Positions 1 through 64,000 of a stretch of DNA of 64,000 bases are shown here, piece after piece (position 1 is the stretch's first letter; every line of letters begins with the position of its first letter). The DNA lies in the NCBI RefSeq assembly GCF_000016545.1, contig NC_009437.1, positions 2,878,501 to 2,942,500 of the forward strand. The letters run 5' to 3'. The stretch comes from Caldicellulosiruptor saccharolyticus DSM 8903. Its GTDB lineage: Bacteria > Bacillota > Thermoanaerobacteria > Caldicellulosiruptorales > Caldicellulosiruptoraceae. The position numbers were made by a program, and so were the translations under genes. The notes under the pieces are model-generated. The model saw only the letters and a program-made list of their open reading frames with translations. It searched no databases and was not told the DNA's origin.

Positions 1-2
1 CC

Positions 3-362
3 ATCTTCAAATGGGTTGTCAAGTGGATATTAGGCCTTTATGGATTTGGTATAAAACCAATCTGGAAGATTCTTTCTAACAAGCTTGACTTTTTTAAATT
101 CCAGACAAAATATGGAAGTGGAATCTGCGCTCAAATTCTGTCAATTGCTACACGCAAATCATATAGAGGAAAAAACATTGGAACAAAGCTTGTTGAAGCA
201 GGATTAAATTTTCTGAAATCAAAAGGAGTAAAACAAGTCAAGTTAGAGGTAAGACCGGATAACTTACCGGCTATAAAGCTTTATAAGAAATTTGGATTTT
301 ACCAGATAGGAATGTCACGAGATCCACAAGGAAAATGGATTGTTATGAAAAAAGACTTTTAG
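3..362 (+). CDS. GNAT-family N-acetyltransferase, C-terminal part (partial at window edge)
   Basis: The frame is open from the first bases and ends with a TAG at 360-362; the start lies outside the window. The visible 119 residues carry the GNAT acetyl-CoA signature: a beta-strand (ICAQILSIATRKSYRG) running into RGKNIGTKL, the Q/RxxGxG/A pyrophosphate loop, then an amphipathic helix and the late motif NLPAIKLYKKFGF typical of motif B. The family moves an acetyl group from acetyl-CoA to an amine; the substrate cannot be told from this fragment. It is convergent with the CotF-like gene, and a GC-rich hairpin lies between them. Confidence 0.8.
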   Translation: MFKWVVKWILGLYGFGIKPIWKILSNKLDFFKFQTKYGSGICAQILSIATRKSYRGKNIGTKLVEAGLNFLKSKGVKQVKLEVRPDNLPAIKLYKKFGFYQIGMSRDPQGKWIVMKKDF

Positions 363-370
363 AAACCAGC

Positions 371-410
371 AAGGGGGCTGCCGTTAAAATATTTTCGGTC
401 AGCCCCTTTA
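371..410. terminator. Bidirectional intrinsic terminator
   Basis: A near-perfect GC-rich inverted repeat (aagggggctgccg / cggtcagcccctt) sits between two convergent genes and is followed by T-rich sequence, so it can end transcription from both sides. Confidence 0.65.
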
Positions 411-426
411 TCAAAGTGTCAATTTT

Positions 427-708
427 TTACATTGAAACCATCTGAACATTATTTTGAATTGTCTGAATATCTCTCTGTGCTTTTGTTATATCATCCTGTT
501 TTGCCATCTCAACAGGATACCAACCTTTCTGAGATAAAAAATCAAATATTTGCTTTTGATGATCAAACATTCTGTTTAAGATTGACATAGTTTCTTTTCT
601 AAGTGCATTGTTGGAACTTTCCAAAATCAAGTTCGTAAGTGCCATCGCCTGAAGCTTCATAGCATTCAAAAGTGAAAAAGCAATGTCTCTATCTGACAAG
701 GTCTTCAT
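427..708 (-). CDS. CotF-like spore coat family protein
   Basis: Small, helical, Met/Gln-rich protein of about 93 residues matching the CotF/YhcQ coat family: an N-terminal MKTLSDRDIAFSLLNAMK segment, a central helix with LTNLILESSNNALR, and the family ending HQKQIFDFLSQKGWYPVEMA. The ATG at 708 is chosen over an in-frame ATG at 753 because AGGAG lies about 9 nt before it. It is co-directional with the small gene at 731-931, as coat-family genes often are. Caldicellulosiruptor is described as non-sporulating, so if the genus call is right this protein is either a relic of a sporulating ancestor or has another role. The family call is from pattern recognition. Confidence 0.7.
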   Translation of the reverse strand: MKTLSDRDIAFSLLNAMKLQAMALTNLILESSNNALRKETMSILNRMFDHQKQIFDFLSQKGWYPVEMAKQDDITKAQRDIQTIQNNVQMVSM

Positions 709-730
709 ACTAATTTCACTCCTTTCTCTG

Positions 731-931
731 TTATTGAATGCTTGGATTTTCAATAAACCTTGACAAAATAGCTATGTCACTTTTGCAGTGGGTTACACAC
801 TGCTGGCAAAGGTTTTTGAGTGAGATGTCTGTAATTTGGTCAGAAACACCTGCGATGAAATTGATTGAATTTTGCATCATCTTAATATTGTCTTCTAAAA
901 ACATGAGCTCTTTTGAACTGATGTTGGCCAC
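731..931 (-). CDS. Small helical protein paired with the CotF-like gene
   Basis: This 66-residue protein starts at GTG (931) behind a strong AGGAGG about 8 nt upstream. It is almost all helix with heptad-like spacing and one cluster of Cys and His (LCQQCVTHCKSD, about residues 41-52), arranged as CxxCxxxC, which could bind a metal or form disulfides. It lies 22 nt upstream of the CotF-like start in the same direction, so the two are probably co-transcribed. No family is recognised with confidence; small proteins of this type accompany CotF-like genes in clostridia. Confidence 0.55.
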   Translation of the reverse strand: MANISSKELMFLEDNIKMMQNSINFIAGVSDQITDISLKNLCQQCVTHCKSDIAILSRFIENPSIQ

Positions 932-1013
932 GTATTCCTACCTCCTTTCTTTAATGAGAAGAATTTAAATTTTTATTAAGCTACATATTTATTTTTGTTA
1001 TAACGAGATTTTT

Positions 1014-1718
1014 TTATTCAAACAAGAAAAATCCCATTTTTTTCAATAAGTAAGGAGTTATCTTATTTGTTATTGGCAAACCATTTTTCTTTTGAAAAAG
1101 ATTTATAGCTGCTTCCATTGCAAGACCATACTTTCCGTCAACCTCACCATGATAAAAGCCAAGTTCTTTAAGCCGCCTCTGTACCGCCATCACATCGTCG
1201 CCTGTGTCTCCAGGAAAAATTGTCCTAAAACCATTTCTAAATTCACCATATGCACCTTCTGAGAGAATAACAGTAGTGCCAATAGGTATGTACGAAAATA
1301 ATTCCTTTATATCATCATTTCGCATCCTCACACAACCTTGGCTCACATGCGCACCAATATAGTTTTCGTATATAGTTCCATGAATACCATATTTTCCGTA
1401 TCTAACATTCAAACCCATCCATCTTCCCCCAAAACCGTCGCCCCAGTATGCTTTTGAGATTATTCTAAATGTGCCCACAGGAGTTGGTGTAGAAGGCTTT
1501 CCGGGAGAAATTGGATATGATTTATAGAGAATTCCATTTTTGAATACATATAGCTTACTATCATCAATTGAGACAAAGATTAAGTATGGATTTGAAAAAT
1601 GCTGAGAAAATACTGAAATCAGGATAAAACAAATTGATATTACTATTATTGAAAGTATTACCATTAATTTTTTATTTACTATTTTTCTTTTCATCCTGCC
1701 TGCAAAAAACTTTATCAT
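1014..1718 (-). CDS. L,D-transpeptidase (YkuD) with C-terminal peptidoglycan-binding domain
   Basis: Residues about 17-38 form one hydrophobic helix that anchors the protein outside the membrane. The YkuD domain follows (about 50-155): it begins with the product-site strand ISPGKPSTPTPVGTFRI and carries the catalytic motif HGT...SQGCVRM, whose Cys makes the acyl-enzyme. Residues about 165-230 are a peptidoglycan-binding repeat (GDDVMAVQRRLKELGFYHGEVDGKYG). The enzyme family makes 3-3 crosslinks between meso-diaminopimelate residues in the wall. Start choice is uncertain: neither the ATG at 1718 nor the in-frame ATG eight codons later has a clear Shine-Dalgarno sequence. It is a single gene between the coat pair and the pan operon. 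Confidence 0.9.
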   Translation of the reverse strand: MIKFFAGRMKRKIVNKKLMVILSIIVISICFILISVFSQHFSNPYLIFVSIDDSKLYVFKNGILYKSYPISPGKPSTPTPVGTFRIISKAYWGDGFGGRWMGLNVRYGKYGIHGTIYENYIGAHVSQGCVRMRNDDIKELFSYIPIGTTVILSEGAYGEFRNGFRTIFPGDTGDDVMAVQRRLKELGFYHGEVDGKYGLAMEAAINLFQKKNGLPITNKITPYLLKKMGFFLFE

Positions 1719-1758
1719 TTCAGTAAATATAGTATATGCTTATTGCCGTTATAATATT

Positions 1759-1813
1759 AAAAGGTGGAGCACAAAACTTCCTTGATTTTTTTTTGCTTGT
1801 GCTCCACCTTTAA
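1759..1813 (-). terminator. Terminator of the pan operon
   Basis: A long inverted repeat (aaaggtggagcacaa / ttgtgctccaccttt) with an A/T-rich loop lies just after the panD stop codon. Confidence 0.75.
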
Positions 1814-1824
1814 AATCTTTTGTT

Positions 1825-2223
1825 TTAGCACAGACACTCTGAGTGTTCTTCTTTGTTTGAAAGTTTTACAATCTTATTATTGTCATCTACAAATACAATC
1901 TTTGGCATGTGAGTTTTGTATTCCTCCATTGTAAGCAAACAATAAGCCATTATAATCACCTTATCTCCAACCTGCACAAGACGAGCAGCTGCCCCATTTA
2001 AGCAAATTGTTCCACTTCCTCTCTCGCCTTTGATGACGTATGTTTCAAATCTTTCACCATTGTTTATATTTACAACCTGAACCTTCTCATTTTCCAATAT
2101 TCCAGCTGCTTCCATAAGTTCTTCATCAATTGTGATACTTCCAACATAATTTAAATTGGCCTCTGTAACAGTTGCTCTGTGTATCTTTGATTTTAAAACC
2201 TCAATCAGCATCCTTTCTATCAT
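1825..2223 (-). CDS. panD: Aspartate 1-decarboxylase proenzyme
   Basis: PanD decarboxylates L-aspartate to beta-alanine, the amine half of pantothenate. It is made as a proenzyme that cleaves itself at Gly-Ser (here in NYVGSITID, about residues 28-29) to leave a pyruvoyl cofactor. The N-terminal [15 protein letters not shown], the [15 protein letters not shown] segment and the C-terminal [10 protein letters not shown] are all family hallmarks. The ATG at 2223 overlaps the panC stop as ATGA. An in-frame ATG four codons later (2211) matches the usual family start and may be the real one. The C-terminus carries a short Cys-containing tail (HSECLC). Confidence 0.95.
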
Positions 2224-3065
2224 ACCTCCACAACTATATTGTCGATAAGTCTGGTTGTTCCAACAAACACTGCCAAGGCTATTAATACTTTACCTTCAAC
2301 CTTTGAAATTGGTTCAAATGTATCATAATTGACAAATTCAATATAATCAATCTTTGTATACTTTTCCTTTAAAATCAAATCTTCCATTGCCTTTTTTAGC
2401 TTTGAAACATTCCTTTCGCCTTTTTCAATCAAATCCTTTGCTAAATTCAACGCTCTATACAAAACTGTTGCTGATTTTCTCTCATCACCAGAAAGATATG
2501 TGTTTCGCGAACTCATTGCAAGTCCATCTTCTTCACGCACAATTGGGCATGGAACAATCTCAACATCTAAATTCAGGTCCTTTACCATCTGCTTAATAAC
2601 AGCAAGCTGCTGTGCATCCTTTTGCCCAAAATATGCCCTATCAGGGTTTACAATGTTAAAAAGCTTTAGCACAACAGTTGCAACACCATCAAAATGCCCT
2701 GGCCTTGACTTGCCACACATAATATCTGTTATCTTCTTGACAGATACAACTGTTTTAAAGTCATCTGGATACATTTCTTTTACTGAGGGATAGAAGACAT
2801 AATCTACCCCTTCTTTCTCAGCCAAATTTTTGTCTCTCTCAAAATCACGAGGATACCTGTCATAGTCTTCATTTGGTCCAAATTGAATTGGATTTACAAA
2901 AATACTCATAATTGTTATATCATTTTGGCTTTTTGATTTTCTAACCAAGCTCAAATGTCCTTCATGCAAATATCCCATTGTTGGAACAAACCCTATTGTC
3001 TTCCCTTCCTTTTTAAGTTTTTTGACAATATCTTTCATCTCGTGGATTTTCCCAACAACAACCAT
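2220..3065 (-). CDS. panC: Pantothenate synthetase
   Basis: PanC joins pantoate and beta-alanine using ATP to give pantothenate and AMP. The 281 residues match the family length. The HIGH-like ATP motif is in [14 protein letters not shown] (about 29-42); pantoate/ATP contacts are in [38 protein letters not shown] and the KMSKS-like [10 protein letters not shown] follow. It overlaps panB by one base (3065) and panD by four, so the genes are translationally coupled. Confidence 0.97.
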
Positions 3066-3859
3066 CAGTAACTATGCTCCTTTCCTGGAAATTCTCCTCT
3101 TTTAACCTCATCAATATACTTAGAAACAGCATCCTTAATTATACTGCCAACTTCAGCATACCTTTTCACAAATTTAGGTTTGAAGTCTTCATACATTCCA
3201 AGCATGTCATAGCATACAAGCACCTGCCCATCGCAATAAGGACCTGCACCAATGCCAATTATGGGTACTTTCACACTTTCTTGAACCTGTTTTGCAACCA
3301 TTGCTGGAACCTTTTCAAGAACAATTGCAAAAACACCTACCTCTTCAAGCTTTTTCGCATCTTCTATTAACTTTTTTGCTTCTTTTTCCTCTTTTGCACG
3401 AAGATCATAGCCACCAAATACATTCACAGACTGAGGTGTAAGACCCAAGTGCCCCATAACAGGAATCTGAGCTTTAATAACAGCTTCTATCTTGTCAATA
3501 ACATCATCGCACCCTTCTATCTTAACTGCATATGCACCAGCCCTAATTAACCTTCCAGCATTCCTTACAGCTTCTTCAGGTGTTGTATGATAGGACAAAA
3601 ATGGCATATCTGCAACAACCATCGAATACTTTGTTCCTCTTGCAACAGCCTTAACGTGGTGTTCCATATCCTCCATGGTAACTGGAATTGTTGAGTCATA
3701 GCCAAGTATTACCATACCAAGTGAATCGCCAACAAGCAAGATGTCAACCATACAGCTGTCAAATAACTTTGCAAAGGTGTAGTCATAGGCTGTGAGCATG
3801 GTGATCTTTTCGCCCTTTTGTTTTTTTTCGAATAGTGTCTTTGTTGTAACCTTGTTCAT
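3065..3859 (-). CDS. panB: 3-methyl-2-oxobutanoate hydroxymethyltransferase
   Basis: PanB transfers a hydroxymethyl group from 5,10-methylene-tetrahydrofolate to 2-ketoisovalerate, giving ketopantoate, the first committed step. The 264-residue TIM barrel shows the metal/substrate motif [17 protein letters not shown] (about 42-58), the KIEGC strand, [16 protein letters not shown], and [21 protein letters not shown] near the C-terminus. Start spacing to the upstream DUF2520 gene is 2 nt, so it belongs to the same operon. Confidence 0.97.
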
Positions 3860-3861
3860 AA

Positions 3862-4704
3862 CTAATTCCCACCTTTCGATTTAATAAAATCTTGCAATTT
3901 CTCACAAGTATCAAATTGACCTCTTTCTCTTATGAGTTCTAACGTCAGTTTCAACAGTTCCAAAAATGTACTCTTTTGGCTATCTGGAAGTACCATATAA
4001 TGTTTTTCCAAAGTTGAGATATCTCCTCTTGAAGCAGGGCCAGTTAAAGAATTCAATCTATCTTTTAAAAAGTTTTCTAATGAGGCCTTTGCAAGAGGAC
4101 CTATCATTGAGAATATAATGTCGTCAGATAGTTTTAGATCTTTATAAATGCTGTATGAAAAATTTAAAAGTCCAATTAAATAGTTCGAAGCAATCGTTGC
4201 GGCAAGATGATATTTTACTTTATCTTCTTTTTTAAGCTCTATATATTTATTCCCCATTTTTTGAAGTATTATCTTACCAACTTCTTTCCCTTTTTCATCA
4301 CCTTCCAAAGAAAACATTGCATTGCTTAACTTTTGAACATCTTCTATCTGACCCCTTAATGTCTGCACCGGGTGCAGAGAAAATTTTCCTCTGCAAGACA
4401 CTTTTATTGCACTCGACAACAGTGCCCCAGAAAGATGAGCAAAAACTTTGTTTTTAGAAAGTTCTTGAGGAAGATTTTTAGAAACTTCTTCAATAGCAGA
4501 GTCAGATATGCTAAGAAAAATTACATCACATGATTCAATCAATTCTTCTACAGTTTGAAAAACTTTTGTATTTGTCAAATTGGCAGCTTCTTTTGCTTTT
4601 TCATATGTGCGATTGTAAAATCCTGTAACCTCAATGCCCTTGCTCATAAGATAAAAACACATAGAAACTCCTGCTCTTGATGCTCCATAAAAACCGATTT
4701 TCAT
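3862..4704 (-). CDS. Rossmann-fold DUF2520-domain protein, first gene of the pan operon
   Basis: The N-terminal half is an NAD(P)-binding Rossmann domain starting [21 protein letters not shown] (GxxxxG at about 7-12), with a [10 protein letters not shown] segment. The C-terminal half (about 135-270) is the all-helical DUF2520 domain with [12 protein letters not shown] and [16 protein letters not shown], which resembles the helical domain of ketopantoate and hydroxyacid reductases. A strong AGGAGG lies 7-8 nt before the ATG. There is no recognisable panE or ilvC in the window, and this gene sits where a ketopantoate reductase would be needed. A role in reducing ketopantoate is therefore an attractive inference, not an established function. 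Confidence 0.8.
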
Positions 4705-4913
4705 AAAAATTACCTCCTAAAAAATTAAAAAAGGCAGAACAGAGTCTGCCTTTCTTTGCAAAATGTTATTAAAACGTAGAACAAAGCCCTTTAGCAGTCC
4801 CTGTTCTTTTAAAAATCAGGGCAGCTTTCTATTTAATTTTTTAAACAGAAGATAACCTAAATGGATATAGTATGGCTCGACATTCTTGTCGATGCCACCT
4901 TATATTAATTATA
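4705..4913 (-). promoter_or_regulatory. Structured 5' leader of the pan operon (candidate pan-motif RNA)
   Basis: On the minus strand an extended -10 (TGgTATAAT; hexamer at 4908-4913) precedes about 200 nt of untranslated leader. Near its 5' end (4896-4874) is a hairpin with stems GGC/GCC and TCGACA/TGTCGA, an AGAA loop and one bulged A between the stems. A second stem (ccctg / caggg) lies around 4793-4818, and a terminator hairpin stands just before the ribosome-binding site. The pan RNA motif described upstream of panB/C/D genes is a hairpin with conserved bulged adenines, so this may be a member. The match is from memory of the motif. Confidence 0.55.
4730..4753 (-). terminator. Attenuator hairpin in the pan leader
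   Basis: A perfect 9-bp stem (aaaggcaga / tctgccttt) followed by a T-run on the minus strand ends about 10 nt before the AGGAGG of the DUF2520 gene. This position fits a transcription attenuator controlling the whole operon. Confidence 0.7.
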
Positions 4914-5006
4914 CCACAATATCCGAAAAAAAATAGTGTTAGTTTTTTTGTTTAGAGGGTAAGAATAACTATGAAAAAATATTTAAAAAAGAGGTGTAAT
5001 TGTTCG

Positions 5007-5525
5007 ATGAAAAATCAAAAGATAATCGACATGTTAAATGAACAGCTGAACAAAGAATTGTTTTCTGCTTATTTTTACACAGCCATGGAAGCTTATTTTT
5101 CTTCTCAGAATTTAGATGGTTTTGCTCACTTTTTCATGGTTCAAACAAAAGAGGAATTAGACCATGCAAGACTGATTTTTAACTATATTAACAAAATTGG
5201 TGGAAGGGTTATTCTAAAGGAATTAAAACAGCCAAAAATAGATTACACATCACCTACAGAAGTATTTGAACTGGCACTTGCTCACGAACAGTTCATAACA
5301 TCTTCTATTCATGAAATAGCAAAAACTGCTCTTGAAGAAAAGGACCTCACAACTCACAGCTTCTTGCAATGGTTTATAAATGAACAGGCAGAAGAAGAGG
5401 AGACAATGGACAAGATCTTGAGAAAACTAAAATTTATCAAAGAAGACCCAAGCGGACTTTTGTTTTTGGACAAAGAGCTTTCAACAAGAGTTTACGCACC
5501 ACCTTCGATAATGCAAGCAGAGTAA
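5007..5525 (+). CDS. Ferritin (non-haem iron storage protein)
   Basis: A four-helix bundle of about 172 residues that oxidises Fe(II) and stores it in a 24-mer cage in the cytoplasm. Ferroxidase ligands are visible: E in LNKELFSAY (helix A), E and H in TKEELDHARLIF (helix B), the E in LAHEQFITSSI (helix C), and QAEEEETMDKIL (helix D). The ATG at 5007 is preferred over the in-frame ATG at 4971 because GAGGTG lies 10 nt before it and the family begins with this MxxQKIIDMLNEQLNKE segment. It is divergent from the pan operon. Confidence 0.93.
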   Translation: MKNQKIIDMLNEQLNKELFSAYFYTAMEAYFSSQNLDGFAHFFMVQTKEELDHARLIFNYINKIGGRVILKELKQPKIDYTSPTEVFELALAHEQFITSSIHEIAKTALEEKDLTTHSFLQWFINEQAEEEETMDKILRKLKFIKEDPSGLLFLDKELSTRVYAPPSIMQAE

Positions 5526-5606
5526 TAAATTAGTATTTGAATTTGTATTATTTTCTGCTATACTATTTGAGTAGAAAAATAATAACCTACACGAAGGTGA
5601 CCTGTG

Positions 5607-5828
5607 ATGCTTTACACATATATCTGCAATAGCTGTGAAGAAGTCTTTGAAGTTAAAGCATCTATATCAGAGATTTCAAATGGTCTTAAAGTAAGCTGTC
5701 CAAAATGTGCATCAGAGGATGTAAGAAGAGATTACTCTCGAATAAACTTTGGAACATCAGCAGGAAATGGTTCAAAAGGTGAGAGTTGTAGTACCTGTTC
5801 AGGTAATAGAGGCTGTTGCGGGAGTTAA
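5607..5828 (+). CDS. FmdB-family zinc-ribbon protein
   Basis: A 73-residue protein with the FmdB/CxxC_CxxC_SSSS pattern: an N-terminal MLYTYICNSCEEVFEV and SCPKCASEDVRRDYSRI give a four-Cys zinc ribbon (about residues 7, 10, 30, 33). A Gly/Ser/Cys-rich tail (ESCSTCSGNRGCCGS) could bind another metal or oxidise. The ATG at 5607 is chosen over the adjoining GTG at 5604; AAGGTGA lies upstream. The family's function is only loosely known (a putative regulatory protein). It stands alone between ferritin and the tRNAs. Confidence 0.85.
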   Translation: MLYTYICNSCEEVFEVKASISEISNGLKVSCPKCASEDVRRDYSRINFGTSAGNGSKGESCSTCSGNRGCCGS

Positions 5829-5844
5829 AATTCAAAAAAGGTTA

Positions 5845-5873
5845 TTGACAAAGTTGAGAGAGCTTTTTATAAT
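5845..5873 (+). promoter_or_regulatory. Promoter of tRNA-Leu
   Basis: TTGACA at 5845-5850 and TATAAT at 5868-5873 match both sigma-A consensus hexamers exactly, with a 17-bp spacer, 24 bp before the tRNA. Confidence 0.85.
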
Positions 5874-5896
5874 ATATATTGCAACGTGAGTGAGGT

Positions 5897-5984
5897 GCCG
5901 AGATGGTGGAATTGGCAGACACGCTACTTTGAGGGGGTAGTGGGCGTTATGCCCGTGCGAGTTCGAGTCTCGCTCTCGGCACCA
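5897..5984 (+). tRNA. tRNA-Leu (GAG)
   Basis: The acceptor stem GCCGAGA pairs with TCTCGGC, followed by A and an encoded CCA (5982-5984). The anticodon arm ctact-ttgaggg-ggtag gives anticodon GAG. The long variable arm (tgggcgttatgccc) is the class II feature expected for tRNA-Leu, and the T arm gttcgagtc is normal. Confidence 0.97.
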
Positions 5985-5999
5985 ATTAAAAAAGCAAAT

Positions 6000-6029
6000 A
6001 AGGCCCTGTAAAAAAGGGCTTTATTTTTT
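6000..6029 (+). terminator. Terminator after tRNA-Leu
   Basis: A short hairpin (aggccct / agggctt) is followed by tttatttttta between the two tRNA genes. Confidence 0.65.
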
Positions 6030-6053
6030 ATTTAATAATTGAAAAGCAGATGC

Positions 6054-6130
6054 GCGCCCATAGCTCAATTGGATAGAGCATCAGACTACGGATCTGAGGG
6101 TTGGGGGTTCGAGTCCTCCTGGGCGCGCCA
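6054..6130 (+). tRNA. tRNA-Arg (ACG), probable integration site
   Basis: The acceptor GCGCCCA pairs with TGGGCGC, then G and an encoded CCA at 6128-6130. The anticodon arm TCAGA-CTACGGA-TCTGA gives ACG, with A34 expected to be edited to inosine. An integrase gene ends 110 bp downstream and points back towards the tRNA, the usual arrangement when an element integrates in a tRNA 3' end. No second copy of the tRNA 3' end (attR) was found in the window. Confidence 0.97.
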
Positions 6131-6179
6131 GTTGTTTTCAAGGGGTTTGAGGTTTGGAATAATATTACAAACTCATTTT

Positions 6180-6257
6180 CTACAGCTACCCTACAGCTAC
6201 CCGAGAAACTGTAAAAATTTAGGGTAACTGCTCCACTATCTTAGGAGTGGTTACCCT
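6180..6257. repeat. Tandem 11-bp repeat and hairpin between tRNA-Arg and the integrase
   Basis: CTACAGCTACC occurs twice head to tail (6180-6190 and 6191-6201), a pattern like integrase arm-binding sites. Then AGGGTAACTGCTCC (6221-6234) pairs with GGAGTGGTTACCCT (6244-6257), a hairpin over the end of the integrase gene that can act as its terminator. Confidence 0.6.
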
Positions 6258-7320
6258 TTATATTTATATTCTCAAACAAATTGTTCAATTTCATTGCTGC
6301 AGCTTTCTTTATCTCTGGCATGACATGAGAATAAATATTTAGAGTTGTTGAGATATCATTATGTCCTAAAAGCTCTTGGACAACCTTTGGATGTTCATTG
6401 GCTTCTAAAAGTCTTGTTGCGTATGTGTGCCTTAAAGCATGAAAGTTTATATCAAGATTTGCCTTTTCAATTATGCGGTAAAATACTCTTAAAAAATTTC
6501 TTGGTTCAATTGGAGTGCCAAGCTCTGTTGCAAAGACTAAATTGTTGTCTTCATACAGGCTTCCAGCTTTCAGCTTTTCTTCAAGTTGTCTTTTGCGATG
6601 TTCTTTTAACTCTTCTAAAATAACAGGTGGTACAGGAATTGTTCTTATACCTGCTGCTGTTTTGGGTTCTTGGAACGCTAACATCGTTTTTGTTGGCAGG
6701 CTCTTGTCATATGTTTTTATTCTTCTGAGTGACCTTTTTATTGTTATCGTTCCCTCTTTAAGATTTACACAATCCCATTTCAAAGCGAGAAGCTCACCAA
6801 GTCTAACACCGCTTGCAAGAGCCAATAAGAAAGCTGGTTTTAGTCTTTCACCTTCCAAGGCAGCTACAAACCTTTTCTGCTCTTCCAATGTTAAAACTCT
6901 AATTTCCTTTTTGGTCTTTGCTTTCGGCAGCGTTGTTGCTTCACTTACATTCCTTACTACTAACCCATTTTTTAAAGCTTGGTCTAAAGCTGAGTGCAAT
7001 ATAACATGAATATGTTTTATAGTTGACAAAGAAAGTCCACTTTCATGTTTGGAGTTGTACAATGCTTGCAGGTGTTCAGGTCTTAAATCCTTGAGTTTAT
7101 AATGTCCAATAGATGGAACAATATGATTGTTGATAAGACTTTCATAGTCTTGGAAAGTTGAAGGTCGCAATGTCTGTTTTTTATATTCCCAAAGCCAAGT
7201 ATTAAGCCAGTCTTTGACAAGCATTCTTGCAGGGTCAACATATATTCCATTTGCTAAGTCGTTCAGTGCTTTGGCTATCTTGTCGGCAACTTCCTGTCTT
7301 GTCTTGCCATAGAAATACTG
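6241..7320 (-). pseudogene. Tyrosine integrase, copy 1 (N-terminus removed)
   Basis: The frame is open from the IS border at 7320 to the TAA at 6241 and encodes about 360 residues of a phage/ICE-type tyrosine recombinase. It keeps the core-binding domain (MLVKDWLNTWLWEYKKQTLR...) and the whole catalytic domain: Arg in SGVRLGELL, HALRHTYATRLLE, and LGHNDISTTLNIYSHV with the Tyr nucleophile. The N-terminal arm-binding domain, present in copy 2 (57589 and leftwards), has been replaced by an ISL3 element. The first Met in frame (7224) has no ribosome-binding site. Residues 6624-7320 are duplicated at 56776-57472. Confidence 0.9.
6624..7320. repeat. 697-bp direct repeat, left copy (internal integrase fragment)
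   Basis: Matches 56776-57472 in the same orientation over 697 bp without indels and with about six mismatches by eye. Identity stops abruptly at both ends: on the right where the ISL3 element begins, on the left where the right-hand copy meets the IS256-like element. Confidence 0.92.
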
Positions 7321-9171
7321 GTTCTTTCCGAAGTCAGTTGAATAAATTTTATTTTTCGTCTATAATGAAAGAACTATTAGATCAAAGGAGAAATCAATAC
7401 AATGGAGTCAATAATAAACCTAAAAGAATAATAATCTTGTCATGGAGAAATACGAAATAATTGATGATACAATTTACATCTATGTTAAATCTAAAAATTC
7501 CCAAGCTACGTGTCCTTATTGCAATCAAAGTTCTAATAAAATACATTCTTACTATTCGAGAAGTTTTCAAGATCTTCCAATACAAGATAAAAAAGTTGTT
7601 ATAGTTCTTAAGAATAGAAAATTATTTTGTAAAAATCCTGAGTGCAGAAAAAAAACATTTGCTGAAAGATTTCAATTTATCTCTGATAACGCAAAAAGAA
7701 CTAAAAGACTTGAAGATGAAATATTAAACATTTCAATGAATATAAGTTCTGTAGCTGCGTCAAAGATATTAAGGAGAAACATTGCAAACAAACTCAAGAG
7801 CACAATTTGTGAAATGATAAAAAAAGCAGTTCTAATTGATAGAGATACAGTTAAAAGAATATGTATTGACGATTTTGCCCTAAAGCGCAGGGAGAAATAT
7901 GCAACAGTAATGATAGATATTGAAAGCGGGAAGGTTATTGATATTTTAAATTCCAGAGACTACGACGATGTAAAACAATGGTTAGAAGAATATCCAAATA
8001 TAGAGGTTGTATGTAGAGATGGTTCTGTAGCTTATTCTAAAGCAATAAAAGATTCACATTGTGAAGCAATTCAAATAAGTGATAGATTTCATTTATTAAA
8101 AAATTTAACCGATTATTGCAGAGAATATATAAAAGGAGAGATTAAAAATAAGATAAAAATAGAAATGCCAATGGTAAGAGAGGCAGAAACAAAATATTCA
8201 ACTGAGACAAAGAAATACCATTATAAGACAAAATGGGAATTAATACTTGCTGTGAAAGAGATGATTTCGGATGGCTGTACAATAAATGAAGTATGTAGAG
8301 TTTTAGGACTTGGGAATAAAACTGTTATAAAGTATTCAAAAATAAATGAGAGCGATAAAGAAAAATATGACAGGGAGCCGATTGGGAAATCGAAGCAGGA
8401 AGATATTTGTAAACGAAAGGAAGAATTAATTGAACAGGCCAAATTGCTTAGAAGGAAAGGATATAGCATTACTGGGATATCGAGAGAATTAGGTTTAGAT
8501 CGAAAAACAGTAAAAAAATATCTTGAATCAGATGGTAGATTTAATCATGCATCGAAAGGAAGAAAATTTAAAAGTAAGTTAGACAATTATAAAGAATGCA
8601 TTTTAGAACTTTTTTCAAAGGGATATAGTGGTGCAAGGATATTTGAAGAGATAAAGCAAATGGGATACGATGGTTCATATTCGTTAGTAAGGAACTTTAT
8701 TGCTAATATAAATAAAGAAAGGATATTTTTAGAAGATAGAAATGAGGCAATTAAGACAGTCGAGAGAAAGAGCCTGATAAGTTTGCTTTATAGAGGGATA
8801 GAAGAACAAAAAGCTATAACAGCGGAGGAATTGGAAAAAGTAATGGAGATTTATCCTCAATTAAAGGTAGTCTACCGATTAGTCAAGCAGTTTAAAGAAA
8901 TCCTGTTGAATAAAGAAGTATTTAAGGTAGAGCAGTGGCTTAAAGAGAGTGAAGAGTTAGATATTCCCGAGTTGAATAGTTTTGTATCGGGGGTAAAGAG
9001 AGATTATGAAGCTGTAAGAAATTGTATTATGTATGAATACAGTAACGGCTTAGCAGAGGGGGTTATAAATAAGATAAAAATTATTAAGAGAATTATGTAT
9101 GGTCGCTGTAGTTTTGAAATGTTAAGAAGTAAGGTCTTATTATTTAATTTCAACTAAGTTAGGAAAGAACC
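7320..9171 (+). mobile_element. ISL3-family insertion sequence
   Basis: Terminal inverted repeats are visible: ggttctttccgaagtcagttga at the left (7320-7341) and the complement of tcaactaagttaggaaagaacc at the right (about 9150-9171), with four mismatches. The element is about 1.85 kb with one transposase gene. The 8 bp on the left (gaaatact) are not repeated at the right (gattttat), so the usual 8-bp target duplication is missing. That points to rearrangement after insertion. Confidence 0.85.
7442..9157 (+). CDS. ISL3-family transposase
   Basis: 571 residues. An N-terminal zinc ribbon (ATCPYCNQSS ... LFCKNPECRKKTF) is followed by the DDE domain: ICIDDFALKRREKYATVMID, EVVCRDGSVAYSKAI and the late NGLAEGVINKIKIIKRIMYGR. 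Two HTH-like inserts (KEMISDGCTINEVCRVLGL and RRKGYSITGISRELGLDRKTVKKYL) split the catalytic domain, as seen in long ISL3 members. No ribosome-binding site precedes the ATG at 7442. An ATG with AAAGGAG 14 nt before it stands at 7402 in another frame and stops after nine codons, so the first dozen residues may have been lost to a frameshift near 7424. Confidence 0.88.
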   Translation: MEKYEIIDDTIYIYVKSKNSQATCPYCNQSSNKIHSYYSRSFQDLPIQDKKVVIVLKNRKLFCKNPECRKKTFAERFQFISDNAKRTKRLEDEILNISMNISSVAASKILRRNIANKLKSTICEMIKKAVLIDRDTVKRICIDDFALKRREKYATVMIDIESGKVIDILNSRDYDDVKQWLEEYPNIEVVCRDGSVAYSKAIKDSHCEAIQISDRFHLLKNLTDYCREYIKGEIKNKIKIEMPMVREAETKYSTETKKYHYKTKWELILAVKEMISDGCTINEVCRVLGLGNKTVIKYSKINESDKEKYDREPIGKSKQEDICKRKEELIEQAKLLRRKGYSITGISRELGLDRKTVKKYLESDGRFNHASKGRKFKSKLDNYKECILELFSKGYSGARIFEEIKQMGYDGSYSLVRNFIANINKERIFLEDRNEAIKTVERKSLISLLYRGIEEQKAITAEELEKVMEIYPQLKVVYRLVKQFKEILLNKEVFKVEQWLKESEELDIPELNSFVSGVKRDYEAVRNCIMYEYSNGLAEGVINKIKIIKRIMYGRCSFEMLRSKVLLFNFN

Positions 9172-9319
9172 GATTTTATTTTATCATTAACCATCCATGC
9201 TTAGGAAAGCACAACCATTGATGAAAATAGACTTAAGAAAAGGTTGCAAATAATTAACTTTTTGTTAAACTAAAGTTAACAGGGCAAAGGTTGATTTTAT
9301 TGTTGATGGATATAATACC

Positions 9320-9432
9320 TCGAACATTAACCTAACCTGATTACCTTTGAGCACAGCCAATTGTCGCCCCATATTATCCTGATATGGGAACAGCACGGGT
9401 GCTAAACTTCTTATTTTCTCAGGTAATCATCC
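9320..9432 (+). ncRNA. Candidate IS110 bridge RNA
   Basis: A -10-like TATAAT (9311-9316) precedes a structured stretch. TGATTACCT (9338-9346) pairs with AGGTAATCA (9421-9429), closing a loop that contains hairpins CCCATAT/ATATGGG (9368-9388) and AGCAC/GTGCT (9392-9403). IS110-group elements (for example IS621) encode in their left end, upstream of the transposase, a bridge RNA that pairs with target and donor DNA. The position and fold here match that pattern; target and donor loops were not assigned. Confidence 0.5.
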
Positions 9433-9463
9433 CTGTAATAAATTCTGAATAGGAGATAATAAT

Positions 9464-10710
9464 ATTCAAGATTTACTTGAGATTTGTTGTGGATTGGATG
9501 TTCACAAAGAAACTGTTGTAGCCTGCTTGCTTAAAGGCTCTGTCAATGATGATAAACCCCAAAAAACAATAAGAACATTTTCTACTTTACTGCCAGGGCT
9601 TGAAGAATTAAAAGCATGGCTTGAATCAGAAAACTGCCGTTATGTAGCAATGGAAAGCACAGGAGTCTACTGGCAACCTGTTTATAATATTTTGGAAAGT
9701 GCTTTGGAGGGCACTATGGTAGTTATAGTTACCAATGCAAGGCATATGAAAAATGTTCCTGGCAAAAAGACTGATATGAAAGATGCAGAATGGATTGCAA
9801 CTCTTTTGAGGGCAGGACTTTTAAATGGGAGTTTTATTCCACCTCAAACAGTAAGAGAATTAAGAGATCTTACAAGATATCGTAAAAGCATAATAGAAGA
9901 ACTGTCATCTCAGAAAAACCGCATTGAAAAGCATCTTCAAAGCTGTGGTTTTAAACTTTCAAATTTTCTCACAGATATATTTGGTGTATCTGGAAGAGCA
10001 ATAATAAATCACATAGCAGAACACGGCAGTATAACCGCAGAAGAAGTTGAAAGTTATGTTAAGACGAGAGCACATAATAAATTGCAAGAGATAAAACTGT
10101 CGGTAAATGGTAGGATGAACAGACACCAGCGTGAATTTTTAAGGCTTCTGCTTAAGCATTTAGATGAGACATATGAACATCTTGGTGAAATAGAAAAAAA
10201 TATTAATTCTGAGCTTGAAAAATTTAAAAGGCAGATTGAGCAATTGGATAGCATACCAGGTATAGATAAGACGGCGGCTGCTGCGATAATTGCTGAAATT
10301 GGCATAGATATGAGCAAATTTAAAACTGCAGAACATATTTGTTCATGGGCAGGATTAAGTCCTGGCAATAATGAAAGTGCAGGAAAAAAAAGTCCACTCG
10401 AGTAACAAAGGGTAATACCTATATCGAGAGGATATTGTGTGAAGTTGCATGGAGTCTAACTCGCGTAAGAGATTCATACCTTGCTACGTGGTATTGGAAA
10501 GTAAAGCAGCGCCGAGGGACAAAGAAAGCAATAGTAGCTCTTGCTAGAAAATTACTGGTTATAATCTATAATATGCTTAAGAATGGCACTGACTATGATG
10601 AAAAAGTTTTTTATGAAGTTCGGAAGAAACAAGAAACGATACGTGTTAAACGACTTATCAATGAGGCTAAAAAGTTGGGTTTAGAAGTTATAGTGCCTCA
10701 ATCAGTTTAA
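9464..10710 (+). pseudogene. IS110-family transposase, split by a -1 frameshift
   Basis: The N-terminal DEDD/RuvC-like domain starts GLDVHKETVVACL and includes GKKTDMKDAEWIATLLR; the C-terminal Transposase_20 part has LDSIPGIDKTAAAAIIAEIG and SWAGLSPGNNESAGKK. After 10391 the frame ends at 10405, while the matching continuation (KSTRVTKGNTYIERILCEVAWSL ...) is in the -1 frame and runs to 10710. The break is at a run of eight A (10384-10391); nine would restore the frame. AGGAG (9451-9455) stands 8 nt before an in-frame ATT (9464), with no ATG/GTG/TTG until TTG 9494 inside the conserved motif. The true start may therefore be ATT. Confidence 0.8.
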
Positions 10711-10915
10711 ATTTTGATTAAATTTAGGGTCTGTAAATAATTTTGTGTATTTTAAATTGAACCATCCCTCATGGTAAGAAATCATTCAGGATAATCTTGT
10801 CTACCTTCTATTTTTTAGTATTACCATTTTAAAAATTTTTATGCATAAATTTTTTAAAAGCTGGACAAAATTTAATACTGGGATATATTGCTCTGATTTT
10901 TCTGGTTCTAATTTG

Positions 10916-10947
10916 TTTTAGATTGCTTCCATGGAAGCAATCTAAAA
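10916..10947 (-). terminator. 32-bp perfect palindrome after the IS256 transposase
   Basis: A perfect palindrome from TTTTAGATTGCTTCCA to TGGAAGCAATCTAAAA begins 19 nt after the transposase stop. It would form a 16-bp stem with almost no loop; termination of the transposase message is the likely role. Confidence 0.55.
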
Positions 10948-10965
10948 GCGAACTGAGGTTTGTTA

Positions 10966-12194
10966 TTAATTTATATATCCACTTAAACGTTCTGGATACA
11001 TTATCAAAAGCTGATTTAATATTATATCCCAATTTCTGTACCTCTGTGTCCACTTTCTTACAACATTTTTTGTTGCAAGATAAAGCATCTTCTCTAATGC
11101 TGTATCGTTTGGAAATACTGATTTTGTCTTTGTCACTTTTCTAAATTGTCTATGAACTCCTTCTATGATGTTTGTGGTATAAATTATCTTCCTTATTCTG
11201 CCGGGGGAAACTTAAAAAACGAAGTCAGTAGCTCCCAGTTGCTTTCCCAACTCCTGAACGCATAAGGATACTGTTTCCCCCATTTTTCTTTTACATGATA
11301 AAAATTTTCCAGTGCTTCTTCTTCATTAGTTGCCTGATACACTTTTTTAAAATCCTTTGAAAATTCTTTTATATGCTTGTATGAAACATATTTGAACGAA
11401 TTTCTGAGCTGATGAATAATACACCTTTGAATATCGCTTTTTGGGAACACTGCTTCTATTGCTTCCTTTAAACCTGTCAACCCATCAACACAAAATAGTA
11501 GTACCTCTTCTACTCCTCTTGTTTTCAAGTCATTCAAAATACCCAACCAGAATTTAGAGCTTTCACTTTCTCCAATCCATATTCCTAAAACATCTTTATA
11601 TCCTTCAATGTTAATACCTAAAACAACATAGGCAGCTTTATTCACAATTTTACCCTCATCTTTTATCTTGTAATGGATCGCGTCCATGAAAATGAACGGA
11701 TATATCTTTTCCAATGGTCTATTTTGCCATTCTCTTATCTCAGGGATAATTTTCTCTGTAATTTTGCTAACCATTTCGCTAGATACTTCAATACCATAAA
11801 TATCTTTAATTTGCTCATGAATGTCTCGTGTTGTCATTCCTGCAGAAATACAGGGCTATGATTTTGTCTTCAATCTCTGAAATATCTCTTTTGTACTTAG
11901 GAATTATCTTGGGTTCAAATTCACCTTCTCTATTCTTGCTGGAATATCAAGCTCCATTTCACCAAACTTGGTTTTGACAGTTTTTTGACTATAACCATTT
12001 CGGGAATTTGTTGTCTGCTTGTTTTTGATATCATATTTTTCGTACCCTAAACTTTCCTCAATTTCTGCTTCTAAAAAACTTTGGAGTAAGTCTTTGAATA
12101 GATCCTTCAAGCTTTCATAAATGTCACTTACACTCTGGATGTTATTTTTTATTATGAATTCAAGCAATTGCTCTTTTGTTAAAACATTTTCCAT
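10966..12194 (-). pseudogene. IS256/Mutator transposase, at least two frameshifts
   Basis: Three pieces in different frames make one Mutator-type transposase. The N-terminus (12194-11904) runs MENVLTKEQLLEFIIKNN to FGEMELDIPARIE. The centre (11837-11193) has the first Asp in FIFMDAIHYKIKDEGKIVNKAAYV and LFCVDGLTGLKEAIEAVFPKS. The C-terminus, from about 11190 to a TAA at 10966, reads IRKIIYTTNIIEGVHRQFRK (with the catalytic Glu) and ends NQLLIMYPERLSGYIN. Breaks lie between 11904 and 11837 and at about 11193-11205. It cannot make an active enzyme without repair. Confidence 0.88.
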
Positions 12195-12288
12195 AACAAA
12201 AACCACCCTCTTGGATATTTTTGTTTATATTCTGATTCTTACCAAGAAGGAGGTCCTTATACTTTACACAAAATTATTTATAGTCTCC

Positions 12289-12593
12289 TAAATTGTAATA
12301 TTTAGATACTACTATCTTTTCCAAAACTTCTAAAACCCCATTTCTTGAGAAATACTTATTTATTTTTATTCTTCTCTCAAATTTTATACTGTGGTTTATA
12401 ACGGTTATATAGTTGCACATCCCCGCCTTTATCTGGCAAGCCATACAGTAATCTGCCTCCACATACGGTATTTTGTGATTTTTTATTTGTTACCTGAACA
12501 GTCAACATTGACAAACTCTCTGTTTTGGTAATTGCATTCATGCCGGTCACAGGAACATCAGCCAGCAAAGAATGGCACATAAGGTAACAGAAC
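12289..12593. other. Gene-free stretch, no assignable content
   Basis: About 300 bp between the IS256 end and the kduD terminator. Short overlapping open frames occur on the minus strand (for example 12377-12580), but none resembles a known family or has a ribosome-binding site. They may be remains of an interrupted gene. Confidence 0.5.
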
Positions 12594-12622
12594 CCCCGAG
12601 GGCAATACTTGAACCCTCGGGG
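12594..12622 (-). terminator. Terminator of the kdu/kdg genes
   Basis: A strong GC stem (CCCCGAGGG / CCCTCGGGG with a short loop) lies 16 bp after the kduD stop. Confidence 0.8.
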
Positions 12623-12637
12623 ATAAATATTGAAAGG

Positions 12638-13399
12638 TTACCTTGCAAGCCAGCCGCCATCAACATTCAAAATACAGCCATTTACATACTCAGACGCATC
12701 TGATGCCAAGAACACAACAGCACCCTGCAAATCTTCAGGTGTCCCCCATCTTCCGGCAGGTATTCTTGATAATATCTCAGCGCTTCTTTGTGGGTCTTCA
12801 CGGAGCTGTTGTGTATTGTTTGTTGCCATGTAACCAGGTGCAATTGCATTGACATTTATCTTGTACTTTGCCCACTCATTTGCAAGCGCTTTTGTGATAC
12901 CTGCAACACCGCTCTTGCTTGCTGTGTATGATGGAACCCTAATTCCGCCCTGGAATGAAAGCATGGATGCGATGTTTATTATCTTTCCGCCTGTTCCTTG
13001 CTTGATAAACTGTCTTGCTGCTGCCTGGCAGAAGAAAAATACTGTCTTGAGATTAATTGCAAGCACATCGTCCCAGTCCTTTTCAGTAAAGTCAATAGCA
13101 TCGCATCTTCTGATAATTCCTGCATTGTTCACTAAAATGTCAAGCTTGCCGAATTCCTGAATTGTCTTTTCGATAATCATGTTAATTGGCTCGATTGTCA
13201 TCAAGTTTGCCTGAATCTCCAAAAACCTTCTTCCAATTGACTCTATTTTCTGTTTTGTCTCTGTACATGGAACATAATCAACACCAACAATATCAGCTCC
13301 AGCCTCTGCCAGTGCAATTGCCATCCCCTGGCCCAAACCTGTTGATGCACCTGTTACAATTGCAACTTTGCCATCAAGTTTGAATTTATCAAGTATCAT
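12638..13399 (-). CDS. kduD: 2-dehydro-3-deoxy-D-gluconate 5-dehydrogenase (SDR family)
   Basis: KduD reduces 2,5-diketo-3-deoxygluconate to 2-keto-3-deoxygluconate (KDG) with NAD(P)H in the breakdown of unsaturated uronates. The 253-residue short-chain dehydrogenase shows the TGASTGLGQGMA cofactor loop (about 17-28), NNAGI (about 91-95), the catalytic Ser in NIASMLSFQ, and YTASKSGV with the YxxxK pair. The C-terminus ends in the substrate-lid GGWLAR typical of KduD. GGAGGTG stands before the ATG. It follows kduI by 32 nt and shares its direction. Confidence 0.92.
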   Translation of the reverse strand: MILDKFKLDGKVAIVTGASTGLGQGMAIALAEAGADIVGVDYVPCTETKQKIESIGRRFLEIQANLMTIEPINMIIEKTIQEFGKLDILVNNAGIIRRCDAIDFTEKDWDDVLAINLKTVFFFCQAAARQFIKQGTGGKIINIASMLSFQGGIRVPSYTASKSGVAGITKALANEWAKYKINVNAIAPGYMATNNTQQLREDPQRSAEILSRIPAGRWGTPEDLQGAVVFLASDASEYVNGCILNVDGGWLAR

Positions 13400-13431
13400 A
13401 TCAAAAACACCTCCATTTTATTTTTGAGATT

Positions 13432-14262
13432 TTATTTCAATTCCTTCATTGGAACAGGATTAACATCTGAATATGATTGATTTTCGCCTGCCATTGCCCA
13501 GATGAATGTGTAGTTTTTAGTTCCAACACCAGAGTGTATCGACCAGCTTGGGCTGATTACCGCCTGTTCGTTTCTCACAATAATATGTCTTGTCTCTTGG
13601 GGCTCTCCCATTAGGTGCAATACAAACGCATCTTCAGGCATGTCAAAATAGAAATAAACTTCCATCCTCCTGTCATGCAAATGGCATGGCATAGTGTTCC
13701 ATACATTGTTCGGCTCTAAAATTGTCATTCCCATTACAAGCTGACAGCTTTTCACACCGTCTGGATAGATGTATTTGTAGATTGTCCTTTCATTTGACTC
13801 AGAAAGCGAACCAAGATGCGTTGCCTCAGTTTGCTTGATATCAATCTTCTCTGTTGGATACTGCTTGTGAGCGGGTGTTGAAACGAAGTAGAACTTTGCA
13901 GGATTTGAAGGGTCATCGCTTCCAAATTCAAGCTTTTTGGTCGACATTCCAACATAAAGCCCATCTTTCTTGTCAAGTTCGAACTTGTGTCCATCAGCTA
14001 TGACATACCCTTTGCTGCCTATGTTAATTATCCCAATCTCTCTTCTTTCAAGAAAATACTGAGCACCAATCTCTTTGCCATCTTCTAAAACCAAAACTTC
14101 CACTGTTGGCATAGCACCACCAACAATCACTCTATCAACATGAGTGTAGACCATATTTATCTTGCCATACTCAAAGAGATTTTCAATCAAAAACTCTTTT
14201 CTCATCTGCTCTGTCGTAAGAGTCTTAAACTGGCTTGGATGCATTGCAAACCGAATTTCCAT
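13432..14262 (-). CDS. kduI: 5-dehydro-4-deoxy-D-glucuronate isomerase
   Basis: KduI converts 4-deoxy-L-threo-5-hexosulose uronate, the open form of the unsaturated uronic acid left by lyases and GH88, into 2,5-diketo-3-deoxygluconate. The 276-residue double cupin has the family start MEIRFAMHPSQFKTL, VDRVIVGGAMPT, EPNNVWNTMPCHLHDRRMEVYFYFDMP with the His/Glu zinc ligands, and SPSWSIHSGVGTKNYTFIWAM near the C-terminus. Together with kduD and kdgK it forms the classic uronate arm. Confidence 0.96.
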   Translation of the reverse strand: MEIRFAMHPSQFKTLTTEQMRKEFLIENLFEYGKINMVYTHVDRVIVGGAMPTVEVLVLEDGKEIGAQYFLERREIGIINIGSKGYVIADGHKFELDKKDGLYVGMSTKKLEFGSDDPSNPAKFYFVSTPAHKQYPTEKIDIKQTEATHLGSLSESNERTIYKYIYPDGVKSCQLVMGMTILEPNNVWNTMPCHLHDRRMEVYFYFDMPEDAFVLHLMGEPQETRHIIVRNEQAVISPSWSIHSGVGTKNYTFIWAMAGENQSYSDVNPVPMKELK

Positions 14263-14285
14263 CTTATAAATAACCCTCCCTTGGT

Positions 14286-15314
14286 TTATCTTTTCATCAT
14301 TCCAGAACTATCTTGTGAAAGTGCTTGTTTTATTTCATCCTCAGTCACAATCAAACTGTCGCCTTCAACTGTATGTTTTAGAGCACACATATATGTTGCC
14401 ACCTCAAGCATCTGACTGCTTTTAAGCCCTCTTAAAATGCTATATAGCACACCTGCGGTAAAAGCGTCACCTGCCCCCACCCTGTCAATAACTTCTATTT
14501 CACGTTTTTTTGAAAATACAATGTTGCCATTTTCATCTTTTGTATAAGCAAAAAAGGTGTTCTTAGAAGCAGAAAGACTTCTTCTTGCAGCAAGAATTAT
14601 TCTCTCCAAGTTTTGGTACTTTGTTTGCAACCTTTCAAACAAAACCTTTTGACCATCAAAAGTCAGGTCAATACCCTCAAAATATTTTTCTTCCATATCA
14701 ATCTTTAAAACTCTTCTTACATGCTCTTCGTTTGTAATTAAAATGTCCACATACGGCATAAGTTCTGAAATCACTTCATTTGCTCTATCATAGCTCCACA
14801 GTTTTGATCTATAATTGATGTCAAACGCCACCTTTGCACCTGCATTTTTTGCAGTTTTAAAAGCCATTTTTAGCTCATTTAGCACATTTTGGGATAAAGC
14901 AGCAGTGATTCCTGTTGAAAAAAATATCTTGGTCTTTCTTAAAATGTCCTCCCAGTCGATATCCCCAGGCTGTATCTCATTTATGGCAGAGTCTGCTCTG
15001 TCGTATACAACAGAAGATGCTCTCTGACCAACACCCTTTTCAAGAAAATAAATTCCAAGCCTTCTGCCTTTTCTTTTTATATAGCTTGTATCAACCCCAT
15101 ATCTTCTCAGAAAGTTTATAGTAGCATCTCCAAGAGGATTTTGCGGAAGAAGTGTTACATAGCTTGTCTTTACCCCAATGTTCGATAGAGCAACAACAAC
15201 GTTTGCTTCAGCCCCGCCAAAATTGATGTCAAAACTTGTCGCCTGTAAAATCCTCTGATACCCAGGCGGTGAGAGTCTTAGCATTATCTCTCCAAAGCTT
15301 GTTACCTCAAACAT
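14286..15314 (-). CDS. kdgK: 2-dehydro-3-deoxygluconokinase (PfkB family)
   Basis: KdgK phosphorylates KDG to 2-keto-3-deoxy-6-phosphogluconate. The 342-residue ribokinase-fold protein begins SFGEIMLRLSPPGYQRILQATSFDINFGGAEANVV (substrate side) and carries the PfkB signature DRVGAGDAFTAGVLYS with the catalytic Asp near residue 285. The first half also has the Arg-rich loop YIKRKGRRLGIYFLE typical of KDG kinases. It precedes kduI by 23 nt. The KDPG aldolase expected next to it is only a stub (15320-15450). Confidence 0.92.
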   Translation of the reverse strand: MFEVTSFGEIMLRLSPPGYQRILQATSFDINFGGAEANVVVALSNIGVKTSYVTLLPQNPLGDATINFLRRYGVDTSYIKRKGRRLGIYFLEKGVGQRASSVVYDRADSAINEIQPGDIDWEDILRKTKIFFSTGITAALSQNVLNELKMAFKTAKNAGAKVAFDINYRSKLWSYDRANEVISELMPYVDILITNEEHVRRVLKIDMEEKYFEGIDLTFDGQKVLFERLQTKYQNLERIILAARRSLSASKNTFFAYTKDENGNIVFSKKREIEVIDRVGAGDAFTAGVLYSILRGLKSSQMLEVATYMCALKHTVEGDSLIVTEDEIKQALSQDSSGMMKR

Positions 15315-15319
15315 CTTTC

Positions 15320-15450
15320 CTATACCTTCCCCTTTGCCATCTTTATTTTTTCAACAAACTGTCTGCACACCTCTTCTACTTAGCTAAAGTTTCCATCATT
15401 TGTATACTTTGTCATATTGCTGCCAACACCTACTGCAGTTCCTCTTCTAA
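15320..15450 (-). pseudogene. eda: C-terminal remnant of KDPG aldolase
   Basis: Minus-strand translation gives RGTAVGVGSNMTKYTNDGNFS, a stop, then VEEVCRQFVEKIKMAKGKV and a TAG at 15320-15322. This is the C-terminal end of bacterial Eda, with its AVGVGS phosphate-binding loop and final FVEKI helix. The rest of the gene is missing: upstream the sequence changes within a few bases into the tail of the lyase gene (stop 15471). In the remnant an in-frame TAA (after NFS) replaces what should be a sense codon. It overlaps no other gene. Confidence 0.78.
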
Positions 15451-15470
15451 ACAAGTAATTTTTGAATATC

Positions 15471-17729
15471 TTAATTAACTATCTCCACAAACCCCTTTTT
15501 ACCATCATATTTAAAGTTAACAATCTTCCCATTAACAGTAACTCTTACAGGTTTTATTTCCGAGCTAAATTTAGCTCGCATTACATCTTGCCCCTCGATA
15601 TGAATCTCCATGCATGATTTGTCCACTTTAAAATCAACAAATGCTTTTGACAAAGAATCAAAAATAATTTTGTCACCCTTTCGTAAATAACTTCCATAAA
15701 CTATGAAACAATGGTTGAAATCTTTATCTACTTGTGTTTTTTCTTTTGTCAAAAGTAAGATATATGCATCAGTTTCCCAACCAAATACATTGTTATTGCT
15801 ATTTTGGTGCATCCTTCTACCATCTGCCCTTTCATTAAAGTAGACATAAGTAATTAAATTACCTTGGACTATCGAAACACCTATAATTTCATTGTATTCA
15901 ATTGGTGATATTTTAGGAATTTTGTTATTCTTATCTAATAAAACCAGAGCAGTAATATACTTGGCTTCTCGACCTTTAGACGCAGTATTAAAAGAAAAAT
16001 AGGTTGCTTTTGTATCTGGATCGTGATCTTTCAACCCTTCAACTTTTTCTATGAAAATCTCCTTTGGAAAAATATTCCTCACAATAATTTTTGAATCATT
16101 ATTTTCAATTACGATTTCTTTATCCTTACAAGTAGCTTCACCTTCATAATGCAACAACCATTGAAACACTCCTTCCTCATACGCTCTGACATCATCAATG
16201 ATTAATATCACATTACCAATCCATAGGAAGTGCCGGTAATTGCGAGAAAAATATCGTGCCATCGGACCAGTAGCATCAGCAAAAACATATTTGATATTCT
16301 TGGTCTCAATCAAATTATGTATTTTCCCTTCATATTTTACCCCATAGTATATATCTTCTTCACTCTGCCCTTTTCCATCGAAGAGAACAACATTATGAGC
16401 AAGACTTTGACAATAAAACTTTTTATATTCCTCTCTACTATATGAGCATGAACCTGAATCAATTATAATAGGCTTACCTTCATGGAAAAGCATAAATGAG
16501 CCTGCATCAGCATGAGCATGATTCCAGGTGTAGCCACATTTCACAGCAAGCAATGTTGAGTCTATCTCCCATGATTTTCTTAAAATAGCCAGTCCTATAT
16601 CTTTATAAAGAATTGAAGTTTCTAACTCGTTGGGAGGCAATTTTCCTTTAGCTCGAATATTCTCTTCATATACCAAGTCAATAATGCTGTAACTTGGTTC
16701 TTGTCTTTCCAAGTACCATCTTATGGCTGAATTATCAACACCACAGGCCAAAAGTAACCTTGCTGCTTCACAAAAATTTCCATAAACATAGCAGTCGCCA
16801 AAATTGATTAAAATATTTGGTGCTTTTTCTTTTGAAGTTGGATATATAGAATGAATTAGAAAATTAGCTATCTTTTCCAATTCTGACTTATACGCAATCT
16901 CGGAATAGCCAAATAAATTTTTATGTGCTAAAGCAAAATATAAAAATTCGGAAATAGCATAATTTGTATAACCAGCGCCCTCGTAAAATGCACCTTTTTC
17001 GTCAAAATTGGTACATTTGTTATGAAGAATAGCACCTTTGTATTTAAACCATTGTTCAAAGTCTTTGATTATTTGATTAGCAAGTTCTTCTGCTCCTTCT
17101 ATTTTGTCAACAAAAGATAACAATCCAAGTCCAGCTTCTGCAACACAGACTGCCCACCAGTTATGTCCCATCGAATCTAAAGAATGAATTCTCCTTGCTG
17201 GTAAATACCAATCATTAAGAAGGGGATCAATCCCCAGCCTTTTTGCCCCCTGGGCAATTATATTACGCTCATTTTCAGAAAGATAATCATGTATACAATC
17301 ATAACCTATAGAATATCCAAATAAAAATCTTGCTGTATTTAACTCTGAGGTCCATGGTGGGTCTCTATCAAGGCATTCTCTACCTGCCCATTTTTCATAG
17401 TTTATATAATACAAAAGTGCTTCTTTCAGTTTTTCAGCATATTTCGGGTCACCTGTCACTTGATAAGTGAATCCTAAGTAAAATCCCATCTTACTTACTT
17501 GATTGGCAGGATCACCATATCTACCATGCTGGCTATATATTGAATCTGCATATTCTTCAGGGTAAAGTGATTGTGTTAAAAGAGACTCTGCTTCTCTCAC
17601 AATATCATCAAATATCTTTTTATACTTTTTATCACTACTTATCTTGTCTTTAACTTTCTCAATTTCATTCCGACCAAATAGAAGTCGTGGTCGAGGTTTC
17701 CAACAAAAAGAATTACTTTTCTTGTACAT
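15471..17729 (-). CDS. Heparinase II/III-family protein (cytosolic polysaccharide lyase)
   Basis: 752 residues, no signal peptide. The N-terminal two-thirds is an alpha/alpha toroid (HSLDSMGHNWWAVCVAEAGL, GAFYEGAGYTNYAISEF). From about residue 395 comes the heparinase II/III beta-domain with its hallmark NHAHADAGSFMLFHEGKPIIIDSG, SREEYKKFYCQSLAHNVVLFDGKGQ. Such enzymes cleave uronic-acid polysaccharides by beta-elimination, leaving a 4,5-unsaturated uronate. Without a signal it should act on imported oligomers. It lies 106 bp after the SLH gene, across a strong terminator, and abuts the eda remnant. Exact substrate and PL family cannot be set by eye. Confidence 0.85.
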   Translation of the reverse strand: MYKKSNSFCWKPRPRLLFGRNEIEKVKDKISSDKKYKKIFDDIVREAESLLTQSLYPEEYADSIYSQHGRYGDPANQVSKMGFYLGFTYQVTGDPKYAEKLKEALLYYINYEKWAGRECLDRDPPWTSELNTARFLFGYSIGYDCIHDYLSENERNIIAQGAKRLGIDPLLNDWYLPARRIHSLDSMGHNWWAVCVAEAGLGLLSFVDKIEGAEELANQIIKDFEQWFKYKGAILHNKCTNFDEKGAFYEGAGYTNYAISEFLYFALAHKNLFGYSEIAYKSELEKIANFLIHSIYPTSKEKAPNILINFGDCYVYGNFCEAARLLLACGVDNSAIRWYLERQEPSYSIIDLVYEENIRAKGKLPPNELETSILYKDIGLAILRKSWEIDSTLLAVKCGYTWNHAHADAGSFMLFHEGKPIIIDSGSCSYSREEYKKFYCQSLAHNVVLFDGKGQSEEDIYYGVKYEGKIHNLIETKNIKYVFADATGPMARYFSRNYRHFLWIGNVILIIDDVRAYEEGVFQWLLHYEGEATCKDKEIVIENNDSKIIVRNIFPKEIFIEKVEGLKDHDPDTKATYFSFNTASKGREAKYITALVLLDKNNKIPKISPIEYNEIIGVSIVQGNLITYVYFNERADGRRMHQNSNNNVFGWETDAYILLLTKEKTQVDKDFNHCFIVYGSYLRKGDKIIFDSLSKAFVDFKVDKSCMEIHIEGQDVMRAKFSSEIKPVRVTVNGKIVNFKYDGKKGFVEIVN

Positions 17730-17772
17730 CTGTAAATCATCCTTTCATTATAATTTTTGAAAATCTAATTAC

Positions 17773-17810
17773 AGAGGCTTCCTTCCGAACGTGGAGGGAA
17801 GGAAGCCTCT
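17773..17810 (-). terminator. Terminator after the SLH-protein gene
   Basis: A 14-bp perfect stem (agaggcttccttcc / ggaaggaagcctct) lies 25 nt after the stop of the 2,593-residue gene, separating it from the lyase gene. Confidence 0.8.
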
Positions 17811-17834
17811 GGTTGATAGAGTTTTATTATGAGT

Positions 17835-20800
17835 TTATTTTGTACTTGAAAGAACATCAAGTAGTCGAGAAAGTATAGTCACCGCTTCTTCTCGGGTTAT
17901 TATGTTGGTTGCCCTGAATGTATTATCCTGATAACCTCTAATAATCCTGTATTTTACAGCAATACCAATGTCTTCTTGTGCCCATGCAGGAATGTTTGCC
18001 TTGTCAGTAAAAACTATTTCGCCCTTCCCTATTTCTTTCAAACTGAGCTTTAATACCCTTGCCACTATTACTGCGAACTCTAATCTTGTTATAGGTTTGT
18101 CCGCATTGAACATTACTTGCCCCTCTTTAGAAATTCCTTTAATGATTCCATTCTCTGCACATACTCTAACTGCATCCTGTGCCCATTGTGGTATGCTTCC
18201 CTTATCTGCGAATTCTATCTTTGTGGTATTAGTTGGCTTCAAATTAAGTGCACGTGCAATAACTACAGCTACTTCTGCTCTTGTCATATTACCTTTTGGT
18301 CTAAATGTTGCATCTGGATATCCATTGACAATTCCAAGATTCACAGCTTTTGCAATTTCCTTCTGCGCCCAACTGTTCTTTACATCTTTAAATACGTTAG
18401 TTATAGGTGTAGATGTAACTATAATCTTTCCATAATTCTCAGCAATGTCGAGGCGTACCCCAACCGTTTCACCAATAGTAGCTTTAGTATTTACTTTCTC
18501 TAATCTGTTGTTCTTATCTATCACATATGCTTCTAAAACCTCTGTGTCTTTTACTTTGTTCTTGTCTATATTAATCTTGACAGTGAGAGCTCCATTGATG
18601 GTTCCATTAACAGTCATTTCATATGCGCTAATAACATTCCTATCCTTACTTATAATCTTTGTATCACTCACAGTGACAGGTTGGACTACTACATAAGTAT
18701 TGTCACCTTTGATTGTCCCTCTTGGTATGAAGATTTCTACATTTGATACTGTAATTTTTGTATCCTTATCAACATTTATGGTTATTGCATTATTAGGCTT
18801 TTCTGGTGTAGTTGGTGCTTGCTTAGTTGACTGTGATGTTTGTTGTTGTTCACTTGTAGGTACAGATGTAGATTGATTACCTGTAGGTAAAGTAGTTATA
18901 CCAGTAGTTGGAATAGTTTCACCGCCTGACGGTATCGTGGTCGATGGCATTTTTGGATTAGAAACATATATTGTCAGCGGGACAGTCGTCTTTTTACCAC
19001 CTGGCTGAATAATATCAAATAGAACTTGATATATACCTGTTGCTACGTCTTCACCTGGTAACCATGTTAGTACTCTATTGTTATAAGTTGCACCCTTGGG
19101 CAAGTCCCTTGCTAATACATTTACTCCAAAACCATCCACCGGCACCAACGTTTCAACTTTGTATTCCAATTTTTCTCCTACAGTAATCGATTTTGGTGCA
19201 GTATCTGCCAAGGTTACTACCCAGTCTCTTGAATAATCAATGCCCTCTTCCTCTACTTTGTTTACTGTAATCTTTACAATGCGTGTTACGATGTAATTTC
19301 CAAAGTCATATGTTATTATTGCATGATAAATTCCTGCTTCACCTTTTTGGGTCGTCCAAGTAAACTGTCCACCATTTACCCTTGCTGTTTGAGGATAATT
19401 ACCGCCTATCCTTACAGTTGCACCTTGAATTGATGCGTCAAATGTTATAGTGTCTCCTTCATTTACTTCTGTATCCAGTATCGATGGAATTGAAATATTA
19501 TTATCTGACATATCTGCCCCAACAACTATTCTTTTGATTTTTTCCACTATTGAGTTATGATATGGATCCTTTGCTATCGCTTTTATCATATAATCGCCAG
19601 CTTTAGTTGGAGTCCATGTTATTGTTTTTGTTGCCGGGTCAAATGTAGCATCATTTGGTAAACCAAAAACATTATACTCTATCTCGTCCCCTTCAGGGTC
19701 TGACACCCCTAAGTCAATTTTAATTTGCTGATTCACTATAAATGGAGCGTATACTAAATCATCTGTGGATATCTGAACATTTGAGATAAAAGCTGTATTT
19801 TCTACAGCTTGTGATGCTATCATTGCAACACCTACATACAATGTACTACCCATCTTAAACTGGATAGAAGGTTTAGAGGTTTCAAGGTATGTTTTCTCTT
19901 CGTCAAGTGAATAGCAATATTTTATAGTATTGCCTTTCTTTATAAGTTTAAAATATATTGGTACAGTTTTGTTGTTCATATCAGGTGCCCAGTATTTTGT
20001 GGTGTTAGTACCTTCAGTGCAAGAATGACTTACCAAAAGAATGTTATTGTTATTAGAATAATGCCTCAGCTGGACAAAGTTTGCGTTGGTAATATCTAAA
20101 GAGTCTGTCACCATAATAGCGAAGTAATCCCAGTCTGTTACGGTACGAGTAAATCCACTTAACCTAACTTTTATCTCAAAGTCTCCCGTTAACTCCTTAT
20201 ATGCATAAGTAAGTGCAAATGGATTGTTATATATACCTGTAGAGGTTATTGAAACCGGCTGACCTGTATTATCAAATTGTACACTGCCTGTTGCACCATT
20301 AATGTTAACAACCTTCCATTGTCTTTCAGTGCCAGTTAAACCACCTGTATTGAATACAGGTTGCATATTTTCTGAATACCTAAATTCAACAATGTTTTCC
20401 TCATCATTAGCTGCAACAGTAATTGTTTTTGTTTGTTGATCAACTAATTTGTAGCCATCGAAATTCTTAGCAAATACTGTAACTTGTTGTCCAGGTTCTG
20501 CAGGAATATTCTCATAGCCTAACAATTTATCACCTGCTCTGTATTTAACACCTACTATATTGACAGGTCTCTCTTCAAGTATTTCTAATACAACTGTCTG
20601 TTGCGGCTGAACCTGAATTTGAATGTCTTCCCCATTGGTGGATTGATAAACTTTACCACTAATTAAATCTCTTGCTTTCCTAATTCCCCGTGTATTCATA
20701 AAGTATACCTTGCCATACTGTCCGACTGTTGGATCATCTTTAGACTGATTCATACCGATTAAGTATTTACCAAATCTTATTTCTGAATAACCGTCAAAAC

Positions 20801-23800
20801 GGATATGAGTATAGCTTTTCCCTTCGGGGTGTGTAGTGGAATCGATCCAACTATAAGTTCCACCTTTAGTAGTTCCTACAACAGTTGCTAATCTTTCAAC
20901 TGAATCAGTAGTAAAGTGAATTCTTACATGCTGATTGTATTTCCAATCGGATCTTCGATAGTTGAAAACGATATATGCCATATCACCTTTGTTCTTAAAT
21001 ACAACTACTTGACCATCAGTATCAGCCCACGCAAAATCTGGATGCCCATCTTCCATCGGGTAATAAACCATTTTCCCTTGATTTTCCAATTGTTGTTTCA
21101 ATTGTTCGGCATATTTGTAATACTTTATAAGCTCCTGTAGTTCTAAAATTCTGGTGTATACATGTGGGGTTTTGTCATTGTAAATTTCACTCCTAAATGT
21201 ATCTGTATATCCTCTCTGATCCTCTATATATTTGAAGAATGCCCTCTGGGCCACAGAACAGTTAAGTTTAAAAGCAACATATCCTGCTGACGGAGTAATT
21301 GGATATTCAACTTTTTGTCCGTTTCCAGTATTTCTTGAACCAATAAACATTTCTGTAATTAGAATATTTTCACCATTTGCATTTACAGCTGGCTTAAGGA
21401 AATAACTTGCTGCTTCAAATGCCTTACAAGTTATCTCATTTATATACTCTTCTATTTTTTCGTCACCTTCAGCAGCCTCAGCATATTTGTTAAGTTGTTC
21501 TATAATTAACCACCCATATTCTCCTGCCCAACCACCATGACTTGCACCGCCTTCTAAACCCAAACCTTGGTCTGAGAGCCATTTCTGGCCATCAACCATT
21601 TCACCAAATTTATATTTCATCTGACGAATATATGGCTCATCATCTTTTGGATGATATTTTTCTGGTATATTTTCTGGCGTATCAACTGTACTGTACTTCA
21701 TACTGTCAAAAAGAAGTTTTACAGCTTTGTTTGCAAAGTATGCAAAACCAAAATCTTGATTTGCTGTACCTGCTCTAACCGTAGGATCGTAGTAATCTCC
21801 TTTTATTGGATTTGCTAAGTAATCTCTCAATCTTGCAAACATCTCAATATAAGATTGTCGTCGTGTCTTGTCATATTTACCTGTCAAATCGTTGTCTACT
21901 TTTTCATCTAAGTATTTTATAAAGCGCTGTTTTAAAGCTTCATTGGTACCATTCATTATATAATTGTAAAGTCTTATAAATGTTAAGTTCATAGAATCAG
22001 AACCTAATGTCATCAGAGGCCAGCTCTCACCAACTCCACGCTCACCACTACCATTCAAGTCTGCTCCTATCCATGCATATGCATTTGCCCCGCTTGTCGG
22101 TACACACCATCCACCATTTCTATCTTGAGCTTTTGCTAAGAAATCGTAAAACTTTATTATTCTGTCTAACAACTCCTCATTTTGATAATATTCAGGCCAT
22201 ATTGGATTCATAAACGCATTAGCGAATATTTCTGCCGACATAAGAGGTGACCAATTCTGGTAATTCAATGCATTTTGTGTAACCTGCTTTGCCCATACCT
22301 CTCGTGTTCCGCTGAAATTTTTCAAACTCTCTACTGGTGTATAGGTAACAACGGCACCTTCTAAGAAATCATTATATACTGACTTGAAGACCTCAAATTT
22401 AGGACCATATAACTGCCACGACATTATCATTTCAAGAAATTCTTTTCCCTCTTCATAGAGCAAATCGTAAACATTAGAATAAACTGAAGAGGATGCAGGT
22501 TTCCCTCTTACTTTTTCCCCTGTAAACAGATCTTCAGGAATGTAGAACGGATCAGTATGTGTAGCAGCTGAATATATGAATTTACTATTTTCTGTCTGGC
22601 TTCTATATGTGCCTGTCCCATATGAATCAAATATACCTGTACTCATTATGCATAAGCGAACATACCCATCTGGATGAACGAGTTCTCTTGGAATAATATA
22701 GGTGTCATAGTAATATATTCCTGGATAGGTAGGACCTTGTATATAATAGCCACCATCTAATTCTTCAAATTCAGTCCCTGCCTTTGGATTTAAAATTGTA
22801 GTATCACCGTTTGGTCCAAGCAAAAGTAAGTTACCCCTATTTTGCTGATTTCCATTTACTCTAATTGTCAAATAATTTTGCTTTGTGGGGTCAGCTTTAA
22901 GTGTAAATTCTAATTTCGCATCAAGAACTTTACCCTCTGGTGAGGGTTTCAGATACCTATAGGTAAACCCATGCCCTAATCCCCCACCTGTTAGCCTACC
23001 GTCACTGACTTTAGTTTCAGGTTCAGCAACCTCATCAACACCTGCTACACTTAGTTTTTCTTCAAATTGATGGGCTTTTTCTGAATCATAGTCACCAAAT
23101 CTAATTATATCTAATGCATTAGTCTTGTACTGTCCAATAGTAATAACTTCACGAGTAAGTTTTGCTTGTAATTTGAGATTATCTGCGGTTGTAACATTTC
23201 CCTTTACTACTGCAATTATTCCTGATTTATTGTTTACAATTGAACTAAATGCAACTTTTATCAAACTGTCATCACTTACATACTTACTCTGATCATCAGT
23301 ATTTACAGTGACTTCAACATAACCATAATATACATCTTCATATACACTGTTTAGGGTAATATTCCATCCTTCTTTTGCACAGGTTGCACTCTTATATCTA
23401 AAAAGATTCTTATCATAACGAATAGTAATATCCTCTGCTTTAATCTTATGCTGATCACTATAAACACCCACGTATACTTCGAAATCTTGATTTGCACTTA
23501 CATATTGCGGTGAAATGGTTGTAACAACTGGTGCACCTATCACTTTTACAGTCGCTGTCACCTGCTTTTGAGCCTGTCCATAGGTGGCTACACCATTTAC
23601 AATAAACTCACCTTCGCTTGTGTATAACTCTGGTGGAATATCATCCCACCTAATTTTTGCATACACAATCTCTTCATTATACACAGCTGCAGCCACTGCC
23701 GGCAGCTCAGGTTTTACTCCTACTTTAGTTGTTATTTCAATAGGAACAACTGTCAATTCAACAGGCGATACAACCAAATCATCCACCCAAACTTCCCCAT

Positions 23801-25616
23801 ATGCAGCTCTGAAACCTAAAGTTATGCTTAATCTGTTAGCGTTAGCTAAGGTAGTGTAAGTTACTGTAAACTTCTGCCAACCATTGGTATTAGCTACGTT
23901 TGGGATACTATATCTCGTATCACTTCCCAGTCCTGTAGTCCCATTGTATGAACGAAGATAAATGTATGCTCCTTCTGCTGTTGCAGAAGTATTAAATTTG
24001 TTATAACCACGCGTATAGTACCAAAAACTTATCCTATATGTTTTATTTGGTTCTACTTTATAAGCCGGCGTACTTCCGCTCATAAAGTTTACAATTCTAA
24101 TATTCCCATCATTTTTTGTTGTATTTGTACCAGAAAATTTCCATGCACGATTTCCACTATGGACAAATTCACTATCATAGCCTTGAGAATACCCTGTTGT
24201 ATTACCACTTGTATATTTATACCATATTGGTGGATCATTCTCTTCAAATCCATATTTGTACATCAATGATTCTGCACCATTATCTCCAATGCCCTTAATG
24301 ACAATTTCTTTTATAGCTGTTGTAGATTTGATATTTTCTCCCGTTAATAATGTTACCTGATTATCCACTAACTCAATTAATGTACTCTTTTCCCATATTT
24401 TAGGTAAGAATTTTATCTTAATAATCGTTCCTTGCTTTATTGAATTATCAGGATTGTTCGTTTGAACTTTAACATGTAAGTAACTTGCACTAGATGAAGG
24501 ATCATCGTAAGTATTTGTATTTACGACGTTCCAATTAGCCTCTACACATTGTGTATACACATGTTGTAGCACTGTTCTATCATATTTTAATGTTATCTCT
24601 TCTTCCACTACATTTTCATCTCCATATACTCCTACTGAAACTTCAAATTCCTTGCCATAATCTACATACTCTGGTGCTTCAAATGTGGTTGTCACAGGAT
24701 TAATTACTTTTATATTCGCTGTTACATTGCATACACTGTCCTGCCACTTCGCAACTCCAGTAATGCTAAATTGTCCTACCTGAGAATACAAGGTTGGATC
24801 AATGTCTGGCCAATAAACGTTAGCAGTCACCGTGTAATCATCATATGCATCAGCGTAAACAGCCTCTATAGTTGCCGGTAAAAGTGGGGCATTGCCCACA
24901 GTAGTGGTTACATTGAGGGACTTAGTCGATAATCCTAATGGTACTACTCTCAAATCATCGTACCATACTGTACCTGTGGTATTCCTGAAACCTAAGTTTA
25001 TTCTCATTTTATTTGCACCTGTTGGTGTAGTATATGTTATCGAGAATTTCTGCCAATCGGGAGTCGTGATGGGTTGACTTGTGTTATATGGGATACTAAA
25101 TCTTTTTTCACTGCCACTTATTATTGTTGAACCATTGTAAGCACTTACATATATATAGCCACCTTCATAAAACCAACTTCTTGGTTCAAATCTAAAAAAA
25201 TCTTTTGCAAAATAGTAAAAACTTATCCTATATGTTGTGTTTTCTTTTACAGAAAGAGAAGGTTGACCTCCATCTGGCATGTTTTGTATCCATATATTAC
25301 CGCTATTGTATGCTGTTGCTGTACTGGAAAACTTCAATGAACGTGCACCACTGTGAGAAAAAGTATCATCGTATTCGCCAGAATAATATACCGCATCAGT
25401 AGTAGAAGTTTTTAGATACCATATATTAGGGTCTGAAGTTTCAAAACCATATTCAAAAATTTCCCCAGAACCTATTCCACCTTGGGAAGCCTTAACAACT
25501 GTACTCTTTATGAACAGATTTTGAAACGGAACAATTGAAAATAAGAAGAAGAATAACATTGTTAATAACGCAATAAACCTTCTCAAGTACTTCTTTGTTG
25601 TTAATCTTCTCCCCAT
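17835..25616 (-). CDS. Giant SLH-anchored, multidomain surface protein, probable polysaccharide-degrading enzyme
   Basis: 2,593 residues. Domains by eye: signal peptide (1-45); carbohydrate-binding-like beta-sandwich, bacterial Ig-like and cohesin-like domains, the set occurring twice (about 60-435 and 449-829); a further beta-sandwich (834-1019); a helical, probably alpha/alpha-toroid catalytic core (about 1050-1520, with QDRNGGWCVPTSGANAYAW and GGASHGGWAGEYGWL); beta-rich lyase-like region (to about 1640); MucBP-like segment; lectin-like domain (about 1760-1950); Ig domains; a Thr/Ser/Pro linker (about 2222-2275); and three SLH repeats (about 2409-2592: WAQKEIAKAVNLGIVNGYPD and so on) that bind cell-wall polymer. 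The context suggests it makes the first cut in a uronic-acid polymer. The catalytic family is not recognised. Confidence 0.85.
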   Translation of the reverse strand: MGRRLTTKKYLRRFIALLTMLFFFLFSIVPFQNLFIKSTVVKASQGGIGSGEIFEYGFETSDPNIWYLKTSTTDAVYYSGEYDDTFSHSGARSLKFSSTATAYNSGNIWIQNMPDGGQPSLSVKENTTYRISFYYFAKDFFRFEPRSWFYEGGYIYVSAYNGSTIISGSEKRFSIPYNTSQPITTPDWQKFSITYTTPTGANKMRINLGFRNTTGTVWYDDLRVVPLGLSTKSLNVTTTVGNAPLLPATIEAVYADAYDDYTVTANVYWPDIDPTLYSQVGQFSITGVAKWQDSVCNVTANIKVINPVTTTFEAPEYVDYGKEFEVSVGVYGDENVVEEEITLKYDRTVLQHVYTQCVEANWNVVNTNTYDDPSSSASYLHVKVQTNNPDNSIKQGTIIKIKFLPKIWEKSTLIELVDNQVTLLTGENIKSTTAIKEIVIKGIGDNGAESLMYKYGFEENDPPIWYKYTSGNTTGYSQGYDSEFVHSGNRAWKFSGTNTTKNDGNIRIVNFMSGSTPAYKVEPNKTYRISFWYYTRGYNKFNTSATAEGAYIYLRSYNGTTGLGSDTRYSIPNVANTNGWQKFTVTYTTLANANRLSITLGFRAAYGEVWVDDLVVSPVELTVVPIEITTKVGVKPELPAVAAAVYNEEIVYAKIRWDDIPPELYTSEGEFIVNGVATYGQAQKQVTATVKVIGAPVVTTISPQYVSANQDFEVYVGVYSDQHKIKAEDITIRYDKNLFRYKSATCAKEGWNITLNSVYEDVYYGYVEVTVNTDDQSKYVSDDSLIKVAFSSIVNNKSGIIAVVKGNVTTADNLKLQAKLTREVITIGQYKTNALDIIRFGDYDSEKAHQFEEKLSVAGVDEVAEPETKVSDGRLTGGGLGHGFTYRYLKPSPEGKVLDAKLEFTLKADPTKQNYLTIRVNGNQQNRGNLLLLGPNGDTTILNPKAGTEFEELDGGYYIQGPTYPGIYYYDTYIIPRELVHPDGYVRLCIMSTGIFDSYGTGTYRSQTENSKFIYSAATHTDPFYIPEDLFTGEKVRGKPASSSVYSNVYDLLYEEGKEFLEMIMSWQLYGPKFEVFKSVYNDFLEGAVVTYTPVESLKNFSGTREVWAKQVTQNALNYQNWSPLMSAEIFANAFMNPIWPEYYQNEELLDRIIKFYDFLAKAQDRNGGWCVPTSGANAYAWIGADLNGSGERGVGESWPLMTLGSDSMNLTFIRLYNYIMNGTNEALKQRFIKYLDEKVDNDLTGKYDKTRRQSYIEMFARLRDYLANPIKGDYYDPTVRAGTANQDFGFAYFANKAVKLLFDSMKYSTVDTPENIPEKYHPKDDEPYIRQMKYKFGEMVDGQKWLSDQGLGLEGGASHGGWAGEYGWLIIEQLNKYAEAAEGDEKIEEYINEITCKAFEAASYFLKPAVNANGENILITEMFIGSRNTGNGQKVEYPITPSAGYVAFKLNCSVAQRAFFKYIEDQRGYTDTFRSEIYNDKTPHVYTRILELQELIKYYKYAEQLKQQLENQGKMVYYPMEDGHPDFAWADTDGQVVVFKNKGDMAYIVFNYRRSDWKYNQHVRIHFTTDSVERLATVVGTTKGGTYSWIDSTTHPEGKSYTHIRFDGYSEIRFGKYLIGMNQSKDDPTVGQYGKVYFMNTRGIRKARDLISGKVYQSTNGEDIQIQVQPQQTVVLEILEERPVNIVGVKYRAGDKLLGYENIPAEPGQQVTVFAKNFDGYKLVDQQTKTITVAANDEENIVEFRYSENMQPVFNTGGLTGTERQWKVVNINGATGSVQFDNTGQPVSITSTGIYNNPFALTYAYKELTGDFEIKVRLSGFTRTVTDWDYFAIMVTDSLDITNANFVQLRHYSNNNNILLVSHSCTEGTNTTKYWAPDMNNKTVPIYFKLIKKGNTIKYCYSLDEEKTYLETSKPSIQFKMGSTLYVGVAMIASQAVENTAFISNVQISTDDLVYAPFIVNQQIKIDLGVSDPEGDEIEYNVFGLPNDATFDPATKTITWTPTKAGDYMIKAIAKDPYHNSIVEKIKRIVVGADMSDNNISIPSILDTEVNEGDTITFDASIQGATVRIGGNYPQTARVNGGQFTWTTQKGEAGIYHAIITYDFGNYIVTRIVKITVNKVEEEGIDYSRDWVVTLADTAPKSITVGEKLEYKVETLVPVDGFGVNVLARDLPKGATYNNRVLTWLPGEDVATGIYQVLFDIIQPGGKKTTVPLTIYVSNPKMPSTTIPSGGETIPTTGITTLPTGNQSTSVPTSEQQQTSQSTKQAPTTPEKPNNAITINVDKDTKITVSNVEIFIPRGTIKGDNTYVVVQPVTVSDTKIISKDRNVISAYEMTVNGTINGALTVKINIDKNKVKDTEVLEAYVIDKNNRLEKVNTKATIGETVGVRLDIAENYGKIIVTSTPITNVFKDVKNSWAQKEIAKAVNLGIVNGYPDATFRPKGNMTRAEVAVVIARALNLKPTNTTKIEFADKGSIPQWAQDAVRVCAENGIIKGISKEGQVMFNADKPITRLEFAVIVARVLKLSLKEIGKGEIVFTDKANIPAWAQEDIGIAVKYRIIRGYQDNTFRATNIITREEAVTILSRLLDVLSSTK

Positions 25617-25673
25617 CTTTGAACCTCCTTTTTTACATTTTGGAAATTCATTATTAAATTTTATTTTGACTTT

Positions 25674-25702
25674 TTATAATAACAAGTTTCAATTTTTATC
25701 AA
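25674..25702 (-). promoter_or_regulatory. Candidate promoter of the SLH gene
   Basis: On the minus strand TTGATA (25702-25697) and TTATAA (25679-25674) are 17 bp apart, upstream of an AGGAGG-led ATG at 25616. Confidence 0.45.
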
Positions 25703-25811
25703 TCTTTTATCGTGTATTAATTTAGACATGTTACTTTTTGAGAAAAATTTCGTTAGAAACAAAGTACTAAAATTTATACACAATAACTCTTTACGTTATT
25801 GTTTTACCTTT

Positions 25812-27914
25812 TTAGTGTGTAATTATACACACTGCAGAATGAGGTATTAATACATCATCATTAACTTTAATCTGAAATATTTTTTGACCTTCAAAAGGTG
25901 AAACATTGAGAGGAAAGTTTGAATGATTAATTATAACAATTCCATTTTCAAATAAACAACATTCAATATCCTTTCCAGTAACAGATTCACTTGCTGGTTT
26001 AAGATGAAAAGAAACAATCCTTTTAAACGGGTCATCAGATACATAAGGAACTGGATAAAATTCTCTGTTTCCTTTTTCTCTTGGTATTCCTAATATCTTC
26101 TTTGAAATATATGAATATCCATAGTCAAATCCAAATGAATATATAAATCCTTCCCCAAATCTATTTCTAACAATACACCCCTTGCGATCAGAATCATAAG
26201 CAGCTATTATTTCTTCTCCCTCAAAATATTTGTATCTTATGCTCACAGGGACTATTCCTTCTTTATAAATTACACAGTCCTTGGTATGAGGCTTACCTTT
26301 AAATCCAAAAATACACTCTACTAACATGTCGTGAGGTCCATGAATTATAATACCTCCTCTCTCTACCCACTCTCTTATCTTTTCCTCTGCTAAAGCTCTT
26401 CTATCAGCTTTATAGCATATATTCGCAGGTAAAATTAAAATCTTATAATTATCAAGTGCTCCTTTTTCAATTTGATTCAAATGAATAATATCCACCATAT
26501 ATCCTGCATCACACAGAGATTTATACCATCCCAAAAAATCCATTCGTCTTTCTTTATTGTTTTCTATACTCAAAGGCTCTAATAAAGCCATTGCCGAAGG
26601 ATACAATATAGCAACTTGACTTTTAACCCTATTTTTAAGACGAGGTATAACCTCTGCTGCCCATTGATTACCCACTTTAATAGAAGCTTTAATGTTTTCG
26701 CCCATTTTATGAAGCAAGCCTCCATCATCCAAACCACAATACCCATACACAAAATAACCTTTTGCACCACTCCCTACAATGCTCCCTATCATCTCTGCTG
26801 GTGTAATATATCGATATATATCATTGTATATATAACGGCCAATAAACAACCCCACTATAAAATCGCGATTCTCATTCATACACCTTATCATATTAGCTTG
26901 GCAAGATACAACGTAAGGTTCTGTCTCACCAACAGGATCAACTGGAACAGTTGTAAATGTACAAATATCAACAAAATCTTTTATTTCATAAGGATCTAAT
27001 CCTCTATATGCCGTATCCCATAAATCTCCAAACGAAATTTCATCAGTATTTTCTGTGTAATTAAATAAAATGTTCCACTGACTAAGATTAGGTATTAAAA
27101 ATAGTCGTGAATCATATTCTTTAAATCTCTTTTGCATAATCATAAAATATTCTTTTAGTTCCTGCAGCCTCCATAACATATTATCTACAAAAATCCTAAA
27201 AGCAGGCGTTAATAACAAAATATCATTCTCGGTCAACTTTCTTTCTTTAAATTTAAGCTCAAACCAATAATCATAAGGACTGATTTCTTCAAAGCTTATG
27301 AAATTAGTGTTATATGCTTGGTTTAATACTTCTATATTACCCTTATATTTCGTTTTCAACCAATTTTGGTATCTACTTATCCCTTCATCATCAAAACTTG
27401 GAGCTACTACAGGGTCCCACATACTACAAAGAGGAATCTTTTCTTCTTCATTTACTTCAAGGATAGTATGATTATCAGAATAAAGCTTTAACAAGCCTTT
27501 CACGTGCTCTTCCATTACTTTATGAGCCTTACAAGACCAATACTTGTACCATCGCTCTTTTTTCCCGTCGATTCCAACAATACTTTCACCTAATACTGGA
27601 GGACTAAATCTTATTTCTGGATATAAATTATCTCCATTGAGGTAAATGGCTAAAAAGTTATGAGACAATCCTTTTTCTTTTATAACTTTCATCATGTACT
27701 CTTGCATTTCTACATATTGCGACGGGGATTTTCCTGCATACCTATCAAAAAAATCAGCCCAACTTTTTGAATCAAGCATAACACTGTTAAATCCCATTTC
27801 TTTTATTTCTTCTATAGCATTTTCGATGAACTTCTTATCGCTAAAAGCTGGTTCATAGAAGTTGCCAAACCAAATATTAAAAAAAGGTTTACCTGACTTC
27901 TTACATTTAATCAA
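25812..27914 (-). CDS. GH42-like (beta-galactosidase-type) glycoside hydrolase with altered acid/base site
   Basis: 700 residues, no signal peptide. The N-terminal TIM barrel opens FFNIWFGNFYEPAFSDKKFIENAIEEIKEMGFNSVMLDS. About residues 190-235 carry the GH42 landmark ISRYQNWLKTKYKGNIEVLNQAYNTNFISFEEI. Residues about 430-620 are the Rossmann-like trimerisation domain (YKILILPANICYKADRRALAEEKIREWVERGGIIIHG). In classical GH42 the segment before the WLK landmark contains Asn-Glu with the acid/base Glu; here it reads SMWDPVVAPSFDDEG. The enzyme may thus use another residue or belong to a related family. It follows the transporter genes and is probably cytosolic. Confidence 0.7.
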   Translation of the reverse strand: MIKCKKSGKPFFNIWFGNFYEPAFSDKKFIENAIEEIKEMGFNSVMLDSKSWADFFDRYAGKSPSQYVEMQEYMMKVIKEKGLSHNFLAIYLNGDNLYPEIRFSPPVLGESIVGIDGKKERWYKYWSCKAHKVMEEHVKGLLKLYSDNHTILEVNEEEKIPLCSMWDPVVAPSFDDEGISRYQNWLKTKYKGNIEVLNQAYNTNFISFEEISPYDYWFELKFKERKLTENDILLLTPAFRIFVDNMLWRLQELKEYFMIMQKRFKEYDSRLFLIPNLSQWNILFNYTENTDEISFGDLWDTAYRGLDPYEIKDFVDICTFTTVPVDPVGETEPYVVSCQANMIRCMNENRDFIVGLFIGRYIYNDIYRYITPAEMIGSIVGSGAKGYFVYGYCGLDDGGLLHKMGENIKASIKVGNQWAAEVIPRLKNRVKSQVAILYPSAMALLEPLSIENNKERRMDFLGWYKSLCDAGYMVDIIHLNQIEKGALDNYKILILPANICYKADRRALAEEKIREWVERGGIIIHGPHDMLVECIFGFKGKPHTKDCVIYKEGIVPVSIRYKYFEGEEIIAAYDSDRKGCIVRNRFGEGFIYSFGFDYGYSYISKKILGIPREKGNREFYPVPYVSDDPFKRIVSFHLKPASESVTGKDIECCLFENGIVIINHSNFPLNVSPFEGQKIFQIKVNDDVLIPHSAVCIITH

Positions 27915-28013
27915 CCATGTGCACCCCTTATATATACCCTTTTAATTAATATATTTAGTGTTGAAAAATCTAAAATTTATCTCTTCTGTAAAGAAATAAA
28001 CCGGAACTTTCAC

Positions 28014-28907
28014 TTATCCTTTAACTGCTCCAATTACAAGTCCTTTTATAAAGTATTTTTGTAAGAAAGGATAAAGAAATATGATTGGTCCTATAGTAAC
28101 AACAGTTGTTGCCATTCTAACAGTTTGTTGAGGTAGGATATAATTTACTGGCATATTCATTTCCTGGGCGTATTGTGTTAACATTTGGATATCACGCATT
28201 ATTGCCATTATCAGGTATTGCAAAGTATACAACTTTTGATCTGTGATGTACAAAACACATTTAAACCATTCATTCCAGTAACCCAATGCATAAAAGAGAG
28301 ATAACGTAGCAATAGCTGGTTTTGATAAAGGCAATATGATCTTCCACAAAATATAAACTTCACTTGCTCCATCTATCCTTGCTGATTCTGCTAATGAATC
28401 AGGAATAGTTCCAAAGAAATTTCTCAAAACAAACAAATTCCACGGATTTATCAATGAAGGGATAATATATACCCATATGGTGTTATCTAAATGCAAATAT
28501 CGCGTGATAAGAATATAGCTAGGAACTAATCCCCCGCTGAACAACATAGTAATATATACATACATTGCAATATAATTTCTATACTTCAAATTTTTTACAG
28601 ACAAAGGATAAGCCATTAAAGAAGTAACAATCATACTCAAAACAGTTCCTACAACAGTTACGAAAATTGTCACTTTATACGCATTTAATACTACATTCCC
28701 CTTAAAAACTATCTTGTATGCGTCAAATGATATTCTTTTTGGGATCAATGTGAATCCATTGGCAGCCAAGTCTGCCTCGGGAACAATAGAATTTATTATA
28801 ACTAAAATAAAAGGAATCAAACAAAATATTGAAAAAAGACCCATAAAAACGTATGATATCACTTCTAACATAATATCACTTTTACTTCTGAATCTCATAT
28901 CTGTCAC
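28014..28907 (-). CDS. ABC transporter permease, LplC/YtcP type
   Basis: 297 residues with six membrane helices and the CUT1 EAA loop SARIDGASEVYILWKIILPLSKPAIATL (about 190-216), which contacts the ATPase. The ending YFIKGLVIGAVKG is typical of MalG-side permeases. It is co-transcribed with the LplB-type permease (8-bp gap) and the binding protein. No ATP-binding subunit is encoded nearby, so a shared MsmK-like ATPase from elsewhere is inferred. The likely cargo is oligosaccharides from the uronic-acid polymer. Confidence 0.92.
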   Translation of the reverse strand: MTDMRFRSKSDIMLEVISYVFMGLFSIFCLIPFILVIINSIVPEADLAANGFTLIPKRISFDAYKIVFKGNVVLNAYKVTIFVTVVGTVLSMIVTSLMAYPLSVKNLKYRNYIAMYVYITMLFSGGLVPSYILITRYLHLDNTIWVYIIPSLINPWNLFVLRNFFGTIPDSLAESARIDGASEVYILWKIILPLSKPAIATLSLFYALGYWNEWFKCVLYITDQKLYTLQYLIMAIMRDIQMLTQYAQEMNMPVNYILPQQTVRMATTVVTIGPIIFLYPFLQKYFIKGLVIGAVKG

Positions 28908-28915
28908 CTTCTTTT

Positions 28916-29839
28916 TCAGAATATAGCAGCTTCTTCATCAATTCTTTTTACTAAAGTATTAACTATGACAACTAAAATAAACCCTACTATTGACTGCATC
29001 AGACCAACTGCTGCTGACATTCCAACGTCATTTAACTGTCGGAGAGCTCTAAATACATAAGTATCAATGACATCTGTTGTTGGAAATAACAGAGAATTGT
29101 CTCCAACCAAAGCATATATCATCCCAAAATCGCCTTTAAAAATATTTCCTAAACCCATTAATGTCAAAAGAATTGCAGGCTGTTTTAATTCTGGAAGAGT
29201 AATATACCTGATACACTGAAGCCTGCTTGCACCATCAATTCTTGCTGCTTCAAATAGCTCAGGATCAATTCCAGTAATAGTGGCAAGGTAAATTATAGAC
29301 CCCCACCCAGCACCTTTCCAAATTCTCAAAATAGTCAGCAATAATGGCCAAGGCCGTGGGTCACCATAAAAATTGATGGGTTCTAAACCCATGCTTTTTA
29401 ATACTTTATTTATCAATCCGCTTTCTGGTGAACAAAGAGTTAACAAAAACATTGCTACCACTGTCCAAGACAAAAAATGAGGTAAGATAGAAACACTTTG
29501 AGACACTTTTCTATAAATTGGGTTAGTAATTTCATTTAACAAAACAGCTATTCCGATGGAAAATATCAAACCGGTAAAGATGAATAACAAGTTTAAGTAT
29601 AATGTATTAAATACAATACGTGGTAAATCGCCACTTTCTATAACAAATCTTATATTGCGCAATCCCACAAACTTACTTCCAAATATTCCCTTAGAATAAT
29701 CAAAATCTTGAAATGCTATTATAATCCCAATGTATGTTATATAATCAAAAATAAAAAAGAAAATTATACCCGGCAAGGTCATTAGATAAAGTGCTTTATT
29801 TTTAGTTAATTCATATATTACTGAACCTTTTTTTCTCAT
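28916..29839 (-). CDS. ABC transporter permease, LplB type
   Basis: 307 residues. The family N-terminus with a long first helix (YLMTLPGIIFFFIFDYITYIGIIIAFQDFDY) and GSKFVGLRNIRFV are characteristic of LplB/YtcP partners of family-1 oligosaccharide importers. The EAA loop is FEAARIDGASRLQCIRYITLPELKQPAILLTLM. It pairs with the permease at 28014-28907 to form the membrane channel. A GC-rich hairpin separates it from the binding-protein gene. Confidence 0.92.
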   Translation of the reverse strand: MRKKGSVIYELTKNKALYLMTLPGIIFFFIFDYITYIGIIIAFQDFDYSKGIFGSKFVGLRNIRFVIESGDLPRIVFNTLYLNLLFIFTGLIFSIGIAVLLNEITNPIYRKVSQSVSILPHFLSWTVVAMFLLTLCSPESGLINKVLKSMGLEPINFYGDPRPWPLLLTILRIWKGAGWGSIIYLATITGIDPELFEAARIDGASRLQCIRYITLPELKQPAILLTLMGLGNIFKGDFGMIYALVGDNSLLFPTTDVIDTYVFRALRQLNDVGMSAAVGLMQSIVGFILVVIVNTLVKRIDEEAAIF

Positions 29840-29876
29840 ATTTTTTCCCGTCCTTCGGTTAGTTTTTTATTTTTGG

Positions 29877-29908
29877 AGGGGAGAAGGTAAAAGATCACCT
29901 TCCCCCTC
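29877..29908 (-). terminator. Intercistronic hairpin between binding protein and permease
   Basis: A stem (gaggggagaaggt / accttccccctc) lies just downstream of the binding-protein stop. Such hairpins commonly raise the amount of binding-protein message relative to the permeases by partial termination or mRNA protection. Confidence 0.6.
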
Positions 29909-29936
29909 ATCGTTCCACAAAACCTAGTCTACTACC

Positions 29937-31547
29937 TTACTTCTTACCACCATATTTTTGATCGAGAAATGCCTGAAGCTGTTTTCTCAATTCTTTTCTT
30001 ACCTTTTCAAATCCAGCTGCTTTTATTCTCTTCACAAATTCCTGCACCTTTGCCTCTGGGTCAGGATAAAGTCCTGCACAAAGTGGAAGTTGATATGTTG
30101 ATTGAATACTACTAATCTTTGCCATTTCAACTTTTACAGGTGTCTGATCAAATGTAAATCCTGCCAATGGCGACTTGCTATAAGTATCAAACCTGTATTG
30201 ATAATCAAACCACTTTTTGATTTCACTTGGCAAATCAGCTGGTTTTCTTACATAAGTCGGATTCCATGTCAACTGATAACCAGGAAACTGATAGAGATTA
30301 TTGGGATCAACACTTGGAATTTTATATTGATCACGTCCTACAGGGATCCAATCTTTATTCTTTATACCAAACTGGAACAAATCGTGATTTTCCTGATTTT
30401 GGAATATCCAGTCTAAAAATTGCATTACTCTATCAACCTTTTTTGATGTTTTCGGAACACAAACATAATTTGAAACTTTCATTGTTGTCCAATAAGCTCC
30501 TTTTTTCATTGCTAACACATTCTTGTTTTCACAGATAAGAACACCTAATTCCGCACCAGGAACATTTTGTTTAAGTGTAGCTTGAGTGCTCACAAATCCA
30601 CTCAAATTACCCTCACATACTGCATATTTACCTATTAAGAATGGAGTGTTGTCACGAGAAGCGTATATTGAATCTTTGTCAACAAGTGGATAGAATTTTC
30701 TTGCCATCTTTACATAGTATAAATAAGTGTCAAGTTTGTTATACGGTGGTGGATAGGCTGAAAATGCAGATTCACCTTCACCGGGTACTGCTATTTGTTG
30801 AACTCTCTTATAATCAGGCGAAAGCAAAGCCATAGCTCCAGTAAATACCCAACTCATTACCTGTTGAACACGCGGATTTGGTTCTACATTGGGATTGACT
30901 TTGAAAGCTCTTGCCCAACCAGCATTGCCCAAATAAATTGTTTTAATATTTTTTTCGTTCTTTTGAACCAAACTCATAAACTTATACAGATCATCATAAT
31001 TTTTCAACTCGCCCAATCCATATTTCTTTGCTAAATCTAACCTATAAAAAACTACCTGGAAATCAGTCAATGATTCAGTAAGAGGTACAGCTATCAATTT
31101 TCCAAAAAATTTATTAGCTTCCAAAAAATCTTTTGGAAAAGCTTTGTAAAGCCCTGGATATTTTTTAGGATTATTAAAGTATTTTTCTAAATCATTATAC
31201 ACATCTTGCGTAGCAAAAGTATTTAAATTCATCCATGGAGCATCAAAAACAAGGTCCATCTCCTCTTTTGCTGCCACCATCATTTTCATTTTATCCTTGT
31301 AGTCTGCGCTTGTCGGAATAATAGTAAGATTGAGTTTAATATTAAGAGTATTTTTGGTCCTTTTTTCAAACTCTGATATTACACGATCCACATTTTTGAA
31401 AAGACTACTTCCACCCCAAAAGTACAATTTCAATGTGGTTTGAGGCGGAGCCGACTTAACCATTTGTGGCTGGAGGGAAACTATACTTAATAATATAAAG
31501 CACACAACCACAACCAAACATAAAGCTTTTTTGATAAACCTTTTCAT
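29937..31547 (-). CDS. Extracellular solute-binding protein, LplA-like (family 1)
   Basis: 536 residues. Residues 1-32 form a basic, hydrophobic export signal ending near VKSAPP. It lacks a lipobox Cys at the cleavage site, unusual for a Gram-positive binding protein, so it may be retained in another way. The mature start LKLYFWGGSSLFKNVDRVISEFEKRT is typical of the large LplA/YtcQ-type proteins that feed LplB/LplC permeases. It captures oligosaccharides outside the membrane. It lies between the AraC regulator and the permeases. Confidence 0.88.
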   Translation of the reverse strand: MKRFIKKALCLVVVVCFILLSIVSLQPQMVKSAPPQTTLKLYFWGGSSLFKNVDRVISEFEKRTKNTLNIKLNLTIIPTSADYKDKMKMMVAAKEEMDLVFDAPWMNLNTFATQDVYNDLEKYFNNPKKYPGLYKAFPKDFLEANKFFGKLIAVPLTESLTDFQVVFYRLDLAKKYGLGELKNYDDLYKFMSLVQKNEKNIKTIYLGNAGWARAFKVNPNVEPNPRVQQVMSWVFTGAMALLSPDYKRVQQIAVPGEGESAFSAYPPPYNKLDTYLYYVKMARKFYPLVDKDSIYASRDNTPFLIGKYAVCEGNLSGFVSTQATLKQNVPGAELGVLICENKNVLAMKKGAYWTTMKVSNYVCVPKTSKKVDRVMQFLDWIFQNQENHDLFQFGIKNKDWIPVGRDQYKIPSVDPNNLYQFPGYQLTWNPTYVRKPADLPSEIKKWFDYQYRFDTYSKSPLAGFTFDQTPVKVEMAKISSIQSTYQLPLCAGLYPDPEAKVQEFVKRIKAAGFEKVRKELRKQLQAFLDQKYGGKK

Positions 31548-31711
31548 GACACTTTAACCTCCCTGCTTGAATTTTTATTTATTTTTTCACTTTATACTCT
31601 ACTTTCGCTTTTTGTTTTGTTCAAGTTAGAAGTTTTATCAGTTTGAAGTATTGATGTATTGTTAACTGTTTTGTTTATATCAATAATTTATAAAATAAAA
31701 AAACACACAAT

Positions 31712-34108
31712 TTAAACTAAGTCTTTTTGCCTATGTTCTTTTCTAAATTCTTCCGCAGTCTTACCAGTATACCTTTTAAATGTAATATAGAAATACCTAT
31801 TATCTGAAAAACCTACCAACTCAGCAATTTTCTTGACCGTATAGTCAGTTTGTATTAAAAGCTCTTTTGCCTTATTCATTCTCACCTCTAACAAGTAATC
31901 AGAAGGGGATATATTGTATATCTCTTTAAAAATTAGTCTTACATAGTTTGGTGACAAATTGACTTTATCCGCAAGAGTATATATAGTGATATCTGGTCTA
32001 GAATAATTTTCATCTATGTATTCCTTTACTTGTTGGGCTACTTCTTTTTTCTTTACTAAAGTTTCATTTTCAAATGTTTTAGCTAGTTCAGTAGATATTG
32101 TTAACATAAGCTTTTTAATTTCTTCTAATGTTTCATATTCTTGAATCTGGGTAAACAAAGATTTAAAGTTATACAGGCTTGTCACTTTAACTTCCTTACT
32201 GACCAGCGAAGAAACGTTAAAAGTACGATTTAACATAATACTGAGTTGAATTATAGATTGAAAAACGTCATCCGGAGTAAAATTGCTAATATAATCAAAA
32301 AACATATTCACCGCTTCCTCAATTTTTGATGGACATTTTGATTTAATAGCTTTTATAATCTGATTCTCAATATCATATGGATATTCTCTTTTCGAATCTT
32401 CATTAACAGTGTCAAATACAGATATAACTTGGTTAAAACCTTTCAAAAGCCTGTAGCTTAACAAGTTCATCGCTCTCTCATAGGAATTATTAATCAAATT
32501 TATGGAATGAACTATATTTCCAACTGTTACAGTGACAGACAAATTCAAGAATTTATTTATATTATTTTTAACTTTGTTTGCATATTCAACAAGCTCATTC
32601 ATATCCAATTCTCTACCGTGCTTATCATTTCCCACAATTATACTTACATAATTCAAACCATTCTCTACACTTTCAGTAACATAACGTTCACTCAATGTTT
32701 CCTCTGCTACATTTAATATCGAAAATTTAAAAAGAGATATATCCTTTGCTCTATACATCATACAAAGATTCTTAAAATTATCCAATGCAATTATGATAAC
32801 AGCAAAAGAAGAAGAATTAGCTAATTTTATTTCATATTGTTTCATCAACTGCTTTACTTTTCCTTCATTAGTCGAAACATATTCACCATTAAGTAAACGA
32901 AGAATAATTTCTTTCTTCTTTGCACTCACCATTATATCTACATCTCTTGTGAGTTTCCTCAAATTGTCAATTAAATTGTTAAATGCAAAATTTAAGAACG
33001 TATACTCATCCATTTCGGAAACTGAAGCAACTTTTTTCTGTCTTATCTCATTAACCAATCGTCCTATAGGCAAATACATTTTTTGAGTGAATAAAAAAGC
33101 AATAAAAATTCCAACTAACAGAAACACAATTGTTATCAAAATCATTTGTTTCTTTGCAATAGTTGAAACATTTAGTAGTCGATTATATTCACCCACACCC
33201 ACTATTGTCCAACCCAAATTTTCAGACCTTACGTATGAAACAAATATCTTTTTGCTGTTATATTCTCCGACAAAGTCACCAGCTTTAGTAGAAGAAGTGA
33301 TTATTCGCTTTATAAATTTTTCCTCCCCCATACTTTTCCCTATCATTCTTTCGTCGTTATGGGATATGACATAACCTTCTTTATCAATTATAAAGACCTG
33401 AAACTGGTCATCTATTTTACCACTTGTCAAAGTTTTTTGAATATCTGCTTGTTTAAAATTAATGATGAATGCAGAATCTGATATTCCTTTTTCTGGCATA
33501 TAAAAAAGAAGGGTAATGAAATTCTGTGAAAAGGTTGTGTTAAAAATTTTGTACTTTGTTGCTCGTGCTATAAATAAACATCTATATCTTTCTTTTACGT
33601 CATTTATTAATTCCAATGCATCCTTATCATAAAATGATTCCCATCTATCAATAAATGTATATCCATCAGAAGTGGCAGAAAATACAAGTCTTACTTCTGC
33701 ATTACAAATGTATACCGAATATATCATTTTATTAAGATTTAAAATCCTTTTTAATTTTTCCATAATATTGTATTTATCCACCCAGTCAAAAGTAGTCCCA
33801 TACAACCCATTTACTATGTCAGTATCTGATTGATATATAGAATACAAAAAACTGAATGTATTGAAAAAAATACTATCCGCTGTATTATAAGATTGTAATA
33901 CCATATTATGTGTTATTCTCTTAACTTCATTTATTTGTTTTGCTGTATATGTTTTTATCAAAAGAAACGATAACGAAGAGGTTAACACAACACTTATAAG
34001 AAGATATGAAAATAAAATTTTTAAAAGAACTGTATTTTTTCTGCCGATTTGCTTTAAACTATCAAAAAACTTTTTCAACATTGATATATTCCCTCTCTTT
34101 TCAAGCAC
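31712..34108 (-). CDS. Membrane-bound AraC-family regulator with extracellular sensor domain
   Basis: 798 residues. A first membrane helix (about 26-46, LLKILFSYLLISVVLTSSLSF) and a second (about 310-332, MILITIVFLLVGIFIAFLF) enclose a Cache-like extracytoplasmic domain of about 265 residues with VIDKEGYVISHNDERMIGK and GWTIVGVGEYNRLL. A degenerate GGDEF-like middle follows. The C-terminal AraC domain (about 690-795) has both HTH units (TIYTLADKVNLSPNYVRLIFKEI; TVKKIAELVGFSDNRYFYITFKRYTGKTAEEFR). This is the YesN/LplR architecture that senses extracellular sugar and activates neighbouring importer genes, here immediately downstream. Confidence 0.9.
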   Translation of the reverse strand: MLEKRGNISMLKKFFDSLKQIGRKNTVLLKILFSYLLISVVLTSSLSFLLIKTYTAKQINEVKRITHNMVLQSYNTADSIFFNTFSFLYSIYQSDTDIVNGLYGTTFDWVDKYNIMEKLKRILNLNKMIYSVYICNAEVRLVFSATSDGYTFIDRWESFYDKDALELINDVKERYRCLFIARATKYKIFNTTFSQNFITLLFYMPEKGISDSAFIINFKQADIQKTLTSGKIDDQFQVFIIDKEGYVISHNDERMIGKSMGEEKFIKRIITSSTKAGDFVGEYNSKKIFVSYVRSENLGWTIVGVGEYNRLLNVSTIAKKQMILITIVFLLVGIFIAFLFTQKMYLPIGRLVNEIRQKKVASVSEMDEYTFLNFAFNNLIDNLRKLTRDVDIMVSAKKKEIILRLLNGEYVSTNEGKVKQLMKQYEIKLANSSSFAVIIIALDNFKNLCMMYRAKDISLFKFSILNVAEETLSERYVTESVENGLNYVSIIVGNDKHGRELDMNELVEYANKVKNNINKFLNLSVTVTVGNIVHSINLINNSYERAMNLLSYRLLKGFNQVISVFDTVNEDSKREYPYDIENQIIKAIKSKCPSKIEEAVNMFFDYISNFTPDDVFQSIIQLSIMLNRTFNVSSLVSKEVKVTSLYNFKSLFTQIQEYETLEEIKKLMLTISTELAKTFENETLVKKKEVAQQVKEYIDENYSRPDITIYTLADKVNLSPNYVRLIFKEIYNISPSDYLLEVRMNKAKELLIQTDYTVKKIAELVGFSDNRYFYITFKRYTGKTAEEFRKEHRQKDLV

Positions 34109-34198
34109 ATTTTTAGTTTAGAGTTTTTAATATAAGTTTAATTTAAAAGAAGTTTTTTTCGTAATGTTAATTTTTAAAAAAAAAGAAATAAAGCAGCA

Positions 34199-34218
34199 GG
34201 GGAAGAATACTCTTCCCC
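34199..34218 (-). terminator. Terminator before the regulator gene
   Basis: A perfect palindrome GGGGAAGA/TCTTCCCC followed by a long T-rich tract on the minus strand lies just after the 1,156-residue lyase gene, giving the AraC gene its own start. Confidence 0.75.
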
Positions 34219-34224
34219 CTCAGT

Positions 34225-37200
34225 TTAAATATCGTTATTTGTTGACTCTTTCATTATATCGAAACCTTTTATTTCAATAAACTCAACTTCAGGTTTAGCT
34301 TCCTTTTTGTTTAAATTCCTATACATTATCTGGTGTTCTCTTCCATCGTTTAGCATTACATGAATCACTCCATTCTCATCGACAGTACAATATTTAACCA
34401 TTTTTTGAGACTCATATACTTCCATTAGATTTACAAATAATGCTTCTTCCCCTTCACTTCTAATACCTACTACTTTCCTTGCCTTTTTCTCTTTGCCTAC
34501 TGGAAACACTCCACCAATAGAAAGTTTTAAAATTTTCCCTTCTAATTTTGAAATGTCAACTCTGATGACACTCTCTTGATTATAATCTATTGGCTCCCCA
34601 CCTAAGCCTTTAGTAAACCTTTTTCCTTGAATAATAATGCTTCCTCCATAGTAATCTTTTGAAGTATCCTCATTGATCTCACAATTTATAAACTTCTTAG
34701 GAATGTCTTCTCTGCACAAGTCCACTATCTTACCATCACTGGCTACAATAACAGGGTCTGCCCAAAAGATGGTCTTTAGAATATCTTTGGATTTTAAAAC
34801 CAGAAAAGCGGGTTCAGCTTTTACTCGCATTTCTAATGTTTTTATACCTGCTATATCTAATTCTATGTCGTCTCTTCCTAAAACCCATGTTCCTAATTTT
34901 CCTTCCTTTAAAAGTTTTCCATCACCTATTATTTTATACCATACCCTCTTCTGAACATTCTGGGCTTCTGGAGCTGTGCCAATCCAAGCTATGAAATCTT
35001 GTGGCCACAGAGGATGTATATCAATATTTAAATTGCCTGGATCATTATATTTAGTCCGATCTTTTTCGTTATCCCCTGTAAAAATCATGTTTGAAGAAAG
35101 CCATGCAGGTAGTTTAATTTTAAACCAGTTACAGTCTGTAATAAACTGGGCACTGGTTAATGGATCAGTAGTTAACTGTTCTGTATGTTCAATAAGATAT
35201 TTTTGTTCTGCCTCAACAAACCTCACATTTTCTAAATGAAATAAACAGTCAAATATATGATTATTTGCACCTTTCAAATAATCCAAAGTCAGTAAATAAT
35301 CATCTGTCAAAATTGCTAATCGACGCTGAAAGACAGGTTCAGTAAAACCGCTCATTTCTGCATATTTAGGATGGCTTGAAGGAATTGGTACATACCTTCC
35401 TTCTTCCCAACATTTTTCTTCAAATGTCTGTTTAGGATTATATTTGAGTCCTCCATACTGGGGATAAGCCCACTGAGTCTCTACTTCTACACATGCTACT
35501 TGCATTTTATTACCACTGTAAAACTGAGAAATTTTACCATGTTGAGGCATTTGTTGTTTTAGATCAACTACAACCATATTGTGATTAATTGAGCTTTGGA
35601 CATAAAACCTATACATAAAACTGGGGTAACTATACCAAATCACTTCAGGATTATAGAAACTTCTTCCGTAGCGCATTAATGAAACTAAGCTACATCTATC
35701 AAAATGACCATGCGCTCCACCATGAACTCCAAATTTCAATACAGCTTGAATTCTATCTTTCATCTCTCTATTTTTGTCTTGAGCCCTTAATACCACAACA
35801 CCCGAATGTGATGTATAAAATGATTTCTTATAAAATTCATAACTCTCTGTTGACAATTCTTCCACTCCAAATATCACATCTCTTTCATTACTCTTTTTTA
35901 TCATCTCTGCATATCTTGGATCTCTATAGTAAAAATAAGCTAAATCAAATACTTTTCCATCAAGTCTATGTTCGGTAGCATCGTTAAATCCAAAAATTAC
36001 TCCCCTATAGTCGCTTACCATCAATAAACTGTCCCACAGATCCTTAATACACCTAAAATTACGATTACTTTTTGGACCTGTATCAAGTTTCACAGCAATT
36101 CTTTCCAATGAATAATTCATTTCTGGAACTACACATTCTTTATAATTTGGTGAATATTTCCTGTGACCGATATCGTAGCCCCATTTATCACAGGCATTAG
36201 CAATAAGGGTTAGTTCACGAGCAGCAGCAATGTTATAACCTATTGAACACTCAAACCACCAACCATCATCCAAAATTCCTTTTGAAATCTGTTCTTCAAC
36301 TCCAAATGGTCCAAATAAAAATCTTTCAAGCCAATAAAAGTCCTTTATTACCAAGCTACTAAACACAGCTCCGGCAAGTTCAAAAATTTCCCAATTACTA
36401 ATTCCTCTTATTGCCTTATCAAGCATATTTAAGTATAATCTAAAAGCATTTTGAATATTTTTATGATCTTCTTCATTTAATACTTCAGCATTATATATTA
36501 AATCATAGGCTAAAGCTAAATGTTTAAAAAAATGTCCTTCCTGAACCATTGAACAATTACAAACCTGATATGTAGCTGGATATCCTATGTTTGGATCTCC
36601 AAAAATTTTCAGCATTTTAGCGACTTTTTCAGCAAATCTTTTTTCTAAAGTTAGTTGATAAGCATATGCACAGTTCACCATTTCTTCCTCATCTGTATAG
36701 GAATAGAACAAATAACTACTATCTCTTTTTTCAGGAGGCATCCAATTTTCTGCTCGTTCAATTATTTTTTTTGCTTCTTTCTTTGCCCATTCATATTTTT
36801 CGATCTTTTCTCTTACTCTTTGCCATCCTTCAACTGTGTGAATTAGATAAGGATTTTTTAACGTACATACCGTAATGAACTCTATTGTCTCGAATTCTAA
36901 ATTATTCGACGCACTTGTATAATATATTTTTACTTTTTGTTTTTCTATACCACCTTCTGGAACTCTATCACTTATCTTCACATTTATTTTAACATTTACC
37001 TGTTCGTCAGGCTTTAAAATCACTTTATCTGGCTTTATTTCTGTCTCCATTACTTCCCAACCATACTTTTCTTGTTCTATCCAAATTACCTTCGTAATAC
37101 TCGAAATGTTCTTTATCTTTACTTCATATTCTATAATTTCACCTATTTTACCCGCTCTCGAAAGTAGTTCACAAGAAATCACGATATCTCTTCCATTCGC

Positions 37201-37695
37201 TAAGTATAAATCCTTTAACAACACTTCCCCTTTTACACCACTGTTTTTAATTTCAAATGATATTCTTTCTACAAACCTGTGAACTCTTTTAAAACATCTG
37301 TAATGATTGAACTCTTCAATAGGAATTGATAATTTATGCCATCCCTTACCTATTATACTTACCGTTTTCTTCAAAACTTCTTCGATTCCCTTTTCATTAT
37401 AATTGTCTCGTTGTTGATTAGTAACCAAATTGAGAGTATGCAATCTAATTTCTAACTCCAATAATTCCTCTCCAGGATTGTAAATTTCAAAAATTAAATA
37501 TCTCCACTCACTTAAATCAACATTTATTTTGCAAAAATTTACTAATCCCTTTTTCCACCAGAGTCCCTTTTCTTTTAGGTTAAAAACCAATTCGCACTTG
37601 TTGGTTTCTGTTATCCTTAAAAATTGCTTATCATCCTCAGTAACCATAAAAGAATTCTCCTGCACTGGAGTATAGTGTTCAAGTATATTTAACAT
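34225..37695 (-). CDS. Large heparinase II/III-like protein, cytosolic
   Basis: 1,156 residues, no signal peptide. Residues 1-270 are two beta-sandwich domains (an all-beta sugar-binding-like unit, then an Ig-like unit, GEIIEYEVKIKNISSITKVIW). The alpha/alpha toroid covers about 280-590 (NWEIFELAGAVFSSLVIKDFYWLERFLFG). The heparinase II/III motif follows near 655-670 as GVHGGAHGHFDRCSLVSLMRYG, with YVQSSINHNMVVVDLKQQMPQ. The C-terminal beta-region includes an NPCBM-like segment (GLGGEPIDYNQESVIRVDISK). It differs from the 752-residue lyase in size and motif spacing, so the two probably act on different linkages. Confidence 0.82.
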   Translation of the reverse strand: MLNILEHYTPVQENSFMVTEDDKQFLRITETNKCELVFNLKEKGLWWKKGLVNFCKINVDLSEWRYLIFEIYNPGEELLELEIRLHTLNLVTNQQRDNYNEKGIEEVLKKTVSIIGKGWHKLSIPIEEFNHYRCFKRVHRFVERISFEIKNSGVKGEVLLKDLYLANGRDIVISCELLSRAGKIGEIIEYEVKIKNISSITKVIWIEQEKYGWEVMETEIKPDKVILKPDEQVNVKINVKISDRVPEGGIEKQKVKIYYTSASNNLEFETIEFITVCTLKNPYLIHTVEGWQRVREKIEKYEWAKKEAKKIIERAENWMPPEKRDSSYLFYSYTDEEEMVNCAYAYQLTLEKRFAEKVAKMLKIFGDPNIGYPATYQVCNCSMVQEGHFFKHLALAYDLIYNAEVLNEEDHKNIQNAFRLYLNMLDKAIRGISNWEIFELAGAVFSSLVIKDFYWLERFLFGPFGVEEQISKGILDDGWWFECSIGYNIAAARELTLIANACDKWGYDIGHRKYSPNYKECVVPEMNYSLERIAVKLDTGPKSNRNFRCIKDLWDSLLMVSDYRGVIFGFNDATEHRLDGKVFDLAYFYYRDPRYAEMIKKSNERDVIFGVEELSTESYEFYKKSFYTSHSGVVVLRAQDKNREMKDRIQAVLKFGVHGGAHGHFDRCSLVSLMRYGRSFYNPEVIWYSYPSFMYRFYVQSSINHNMVVVDLKQQMPQHGKISQFYSGNKMQVACVEVETQWAYPQYGGLKYNPKQTFEEKCWEEGRYVPIPSSHPKYAEMSGFTEPVFQRRLAILTDDYLLTLDYLKGANNHIFDCLFHLENVRFVEAEQKYLIEHTEQLTTDPLTSAQFITDCNWFKIKLPAWLSSNMIFTGDNEKDRTKYNDPGNLNIDIHPLWPQDFIAWIGTAPEAQNVQKRVWYKIIGDGKLLKEGKLGTWVLGRDDIELDIAGIKTLEMRVKAEPAFLVLKSKDILKTIFWADPVIVASDGKIVDLCREDIPKKFINCEINEDTSKDYYGGSIIIQGKRFTKGLGGEPIDYNQESVIRVDISKLEGKILKLSIGGVFPVGKEKKARKVVGIRSEGEEALFVNLMEVYESQKMVKYCTVDENGVIHVMLNDGREHQIMYRNLNKKEAKPEVEFIEIKGFDIMKESTNNDI

Positions 37696-37712
37696 TCCAA
37701 TCTTGTCCTCCT

Positions 37713-38576
37713 TTATTCAATCAATTTCTTATATAACTCTGGTCTTCTTCTCATGAGTCGAACTTCCCTCATTGAAGTATATCCACTATCATAAGTAATT
37801 CCATATTGCAACGGCGGAAGTTTGTGAATATCAATCTCGCACTTTATAATTTCTATTCTATCTCTTTTACCTTGAACTAATATTTCTCCATTCCCACAAA
37901 CTACACAGGAGGGATCTTGAAAAGGTGGAATAACACCTTTCTTAGGAATAGCCATTGCTGCCACTACATAAATCCCATTTTCATATGCTCTGCAAATGCC
38001 GTATTTGTTTTCCCATCCCCAAGTTGGACAAATAATAATGTCAGCACCGCTTAGTGCTAAAATTCTTGCTGCTTCCGGAAATTGCATATCCCAACAAATA
38101 AGTATCCCTACTTTCCCTATGTCAGTATCAAACACTTTAAATTCATTTCCCGGACACAAGTTTGTTTCTTCACCAACTGCTAAATGAACTTTATCATAAA
38201 CATCAACGATATCACCTTTTCTATTAATAAATAAGGCAGAATTGTAAGCCTTATTTTCCCTTGAAGTATATAATCCAACAACTATGTTACATCTGTATTT
38301 CTTAGCGATTTCACAGACTTTTTTTACTGTCTCACCATCGAGAGGGTCAGTGAGCTGTTTAAAAAATTTTGTCCTTTTGTTGGAGGGTATTATTGCATTA
38401 ACAGCTTCTGGCGTAACAATAAGATCTGGGTGATCTTTTGCTGCTTGTTCTATCAAATAACAAATCTCATAAAGTGTTTTCCTTTTTATATTCTCAAAAT
38501 ATTCTATCGGGTATTTTTCATAATCCTCTACTTCAAAATCAACAAATTGCCTACTTTGGACAATTGACACTCTCAT
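37713..38576 (-). CDS. Carbon-nitrogen hydrolase (nitrilase superfamily)
   Basis: 287 residues with all three catalytic residues of the superfamily: Glu in DLIVTPEAVNAI (about 58), Lys in DVYDKVHLAVGEE (about 133), and Cys in VGILICWDMQFPEAARILALSGADIIICPTWGW (about 162). The family hydrolyses nitriles, amides or carbamyl groups. It is 17 nt from the lyase gene and 15 nt from GH88, so it belongs to the operon. Removal of an amide or N-acyl group from an amino-sugar or amidated uronate is one possible role, but the substrate is not shown by sequence. Confidence 0.87.
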   Translation of the reverse strand: MRVSIVQSRQFVDFEVEDYEKYPIEYFENIKRKTLYEICYLIEQAAKDHPDLIVTPEAVNAIIPSNKRTKFFKQLTDPLDGETVKKVCEIAKKYRCNIVVGLYTSRENKAYNSALFINRKGDIVDVYDKVHLAVGEETNLCPGNEFKVFDTDIGKVGILICWDMQFPEAARILALSGADIIICPTWGWENKYGICRAYENGIYVVAAMAIPKKGVIPPFQDPSCVVCGNGEILVQGKRDRIEIIKCEIDIHKLPPLQYGITYDSGYTSMREVRLMRRRPELYKKLIE

Positions 38577-38591
38577 TCCAAGTCATCCTCT

Positions 38592-39731
38592 TTACCAAAA
38601 CACTTCGCATTTAGTTAATCTACGAACTAATATTTCCATTAGGAAATAATCCCCCCAACTGGTATATGCGTTTTTAGCAATTTTAACTTTGTCACCAACT
38701 TGAGCATCCTTCAAAATTCCTCTACAGCTTAAATCTAAATTGACATACTCTTCGCAAATTATCTCAAGAGTGTTTTTAATATATTCTTCAACTTTAGGCA
38801 TAGAACGATATTTCAAAATTTCATCAAAGCCACACATGGCAATAACAGCTGCTGAAGTATCAACTATATGAGGTGCATCAGCTGTTAATTTAAAATCCCA
38901 TTTTGGAATAAGGTTTTCCTTAGTATTTTCAAGGTATTTTTCAGCAATCTTAATCGATAAATCAAGATATTTTTCTTCCTTAGTGTGTTTATAACATAAA
39001 GCAAGCCCATAAATGGCCCATGCAGTTCCTCTTGCCCAATGGGAGTCTACATTAAATCCACAGTAATTTTCTGGCTGAATAGGCTCACCAGTAAAGATAT
39101 TAAATCTGTAAGCATGATAGAGAGAATAGTCATCTCTCACTAAGTACTTTATTACTGTTTCAACATGAGCTTTGGCTACATCAAAATAAATTTTCACATT
39201 TGTCTCTTCAAACGCCCAAAATAATAACGGTACATTCATCAAACTATCTACAATTATAAGTCCACTGTATTGATCATCTAATTTGTTGATGTTTCCCCAT
39301 GCTTGAATAAAATTCCCCTTAATATTAAATCTTTTTAATAATTCATCTGCAGCTCTCAACGAAATATTTCTTAAATCATTATCACCCGTAATCTTGTATA
39401 AGCCAACTGAATATAGGATATAGAGGAAGCCCAAATCATGCATAGTATTATACCAATATTTCTCTACTTTGTCTTTGTATCTATCTTTAATAGAAAACAA
39501 TTTCTGTAGAAAATATGTATCTTTTGTAATTTCATATGATAGCAATGCCATTCCCGTAAAAAAAGAGGTTGTCCAATTTCCTATATCAAAAAAGTTCTCG
39601 TTAAACCTTTCATATTTTCCTTCTTCGTCAAATGACCAACTTGTAAAGCTATTTACCAAATCATTAATATTTATCCTTGTTTTTTCTACGCATGTATCTA
39701 ATGTCATTTCCAATTTATTATAATTTTTCAT
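38592..39731 (-). CDS. GH88 unsaturated glucuronyl hydrolase
   Basis: About 379 residues of alpha6/alpha6-barrel. Family landmarks include NTMHDLGFLYILYSVGLYKITG with the first catalytic Asp, KLDDQYSGLIIVDSLMNVPLLFWA with the second (near residue 150), and GFNVDSHWARGTAWAIYGLALCYKHT. GH88 enzymes hydrate the 4,5-unsaturated uronic acid left by lyases and release it for KduI. The ATG at 39731 has AGGAGG 8 nt upstream; an upstream in-frame ATG (39773) would overlap the GH39 gene and lacks such a site. No signal peptide, so the enzyme is cytosolic. Confidence 0.92.
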   Translation of the reverse strand: MKNYNKLEMTLDTCVEKTRININDLVNSFTSWSFDEEGKYERFNENFFDIGNWTTSFFTGMALLSYEITKDTYFLQKLFSIKDRYKDKVEKYWYNTMHDLGFLYILYSVGLYKITGDNDLRNISLRAADELLKRFNIKGNFIQAWGNINKLDDQYSGLIIVDSLMNVPLLFWAFEETNVKIYFDVAKAHVETVIKYLVRDDYSLYHAYRFNIFTGEPIQPENYCGFNVDSHWARGTAWAIYGLALCYKHTKEEKYLDLSIKIAEKYLENTKENLIPKWDFKLTADAPHIVDTSAAVIAMCGFDEILKYRSMPKVEEYIKNTLEIICEEYVNLDLSCRGILKDAQVGDKVKIAKNAYTSWGDYFLMEILVRRLTKCEVFW

Positions 39732-39750
39732 TCTGCATACCTCCTTGTAA

Positions 39751-41325
39751 TCACAAAGCTCGTACTTCTTCAATAAGTACTATTGCCCATCTTGGGAGAG
39801 TTAAAACCAATGTTTGGCTTTTATCTATATTTACATAATAAGTTTTACCTTGCAATAGTTTCTCCCTGAGAGTCCTAACTTCTTCTTTACTGAGATACTC
39901 TTTAAACCCCATTTTTTCCCATTCATATAATGCATTTCCGTGTTCTTTATCTATCATCTCTATCCTTAATTTTTCTATAGGTTTATCGCTCTTGATAACA
40001 ATTTTAAATTGTTTGTCATTCCCTATCCTTTCTATTTCATCTATTAAATCTCTTTTTGGATATGGAGATATTGGAATTGCCTTGGTATACTCCTCTGGAA
40101 AGTTGTAAATTATCATTCTTAACTTTGCATTTTCATCCATTGTGGCCAAATAATTGTTGCCCTTTGAAATAAAATACTCTCCCATTTTACTCAAAAACCT
40201 GTATGCATGAAATGTAGGTTTCGGAAGTCCTACAAAATTTAATAGTCCAAACCCACCATGAAACATAGAACATCCTGCACCTTGTTCTTCAAAAATATCT
40301 GTAAATGTCCAATATGATAAGGAATTTGCTAATCCAATTGTTTCGATATTAGTTCTAATTACATACGTTGCCGCCGGAAGAGAGTCATGGGTACAGTCTC
40401 TTGAAGAAGGACTTGAATTCTACTCAGTCAGATGAATTTCTAAATTTTCCATATCCAATTCTTTTAAAACTCTATTCAGCCACAACAAATCTTTTATTGT
40501 AGCATTTACATCTCTTGTATAACCTTTTAGCTCTTTATTACCCTCATCAAATGCAAAATCCGTAGGATAGGGATGTGTAGAAATAAAATCAACTGGAACA
40601 GAATTGTTTTTACAAAAACTAAGAAATTCTTTAATCCACACTCCTTTCCATTCATGCTTATCTATGTCTGTTTCAAAAGTCTTATGTTTGCTGATATCTT
40701 CAACCTCTCCATCAAACCTGTCGTCAGGAACAAAATTGCTGGTTGCTGGTCCACCAACTTTTAGACTTACATCAACTGACTTTATTGTCTCCGCTGTGAT
40801 TCTATAAAGATCAAAGTATTGACTTTTTGTCCCGCTCCAAAAAGCTTTCAGATTTGGCTCATTCCATACTTCAAAGTACCACTTTCGCACCTCTTCTATT
40901 CCATATCTTTCTATCCAATGTTTTACGGTAAATTTTACGAGGTCAGCCCACTTTTTATAATCTTTAGGTGGTGTTACATTCGCCTTCCACCAAAATTGAG
41001 TTTGGGTTCCCGATGCTAAATCCGAAGGACAAAATGCAAGTTCAACAAAAGGTCTTATACCAATCTCTAACAACCTATCATAAAGTTCATCTACATAATA
41101 CCAATTATAAGTTCCTTGGCCATTAATTTCTTTATACACAAACATGTCATCATGGAAAATTCCATGAAACCTAATATACTTAAATCCACATTCATTTACT
41201 ATAAACTTTAGCTGTTCTTGCCAATTTGCATAAAGTCCTTCATGGGCTCTTCCTGCACCAATACAATAATTCCAATGTTTGTGATGCTTAGCCTTTGGAA
41301 TTTTTACAACTTTAATTGTTTGCAT
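39751..41325 (-). pseudogene. GH39 glycosidase (beta-xylosidase/iduronidase family) with one in-frame amber codon
   Basis: The frame continues unbroken from the ATG at 41325 to the stop at 39751 (524 codons) except for one TAG at 40420-40422 (codon 302). The N-terminal part shows GH39 features: FKYIRFHGIFHDDMFVYKE, PFVELAFCPSDLASG and YFEVWNEPNLKAFWSGTK with the acid/base Glu. The nucleophile Glu is codon 301, in EIHLTE, directly before the stop. After it the family continues NSSPSSRDCTHDSLPAA and YWTFTDIFEE. TGG (Trp) to TAG is the simplest cause. It heads the GH88-nitrilase-lyase genes. Unless read through, the product lacks the last 223 residues and is inactive. Confidence 0.9.
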
Positions 41326-42179
41326 TACTCTTTTTTATTTTCCTCCTTGAAAAAATATTTTCTTAACATGAATTTTAATTGTTTTCTGTACATTTAGCAA
41401 GTTGGCTTTTTTAATATAATACGTCTGTGATAAAATTAAAAGTGTTTACACTATGACATTTCTATAACATGATAAAAAACAAACATAGCCTACTCAGCAT
41501 CATTCTGAAGCTTCCTCTATAGTTCTTGAAGTGCCTTTTTCCCTATTCGTGAGGCGTATGAATGAGGAAATACCAAATAGGTTTGTAACCTCCATCTGTG
41601 TTCTTTCCTTGCCACTTTTAAGATTACCTGAGCTTAATAAACTTGGTTTTAGATTTTTTGTGCTTTTTAATAGATTTTTAAACTTGGATCTTCTACTCAA
41701 GCTGAGCTTTCAACTTTCTTTCTTAAATATTTATCTCTCGTGTAGATCAACTCTAAATTTTTGTTGGAAAAATTCTTTGGTCAGAATTTGATATCTTTTA
41801 TCAGCACCGTTTAATCCAGTCTCATATTATTCCCGTCAATGGACTCAATGATCTCATAACCTCTGGCTTTTGTTGTATAGTAACCTAAAAGTTTTTTAGC
41901 AGATATTAAAACCTAAGAGTATTAGAAAGTTTATATACTGAAGCAAACTTTTTCTTTCTCCTTCGAAATTTGCCTTTAGCCTTAAAACACTCACTTATAT
42001 TCTTGTTTACTTCCTACCAGAAGCTCATTTTTCATCGCTATTTCTGCCTCCGGTTCTCCTAAAATACAGCTTTCACTTTAGCATTTATTTCTTTTTGCAA
42101 AGTCTTTAGAGTCTTGTCACGCATATTGCTCATACAACAAATTTAACACCTTATTTGGGCGGTTTCCTGAAAATGTCCA

Positions 42180-42560
42180 CAAAGAGTTTGCCCAAGTCCT
42201 CTGTCATGCTTGGAAACTTATAAATCAACTCCATTGAGGCTTTTCACTTTAAGGCTATGAATGAAAGTTTTTTCCGCCAAAAATTTTGAACTCCATGCTG
42301 TAATAGTAGGGTCAACATTTTTTACAAAGCTTAGAAATTGTAACTTCTGAAAATTTAGTGCTAAAAAATTCATAAGTTATTGCCTTAACCATTCGTGTGA
42401 ATACTTCGTTTACTACCGTCTCCGTCAATGTCAGCAAAAGTATTTGTTCACTCTTCTGGTAATAAGCAAAGGGTTAAGGATGAATTTACTATTGCAAATT
42501 TTTGGAACTCTTAAAGCTATAGGCCCTCCCCTGGTGACCTAAATTCCTTAAATAATAACT
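42180..42560 (-). pseudogene. Degraded Mutator/IS256-type transposase remnant
   Basis: Read across frames on the minus strand, fragments match the N-terminal half of Mutator transposases: a segment like LNPLLITRRVNKYFADIDGDG, then VNEVFTRMVKAI, VTISKLCKK.DPTITAWSSKFLAEKTF. At least four stops or shifts interrupt it. It is distinct from and far older than the two other IS256-type elements in the window. Confidence 0.5.
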
Positions 42561-42739
42561 GTGGCAATAATTCTGCCTCTTTTCTGTTCTTTTATTAGGT
42601 TCAGCATTAATCTGTTTAGTAGTTTAGACCCCTAAAATTTGATTGAGCCCAAACTTTAAAAACTTAACCAGTTGCTTATCTTTTCTTACTTTTACAAATG
42701 GGTAACGTAAAATCTCAGAGCCTATGATAATATAATAAT

Positions 42740-42819
42740 TGAGCCATTTTCCACCCCTCCAGTTAGATTTTTAGGTTCTTCTTAATTTTTATTCTCACCA
42801 ACGGGTAGAAAATGGCTCA
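42740..42819. repeat. 12-bp inverted repeat TGAGCCATTTTC
   Basis: TGAGCCATTTTC (42740-42751) and GAAAATGGCTCA (42808-42819) are perfect inverted copies 56 bp apart. They may be the end of the old IS or a terminator after lacZ. Confidence 0.5.
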
Positions 42820-42938
42820 GTCTCTTTTTACACAATTATATAGACTTAAACTTACAAAACTCCTAAAATTTCTTTGTATCTCTATTAGACAAGTGTTAGC
42901 AAGATCCTCAATAAATTTTTTATGGTTGAATTAAAATA

Positions 42939-46055
<3,117 letters not shown>

Positions 46056-46067
46056 TTAATAAATCCT

Positions 46068-46853
46068 TCAAATTAGGCTTTGTTTTTGATATATTTTGAG
46101 AATATCTGATATTTCTTGTGCAGCTTCTTTTATCAATTCTATAAAATATCCCTCATTTTCTTCGTTAACTCGGATCGTGGGAACTGCTATACTAATAGCC
46201 GCTATTATTTGCTCATTATGATTGAAAATCGGTGCTCCAAAACATCTTACACCTTCCGAAGATTCTTCATAGTCGAGAGCATACCCGTTTTCTCTCACTT
46301 TTCGTATCTCCTCTATTAACTTTTCTACCTCACAGATGGTGTTAGCGGTTAATCGCTCAGGCGGTTGTTGAGAGTATAATTCTCTCAATTCCTTATCACT
46401 CAACCCAGATAGTAACGCTTTTCCAAGTGCTGTAGCATGAGCGGGTATGCGTTTACCTATGGAAGAAGCAATCCGAATAGGATGATTAGATTCAATTTTT
46501 GCAATATAAATTACATCGCGTCCATCTCTTACTGCGAGGTGGACTGTTTCATTGGATTTTCTTGCTACTTTTGCTACTACTGCCATTATTGCATCCATAA
46601 ATTCTGATTCTCTCAAGTAACCGCTTCCCACTTCAAACATTTTGATACCCATCTTGTACCGATTAGTTGCGGAGTCAAAAATAAGATATTTTCTCTCCAC
46701 TAATGTGTTAAGAAGAGATAATGCACTACTTTTAGGAATTCCCAATTTTTGTGATATATTACTTAAAGTTAATCCTTCTGAACAGGAAGCTATCAGTTCC
46801 ATAATATCTAATGCTCTTTGCAAGGAACGATGCAAGTTTTTTCCTTTTTCCAT
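46068..46853 (-). CDS. IclR-family transcriptional regulator
   Basis: 261 residues. The N-terminal winged HTH is LQRALDIMELIASCSEGLTLSNISQKLGIPKSSALSLLNTLVERKYL (about 10-56). The effector domain carries IPAHATALGKALLSGLSDKELRELY and GVRCFGAPIFNHNEQIIAAISIAVP, which in this family binds small acids. GGGGGAG precedes the ATG. It is the last gene of the sugar-acid operon before lacZ, and the obvious candidate to bind the inverted-repeat cluster just downstream of the operon promoter (55220-55254). Confidence 0.93.
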   Translation of the reverse strand: MEKGKNLHRSLQRALDIMELIASCSEGLTLSNISQKLGIPKSSALSLLNTLVERKYLIFDSATNRYKMGIKMFEVGSGYLRESEFMDAIMAVVAKVARKSNETVHLAVRDGRDVIYIAKIESNHPIRIASSIGKRIPAHATALGKALLSGLSDKELRELYSQQPPERLTANTICEVEKLIEEIRKVRENGYALDYEESSEGVRCFGAPIFNHNEQIIAAISIAVPTIRVNEENEGYFIELIKEAAQEISDILKIYQKQSLI

Positions 46854-46924
46854 TTATTTTATCTCCCCCACTTTTCAATTTGCAAATCTTGTGCAAGCAA
46901 CTTTCTAGAATATCTATCAACATT

Positions 46925-47656
46925 TTATTCTAACAAATTTTTGTATTCAAGTACTCTCCAATCATGGCTAGGCAATACTATACACTTTTCTTCTTTCACC
47001 ATAGAAATGGCTTTTATGCATTCTTCCAAATTATAAAAAAGACCGACAGGAATTTCTTCTTCTATATTTTTGTATGTCATAATAGTATCTCCACTAATGA
47101 TGATTTTCCTCTCTCCTAAACGTACTTCTACTATCTGAGAACCTGGGGTGTGTCCTCCAATTTTAATTACTTTAATAACTTCATTTATAAATTTGTCGCC
47201 ATTCAAAATTAATACCTTTCCTTCATTGATTTTCTTGAAGATAGGTTGTGTAAAAAATTTTATATAGCCAGGTTCCCAAACGGGGGCACTCAATGCCCAT
47301 CCTAACTCTTTAAGTTGAAACACTACCCTTGCATTGGGAAATAAATCTATATTACCAATATGATCCCAGTGTAAATGAGTACAAATTATGAGTTCAATTT
47401 CTTCGGGATCAATATTATTTTCGTTAAGTATATCTTCAATTCTCTTTTTTTGCCCAAATCTTAAATTTGTCGCTTTCTCACACTCTTCGATTTTTCCAAA
47501 ACCTGTATCTACTAAGATATGATTAGTTGCTGTTCTAATATAAAATGAAAAAGATGGCACCATTCCCTCATGAAGTATGTTTCCTCCCCTATACTTTATG
47601 CCATCATGAACAGGTCCAAACTCACCTATCAAAAGAGGTTTTATTTCATATATCAT
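46925..47656 (-). CDS. MBL-fold metallohydrolase (lactonase-like)
   Basis: 243 residues with the metallo-beta-lactamase signature THLHWDHIGN (HxHxDH, about 92-99), GGHTPGSQIVEV, ISGDTIM and the last His in LPSHDW. The arrangement matches the AHL-lactonase/AttM-type subgroup with two zincs. Because it sits with two Gfo/Idh dehydrogenases, an acid-sugar dehydratase and an aldolase, hydrolysis of a sugar lactone made by a dehydrogenase is a reasonable inferred role. It lies 25 bp downstream of the second dehydrogenase gene. Confidence 0.85.
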   Translation of the reverse strand: MIYEIKPLLIGEFGPVHDGIKYRGGNILHEGMVPSFSFYIRTATNHILVDTGFGKIEECEKATNLRFGQKKRIEDILNENNIDPEEIELIICTHLHWDHIGNIDLFPNARVVFQLKELGWALSAPVWEPGYIKFFTQPIFKKINEGKVLILNGDKFINEVIKVIKIGGHTPGSQIVEVRLGERKIIISGDTIMTYKNIEEEIPVGLFYNLEECIKAISMVKEEKCIVLPSHDWRVLEYKNLLE

Positions 47657-47681
47657 TCCTTCACACCTCTGTGTCTTCTTT

Positions 47682-48683
47682 TTAAAAGGTTAGTTCACCT
47701 ATTTCTTTAATATCGATCCTAAGAACCCTTTCTTCTTCAACAGCCTCTTTTATCTTATTTATTATCCACGAAGTATAATAAGCATCGTAAAGGTCAGAGA
47801 GTGGTTTTTTCCCTTTTCTTATGCACTGGTTAATAAAATAATCAACCTCTTCATCAAACATTTCTTGATAGAGAGGATATTCATTTTCTCTATTTGGAGT
47901 AAATTTAACTATATCCTTGCGTGAAAAATGAAGTCCACCTTTTTGGCACAGCACTTTTATTTTAAATGTCCACGGATCACTTGTTTCGTCTTCAGTTGCC
48001 CATGAAAGATAAATATGAGCAAGAGCTCCACTTTCAAATTCCGCAACTACCATTAAATGTTCATCCCCAGTAGGAATCTTGTCTTTCCTAAAACATCCTT
48101 TGACAGCACAAACTTTAGAAGGCAAGCCCATATAGGCTATCATAAGATATATATGATGCCACAAAACTTCCTGTAGAGGACCGTTATATTTTTCTATTAA
48201 TTCCTCTGGCATATAATATATTTCAGAGGAAAACATTGTAAAAGGTTCTCCCAAACTCCCTGAGGAAATGATTTCTTTAAAACGTCTTAGTTCACGAAGA
48301 TATATATAACTATGTCCAGGCATACATATTCTACCAACTTGTTGTGCTACTTTTGCCATCTGGCTTATTTCTTCTGGATCCATACTCACTGGCTTTTCCA
48401 CTAAAACGTGCTTTCCCTCCTTTAAAGCATGAAAAGTGTAGAAAAAATGAGTGTGAAATGGAGTTAAAACAAAAATGGCATCTATATCATTCCTTTTATA
48501 AATTTCATAGGGGGAACATACTACCACCCCCCATTGTTGTGCCCTTTTCATTGCAAGTTCTTCATTGATATCACTTACTGCAATTAATCTCACATTTTCA
48601 CACTTTCTGATAGCTTCAAAATGATTTTCTGCTACTCTTCCACACCCTATAAATCCTACTCTAACCTCATTCACATTTACCAT
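47682..48683 (-). CDS. Gfo/Idh/MocA-family oxidoreductase (1)
   Basis: 333 residues. The N-terminal Rossmann domain starts EVRVGFIGCGRVAENHFEAIRKCENVRLIAVSDI; the catalytic-Lys region is HVLVEKPVSMDPEEISQMAKVAQ (about 92-114); a C-terminal mixed beta-sheet domain follows. These enzymes oxidise or reduce a sugar carbonyl or alcohol with NAD(P). It overlaps the upstream oxidoreductase gene by 17 bp, a sign of coupled expression. Specific substrate unknown. Confidence 0.88.
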   Translation of the reverse strand: MVNVNEVRVGFIGCGRVAENHFEAIRKCENVRLIAVSDINEELAMKRAQQWGVVVCSPYEIYKRNDIDAIFVLTPFHTHFFYTFHALKEGKHVLVEKPVSMDPEEISQMAKVAQQVGRICMPGHSYIYLRELRRFKEIISSGSLGEPFTMFSSEIYYMPEELIEKYNGPLQEVLWHHIYLMIAYMGLPSKVCAVKGCFRKDKIPTGDEHLMVVAEFESGALAHIYLSWATEDETSDPWTFKIKVLCQKGGLHFSRKDIVKFTPNRENEYPLYQEMFDEEVDYFINQCIRKGKKPLSDLYDAYYTSWIINKIKEAVEEERVLRIDIKEIGELTF

Positions 48684-49716
48684 ACTTTATGACCTCCAGT
48701 TTTTTGCTCTTGAGAGAATCCATTATAGCCCATGAAATCTCACATGCTCGAGCTCCATCTTCTACTCCAGGTTTAGGTTCTTCATCTTTCTTTATGCATC
48801 TTATAAAATACTCTTGAAGTCTTTTAGCACCGCCTTCTACATGGGAATGCCACATCACGTCTTTATATGTCATTCCCTTCACTAACATTCCAGGGTTAGC
48901 GTCAATTCCTCTTTCACTATTTATAGTCATATAATTTTTAAATTCGTCAATGTAGATATATCCTTCACTCCCTATAATTTCGAAACGTTTATCAGTAGCA
49001 GAATCTTTTGGAAATGCTCCACTCATGTCAATGCAGACAATACCACCTTTTTCTAAATATCCTATGGCTGCAAAATTGTCTTCTATTAAAGAATTCCCTC
49101 TCATATATTCATGAGCAACACCTATTACACTTGTTACCTCTTGATTACTTAACCATCTTACAAAATCCCACAAGTGTACGCTTGCTTCTAAAATCAGACC
49201 ACCACCTTTACTTCGGTCAAAGACCCATTCTCCATGGGTCACGTCGTGCCCTTTCATAGTAAAACGGAAATTCCCCCTTATATATTGAATTTCTCCTATT
49301 ACTCCCTGATCAATCATATCTTTTGCTTCCTGGGAAGAAATAGCAAATCTCTCAGGAAAACAGATTATAAATTTTCTATCGCTTTTCTTTACTATTTCTC
49401 GCAAAGAATTAACCTCTTGGGGGGTGAGAGCTAATGGTTTTTCACAAAGCACATGTTTATTAGCTTCTATGCTATCTTTTACAATTTGATAATGAGAAGT
49501 AGCAGGAGTTACTACATAAACTGCATTTATATCTTTTCGGTCCAATAATTGGCGGTAATCCTGATACACATCTGCACCATACAATTTCTCTGCAATTCTT
49601 AATTTCTGAGGATCTAAATCTGCTACAGCTTTCAATTTGCAATCTTCAATAAGAGTAGAATTTTTAGCATGTATTTGTCCCATCCATCCAAAGCCTATAA
49701 TACCTATATTTATCAT
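48667..49716 (-). CDS. Gfo/Idh/MocA-family oxidoreductase (2)
   Basis: About 349 residues. It begins MINIGIIGFGWMGQIHAKNS (NAD(P) loop GFGWMG), with HVLCEKPLALTPQEVNSL near residue 91 holding the catalytic Lys, and the conserved SVHLWDFVRWL region. The ATG at 49716 is chosen because AGGAG lies about 9 nt before it and the Rossmann strand starts at once; the ATG at 49755 has no such site. It is 43 bp after the dehydratase gene. Its pairing with a second family member suggests successive oxidation and reduction at different carbons, or two sugars. Confidence 0.88.
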   Translation of the reverse strand: MINIGIIGFGWMGQIHAKNSTLIEDCKLKAVADLDPQKLRIAEKLYGADVYQDYRQLLDRKDINAVYVVTPATSHYQIVKDSIEANKHVLCEKPLALTPQEVNSLREIVKKSDRKFIICFPERFAISSQEAKDMIDQGVIGEIQYIRGNFRFTMKGHDVTHGEWVFDRSKGGGLILEASVHLWDFVRWLSNQEVTSVIGVAHEYMRGNSLIEDNFAAIGYLEKGGIVCIDMSGAFPKDSATDKRFEIIGSEGYIYIDEFKNYMTINSERGIDANPGMLVKGMTYKDVMWHSHVEGGAKRLQEYFIRCIKKDEEPKPGVEDGARACEISWAIMDSLKSKKLEVIKYGKCE

Positions 49717-49759
49717 TTTCTTTCTCTCCTTTCTTAATAATAGTACGTTATTCAATCAC

Positions 49760-50944
49760 TCAAAATAGTGGTTCAAATTTTCTCTTTTCCACTGGATCTT
49801 TTTCAATAAATGCAAACTTCTTTATTATTTCATCAGTTACCTTTACTCCTAAACCAGGAATATCTCTCAGAATTTCAATATAGCCGTCTTCTACTTTTGG
49901 CATCTCAATTATAAGCTCATCACGGAGAGGATTGGGTGTTCGGTCAAACTCCATTATAAATGCATTTGGTGTTGAAGCAATAAAGTGCACATTAGCCATA
50001 AATCCTACACCAGATCCGAAAATATGTGGAGCACATTTCATATGAAATGCTGAAGCCATAGCCGCTATTTTTTTACACTCAGAAATTCCACCTGACCTTG
50101 TTACATCCGGTTGCAAAATATCTACTGCTCTTTTTACTATAAGTTCTTTAAATCCCCATCGTGTAAACTCATTCTCACCTGCGGCAATAGGAATACTTGT
50201 AGCTCTTGATAGATATGCATAACCATCAATATCATCCGGATGCAAAGGTTCTTCCAACCAGAAAATATTATACTTTTCGAGTTCTTTTGCTACCTTCAGT
50301 GCAGTATTTAGATCCCATGGAAAATCGGTATAACACTGTCCTGCATCTACCATTAAGTCAATCTCGGGGGGCAAAGCTTCCCTTAATGCTTTTACTTTTT
50401 CTATATCATTTCGCGGATCCTCTTCCCCAATACGAATCTTAAAACCTCGATATCCTTCTTTCACCATCTCTAAACCTTCTTTGATTAGCTCATCTATGGG
50501 TTTATCCATACCTGCACTGGCATATAATCTTATTTTCTTTCTATATGCTCCCCCTAACAACTCATATACAGGACGCTCCTGCCATTTTCCCAATATATCC
50601 CACAGGGCAACTTCTATCCCACTTATAATTGGAATTACAAAACCTTTTCTTCCCCAGTGAGCTGATCTTATATACATCTTTTGCCATAACTTTTCGATAT
50701 CAACTGGATCCTCACCTAATAACATTGGCTTGAACCGTTCTTCTATTACCTGAACTACAGCATGGGGAACATAGGTGGCTTCTCCTACCTCTCCTATCCC
50801 CTCTATTCCTTTATTTGTAGTAATTTTTACCAAAAGAGCATTGCGTTGGAGTGTAGTTCCTCCCGACCATTTCCATATCTCATTTTCTTTGTATCTATAA
50901 GAGAGAAGGATTGTTTCTATATTTTCTATTCTCAACTCACTCAT
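49760..50944 (-). CDS. Mandelate racemase/muconate-lactonizing-type acid-sugar dehydratase (enolase superfamily)
   Basis: 394 residues. The capping domain is followed by the barrel: Lys in GFKIRIGEE (about 168), metal ligands Asp in LMVDAGQCYTD, Glu in FWLEEPLHPDD and Glu in AAGENEFTRWG, then QPDVTRSGG and the His in CAPHIFGSGVGF near 296. This KxR plus His/Asp arrangement is that of the mandelate racemase subgroup, mostly aldonate/aldarate dehydratases that make 2-keto-3-deoxy acids. The DapA-type aldolase in the same operon could then split the product. Substrate not determined. Confidence 0.88.
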   Translation of the reverse strand: MSELRIENIETILLSYRYKENEIWKWSGGTTLQRNALLVKITTNKGIEGIGEVGEATYVPHAVVQVIEERFKPMLLGEDPVDIEKLWQKMYIRSAHWGRKGFVIPIISGIEVALWDILGKWQERPVYELLGGAYRKKIRLYASAGMDKPIDELIKEGLEMVKEGYRGFKIRIGEEDPRNDIEKVKALREALPPEIDLMVDAGQCYTDFPWDLNTALKVAKELEKYNIFWLEEPLHPDDIDGYAYLSRATSIPIAAGENEFTRWGFKELIVKRAVDILQPDVTRSGGISECKKIAAMASAFHMKCAPHIFGSGVGFMANVHFIASTPNAFIMEFDRTPNPLRDELIIEMPKVEDGYIEILRDIPGLGVKVTDEIIKKFAFIEKDPVEKRKFEPLF

Positions 50945-50969
50945 CTTGTATTGATTCCTCCCCTTTTCC

Positions 50970-51824
50970 TTATTCTTTTACAGCGCCCATTGTAAATCCT
51001 TGAACAAGATATTTTTCCATTAAAAGAAACACTATAACACCTGGTAGACATGCAATTATAGAACCTGCCATTATTTGTCCCCAATTTATTCGACCGTGTT
51101 CACCTTGCATCATGGCAATTCCAACAGTAATTGTGCGCATTTCCTCACTTCTTGTAAGTGTGAGAGCAAAAAGATATTCCTGCCACGCAAGTACAAATGC
51201 AAACATTGCTACTGCAACTACACCTGGTAAAGCAAGCGGCAAGATAATTCGAAACAAGATTTGTAATCTCCCGCATCCTTCTATCCTCGCTGCTTCTTCT
51301 AACGAAACAGGTATAGTATCAAAGTATCCTTTTAACATCCATGTACAGAAGGGAAGAGTAAACGTAGAATAAGCTATTAACAATGCCCAGTAAGTATCTA
51401 TTAAACGCAATTTATTCATAATTGTAAATAGAGGAATTGCCAAAAGCATACCGGGAAATATCTGGACAATTATTAATACAATCGAGAAAAGAAATCTACC
51501 TTTAAAGTTAAATCGAGAAATTCCGTATCCTGCAAATACGCTTACAAGAGTACCTATCAGCATGTTAAGCAAAGCTACTATCAAGCTGTTTTTTAAATAG
51601 TAACTAAAATAAGTATCATTCCAAATACCTACATAGTTACTAAAAGAGAAGCTACGGGGAAGTAATTTGGGAATTGTTAAAAATATTTCATCTGGTTGTT
51701 TGAAAGAAGTTGAAATCATCCAGAAAAAAGGAGAAAGATTAACAATACTAATGATAATTAATATGATATACACCACCGTTAGCGTTAACTTTTTTCTTTT
51801 TTGTTGACTTTTTAGCCAGCTCAT
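50970..51824 (-). CDS. ABC transporter permease, MalG type
   Basis: 284 residues, six membrane helices. The EAA loop is EEAARIEGCGRLQILFRIILPLALPGVVAVAMFAF (about 177-211) and the typical ending KYLVQGFTMGAVKE is present. It forms the importer channel with the MalF-type permease 19 bp upstream. No ATPase gene is in the operon, so a shared one is inferred. Confidence 0.93.
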   Translation of the reverse strand: MSWLKSQQKRKKLTLTVVYIILIIISIVNLSPFFWMISTSFKQPDEIFLTIPKLLPRSFSFSNYVGIWNDTYFSYYLKNSLIVALLNMLIGTLVSVFAGYGISRFNFKGRFLFSIVLIIVQIFPGMLLAIPLFTIMNKLRLIDTYWALLIAYSTFTLPFCTWMLKGYFDTIPVSLEEAARIEGCGRLQILFRIILPLALPGVVAVAMFAFVLAWQEYLFALTLTRSEEMRTITVGIAMMQGEHGRINWGQIMAGSIIACLPGVIVFLLMEKYLVQGFTMGAVKE

Positions 51825-51843
51825 CTTCTTCTCACCTTACCCT

Positions 51844-52725
51844 TTACTCATTTGCCATCAGTCTTTTTACATATACATAAATTGGCCCTACCATTAAAAT
51901 GAGCATTATTGTGGCCACTGCTGATGCATAACTTACTTGAAATGACTGTAAAAATAATTCATAGCTGAATACCGGCATCGTCAATGTTGCAGTGCCAGGA
52001 CCACCTCTGGTCATAACTTGAATAATATCAAATTGATTAAAATTCCATATAGAAGTCAAAATTGCAGTAATTAATGCTATATTTTTTACTGACGGAATGG
52101 TTATATAAATCAACTTGTGAAAACCACTTGCTCCATCCACTTCTGCTGCTTCATATAAGTCCTTACTAATTGATTGAAGCCCCGCCAAAATTACTAACAC
52201 TACAAAGGGAATTGCTTTCCATAAAGCAGCTACAACAACTGCACCAAATGTCAAATGTGGGTCCCCCAACCATGCTTTGTAAGTCTTTATAATATGAAAC
52301 TTCCATAATAGATAATTGATCAATCCATATTGCTCAGAGTATAACCATTTCCAAATTATGGCCGCTATTGAATTTGGAATTAACCACGGAATCAAGATAA
52401 GAGTTCTGAAAATTTTTCTACCTTTAATGTCTGTGTTAAGTAATAAAGCAATGAAAAAACCTATAATCATTTCTCCTATTAAGATAATTATCGTCCATAA
52501 AACAGACTGTTTAAATGAAATCCAAAAAAGCGGGTCATGGAGCAAATTTATATAATTCTGTAATCCTATAAATTTAGTGGGTCTAACAATTAGTAAGTTT
52601 ATGTTCAAAAAACTATTAATAATTCCTGTAACAAGGGGATAAATAAGAATGACTACTATTAAAATTGCAGATGGCATAATTAAAAGATATGGTGTAAGTT
52701 TTTCACTCCGCAGTAATTTTACCAT
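51844..52725 (-). CDS. ABC transporter permease, MalF type
   Basis: 293 residues. It starts with a short cytosolic tail and the first helix (TPYLLIMPSAILIVVILIYPLVTGI). The MalF-family loop NFLGLxNY-like FIGLQNYINLLHDPLFW and the EAA motif YEAAEVDGASGFHKLIYITIPSVKNIALI are present. The substrate is probably a sugar or sugar acid used by the same operon. A GC-rich hairpin separates it from the binding-protein gene. Confidence 0.93.
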   Translation of the reverse strand: MVKLLRSEKLTPYLLIMPSAILIVVILIYPLVTGIINSFLNINLLIVRPTKFIGLQNYINLLHDPLFWISFKQSVLWTIIILIGEMIIGFFIALLLNTDIKGRKIFRTLILIPWLIPNSIAAIIWKWLYSEQYGLINYLLWKFHIIKTYKAWLGDPHLTFGAVVVAALWKAIPFVVLVILAGLQSISKDLYEAAEVDGASGFHKLIYITIPSVKNIALITAILTSIWNFNQFDIIQVMTRGGPGTATLTMPVFSYELFLQSFQVSYASAVATIMLILMVGPIYVYVKRLMANE

Positions 52726-52761
52726 CTTTCCACCTTCCCTTAATGCACATTATAACTTCTG

Positions 52762-52801
52762 TGGGGGTAGAGTAATTATGTTTAAAGCTCCTCCACCCCC
52801 A
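52762..52801 (-). terminator. Intercistronic hairpin after the second binding-protein gene
   Basis: TGGGGGT (52762-52768) pairs with ACCCCCA (52795-52801), with further GAG/CTC pairing inside. As in the first importer operon, the hairpin sits between binding protein and permease and probably sets their relative expression. Confidence 0.6.
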
Positions 52802-52819
52802 CCCATTTCCTATCTCTTT

Positions 52820-54178
52820 TTACTTCATCCTATGAAGTTGTTCTAAGGCGTCATGAAGTTCTTTTAGTCCTTGTTGAACATCTTTTTGCCCCATCAACAT
52901 CTGTTGAATAGTCTTTCCTACATAAAGTGCCTTAAATGTTTCCCATTTTGGATCCATTGGTGGAATGACTGAATATTTTGTTCCCTCAATGAACGGTTGC
53001 AGCAGCGGTTCGTAAGTCTTTTTTGCATACTCAATATAACTCTTTGTCCATAACAGAGAGTCGGCACCTTTACAGTATGCTTCAGCATATGTCAAACCAT
53101 TTGGCATTTTAGTAGTGTAAAGGAAGTATAGGTATTGCCAACTTTCTTTTTTCTTTGTAGAAGCCTGCAAAATATTGAAGGTGTTTGGATAACCTCTTGA
53201 AGCTCTTCCACCTGGACCAGCTACCATCAAAGCAGTTCCCCATTTTCCTTCAATCTTTGGCCCTTTTTGATGGACTGAGCCTACAACCCATGCACCATTA
53301 TACATCATCGCAAATTTTCCAGACACAAATCCATTTGTTACTGCTTCCCAATCCATATCTACTAACGTAGGTGGTGAAATTTTATATTTTCTTACTAAGT
53401 CAACCATAAATTGGGTACCTTTAACCGCTTCAGGATCAAGAAGTTTGGAAACCCATCTTTTCTGTTTTGCATCATATACTGAAACCTTTGCACCTGCTTG
53501 TTGCATAAAGTTAACCCAATAATCATTTGCATTTTCTGCTTGAACTGGCCAACCAAATCCCCACTGGTCAATTACTCCATCATTGTTCAAATCCTTTGTT
53601 AATTTCATACCATATTTTACTAAGTCATCCCATGTTTGTGGTGGTTTATTGGGATCCAAACCTGCTTTCTGGAATAAATCTTTTCTGTAGAATAACTGCC
53701 ATGTACACCCTTCCTGGGGCAAACCATCTATGCGTCCCTTTTGGTTAGTCACAATTTTCAATGCAGCAGGCAGAAAACTTTGAAGCATACTCTTTGGAAT
53801 CATGTCAGTTATATCTGCTAATGCACCAATGTCTCTTAGATATGCTACCATTGGCGGGTTACAAATTACAATATCAGGTGCTCGACCACCCATGATAGAC
53901 GTCATGAGCTGAGATGGGGCATCTGTCCAGCTTACCCTTGTTTCTTTAATCTGGATGTTTGGATACTTCTTCTCAAACGCTTTTATAGATTCTTCTAATA
54001 CTTTCAGCATACCGGGTACCCAAGTGGTGTGGAAAAATTCAATTGTCACTTTCTTTTGAGTAGAAACCTTTTGTGACGTCGAAGAAGTTTTACTGAATGT
54101 ATACACTCCCAAAATGCTTAAGGTAAATACTACAAGCACCAAACAAGCAATTAACTTTTCAAGCATTTTCTTCTTCAT
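52820..54178 (-). CDS. Extracellular solute-binding protein, MalE-like (family 1)
   Basis: 452 residues. Residues about 7-30 are a basic, hydrophobic export signal (LEKLIACLVLVVFTLSILGVYTF) without a lipobox Cys after the core. The mature part starts KVTIEFFHTTWVPGMLKVLEESIKAFEKKYPNIQIKE and holds MTSIMGGRAPDIVICNPP and FVSGKFAMMYNGAWVVGSV, the sugar-binding cleft strands of CUT1 proteins. It lies between the aldolase gene and MalF/MalG. Sugar specificity unknown. Confidence 0.9.
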   Translation of the reverse strand: MKKKMLEKLIACLVLVVFTLSILGVYTFSKTSSTSQKVSTQKKVTIEFFHTTWVPGMLKVLEESIKAFEKKYPNIQIKETRVSWTDAPSQLMTSIMGGRAPDIVICNPPMVAYLRDIGALADITDMIPKSMLQSFLPAALKIVTNQKGRIDGLPQEGCTWQLFYRKDLFQKAGLDPNKPPQTWDDLVKYGMKLTKDLNNDGVIDQWGFGWPVQAENANDYWVNFMQQAGAKVSVYDAKQKRWVSKLLDPEAVKGTQFMVDLVRKYKISPPTLVDMDWEAVTNGFVSGKFAMMYNGAWVVGSVHQKGPKIEGKWGTALMVAGPGGRASRGYPNTFNILQASTKKKESWQYLYFLYTTKMPNGLTYAEAYCKGADSLLWTKSYIEYAKKTYEPLLQPFIEGTKYSVIPPMDPKWETFKALYVGKTIQQMLMGQKDVQQGLKELHDALEQLHRMK

Positions 54179-54233
54179 AATAATCTTACCTCCCCTATTT
54201 TTATTTTAATTTTTAATTACTGCCTTGATTCAT

Positions 54234-55124
54234 TTAAACGTTTAAGCCAGTTTCCTCACTTAAGAGATTTTCCAACGCATTTCGCATCTTCTCATATATC
54301 CTGCTGTATTCACTTGTATTCGGTAGAGGAACTACTACCTGTTTGTGAGGACCTACTTCAAAACCACGAATAGACATCGCTATTCTGTAACCCACAGGGA
54401 AAGGAAATTTCTCTATTAGTTTTACTATTTCTGCAACTCTGAACTGTAACTCTTTTGCTTTTTGATGGTCGTTGTTTTCAAATAGAGAATATATTTCGGT
54501 TACTATTTCCGGCACAACTGCCGCCATTCCACTCATGCTCCCTGAGCATCCCATGTACAAAGCAGGCAAGAGTATGTCATCATTTCCTGTCATCACTGAA
54601 AAATCTTTTTTATGCTTACGCGATAAAATAATGTAATACATTAAATTTTGCATACTGCCACTGCTGTCTTTTATGCCTATTACTTTCTCATGTAAGATCA
54701 ACTTTTCTATTACACCAGGCGGCAATCTATTCGTACGAAATGGAATGTCATATAATACTACGTTGATAGGAATTTTCTCTAAAACCTGAAGATAAAATTG
54801 ATATATTTCCTCCTCTTTCAATGGAACATAGTAAGGGGGAGAAATAACTACAGCAGGACACCCTTTACTTGCTGCAAATTTTGCTATCTTGAGAGTATTT
54901 TCAACACAACTCGAACATGCACCAGGTACTACTGGTACTCTACCTTGCGCTTCCTGGGATACAATCTCAATAACTTTGCAAATATACTCTACTGAATGAT
55001 GAAAGAATTCTCCTACTGAACCTGTTGGGAAGAGACCTTTTATTCCTTTTTCAATTAGAAAGTTAACAATTTTCCGAAGTTCGTTTTCATTTATTTCGCC
55101 ATCTTGAGTGTAAGGTGTAACCAT
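54234..55124 (-). CDS. DapA/N-acetylneuraminate-lyase-family aldolase
   Basis: 296 residues of Schiff-base TIM barrel. Visible: LFPTGSVGEFFHHSVEY (carboxylate-binding GTTGE-type loop), the Tyr in INVVLYDIPFRTNR (about 130), the Lys in VIGIKDSSGSM (about 157), and GCSGSMSGMAAVVPE. The family cleaves or forms 2-keto-3-deoxy acids or dihydrodipicolinate. In this operon, cleavage of a 2-keto-3-deoxy sugar acid from the dehydratase is the likely role. The ATG at 55124 leaves out the usual first strand. The frame extends upstream (FTLKGPFAAMVTP) to an ATT at 55154 with GGGGG 8 nt before it, which may be the true start. Confidence 0.87.
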   Translation of the reverse strand: MVTPYTQDGEINENELRKIVNFLIEKGIKGLFPTGSVGEFFHHSVEYICKVIEIVSQEAQGRVPVVPGACSSCVENTLKIAKFAASKGCPAVVISPPYYVPLKEEEIYQFYLQVLEKIPINVVLYDIPFRTNRLPPGVIEKLILHEKVIGIKDSSGSMQNLMYYIILSRKHKKDFSVMTGNDDILLPALYMGCSGSMSGMAAVVPEIVTEIYSLFENNDHQKAKELQFRVAEIVKLIEKFPFPVGYRIAMSIRGFEVGPHKQVVVPLPNTSEYSRIYEKMRNALENLLSEETGLNV

Positions 55125-55219
55125 TGCTGCGAAAGGTCCTTTTAGAGTAAAAATGAGAATCGCCCCCTTTTTATATAAAAGTAACCACTGGTGAAAGTTA
55201 GTAAATAGGTTTAATGTAT

Positions 55220-55254
55220 ATTCATATTTATGAACAGTATACGTATATATGAAT
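55220..55254. promoter_or_regulatory. Candidate operator cluster
   Basis: TTCATA-TT-TATGAA (55221-55234) is an interrupted palindrome, and ATTCATAT (55220-55227) is repeated inverted as ATATGAAT (55247-55254). The cluster lies immediately downstream of the -10 box, a good place for a repressor such as the IclR protein encoded in the operon. Confidence 0.5.
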
Positions 55255-55265
55255 CTTTTACTTTA

Positions 55266-55294
55266 AGTATAATGTATTTTTATTTTCATGTCAA
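55266..55294 (-). promoter_or_regulatory. Promoter of the sugar-acid operon, possibly IS-derived -35
   Basis: On the minus strand TTGACA (55294-55289) and TATACT (55271-55266) are 17 bp apart. TTGACA coincides with the left end of the IS256-like element, whose right end (56764-56769) also carries an outward TTGACA, so the promoter may be an IS/host hybrid. Confidence 0.65.
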
Positions 55295-56769
55295 GAGTTT
55301 TTTAAAGGTGTTCCTCGAATAGGTGTAGAGATATTTACCTCAGCGAAAGAATGTGCGAAGATAGTGGGGAAAAACTCATAAAAAGAGTTGAGGCTGCCTC
55401 TATCCTGATATGAATATAATTTAAAAAAAGTGAAAAATTTCCTTCAAAAGAAACACCAAAAACTACCAAAAGAAAGTTAAAATAAAATTGTGTCCATTGT
55501 AGAATTAGTATTGAAATAATTATAAAAAGAGATTTCATGATTATGGTTAAAAATTAAATTTTTGGAGCTGGCAAAAATATAGCTATCGAACAAGTGCTAA
55601 ATATATATTGCTCTAAAGATAATCCTACTCGCCCAGCTTTAAAACAGCTTTTGGAAAACTTGCTCGATTGCTTTATGTTATCAGAAAGAACTGTTTACCT
55701 TGCTAAAAACGAAAACGATAAAGGCAATGGTTTTTACGGCAGAAAACTTGCAACACCTGTTGGCAGCCTTGAAATTTCTGTTCCTCGCACACGCTCTGGT
55801 AACTTTCGACCTTCCATTCTCCCTGACCGCTACAAAAGGGTTGACAGCTCATACACTGACCTGCTCATGTCTTTAGTCGCCAATGGTTACTCAGAAAGTT
55901 CTCTTGTCCAAACTCTTAAAAGCATGAATCTGCCTTATTCTGAAGACGAAATCGAAAAAATCAAAAACGATCTTAAAAACGAGCTTCAACTTTTCAAACA
56001 AAGAGAACTTCCTGAAAGTGCTTTTGCTCTTATCATTGACGGTTACCATTGCGAAATTAAAGATAACTCAAAAGTTAAACAAGCTACTTGCTACGTCGTG
56101 CTTGGCATTGATTTAGAAGGCAAAAAAGATATCTTCGGTATCTACACTTTCTTCGGCAAAGAAAACAAAGCCGATTGGATGAGAGTCTTTGACGACTTAA
56201 TTACAAGAAGTCTTAAAAAAGTCTTAATAGTTGTAAGCGATGATTTTCCAGGCATTATCGATGCTGTTAGACTCGCTTATCCCCTTGCCGACCATAAGCT
56301 TATTCACCTTCAACGCAATGTCAGAAAACATATGGCAAAAGATGATGCTTCCGTTTTCAACAAAGAGCTTGATAAACTAAGAACTTCCTCTGCTGATTTT
56401 GACGAAGCTATTTCAAAGTTCAAACTTCTTTGTGAGCAATACTCCTCAAAATATCCTCGATTCATAAAAGGTATTTGCGAAAAAGCAGAGTTCTATCTTG
56501 CACATATGAGGTATCCTGAAGATTTAAGAAAGTACATTTATACTACTAATGCTGTAGAAAGCGTAAACAGTATGATTGAAAAGATAAGAATAAACTCCGG
56601 TGGTTATTTTCAATCTGTAGAAGTTTTAGAGATAAACATATATTTACAAAGAGAAAACTTGCGTCGAGGCAAGTGGAAAAACGGAGTACCTATTCTTAAA
56701 AAATGTAGTTACAATATATTACAGCTCTACAATATACGCTATTGATGTGGAAACACAAAATTCTTGACA
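55289..56769 (+). mobile_element. IS256-like insertion sequence (approximate ends)
   Basis: About 1.48 kb with an intact-looking transposase. Both ends read outward into CTTGACA preceded by a related GGaA-ACAC-type stretch (left 55289-55318, right about 56747-56769), which I take as diverged terminal repeats. No target duplication is seen (left flank tattttca, right flank agtctcca). On the right it cuts integrase copy 2. Confidence 0.6.
55594..56745 (+). CDS. IS256/Mutator-family transposase, intact
   Basis: 383 residues from a GTG. The N-terminal region has NGFYGRKLATPVGSLEISVPRTRSGNFRPSILPDRYKRVD. The DDE core shows ALIIDGYHCEIKDNSKVKQATCYVVLGID (first Asp), VLIVVSDDFPGIIDAVRLAYPLADH (second), and YIYTTNAVESVNSMIEKIR (Glu). 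The frame is open upstream to about 55558, so translation may start earlier; no clear ribosome-binding site is seen. Codon use is richer in C-ending codons (CTT/CTC, TTC, AAC) than the neighbouring sugar genes, a sign of separate origin. It belongs to a different subgroup from the decayed element at 10.7-12.3 kb. Confidence 0.9.
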   Translation: MLNIYCSKDNPTRPALKQLLENLLDCFMLSERTVYLAKNENDKGNGFYGRKLATPVGSLEISVPRTRSGNFRPSILPDRYKRVDSSYTDLLMSLVANGYSESSLVQTLKSMNLPYSEDEIEKIKNDLKNELQLFKQRELPESAFALIIDGYHCEIKDNSKVKQATCYVVLGIDLEGKKDIFGIYTFFGKENKADWMRVFDDLITRSLKKVLIVVSDDFPGIIDAVRLAYPLADHKLIHLQRNVRKHMAKDDASVFNKELDKLRTSSADFDEAISKFKLLCEQYSSKYPRFIKGICEKAEFYLAHMRYPEDLRKYIYTTNAVESVNSMIEKIRINSGGYFQSVEVLEINIYLQRENLRRGKWKNGVPILKKCSYNILQLYNIRY

Positions 56770-56775
56770 AGTCTC

Positions 56776-57472
56776 CAGGTGGTACAGGAATTGTTCTTAT
56801 ACCTGCTGCTGTTTTGGGTTCTTGGAACGCTAACATCGTTTTTGTTGGCAGGCTCTTGTCATATGTTTTTATTCTTCTGAGTGACCTTTTTATTGTTATT
56901 GTTCCCTCTTTAAGATTTACACAATCCCATTTCAAAACGAGAAGCTCACCAAGTCTAACACCGCTTGCAAGAGCCAGCAAAAAAGCTGGTTTTAGTCTTT
57001 CACCTTCCAAGGCAGCTACAAACCTTTTCTGCTCTTCCAATGTTAAAACTCTAATTTCCTTTTTGGTCTTTGCTTTCGGCAGCGTTGTTGCTTCACTTAC
57101 ATTCCTTACTACTAACCCATTTTTTAAAGCTTGGTCTAAAGCTGAGTGCAATATAACATGAATATGTTTTATAGTTGACAAAGAAAGTCCACTTTCATGT
57201 TTGGAGTTGTACAATGCTTGCAGGTGTTCAGGTCTTAAATCCTTGAGTTTATAATGTCCAATAGAAGGAACAATATGATTGTTGATAAGACTTTCATAGT
57301 CTTGGAAAGTTGAAGGTCGCAATGTCTGTTTTTTATATTCCCAAAGCCAAGTATTAAGCCAGTCTTTGACAAGCATTCTTGCAGGGTCAACATATATTCC
57401 ATTTGCTAAGTCGTTCAGTGCTTTGGCTATCTTGTCGGCAACTTCCTGTCTTGTCTTGCCATAGAAATACTG
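56776..57472. repeat. 697-bp direct repeat, right copy (internal integrase fragment)
   Basis: Same length and orientation as 6624-7320, differing at about six positions by eye. On its left the IS256-like element begins within 6 bp; on its right the integrase N-terminus continues. Confidence 0.92.
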
Positions 57473-57589
57473 CCGTTTTTGTCTGCCGTTTTCATCTCTT
57501 CCTATGGTGATTTGACCACACCAAAGCCCATCTTTTCTTTTGTATATGCTGCCTTCATTATTCCCTCTCTTTTTTGTTTTGGTAGGCAT
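56776..57589 (-). pseudogene. Tyrosine integrase, copy 2 (C-terminus removed)
   Basis: Starts at ATG 57589 behind AGAGGTG. The first 58 residues are the AP2-like arm-binding domain (GSIYKRKDGLWCGQITIGRDENGRQKRQYFYGKTRQEVADKI). The core-binding domain and the first part of the catalytic domain follow up to RTIPVPP, including SGVRLGELL. The frame then enters the IS and stops at 56696. The catalytic HxLRH and Tyr are missing, so this copy is inactive. It is the complement of copy 1: together they contain every part of one complete integrase. Confidence 0.9.
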
Positions 57590-57590
57590 T

Positions 57591-58172
57591 TTATAACACC
57601 TCTTTGATTTGGGCAAAGTCTATTATAAGGTCTTCAAAAATACCAACCTTGACCTTGTCACTGAAGGTGTAAGCTTCTGGTGGCAAGTAATCTTCATTGT
57701 CTTTAAGTCTATATACCAAGATTGTTTGATTTTTAGGGTTGACAATCCAGTATTCTTTGACCTTAAATTGTGTATAAAGATTGAGTTTTCGGATATAGTC
57801 ATGCGAAAAATTGCTCTCAGATACAACCTCAATTATCATCTCAGGAACTCCAACACAGCCTTTATCAGTAAGCTTTCTCTTGTCGCAAATAATTGAAATA
57901 TCAGGCTGAACAACGTTTGTTGCTTGCTTTTCATCCTGTCCTTCCTTTGTTAGGACAACATCAAATGGAGCTGTATATATTTCGCAAGGTTTTTTACTTA
58001 CTTTAAGATAGTTATTTATTACTGTTGTCAACTCCACCACTATTTTCTGATGTTTTCTTGAAGGTGCAGGGCTCATATCATAAATGACACCATCAATAAG
58101 TTCTACCCTTGCGTCCTCTGGAAACCCAAGATAGTCTGCATAAGTGTAAACCTTAGGTATTCTTTCTTCCAT
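57591..58172 (-). CDS. Uma2-family (DUF820) endonuclease-like protein
   Basis: 193 residues of the PD-(D/E)XK-related Uma2 fold: YTYADYLGFPEDARVELIDGVIYDMSPAPSRKHQKIV (N-terminal helix and first strand), QPDISIICDKRKLTDKGCVGVPEMIIEVVSESNFSHDYIRKLNLYTQFKVKEYWIVNPKNQTILVYR, with Asp, Glu and Lys where the nuclease site lies. The family is abundant in thermophiles and cyanobacteria; its role is unproven. AAGGTGA precedes the ATG, and the gene ends one base before the integrase start, so the two may be co-transcribed cargo of the same element. Confidence 0.85.
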   Translation of the reverse strand: MEERIPKVYTYADYLGFPEDARVELIDGVIYDMSPAPSRKHQKIVVELTTVINNYLKVSKKPCEIYTAPFDVVLTKEGQDEKQATNVVQPDISIICDKRKLTDKGCVGVPEMIIEVVSESNFSHDYIRKLNLYTQFKVKEYWIVNPKNQTILVYRLKDNEDYLPPEAYTFSDKVKVGIFEDLIIDFAQIKEVL

Positions 58173-58427
58173 CTAAATCACCTTCTTTGTTGTATTCTTT
58201 TGAGTTTCTGTAATAAACTGTACTGGTAAAATAAATCTAATAAACTTACTAAATTTTTTTAACAAATCAAATACAAGAGTCTCTAAAGAATCTACCAAAC
58301 CATCTGCAACTTCAAGTCTTTGTGTAATTAATTCAATATATTTTCTAAATTTTTGAATCCCTAACGAGCTTTGCAAAGCTAACAAGTTGACAAGGGATTT
58401 CAATGATAATGTTTCCTTTTTGTACAT
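58173..58427 (-). CDS. Hypothetical helical protein upstream of Uma2
   Basis: An 84-residue open frame ending exactly where Uma2 starts. It is Leu-rich and predicted helical (SLKSLVNLLALQSSLGIQKF, VADGLVDSLETLVFDLLKK). No ribosome-binding site is clear at the ATG and no family is recognised, so it may be a small gene, the tail of a lost gene, or chance. Confidence 0.35.
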   Translation of the reverse strand: MYKKETLSLKSLVNLLALQSSLGIQKFRKYIELITQRLEVADGLVDSLETLVFDLLKKFSKFIRFILPVQFITETQKNTTKKVI

Positions 58428-58560
58428 TATACTACTAAATAAATATAAGTGAAACTTTTTTGTCGATTTCTCAGATTTGAAGAGTTATGACAAAGTAAAG
58501 CTAATAACGAAACATTAATATCATTAATTAAAATTTCAAATTCAAATATAGTACAACAAC

Positions 58561-58596
58561 AAAGGGGCTCGTTATTAGACAGCTAACAAGCCCCTG
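58561..58596 (-). terminator. Terminator of the GH4 gene
   Basis: A GC-rich stem (ggggctcgttatta / taacaagcccc) with a T-rich flank lies about 30 bp after the GH4 stop. Confidence 0.75.
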
Positions 58597-58624
58597 ATGG
58601 TTATTTTTAAAATTGTTGTAATCC

Positions 58625-60016
58625 TTACAAGCCTAAATATGCCAAATACTTTTTAGTGTTATTTATCATCTCATCAAAAAGCTGCTCGGCTTTGTTCTGC
58701 GGTAGTCTTTCAACTGCAGGGTCATTCAAGAATGCTCTTTTTGCAAGGTTCAAATCCTTTTCTAAAGCAGCTTTAACTATAAGTTCTTGATTGCTGATAT
58801 GCCTTGTCATTATGCTTGCCAAATCTGAAGGCAGCTTTCCTGCATAGACAGGTCTGACGTCATCATGAGTAAATACTGCATTTGTCTCAACTATAGCCCC
58901 CATCGGAAGGTTTGGTATTTGACCCATATTGGGTAAATTCACGTTTGTCACCAATGTATCCAAACCTAAAATAGCTTTCATCTGCATAACTCCTTCTTCT
59001 CCAGAAGGGTTCAATGGAACATCTTTTTGGTCAGATGCATATTCTTTACTAAGTTTAATCAACTCTTCTCTGTGTTTAATTCTCCATTCGACAGGTGTTA
59101 AGTTGAATTTCCATTTATAAACTGCCTCTTTGTCTGTAAGATAAATGTAAGGAACAAATTCAGCCAAGTGTCTATCACCTGCTGCAGCAATAAGTCCAAA
59201 GCGTTTAAACAAATCAAACTTTACTCTATTTGCAGAAGCAAAATAATCTTTTTCCCACAATCCTTTTGTTTTTTCAAAACCTTCTTCATAATATTTGTTC
59301 ACAAATTCTTTGTAAAGAGGGAATAAATCATAAGTTTTGTATGATGCTTTGTCAAACCACGTAAAATGATTTATACCAAGAACATTTACCTTGATTTCTC
59401 TTCTTGAGATTTCTCTTTCTTCTCCTAAAAATTCTTTTACAACCTCTGTCAAAAGTTTCTGTGTACCAAAAACTTCATGACAGCAGCCAAAAGCTTTTAT
59501 TTTAGGAAATACCTCATATAGAGCTTTTAAGCATATAGCCATTGGATTTGTGTAATTGATAACCCAAGCATCTGGACAATTTCTCTTTATAGCTTCTGCA
59601 AATTCAACATACATAGGAACAGTCCTAAGTCCTCTGATAAGACCGCCTGGTCCTGTTGTGTCACCTACAGACTGGTATATACCATATTTTTCAGGGATAT
59701 GGACATCCGAATACATCTCTTCAAATGTCCCAGGCAAAATCGAAATGATAACAAAATCTGCACCATATAAAGCTTCATCTAAGCTCTCTACAGCAACATA
59801 TTTCCACTTCCCTACTACCTCAGGCTTGCTTGAAAGCTTATTACCTATTACTTCATTTGTCTTGGCAGCTTCAAAATCAATGTCGTAAAGTCTCACAGTA
59901 CCACTCAAATCCTTCTCTAAAGCTAAATCAGTCATCAATCTCCAAGCCCAGCCACGTGAACCCCCACCAATATATGCTATATTGATTTGTTTCTGTTGTT
60001 CTGATGTGGTATTCAA
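58625..60016 (-). CDS. lplD: GH4 alpha-galacturonidase, LplD type
   Basis: 463 residues from a TTG with AGGAGG 8 nt upstream. The N-terminus is the NAD-binding GH4 fold (INIAYIGGGSRGWAWRLMTDLALE, VRLYDID). NYTNPMAICLKAL and FGCCHEVFGTQKLL give the metal-site motif CHEV; LGINHFTWFD and GDRHLAEFVPY complete the site. GH4 enzymes use NAD+, Mn2+ and an oxidation-elimination mechanism. The CHEV variant is known from alpha-galacturonidases such as B. subtilis LplD, in contrast to CHS (alpha-glucosidase/galactosidase) and CHG (alpha-glucuronidase). Cytosolic. It lies outside the integrase-bounded block. Confidence 0.88.
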   Translation of the reverse strand: MNTTSEQQKQINIAYIGGGSRGWAWRLMTDLALEKDLSGTVRLYDIDFEAAKTNEVIGNKLSSKPEVVGKWKYVAVESLDEALYGADFVIISILPGTFEEMYSDVHIPEKYGIYQSVGDTTGPGGLIRGLRTVPMYVEFAEAIKRNCPDAWVINYTNPMAICLKALYEVFPKIKAFGCCHEVFGTQKLLTEVVKEFLGEEREISRREIKVNVLGINHFTWFDKASYKTYDLFPLYKEFVNKYYEEGFEKTKGLWEKDYFASANRVKFDLFKRFGLIAAAGDRHLAEFVPYIYLTDKEAVYKWKFNLTPVEWRIKHREELIKLSKEYASDQKDVPLNPSGEEGVMQMKAILGLDTLVTNVNLPNMGQIPNLPMGAIVETNAVFTHDDVRPVYAGKLPSDLASIMTRHISNQELIVKAALEKDLNLAKRAFLNDPAVERLPQNKAEQLFDEMINNTKKYLAYLGL

Positions 60017-60166
60017 TATTACTCCCTCCTATAATAATTGTGAATTTCAAATAAATTATATCACAAATCTCACTTAAAACCAAACCATTATTATCTTTAA
60101 CTTTTATTTATTCCTATTATATCTGGTTTTTTCTTTGGCTTTTCAAAAGTGCATCCTAAAAAGATA

Positions 60167-60196
60167 TTGACAATTCTACATCTCTTCCCTTATAAT
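60167..60196 (+). promoter_or_regulatory. Promoter of tRNA-Trp
   Basis: TTGACA (60167-60172) and TATAAT (60191-60196) with an 18-bp spacer, 12 bp before the tRNA. Confidence 0.75.
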
Positions 60197-60207
60197 AAGA
60201 TAAGTGT

Positions 60208-60283
60208 AGGGGCGTAGCTCAATTGGTAGAGTAGCGGTCTCCAAAACCGTTGGCTGGGGGTTCGAGTCCCTCCGCCCCTGCCA
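60208..60283 (+). tRNA. tRNA-Trp (CCA)
   Basis: Acceptor AGGGGCG pairs with CGCCCCT, then G and an encoded CCA (60281-60283). The anticodon arm GCGGT-CTCCAAA-ACCGT gives CCA. The gene is single; in many Firmicutes it stands before secE-nusG, which is not the case here. Confidence 0.97.
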
Positions 60284-60354
60284 TAAGTTCTCTTTTGCCT
60301 ACTTTCTTAATTTTCATTGTCTTTTGCCTCTTTCAATTTTTGATTTATAATTAA

Positions 60355-60405
60355 CCCCGAAAGGGGTGCCCTTTTGGAGGGCAGTCCATTGTATTTGCAA
60401 TGGAC
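60355..60405. repeat. Three contiguous perfect hairpins
   Basis: CCCC-GAAA-GGGG (60355-60366), TGCCCT-ttttg-AGGGCA (60367-60383) and GTCCATTG-tatttg-CAATGGAC (60384-60405) follow one another with no spacer. They lie between tRNA-Trp and a candidate sRNA promoter. Their role is unknown. Confidence 0.7.
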
Positions 60406-60423
60406 TTGTGATATAATCACTAT

Positions 60424-60520
60424 ATAGTCTGGAGTTACACCTTGAGTTATACCAACTTCTGTGAGTCTGGCAGTGATTTTAGTGGGGTGGGAGAAAGGTT
60501 TTCTCCTTTCTCCCTTTTAA
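60424..60520 (+). ncRNA. Candidate small RNA
   Basis: A promoter-like TTGTAT (60389-60394), 17-bp spacer and TATAAT (60412-60417) points to a start near 60424. A strong hairpin with a T-run (60489-60518) would end a transcript of about 95 nt. It has no ribosome-binding site or useful open frame. It overlaps the end of the minus-strand peptide gene at 60517-60594 by a few bases. Confidence 0.4.
60489..60518 (+). terminator. Strong terminator hairpin
   Basis: GGGAGAAAGG (60489-60498) pairs perfectly with CCTTTCTCCC (60505-60514), followed by TTTT; an outer GGGGT/ACCCC pairing extends it. Confidence 0.75.
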
Positions 60521-60594
60521 ATACCCCAATATGCGAACGCATTTTTGCCAAACTCACAGCTTCTTGACATACCCCCCTTCAAAAAATTTGACAT
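60517..60594 (-). CDS. Small peptide 1 of a repeated MSNFL module
   Basis: 25 codons beginning MSNFLKGGMSRSCEF and ending YWGI. The start, the preceding AGATG-type ribosome-binding site and about 45 nt of leader are shared with the two modules at 60842-60922 and 60943-61022. An internal ATG follows GGGGGG and could also initiate. One Cys. No known family. Confidence 0.4.
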   Translation of the reverse strand: MSNFLKGGMSRSCEFGKNAFAYWGI

Positions 60595-60650
60595 TCTTTA
60601 TAAACATCTAAAAAGTATATTTCTGGCAATAGATTTGATTATATTTTATC
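60577..60650 (-). repeat. Expression-module repeat 1
   Basis: On the minus strand the repeat runs from a TATAAT-like box through about 45 nt of leader and an AGRTG ribosome-binding site to the start codon and the codons for MSNFL. It is about 75-80% similar by eye to repeats 2 and 3. Confidence 0.6.
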
Positions 60651-60681
60651 ACAACCAAATGGATGTTTCAACAGGGAATTA

Positions 60682-60786
60682 CTAAAATTCTGAATCATCT
60701 TCACCTTTCAAAATTGCCGTGATTTTGAACAGTGCCAAAGGAATATACCATATGAGAAACACAACAACCAATGGATGCTTCAGCAT
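60682..60786 (-). CDS. 34-residue single-span membrane peptide
   Basis: From ATG 60786 behind AAGGAG (spacing 9) to 60682. Residues about 5-24 (PLVVVFLIWYIPLALFKITA) form one membrane helix; the tail KGEDDSEF is acidic. The same frame is open upstream to a GTG at 60864 in repeat module 2, so a 60-residue form starting MSNFLKRGKGRLL is also possible. That longer form would be translated through the hairpin at 60816-60841. Small hydrophobic peptides of this kind include type I toxins, but no antitoxin is proven here. Confidence 0.5.
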   Translation of the reverse strand: MLKHPLVVVFLIWYIPLALFKITAILKGEDDSEF

Positions 60787-60815
60787 GTTTGCTTTCTCCT
60801 TTTGCGGTTTACAAA

Positions 60816-60841
60816 AAAAGGCAGGTAACAACCTGCCTTTT
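60816..60841 (-). terminator. Hairpin between repeat module 2 and the membrane-peptide gene
   Basis: AAAAGGCAGGT pairs with ACCTGCCTTTT and is followed on the minus strand by a T-run, about 30 nt before the AAGGAG of the 34-residue gene. It could end short transcripts from module 2 or act as an attenuator. Confidence 0.65.
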
Positions 60842-60922
60842 CCCCTCTTCAAAAAATTTGACACTCTGTATTAACACCTAAAAGATACATTTATGCCAAT
60901 TGATTCTGAATATATTATACCA
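60842..60922 (-). repeat. Expression-module repeat 2
   Basis: Second copy of the module, with TATAAT near 60919, AGGTG, then GTG (60864) as start codon and the codons for MSNFLK. The open frame runs on to the membrane peptide at 60682. Confidence 0.6.
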
Positions 60923-60959
60923 CTGTTGTTTGAAATTGCAATAACAAAAAATTTGACAT
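60915..60959 (-). CDS. Small peptide 3 of the MSNFL module
   Basis: 14 codons beginning MSNFLLLQF and stopping at 60915, with AGGTG 10 nt before the ATG. Conserved start but different ending, so it could be a leader peptide or a decayed copy. Confidence 0.3.
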   Translation of the reverse strand: MSNFLLLQFQTTVV

Positions 60960-61022
60960 TCTATATAAACACCTAAAATATACACTAATGGGAAGAAGTA
61001 TAATTTGATTTTAGCACACCAA
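60943..61022 (-). repeat. Expression-module repeat 3
   Basis: Third copy of the module (TAAAAT-like box, leader, AGGTG, ATG at 60959). It lies downstream of the 89-residue gene at 61067-61336. Confidence 0.6.
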
Positions 61023-61066
61023 TTTTGAATGTACAACCCTTGAATTTAGCTTTATACTATTCTTTT

Positions 61067-61336
61067 TTAGTGGCTAACTTTTGAACATTCTTTGCATAGA
61101 GGGTATTCACCAACAACATCGTCTTTTTTCTGAAGACACATATAGCAGATTTTTAATTTCTCGCCCAAACCATACAGTATCTCATGTGGATTTGTATCAT
61201 ATCTATTTTCTGTGAAATTGCAGAGCCACCTAACAAACTCTAAAGTTTTGTCTTCTCCCAGTAGTGCAAACGCCCCAAGTTCATCAAGCTTGCGTAAAAC
61301 ATAGTTAAGCATATAACTGCCACTGTGATTTGACAT
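61067..61336 (-). CDS. Hypothetical protein with C-terminal CxxC...CxxC zinc-binding pattern
   Basis: 89 residues behind a G-rich ribosome-binding site (GGGGAGGGGG). The N-terminal half is helical (YMLNYVLRKLDELGAFALLGEDKTLEFVRWLC). The C-terminus reads CYMCLQKKDDVVGEYPLCKECSKVSH, a four-Cys knuckle likely to hold zinc. The start MSNHSG shares its first three residues with the nearby peptides. No family recognised; probably a small regulatory or scaffold protein. Confidence 0.55.
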   Translation of the reverse strand: MSNHSGSYMLNYVLRKLDELGAFALLGEDKTLEFVRWLCNFTENRYDTNPHEILYGLGEKLKICYMCLQKKDDVVGEYPLCKECSKVSH

Positions 61337-61410
61337 TAATCCCCCTCCCCTTTGTTTTAAAAAAATATAAGGCAGATATTGTTATCTGCCTTTATAATCT
61401 AAAGAGAACC

Positions 61411-61871
61411 TCAGTTAATCAACTCTTTTCTCAGTTCTTTTACCTTTTCTATGTCTAATTCTGTAAGCTCTGCAATGTCTTCATCGCTAAAACCTCTTTG
61501 AATTAGCTTCTTGGCTACCTCGATTTTTCCTTCAATTTTTCCTTCAATTCTTCCTTCAATTCTTCCCTCATTGAATTTTTTCATCTGTGCTTCGTCCAGT
61601 AGTTTTGCAACATTAGATACAAACTCACCCATTTTCCTACTCCCCCCTTGTTTAACTCTTTGTGCAAGTTCGTCGTACTTTCCTTTGTCTTCCTTCGCAA
61701 GCCTTGGGCGAATTACATTCCCTGCCCATATTAAGAATCTTTCTGCGTTGTTTTTACTTAATTTCTCAAGCTTCGGTTCAATCTCTTTCAGTCTTTTTAT
61801 AAGCTCTTTTGCGTCGTCCCTTACCTGTTCAAGGTAGAATATTGCTGGACTTAAGACATCCTCTTCCTCTA
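61411..61871 (-). pseudogene. Rpn/PD-(D/E)XK-family transposase-like protein, C-terminal relic
   Basis: Minus-strand translation gives LEEEDVLSPAIFYLEQVRDDAKEL, then NAERFLIWAGNVIRPRLAKEDKGKYDELAQRVKQGGE and a stop; in another frame it continues MGEFVSNVAKLLDEAQMKKFNEG, GRIEGRIEGKIEGKIE and a final helix. This is the C-terminal half of an Rpn-family (recombination-promoting nuclease) protein. The frame is lost at a run of seven G; six would restore it. The nuclease half is missing beyond about 61871, exactly where the NurA-like fragment on the other strand begins. Confidence 0.75.
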
Positions 61872-62450
61872 GAAAATATTGCTTTTATAATAGATGGTCC
61901 TCTTGCAATTTATGGTCAGCCTGCTAAACTTCATGCATATATACTTCGATATTTACATCAGCTTAGAGACAAAGGATTTATATATTTCGGTGTAATCAAA
62001 AGTGGAAGACTAAAAGACCATTTTACTATTTTAGAAGAAAGACTGAAACAACAGGGTATTAATATTCCTTATAATTCTTTTATGCTTGTAAATGATGAGT
62101 ATCGCTTTAAATATATTCAAAGGCGCCCAAAACAAAATAAATATTTTGGAATAGAAGTTCTTTATGGACAAGATTTTCTTTTTTACTCGGACAAGGGTAA
62201 AAAATATGTTATTTCACTTCCATATCCAGTACCAGAAAAAAATGAATCAGCTTTTGAAAAATATATCTTTAACCATAATACTTACGGTACATTACCAATT
62301 GTATTAGATTTACTCAATAGAATTAGTATTGACCTTTACGAAGATGCGGTTTTACCAATTGCTTTAGCACATAAATTTGCCTCTATAAGCCTTAATCCTG
62401 GTATTAAAATCTTAGAAATATTTACTAAAAATTATATCCAACAACAATGA
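61809..62450 (+). pseudogene. NurA-like nuclease, C-terminal fragment
   Basis: The open frame has an ATG at 61809, but family-like sequence begins only at residue 22 (ENIAFIIDGPLAIYGQPAKLHAYILRYLHQL). The first 20 residues are antisense to the Rpn relic. FIIDGPLA matches the second NurA acidic motif; LRDKGFIYFGVIKSGRLKDHF and the terminal LPIALAHKFASISL follow. NurA nucleases work with HerA helicases in end resection and in phage defence. The N-terminal half with the first catalytic Asp is absent. It ends one base from the convergent methyltransferase gene. The family call is moderate. Confidence 0.55.
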
Positions 62451-62451
62451 T

Positions 62452-63309
62452 TTAAAAAATAATATTTTCCGTCCCTTCAATTCTAGAAGGGACTATTATT
62501 TTGTTGTAAAACATTATTTCTTTTTTCCTCTTAATAGTTCCCGCAGTATAAATTACATCGATGAGTAAATAAGGTATTCTTTCAGAATAAAACTCCATAA
62601 CCTCAGTTGCCAAATCATACGTCATTAACCAAGGAATATTTACCATATTGGATAAAATAAATTGGGCTAAATAAGCATGATCTTCTTTTTTGTAAAAATT
62701 AGTATAAAGTTCGCTACCTTTCTGATAATATGGTGGATCTAAAAAAACAAAAATTTTTTCTTTCCTATTTATAATTTTATTCAAAAAATCAACAGCATCT
62801 AAATTATATATTTCTATTTTATCCCTCATTGCAGATATGTTCTTAATAATCTTAATAATTCGTTCTTTGTTAAAACGGCAATCAATTTTGTATTTTCCGG
62901 TTTGAAGATATCCACCTATCGGTCCAGCGTTTAGTATACCTGAGCGATTTGTTCTATTTAAAAAAAGCGTAGAAAAACCTAATTCTAGCACATCAGTTGG
63001 TTCTTTAAATTTCCTTTTTATTTCTTTATAAGTTTCAATCGTTATCGGCGTATTTTCTATCATTTTACATAATTCTTCTGGATAATTCAAAATACTAAAC
63101 CACAAAGCATATATGGACGGATCAATATCATTTAAGATTATCATATCTACTTTCTTATTGAATAACAATGCTAATGCTAAACCGGCACCGCCCGCATACG
63201 CTTCAACATAACTATAGTTATTTAATGAATTAAAATCAATTATTTCAGCAACAAAGCGATATAAAAAACTTTTCCCACCTGGATATCGTAAAGGAGAATA
63301 AGATCTCAT
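62452..63309 (-). CDS. D12-class (Dam-like) N6-adenine DNA methyltransferase
   Basis: 285 residues. Motif order is that of the alpha (D12) class: SAM-binding PLRYPGGKSFLYRFV at the N-terminus and YVEAYAGGAGLALAL, NDIDPSIYALW, then FNKERI and the catalytic DPPYYQKGSELYTNFYKKEDH near residue 193-212. GGAGGGAGG stands before the ATG. With an AlwI-like endonuclease starting 627 bp away on the other strand it probably forms a type II restriction-modification system. AlwI-type enzymes recognise GGATC, which contains GATC, so an adenine methylase is fitting. Confidence 0.92.
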   Translation of the reverse strand: MRSYSPLRYPGGKSFLYRFVAEIIDFNSLNNYSYVEAYAGGAGLALALLFNKKVDMIILNDIDPSIYALWFSILNYPEELCKMIENTPITIETYKEIKRKFKEPTDVLELGFSTLFLNRTNRSGILNAGPIGGYLQTGKYKIDCRFNKERIIKIIKNISAMRDKIEIYNLDAVDFLNKIINRKEKIFVFLDPPYYQKGSELYTNFYKKEDHAYLAQFILSNMVNIPWLMTYDLATEVMEFYSERIPYLLIDVIYTAGTIKRKKEIMFYNKIIVPSRIEGTENIIF

Positions 63310-63935
63310 TCATACCTCCCTCCTCATTTTCATCAAAATAAAAAACCTAATTCTTTATAATACTATCTTTAATTATAAACTTTAATTATAAAACAATCAT
63401 TATAAGAAAAATAGCCGAGCTTGTAAAATTAAAGAATAGTTTGAATTTTATCTCATTCTTATTTAAAATGAAGTCTAAAGAATTAAATCTTTATCAAAAT
63501 AAAATAAGAAGATATTGAAGACAATACCCTTTCAACCATGGTATGATATTAAACTATGGAAGAAAAACGCATATATTAGGATATTTAAAGCTAAAACTCA
63601 CAATTAATAATATCACAAAGAAAAAGAAATTTAAACACTCTAGTCAGCTTTATTTTCGGGTGTTAAAGATATTTTTGTGGCTTGCAGTAAAAAACTGGTA
63701 AATTATAATTTACAAAAAACCAAAAAGCTTATATTCTAATCAGAGGGGGATTTTACACAAAAATTTGGACTTGACCAACAGTGAAATTATTTTGAAGCCA
63801 GATAATAGGTTTTTGACATTAATTTAAAACTGTATTTGGGATTGCAAACATACAATTTTTTATAGTATGATATAACTTAAAGAACATCTTTCGTGATGAT
63901 AGATCCAGCCACAACGGTTAGGAGAAGAGATAAAA
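63310..63935. other. 626-bp AT-rich divergent intergenic region
   Basis: No gene is supported between the methyltransferase and the restriction gene. It contains AT-rich runs and a TTGACA (around 63813-63818) without a well-placed -10. Regulatory control of the restriction-modification pair is possible, but no typical C-protein box was seen. Confidence 0.5.
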
Positions 63936-64000
63936 ATGCGAAAGCCTTGGTCTATTTCCACAACTGTTAGAAACCCCGAAAGATTAAGAGGATTTTTGCA
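63936..64000 (+). CDS. AlwI-like type II restriction endonuclease, N-terminus (partial)
   Basis: ATG at 63936 with AGGAG about 10 nt upstream. The 21 visible residues begin MRKPWSISTTVRNPERLRGF, which matches the strongly conserved N-terminus of AlwI-family (GGATC-cutting) restriction enzymes. The rest lies beyond the window. The neighbour is a D12 adenine methyltransferase, as expected for such a system. Confidence 0.65.
   Translation, partial: MRKPWSISTTVRNPERLRGFL

Follow-up and report, generated by a model that had tools for sequence, protein, structure and literature searches.

Csac_2722 of Caldicellulosiruptor saccharolyticus is, with a probability of about 0.7, a secreted, S-layer-anchored lyase that acts on a 4-linked uronate polymer. 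The gene is located in the window, which is the whole 64-kb stretch of DNA that was analysed. The evidence is composed of homology to an unnamed family, a predicted toroid-plus-beta-sheet fold, the invariance of N-Q, Y-G, and R residues, and the neighbouring genes. The lyase chemistry, the roles of the residues, and the order of the pathway are deduced from these.

The gene and its surface modules

The open reading frame (ORF) is on the minus strand, starts with ATG, and has an aaaggaggt ribosome-binding site. At 2,593 residues it is the longest in the window, as had been predicted, and the runner-up encodes 1,156 residues. The length, signal peptide, and SLH domains agree with those of Csac_2722, and the gene is almost certainly this one. 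The ORF is free of frameshifts and stops. A promoter and terminator scan gave a promoter signal no better than background.

The gene has been on record since 2012. Csac_2722 appears in the title of a paper by Ozdemir et al. (AEM 78:768), whose abstract reportedly describes cellulose binding and weak CMC activity. The lyase assignment of the core appears to be new; the literature examined contains no lyase reading. A 2017 transcriptome paper lists the gene as 'hypothetical protein/carbohydrate binding' with the CAZy label 'GHnc' and a SigP of 'Y' (PMC5658599).

The N-terminal module is tandemly duplicated. Its two copies, residues 53-440 and 452-825, share 40% identity over 390 residues (E 2e-86), and the doubled binding module set of the original prediction is real. 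Pfam assigns three SLH repeats and two Big_4 domains to the whole protein, and the CBM_4_9 and cohesin matches in the modules are both under the Pfam cut-offs. Two cohesin-like domains had also been predicted and are weakly supported: against a cut-off of 24.1 bits, the PF00963 profile reaches 18.4 on copy 2 and does not match copy 1, and the best PDB matches include the cohesin-like module of NagJ (E 0.12). NagJ is a known precedent for such a module outside cellulosomes, but its match to the Csac_2722 modules is weak. A cellulosome-type role is unlikely because the genome (one contig, 2,970,275 bases) has no match to dockerin (PF00404). The top cohesin-profile match of the genome, which is below the cut-off, falls in a protein of 1,156 residues near GH88 (34225-37695). 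This protein has only a weak NPCBM match and is possibly another carbohydrate enzyme.

The core is followed by a beta-rich domain, a He_PIG domain, a linker, and the SLH repeats. Three SLH repeats and a signal peptide, which together characterize SLH surface proteins, are both present (Table 1).

Table 1. Features of Csac_2722 and its neighbours, in window coordinates
Feature	Coordinates	Strand	Basis
Whole gene, 2593 aa	17835..25616	-	Length and domains agree with Csac_2722; length and name in PMC5658599 Table 1
Signal peptide, residues 1-44 approx.	25485..25616	-	Hydrophobic N-terminus; SigP in PMC5658599
N-terminal module copy 1, residues 45-445: CBM_4_9-like, Big_4, cohesin-like	24282..25484	-	Pfam; duplicate of copy 2
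N-terminal module copy 2, residues 451-826: CBM_4_9-like, Big_4, cohesin-like	23139..24266	-	Pfam; duplicate of copy 1
Beta-sandwich ahead of toroid, residues 830-1028, CBM35/GH146 C-terminal-domain fold	22533..23129	-	VIA
His1020, Y..THT motif at sandwich/toroid junction, possible base	22557..22559	-	Invariant; role by inference
Helical toroid domain, residues 1043-1520	21057..22490	-	AF2 models; VIA and Foldseek to toroid lyases; family homology
Asn1286-Gln1287, proposed carboxylate neutralisers	21756..21761	-	23/23 invariant; role by analogy with PL35/PL40
Tyr1367, proposed catalytic acid/base	21516..21518	-	Invariant; role by analogy with PL35/PL40/PL8
Arg1428	21333..21335	-	Invariant
Antiparallel beta-sheet domain closing catalytic unit, residues 1527-1684	20565..21038	-	AF2 models; VIA; family homology
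Beta-rich domain, residues 1755-1955	19752..20354	-	No Pfam family above cut-off
He_PIG (Ig/cadherin-like) domain, residues 1962-2025	19542..19733	-	E 1e-7
Three SLH repeats, residues 2405-2590	17847..18404	-	Pfam, E 6.9e-35
Short-chain dehydrogenase (SDR), read as KduD	12638..13399	-	SDR family only; KduD from position beside KduI
KduI	13432..14262	-	E 1.4e-33
PfkB kinase, likely 2-keto-3-deoxygluconate kinase	14286..15314	-	PfkB family; specificity inferred
Heparinase II/III-type lyase without signal peptide; GHNWW, EGAGYTNY, HAHADAG motifs	15471..17729	-	Domain and motif reading
GH42-like protein	25812..27914	-	E 1.7e-6
Two ABC permeases and DUF3502 protein (likely solute-binding)	28014..31547	-	Domain matches
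AraC-type regulator with Cache domain	31712..34108	-	Domain matches
GH88, unsaturated glucuronyl hydrolase family	38592..39773	-	Domain match

The core, its family, and its predicted fold

By profile search, the core (about residues 830-1685) is a member of a family of bacteria and haloarchaea that has no Pfam or NCBIfam model. The core matches no catalytic family in Pfam, NCBIfam, or PDB sequence searches, and no relative tested matches one in Pfam or NCBIfam. Lyase_8, Lyase_8_N, and Lyase_8_C are not matched by the core at E up to 10 or by the relatives at E up to 1, and Hepar_II_III has no Pfam match on the core. Profile searches of all PDB sequences gave nothing for PL33, PL35, PL39, or PL40 at E up to 10. 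By profile comparison the family is linked remotely, and modestly, to PL8 alone, with an hhalign P of 1.4e-5 (probability 80%, 67 columns) vs 0.15 for heparinase II/III and 0.65 for GH88. Among PDB sequences, chondroitinase AC gives a weak match (E 0.09) that falls in this stretch of the toroid. Cyclomaltodextrinase matches (E 0.6, PDB sequences) were discounted; they cover nothing but the final beta strands.

The first relative, a Halocatena marina protein, came from plasmid sequences searched by tblastn with the core (E 9e-6), and it led on to its paralogs and then to a Sphingobium protein. An alignment of four members, used as the profile for a search of named genomes, retrieved 19 loci from Sphingobium, Chthoniobacter, Sphingobacteriaceae, many Streptomyces and Streptacidiphilus, Halocatena, and Salinarchaeum. 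A profile of these loci from which the window protein was left out matches its residues 817-1684 (E 1.5e-62) and matches neither the reversed sequence nor any of 200 shuffles. The original limits of the core, residues 1050-1640, contain the helical centre, but the conserved unit is longer and has a beta-sandwich ahead of the toroid. Single-protein scans of genome and viral contigs with the core found no relatives, nor did scans of the viral contigs with the relatives as queries. Neither the 11 other genomes of the genus nor about 400 from the phylum yielded a homologue; of two marginal matches there, one is in an alpha/beta hydrolase ORF (E 0.004) and one was taken as chance (E 0.008).

The window core forms a long branch in the family tree. 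Among the 12 genomes of the genus examined, the core and the heparinase-type neighbour are each present only in DSM 8903. Bordering the uronate cluster (6241-12206) are transposases of the ISL3, IS110, and Mutator types, the last split over two ORFs (11193-11837, 11904-12206), along with a phage integrase. The presence of both genes in one genome of 12, with mobile elements at the cluster edges, would fit lateral gain.

Streptomyces relatives (L020-L030, L034) have an extra domain of ~160 residues inside the toroid, just before the point equivalent to window residue 1252. One Streptomyces member of 1,622 residues (L031:8782-13647) contains long extra sequence without a Pfam domain. In haloarchaea (L035, L033) there are two deep paralog groups, with two or three genes close together.

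AlphaFold2 models the window core with modest confidence (pLDDT 66, pTM 0.70) and the Sphingobacteriaceae relative L019 with good confidence (pLDDT 84.5, pTM 0.87). In the window model, helices at about residues 1045-1513 are followed by strands at about 1528-1701, which is the toroid-like helical layout and following beta-region of the original prediction. The structure search suggested with it returned the toroid-lyase fold, including PL8 by Foldseek (chondroitin ABC lyase 2q1f, E 1.1e-8; 2wda, 1.7e-4) and PL33 by VIA (Z 11.7). The other VIA matches of the window core are PL40 (12.6), PL15 (11.7), and PL17 Alg17c at Z 14.3 over 353 residues (rmsd 4.2), a level that can reflect the general arrangement of helical folds. 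The L019 model matches PL35 GAGase II by Foldseek (E 1.9e-6) and, by VIA, PL17 (Z 15.0 over 333 residues, rmsd 4.5), PL40 (13.3), PL35 (13.2-13.7), and PL15 (13.1). PL families absent from the VIA lists are not counted as excluded.

The toroid and sheet domains together give the longest structural alignments (330-380 residues), to lyases of PL17, PL40, PL35, PL33, PL15, and PL39 and to dermatan sulfate epimerase. Other matches cover the toroid alone, among them epimerases, GH88, and GH15, so the toroid by itself would prove little. In the models, the layout of the core is that of PL8/15/17/33/35/40 lyases, without a sequence match to any solved structure. The beta-sandwich has VIA Z scores of 11.6 to 6yqh/5opj and 10.4 to 4qb2 (homolog, 12.3). 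Its fold resembles the C-terminal domain of GH146 in both models and CBM35 in the window core, and the sandwich of a relative has a tblastn sequence match to a GH127 protein.

Invariant residues and gene context

All 23 family sequences share D836, T917, T972, P976, Y1015, T1019-H1020, D1158, W1182, G1196, R1252, N1286-Q1287, G1356, Y1367-G1368, R1428, P1520, and D1532 (window numbering). The His/Tyr/Trp motifs that had looked conserved give way to N-Q, Y-G, and R. The window core deviates at near-invariant positions, e.g., 1018 (Y to A) and 1360 (E to H); at the latter, seven positions ahead of the Tyr, the family has a conserved Glu.

The carboxylate is neutralised by a pair of Asn residues in PL35 and by Asn-Trp in PL40; a Tyr 54-60 residues downstream is the acid, and a His from the beta-sheet domain is the base (PMC12088678, PMC12915356). 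By analogy, the best reading places Asn1286-Gln1287 and Tyr1367, which is 81 residues after Asn1286, in the active site. The core-family alignment has no conserved counterpart of the C-terminal catalytic His of PL35/PL40, nor of the PL8 His that precedes the catalytic Tyr by about nine residues. In PL28 acting on GlcA, Tyr alone is reported as the base. The candidate base in the core may be Tyr alone, as in PL28, or His1020.

KduI, KduD, and GH88 act on unsaturated uronides, the products of lyases. In the window, the minus-strand order is AraC regulator, DUF3502 protein, two permeases, GH42-like protein, Csac_2722, heparinase-type lyase, PfkB kinase, KduI, and SDR, with GH88 slightly upstream. 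Gaps of 195 and 105 bases flank Csac_2722. These neighbours point to lyase function. Because another lyase, the heparinase-type neighbour with its HAHADAG motif retained, is already in the window, this context is partly accounted for without Csac_2722. A GH39 gene at 39751-41325 is apparently split, with the first half of the profile in one ORF (40420-41325) and the last part in another (39751-40266).

The Sphingobium member is adjoined by a TonB receptor, GH88, KduI, SDR, and an MFS transporter, and the Salinarchaeum member lies alongside a GH88 that is 43% identical to that of Sphingobium. These two contexts are independent support for the lyase reading. GH88 or mannonate dehydratase is near the Halocatena members. 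GH43 is the recurrent neighbour of the Sphingobacteriaceae and Streptomyces members, which hints at polymers bearing arabinose or xylose. A two-domain fusion, part beta-lactamase-like and part alpha/beta hydrolase, lies beside the Sphingobium (L017:11379-13346) and Sphingobacteriaceae (L019:6362-8248) members, with 50% identity between the two copies, and an alpha/beta hydrolase ORF is close to one Streptomyces member (L021).

Proposed function and comparison with known lyases

In the proposed mechanism, the two sets of CBM-like modules and the SLH repeats would tether the cell to plant material. The core would cleave a 4-linked uronic acid polymer by beta-elimination, with the C6 carboxylate neutralised by Asn1286 and Gln1287. 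Tyr1367 would be the acid and possibly also the base; Arg1428 and His1020 are the other invariant candidates. The neighbouring ABC transporter would import the unsaturated oligosaccharides. Inside the cell, the heparinase-type lyase and GH88 would finish them, followed by KduI, KduD, and the PfkB kinase. A counterpoint is the 3.8-fold induction of Csac_2722 on xylan relative to crystalline cellulose (PMC5658599); xylan backbones have no 4-linked uronic acid. The cellulose binding and weak CMC activity reportedly described in 2012, the long branch of the window core, its deviations at near-invariant positions, and the missing C-terminal His also weigh against the lyase reading.

The chances that the core founds a new PL family fall a little short of even. 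Such a family would extend across Bacillota, Actinomycetota, Pseudomonadota, Bacteroidota, Verrucomicrobiota, and haloarchaea. It would combine a fused GH146/CBM35-like domain with a toroid bearing Asn-Gln and Tyr, without the usual C-terminal catalytic His; the thermophile member would work from its S-layer on a uronate polymer of plants. A new lyase or hydrolase family was the original prediction. The lyase layout, the position outside Pfam, NCBIfam, and PDB families, and the lyase-pathway neighbours favour it, but the gene itself was already known from the 2012 paper and as 'GHnc'. Novelty was judged against Pfam, NCBIfam, and PDB. CAZy also includes PL families without a structure or Pfam model, and membership of the core in one of them is unlikely, though well short of negligible; it would compete with the novelty and not with the lyase claim. 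Against it, plasmid records label the Halocatena relatives hypothetical proteins only, the relatives tested lack a Pfam or NCBIfam catalytic family, and PDB chains give no convincing sequence match.

That the core is instead a glycoside hydrolase of an unclassified family, e.g., a weak endoglucanase, is improbable. The GHnc label (PMC5658599), a 2012 title that sets Csac_2722 within plant polysaccharide deconstruction, the toroids of GH88, GH15, and GH78, and invariant acidic residues of the family (Asp1158, Asp1532, and the Glu seven positions ahead of the Tyr) would all suit a hydrolase. However, hydrolases align to the toroid only and not to toroid plus antiparallel sheet, KduI/SDR/GH88 neighbours occur in both the window and Sphingobium, and in the alignment the window protein has His1360 in place of that Glu. 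Slightly more improbable still is a catalytically dead toroid in a protein that serves as a surface adhesin or scaffold for the attachment of cells to plant material: the many binding-type modules, SLH repeats, 'carbohydrate binding' annotation (PMC5658599), long branch, and substituted near-invariant sites favour it, but every one of the invariant N, Q, Y, G, and R residues is retained, the gene is intact, and it is flanked by a GH42-like gene on one side and by the lyase gene of a uronate pathway on the other.

If the lyase reading is true, a model biomass degrader has a lyase, and not an unclassified hydrolase, as its largest protein, and an unnamed family gains a testable function across several phyla, including archaea. 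In a thermophile, a route that takes an acidic plant polymer from the surface to the cytoplasm becomes directly testable. A heat-stable lyase of new specificity would be useful for the analysis of plant gums and pectic polymers.

PL8 is made up of chondroitinase AC/ABC, hyaluronate, and xanthan lyases. The core resembles these enzymes in its predicted toroid and antiparallel sheet, in the Asn and Tyr of the toroid, and in the profile and Foldseek (E 1e-8) matches. It differs in having no Lyase_8 match, no conserved His ahead of the Tyr, and an extra N-terminal beta-sandwich of the CBM35/GH146 type. PL15, PL17, PL33, PL35, and PL40 give the best two-domain structural alignments and share a Tyr and an Asn-x pair, the putative neutraliser of the core. 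Their sequence identity to the core is 6-11%, their C-terminal catalytic His is not conserved in the core family, and the core has Asn-Gln where they have Asn-His/Trp/Asn. Heparinase II/III-type lyases (PL12/15/17/21) share the two-domain fold, with PL17 and PL15 aligned to both models at the Z scores given above. PL38 consists of one barrel and lacks a beta-sheet domain; the toroid of a relative matches BoPL38 with a Z of 14.5, and BoPL38 entry 9fi3 is a Q173N mutant, which suggests an active-site Gln.

Follow-up and report, generated by a model that had tools for sequence, protein, structure and literature searches.

The three repeated modules in the window, a 64,000-nt stretch (bases 2878501-2942500) of a 2.97 Mb single-contig genome (labelled G000), are members of a real, genus-specific family of promoter-leader elements that carries no Rfam annotation, and the anatomy of these elements is well supported by sequence comparison. 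Our preferred mechanism, to which we assign a probability of roughly 45%, is the production of short terminated transcripts, with read-through control of a 34-codon ORF in the window. Comparison establishes the repeat family itself, the promoter-like pairs, the terminators and the selection acting on the 34-codon ORF. Judging by gene content, we take the genus to be Caldicellulosiruptor.

The modules are three direct copies on the minus strand (60945-60995, 60850-60900 and 60580-60630), and each starts a different short peptide with MSNFL, as the first-pass annotation had described: an ATG at 60959-60957 opens a frame of 14 residues (MSNFLLLQFQTTVV), a GTG at 60864-60862 one of 60 residues and an ATG at 60594-60592 one of 25 residues. 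Each copy consists of a promoter-like pair, a leader, the ATG or GTG and the S-N-F-L codons, after which the frames diverge. The repeat search recovers the three copies at 61-72% identity to the reference over 93 nt, with a best-conserved part of about 51 nt. The -10-like box noticed earlier is in each case part of a full promoter-like pair, as located by promoter scoring. The upstream-most copy, copy 3, has TGTACA, a 16-nt spacer and TG plus TAAAAT (61008-61035), followed by its 51-nt leader element (60945-60995; G000:2939446-2939494), which lies in tandem 95 nt ahead of that of copy 2. Its 14-codon ORF (60915-60959) extends in the alignment across the promoter of copy 2 (TTGCAA, 16 nt, TG plus TATAAT; 60914-60941), and the tail of the peptide is simply that promoter translated as codons. 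The leader element of copy 2 (60850-60900; G000:2939351-2939400) is followed by an intrinsic terminator hairpin (GGCAGGT-TGTT-ACCTGCC, then T7; 60820-60837) that is present in 4/4 loci of this type, and then by the 34-codon ORF MLKHPLVVVFLIWYIPLALFKITAILKGEDDSEF (60682-60786). Copy 1 has TTGAAA, a 17-nt spacer and TG plus TAAAAT (60643-60671), a leader element at 60580-60630 (G000:2939081-2939130) and a 25-codon ORF (60517-60594) whose length varies in corresponding copies elsewhere. The proposed ribosome-binding site fares less well: AGGTG is there, but the claim is weak because 10 nt lie between it and the start codon and the 25-residue copy has AGATG instead; across the family it is intact in 44 of 53 copies and altered in 9.

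A genome-wide search and a comparison with related species had been proposed as checks on the modules, and both bear them out. A 78-nt query matched 10 of 21 genomes, every one within the genus. A pattern search allowing up to 3 mismatches gave 12 matches in the window's own genome and was positive in 10 of the 12 genus genomes; the reversed-pattern control gave none in any of the 12, so the matches are not due to chance. A sequence-only model, built from 42 of 53 copies and with matches counted at E up to 0.001, reported 56 matches in 10 of the 12 genus genomes (4 of them partial or low-scoring) and none in 25 other genomes of the class. The 53-copy set was collected from the window and 20 fetched regions with up to 5 mismatches; a 54th copy lies in locus L050, and the two last model matches are partial. 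Thirteen copies have the next copy 95-98 nt downstream, always in direct orientation. Weaker model matches (E 0.01-0.07) were set aside as chance-like on partial inspection, with one possible exception (L051). This site (G000:473841-473892, weakly also in G004 and G008; E 0.02-0.06) has a mid-element insertion, perhaps at corresponding sites in the three genomes, and may be a chance match or a distant relative.

Rfam 15 covariance models at the gathering score gave no match to the module in the window or in six further loci, the best weak match having an E of 0.2, far below the cut-off. All Rfam matches in the window lie away from the modules and comprise three tRNAs and one pan motif (RF01749, 4791-4901 on the minus strand, slightly over the cut-off). 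Literature searches limited to open-licence papers on the genus listed nothing on the family, as judged by titles and opening abstract text. A viral or plasmid origin was considered and rejected: the module has no match in viral contig, phage or plasmid collections, and an 89-residue neighbour has no viral relative. The transposase region of the window had no match among plasmids, and the single match of the 34-residue peptide among phages is at chance level. In the genome_contigs search, a collection that may omit genomes near the window, one exact match was found, in Crenothrix, about as expected from a hand estimate of chance.

A TTGACA/TATAAT-like pair scoring at least 9.5 is found upstream of 51 of the 53 copies, compared with 5.9% of 5,000 segments drawn at random from the loci that contain the copies and 9.4% of shuffles. 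The two exceptions (L001 4350 and L010 7390) are copies in which the upstream sequence differs. In the 51 promoter-bearing copies the end of the -10 box is 47-51 nt from the start codon. Most alignment columns between about -34 and +14 relative to that codon are near-invariant, while the promoter spacers vary; the conserved stretch would therefore correspond to roughly the first 50 nt of the RNA, given the inferred start point. The pair has the features of a sigma-A-type promoter, and the modules probably switch on short RNAs. RNAalifold returned an empty structure, with no consensus fold, for the element (the column-shuffled control had a mean of 0.0 and is uninformative), and single-sequence folds contained no conserved antiterminator or alternative fold. 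Two further features were considered and discarded by eye: an opposite-strand promoter built on the conserved TTGACA hexamer, which lacks a usable -10 box at 16-18 nt, and a second frame starting within AGGTG, which in the alignment runs into TAG where the variable base is T.

In every one of the 53 copies the first base of the start codon is A or G (ATG in 24, GTG in 28, GCG in 1), and the alignment gives moderate support to an ancestral 7-codon leader ORF, M-S-N/K-F-L-x-E/K-stop. Codon changes were counted by parsimony on the 23 copies with the 7-codon form, one of which has an altered stop, using a tree from which these codons were excluded. Codons 1, 2 and 5 underwent 2, 1 and 5 changes, all of them residue-preserving, a count that is biased towards conserved residues because the rule by which the 23 copies were picked already demands S, N/K, F/I/N, L and E/K/W. 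At codon 3, 6 of 9 changes alter the residue, and codons 4, 6 and 7 underwent 3, 6 and 5 changes that alter it 3, 6 and 4 times, making 13 of 14 non-silent. Codon 5 also encodes Phe or Gln in 8 of the 53 aligned copies, and alternation of A and G is seen outside the mini-ORF too. The synonymous-only changes thus point to translation of the first codons of the mini-ORF, without amounting to proof. In the window and in G004 the stop of the 7-codon ORF has been lost and the leader ORF extends through the terminator. In G004 (the L009 8391 region) its last codons overlap the start codon of the 34-codon ORF (ATGTTAA), and in the window the two are fused in frame. Translation across the terminator could alter read-through in these two cases.

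The 14-, 25- and 60-residue frames singled out by the first-pass annotation exist as described, but the MSNFL peptides themselves mostly lack conservation. In the five loci with a copy of the 25-residue type the peptide has 25 (window), 25 (G004), 5 (the second locus of the same genome), 9 and 9 residues. The 60-codon frame (60682-60864), which runs from the MSNFL start of copy 2, is found in only one of four loci, the window; in the other three the frame stops after MSNFLQK (two loci) or after 27 codons (G004). The 60-residue peptide is thus a local fusion through the terminator, and its last 34 residues have their own start codon and an SD-like AAAAGGAG. The suggestion that the modules encode signalling peptides finds no support, because neither the 14- nor the 25-residue tail shows conservation; the shorter frame crosses the next promoter.

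What is conserved is the 34-codon ORF, which occurs at the module in four loci, with the terminator preceding it in 4/4. Codon comparison indicates that it is under purifying selection: dN is lower than dS in 6 of 6 pairs, with dN/dS of 0.18-0.37 in the three pairs that include the window; the L002-L009 pair has a value of about 0.5, and the L002-L011 and L009-L011 pairs have values of about 0.75-0.77. Judged from its sequence by reading alone, the peptide is hydrophobic and of a putative single-span membrane type, with a charged tail; it has no Pfam match. A relative in G001 occurs without any module. This relative (MLRQLLEHPLVVVFVLWMVPLLVLKIIQTLRGEDWEF, G001:2094625-2094714, L025/L048) lies amid a run of small genes, possibly a mobile element.

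The 54 copies were sorted by what follows them. A CCACG-type terminator hairpin comes after 21 of them (class A); a further copy is next in 13 cases (T), a dispersed repeat in 6 (K), a hairpin of the window copy 1 type in 5 (C) and the 34-codon ORF in 4 (B); 5 are unsorted, of which L012 9360 resembles class K by eye. The dispersed repeat of class K (TTTAACACCAACAAATGTTCGC...) is joined to the element at L001 4350, L003 11993, L008 6461, L013 10799, L014 12394 and L020 7863, and read in three frames it looks like a decayed repeat or coding sequence. It also lies behind a Transposase_31-like frame that has no element (L019).

For the 40 non-tandem copies among the 53, the first ORF of 80 or more residues on the same strand, searched over 800 nt, was labelled by our own motif rules as an SLH-like exported protein in 13 cases, an XRE regulator in 4 and a Transposase_31 protein in 3, with other labels occurring once or twice. 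Among the examples scanned with Pfam, XRE (HTH_3), Peptidase_M78, Transposase_31 and PKD were supported and SLH fell below the cut-off; the PIN-like protein scanned had no match. A cassette-like order recurs in L013, L014, L015 and L003, with a module, an XRE regulator, an M78 peptidase, a PIN-like gene and often another module, and continues with an SLH-like surface protein and a giant PKD protein; in L014 and L015 near-identical modules stand on both sides of the regulator cassette. Eighteen regions upstream of SLH-like paralogues without a pattern match were also examined, and the gene start could be parsed in 8 and not in 10. A weight-matrix scan of the 18 regions found a decayed element in L040 only, and the model a 25-nt partial match in L044. 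In 8/8 parsed regions the surface gene is preceded, as judged by eye, by a terminator hairpin and by a box reading TGGTATAAC or TGATATAAC (TATAAC box), so both seem to belong to the surface gene itself. Since surface-protein genes of the type found behind most class A copies keep their terminator and TATAAC box when no module is present, the module need not control them. Outside the window, units stand ahead of operons for surface proteins and regulators, and these operons seem to have promoters of their own.

On the opposite strand of the window, a promoter-like pair at 60401-60428 (+), within a block strongly conserved in 5 loci, faces a hairpin (GGGAGAAAGG..CCTTTCTCCC, 60489-60514, to which no strand is assigned). 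The stem is present in 5/5 loci and terminator-like, with a T-run on the plus strand. The conserved promoter-like block and the hairpin with its T-run make the RNA proposed earlier at 60424-60520 plausible as a candidate convergent transcript; the promoter scan by itself adds little, with 6 promoter-like sites compared with 3.9 expected in shuffles. A series of short hairpins (CCCCGAAAGGGG, GCCCTTTTGGAGGGC and AGTCCATTG..CAATGGACT) occupies 60356-60408 (+), between a tRNA-Trp gene and the modules. The first-pass annotation had raised the possibility of a small toxin with a nearby antisense RNA, which in its present form would be a type I toxin-antitoxin-like locus, the 34-residue hydrophobic peptide acting as toxin and being restrained by the convergent or antisense RNA. 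The conserved, small membrane-type peptide fits this reading, as does the opposite-strand block with its promoter-like pair and terminator-like hairpin. However, the candidate (60401-60514) lies outside the 34-codon ORF (60682-60786), there is no antisense overlap with the putative toxin mRNA, and the RNA would meet only the tail of the copy 1 transcript; the relative in G001 that lacks a module is a further difficulty. We regard such a locus as highly unlikely.

Under the preferred mechanism, each module would be a short transcription unit peculiar to the genus, with a sigma-A-type promoter, then about 50 nt of constant leader with a mini-ORF, and then a tail, in many cases closed by an intrinsic terminator. 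The constant, unstructured leader would form the 5′ end of the RNA and carry the 7-codon mini-ORF (M-S-N/K-F-L-x-E/K). Window copies 3 and 2 would act as tandem promoters for one leader, whose transcript would stop at the terminator hairpin starting 27 nt past the start codon of copy 2, unless the polymerase reads through; read-through would then yield an mRNA for the 34-residue single-span membrane peptide. The terminator hairpin lies just 33 nt ahead of the start codon of the 34-codon ORF, which leaves no room for another promoter. Copy 1 would start a separate short RNA, converging with the candidate RNA from the other strand. We infer that the units are transcribed, that read-through is under regulation and that sensing or binding falls to the constant leader. 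The earlier idea of leader peptides controlling downstream expression fits best at the middle copy, where a promoter, leader, terminator and the 34-codon ORF occur in order, the terminators being clear and translation putative. Genome-wide 5′-end RNA mapping has been published for one species of the genus, C. bescii (PMC8579813).

The absence of a consensus fold and the short terminated units would also suit a multi-copy family of trans-acting small RNAs, in which the constant single-stranded 5′ part acts on a target by pairing or titration, the tails and terminators serve only to end and stabilise the RNA and the nearby genes are bystanders. Copies have been retained where the downstream surface gene has shrunk to 63 codons (G001 and G006), surface genes seem to carry their own promoter, and the unit at L008 6307, made up of promoter, element and terminator, has no gene to itself ahead of the following copy. 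However, a search for extended complementary sites (up to 3 mismatches, both strands) returned the module copies and one chance-like site in G004, and the start, Ser and Leu codons have undergone only synonymous changes, which suggests that they are translated; we consider a trans-acting family possible but rather doubtful. A dispersed repeat of neutral or selfish character, multiplied as islands with surface-protein and toxin-antitoxin genes were duplicated and retaining its promoters and MSNFL codons only because the copies are recent, would explain why copies lie in plastic islands (with Transposase_31, PIN-like and Fic/Doc-like genes), why copies at the same locus resemble one another and why 2 of the 12 genus genomes have no module. 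Such an origin is distinctly unlikely, given that the element is near-invariant while promoter spacers and flanks have diverged, that promoter geometry is kept in 51/53 copies and that decayed copies are rare (4/56). The modules are a dispersed repeat nonetheless, but the earlier proviso that they might be untranscribed remnants of an insertion-sequence end finds no clear support, the promoter-like pairs being kept. The neighbours of the copies vary (surface proteins, XRE, Transposase_31, PIN-like), with no constant transposase partner.

The constant 5′ element, the downstream terminators and the very long operons for exported proteins also brought to mind processive antitermination of the LoaP/RfaH type, with the module as the responsible element at the head of long operons. 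LoaP leaders need a hairpin, and the module has none of that type; the long operons, moreover, seem to have promoters beyond the terminator. A search for a NusG paralogue besides the housekeeping protein (PF02357) gave one match in each of the 12 genomes, with or without modules. The lack of a second NusG gene argues against a LoaP-type system, which was rejected as extremely unlikely.

A broader reading of the short transcription units is that they form a genus-wide control handle: one constant 50-nt RNA start, behind single or tandem promoters, would head variable surface-protein, regulator and toxin-like cassettes, and either a shared factor or the ribosome translating the 7-codon ORF would read it, so that many unlinked cassettes are governed together. 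We consider this unlikely as it stands. The family is of interest as one absent from Rfam, highly conserved within a single genus and tied to the variable loci of that genus, which comprise regulator or toxin-like cassettes and genes for giant PKD-type exported proteins. Should a factor read the constant leader, a surface-variation regulon would come to light in probable extreme thermophiles; if the leader acts in trans, it would represent a new small-RNA family.

Several known systems resemble the modules in part. In leader-peptide attenuators of Gram-positive bacteria, of the erm type and similar, a promoter is followed by a very short ORF, a terminator and a gene, the order seen at the middle copy of the window. 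In contrast to these, the modules have no conserved alternative fold that we could find, the leader element itself is the most conserved part, and many copies precede genes with an apparent promoter of their own. Listeria LhrC and Vibrio Qrr are multi-copy small RNAs with a shared domain; the modules are like them in that each genome contains several short, nearly identical units in which an unstructured constant part is joined to a variable one, but differ in that the constant part bears a start codon and mini-ORF and in that tandem pairs 95-98 nt apart are frequent. The 34-residue hydrophobic peptide, with its charged tail and a candidate opposite-strand RNA nearby, recalls type I toxin-antitoxin peptides, although here the antisense RNA would miss the peptide ORF.
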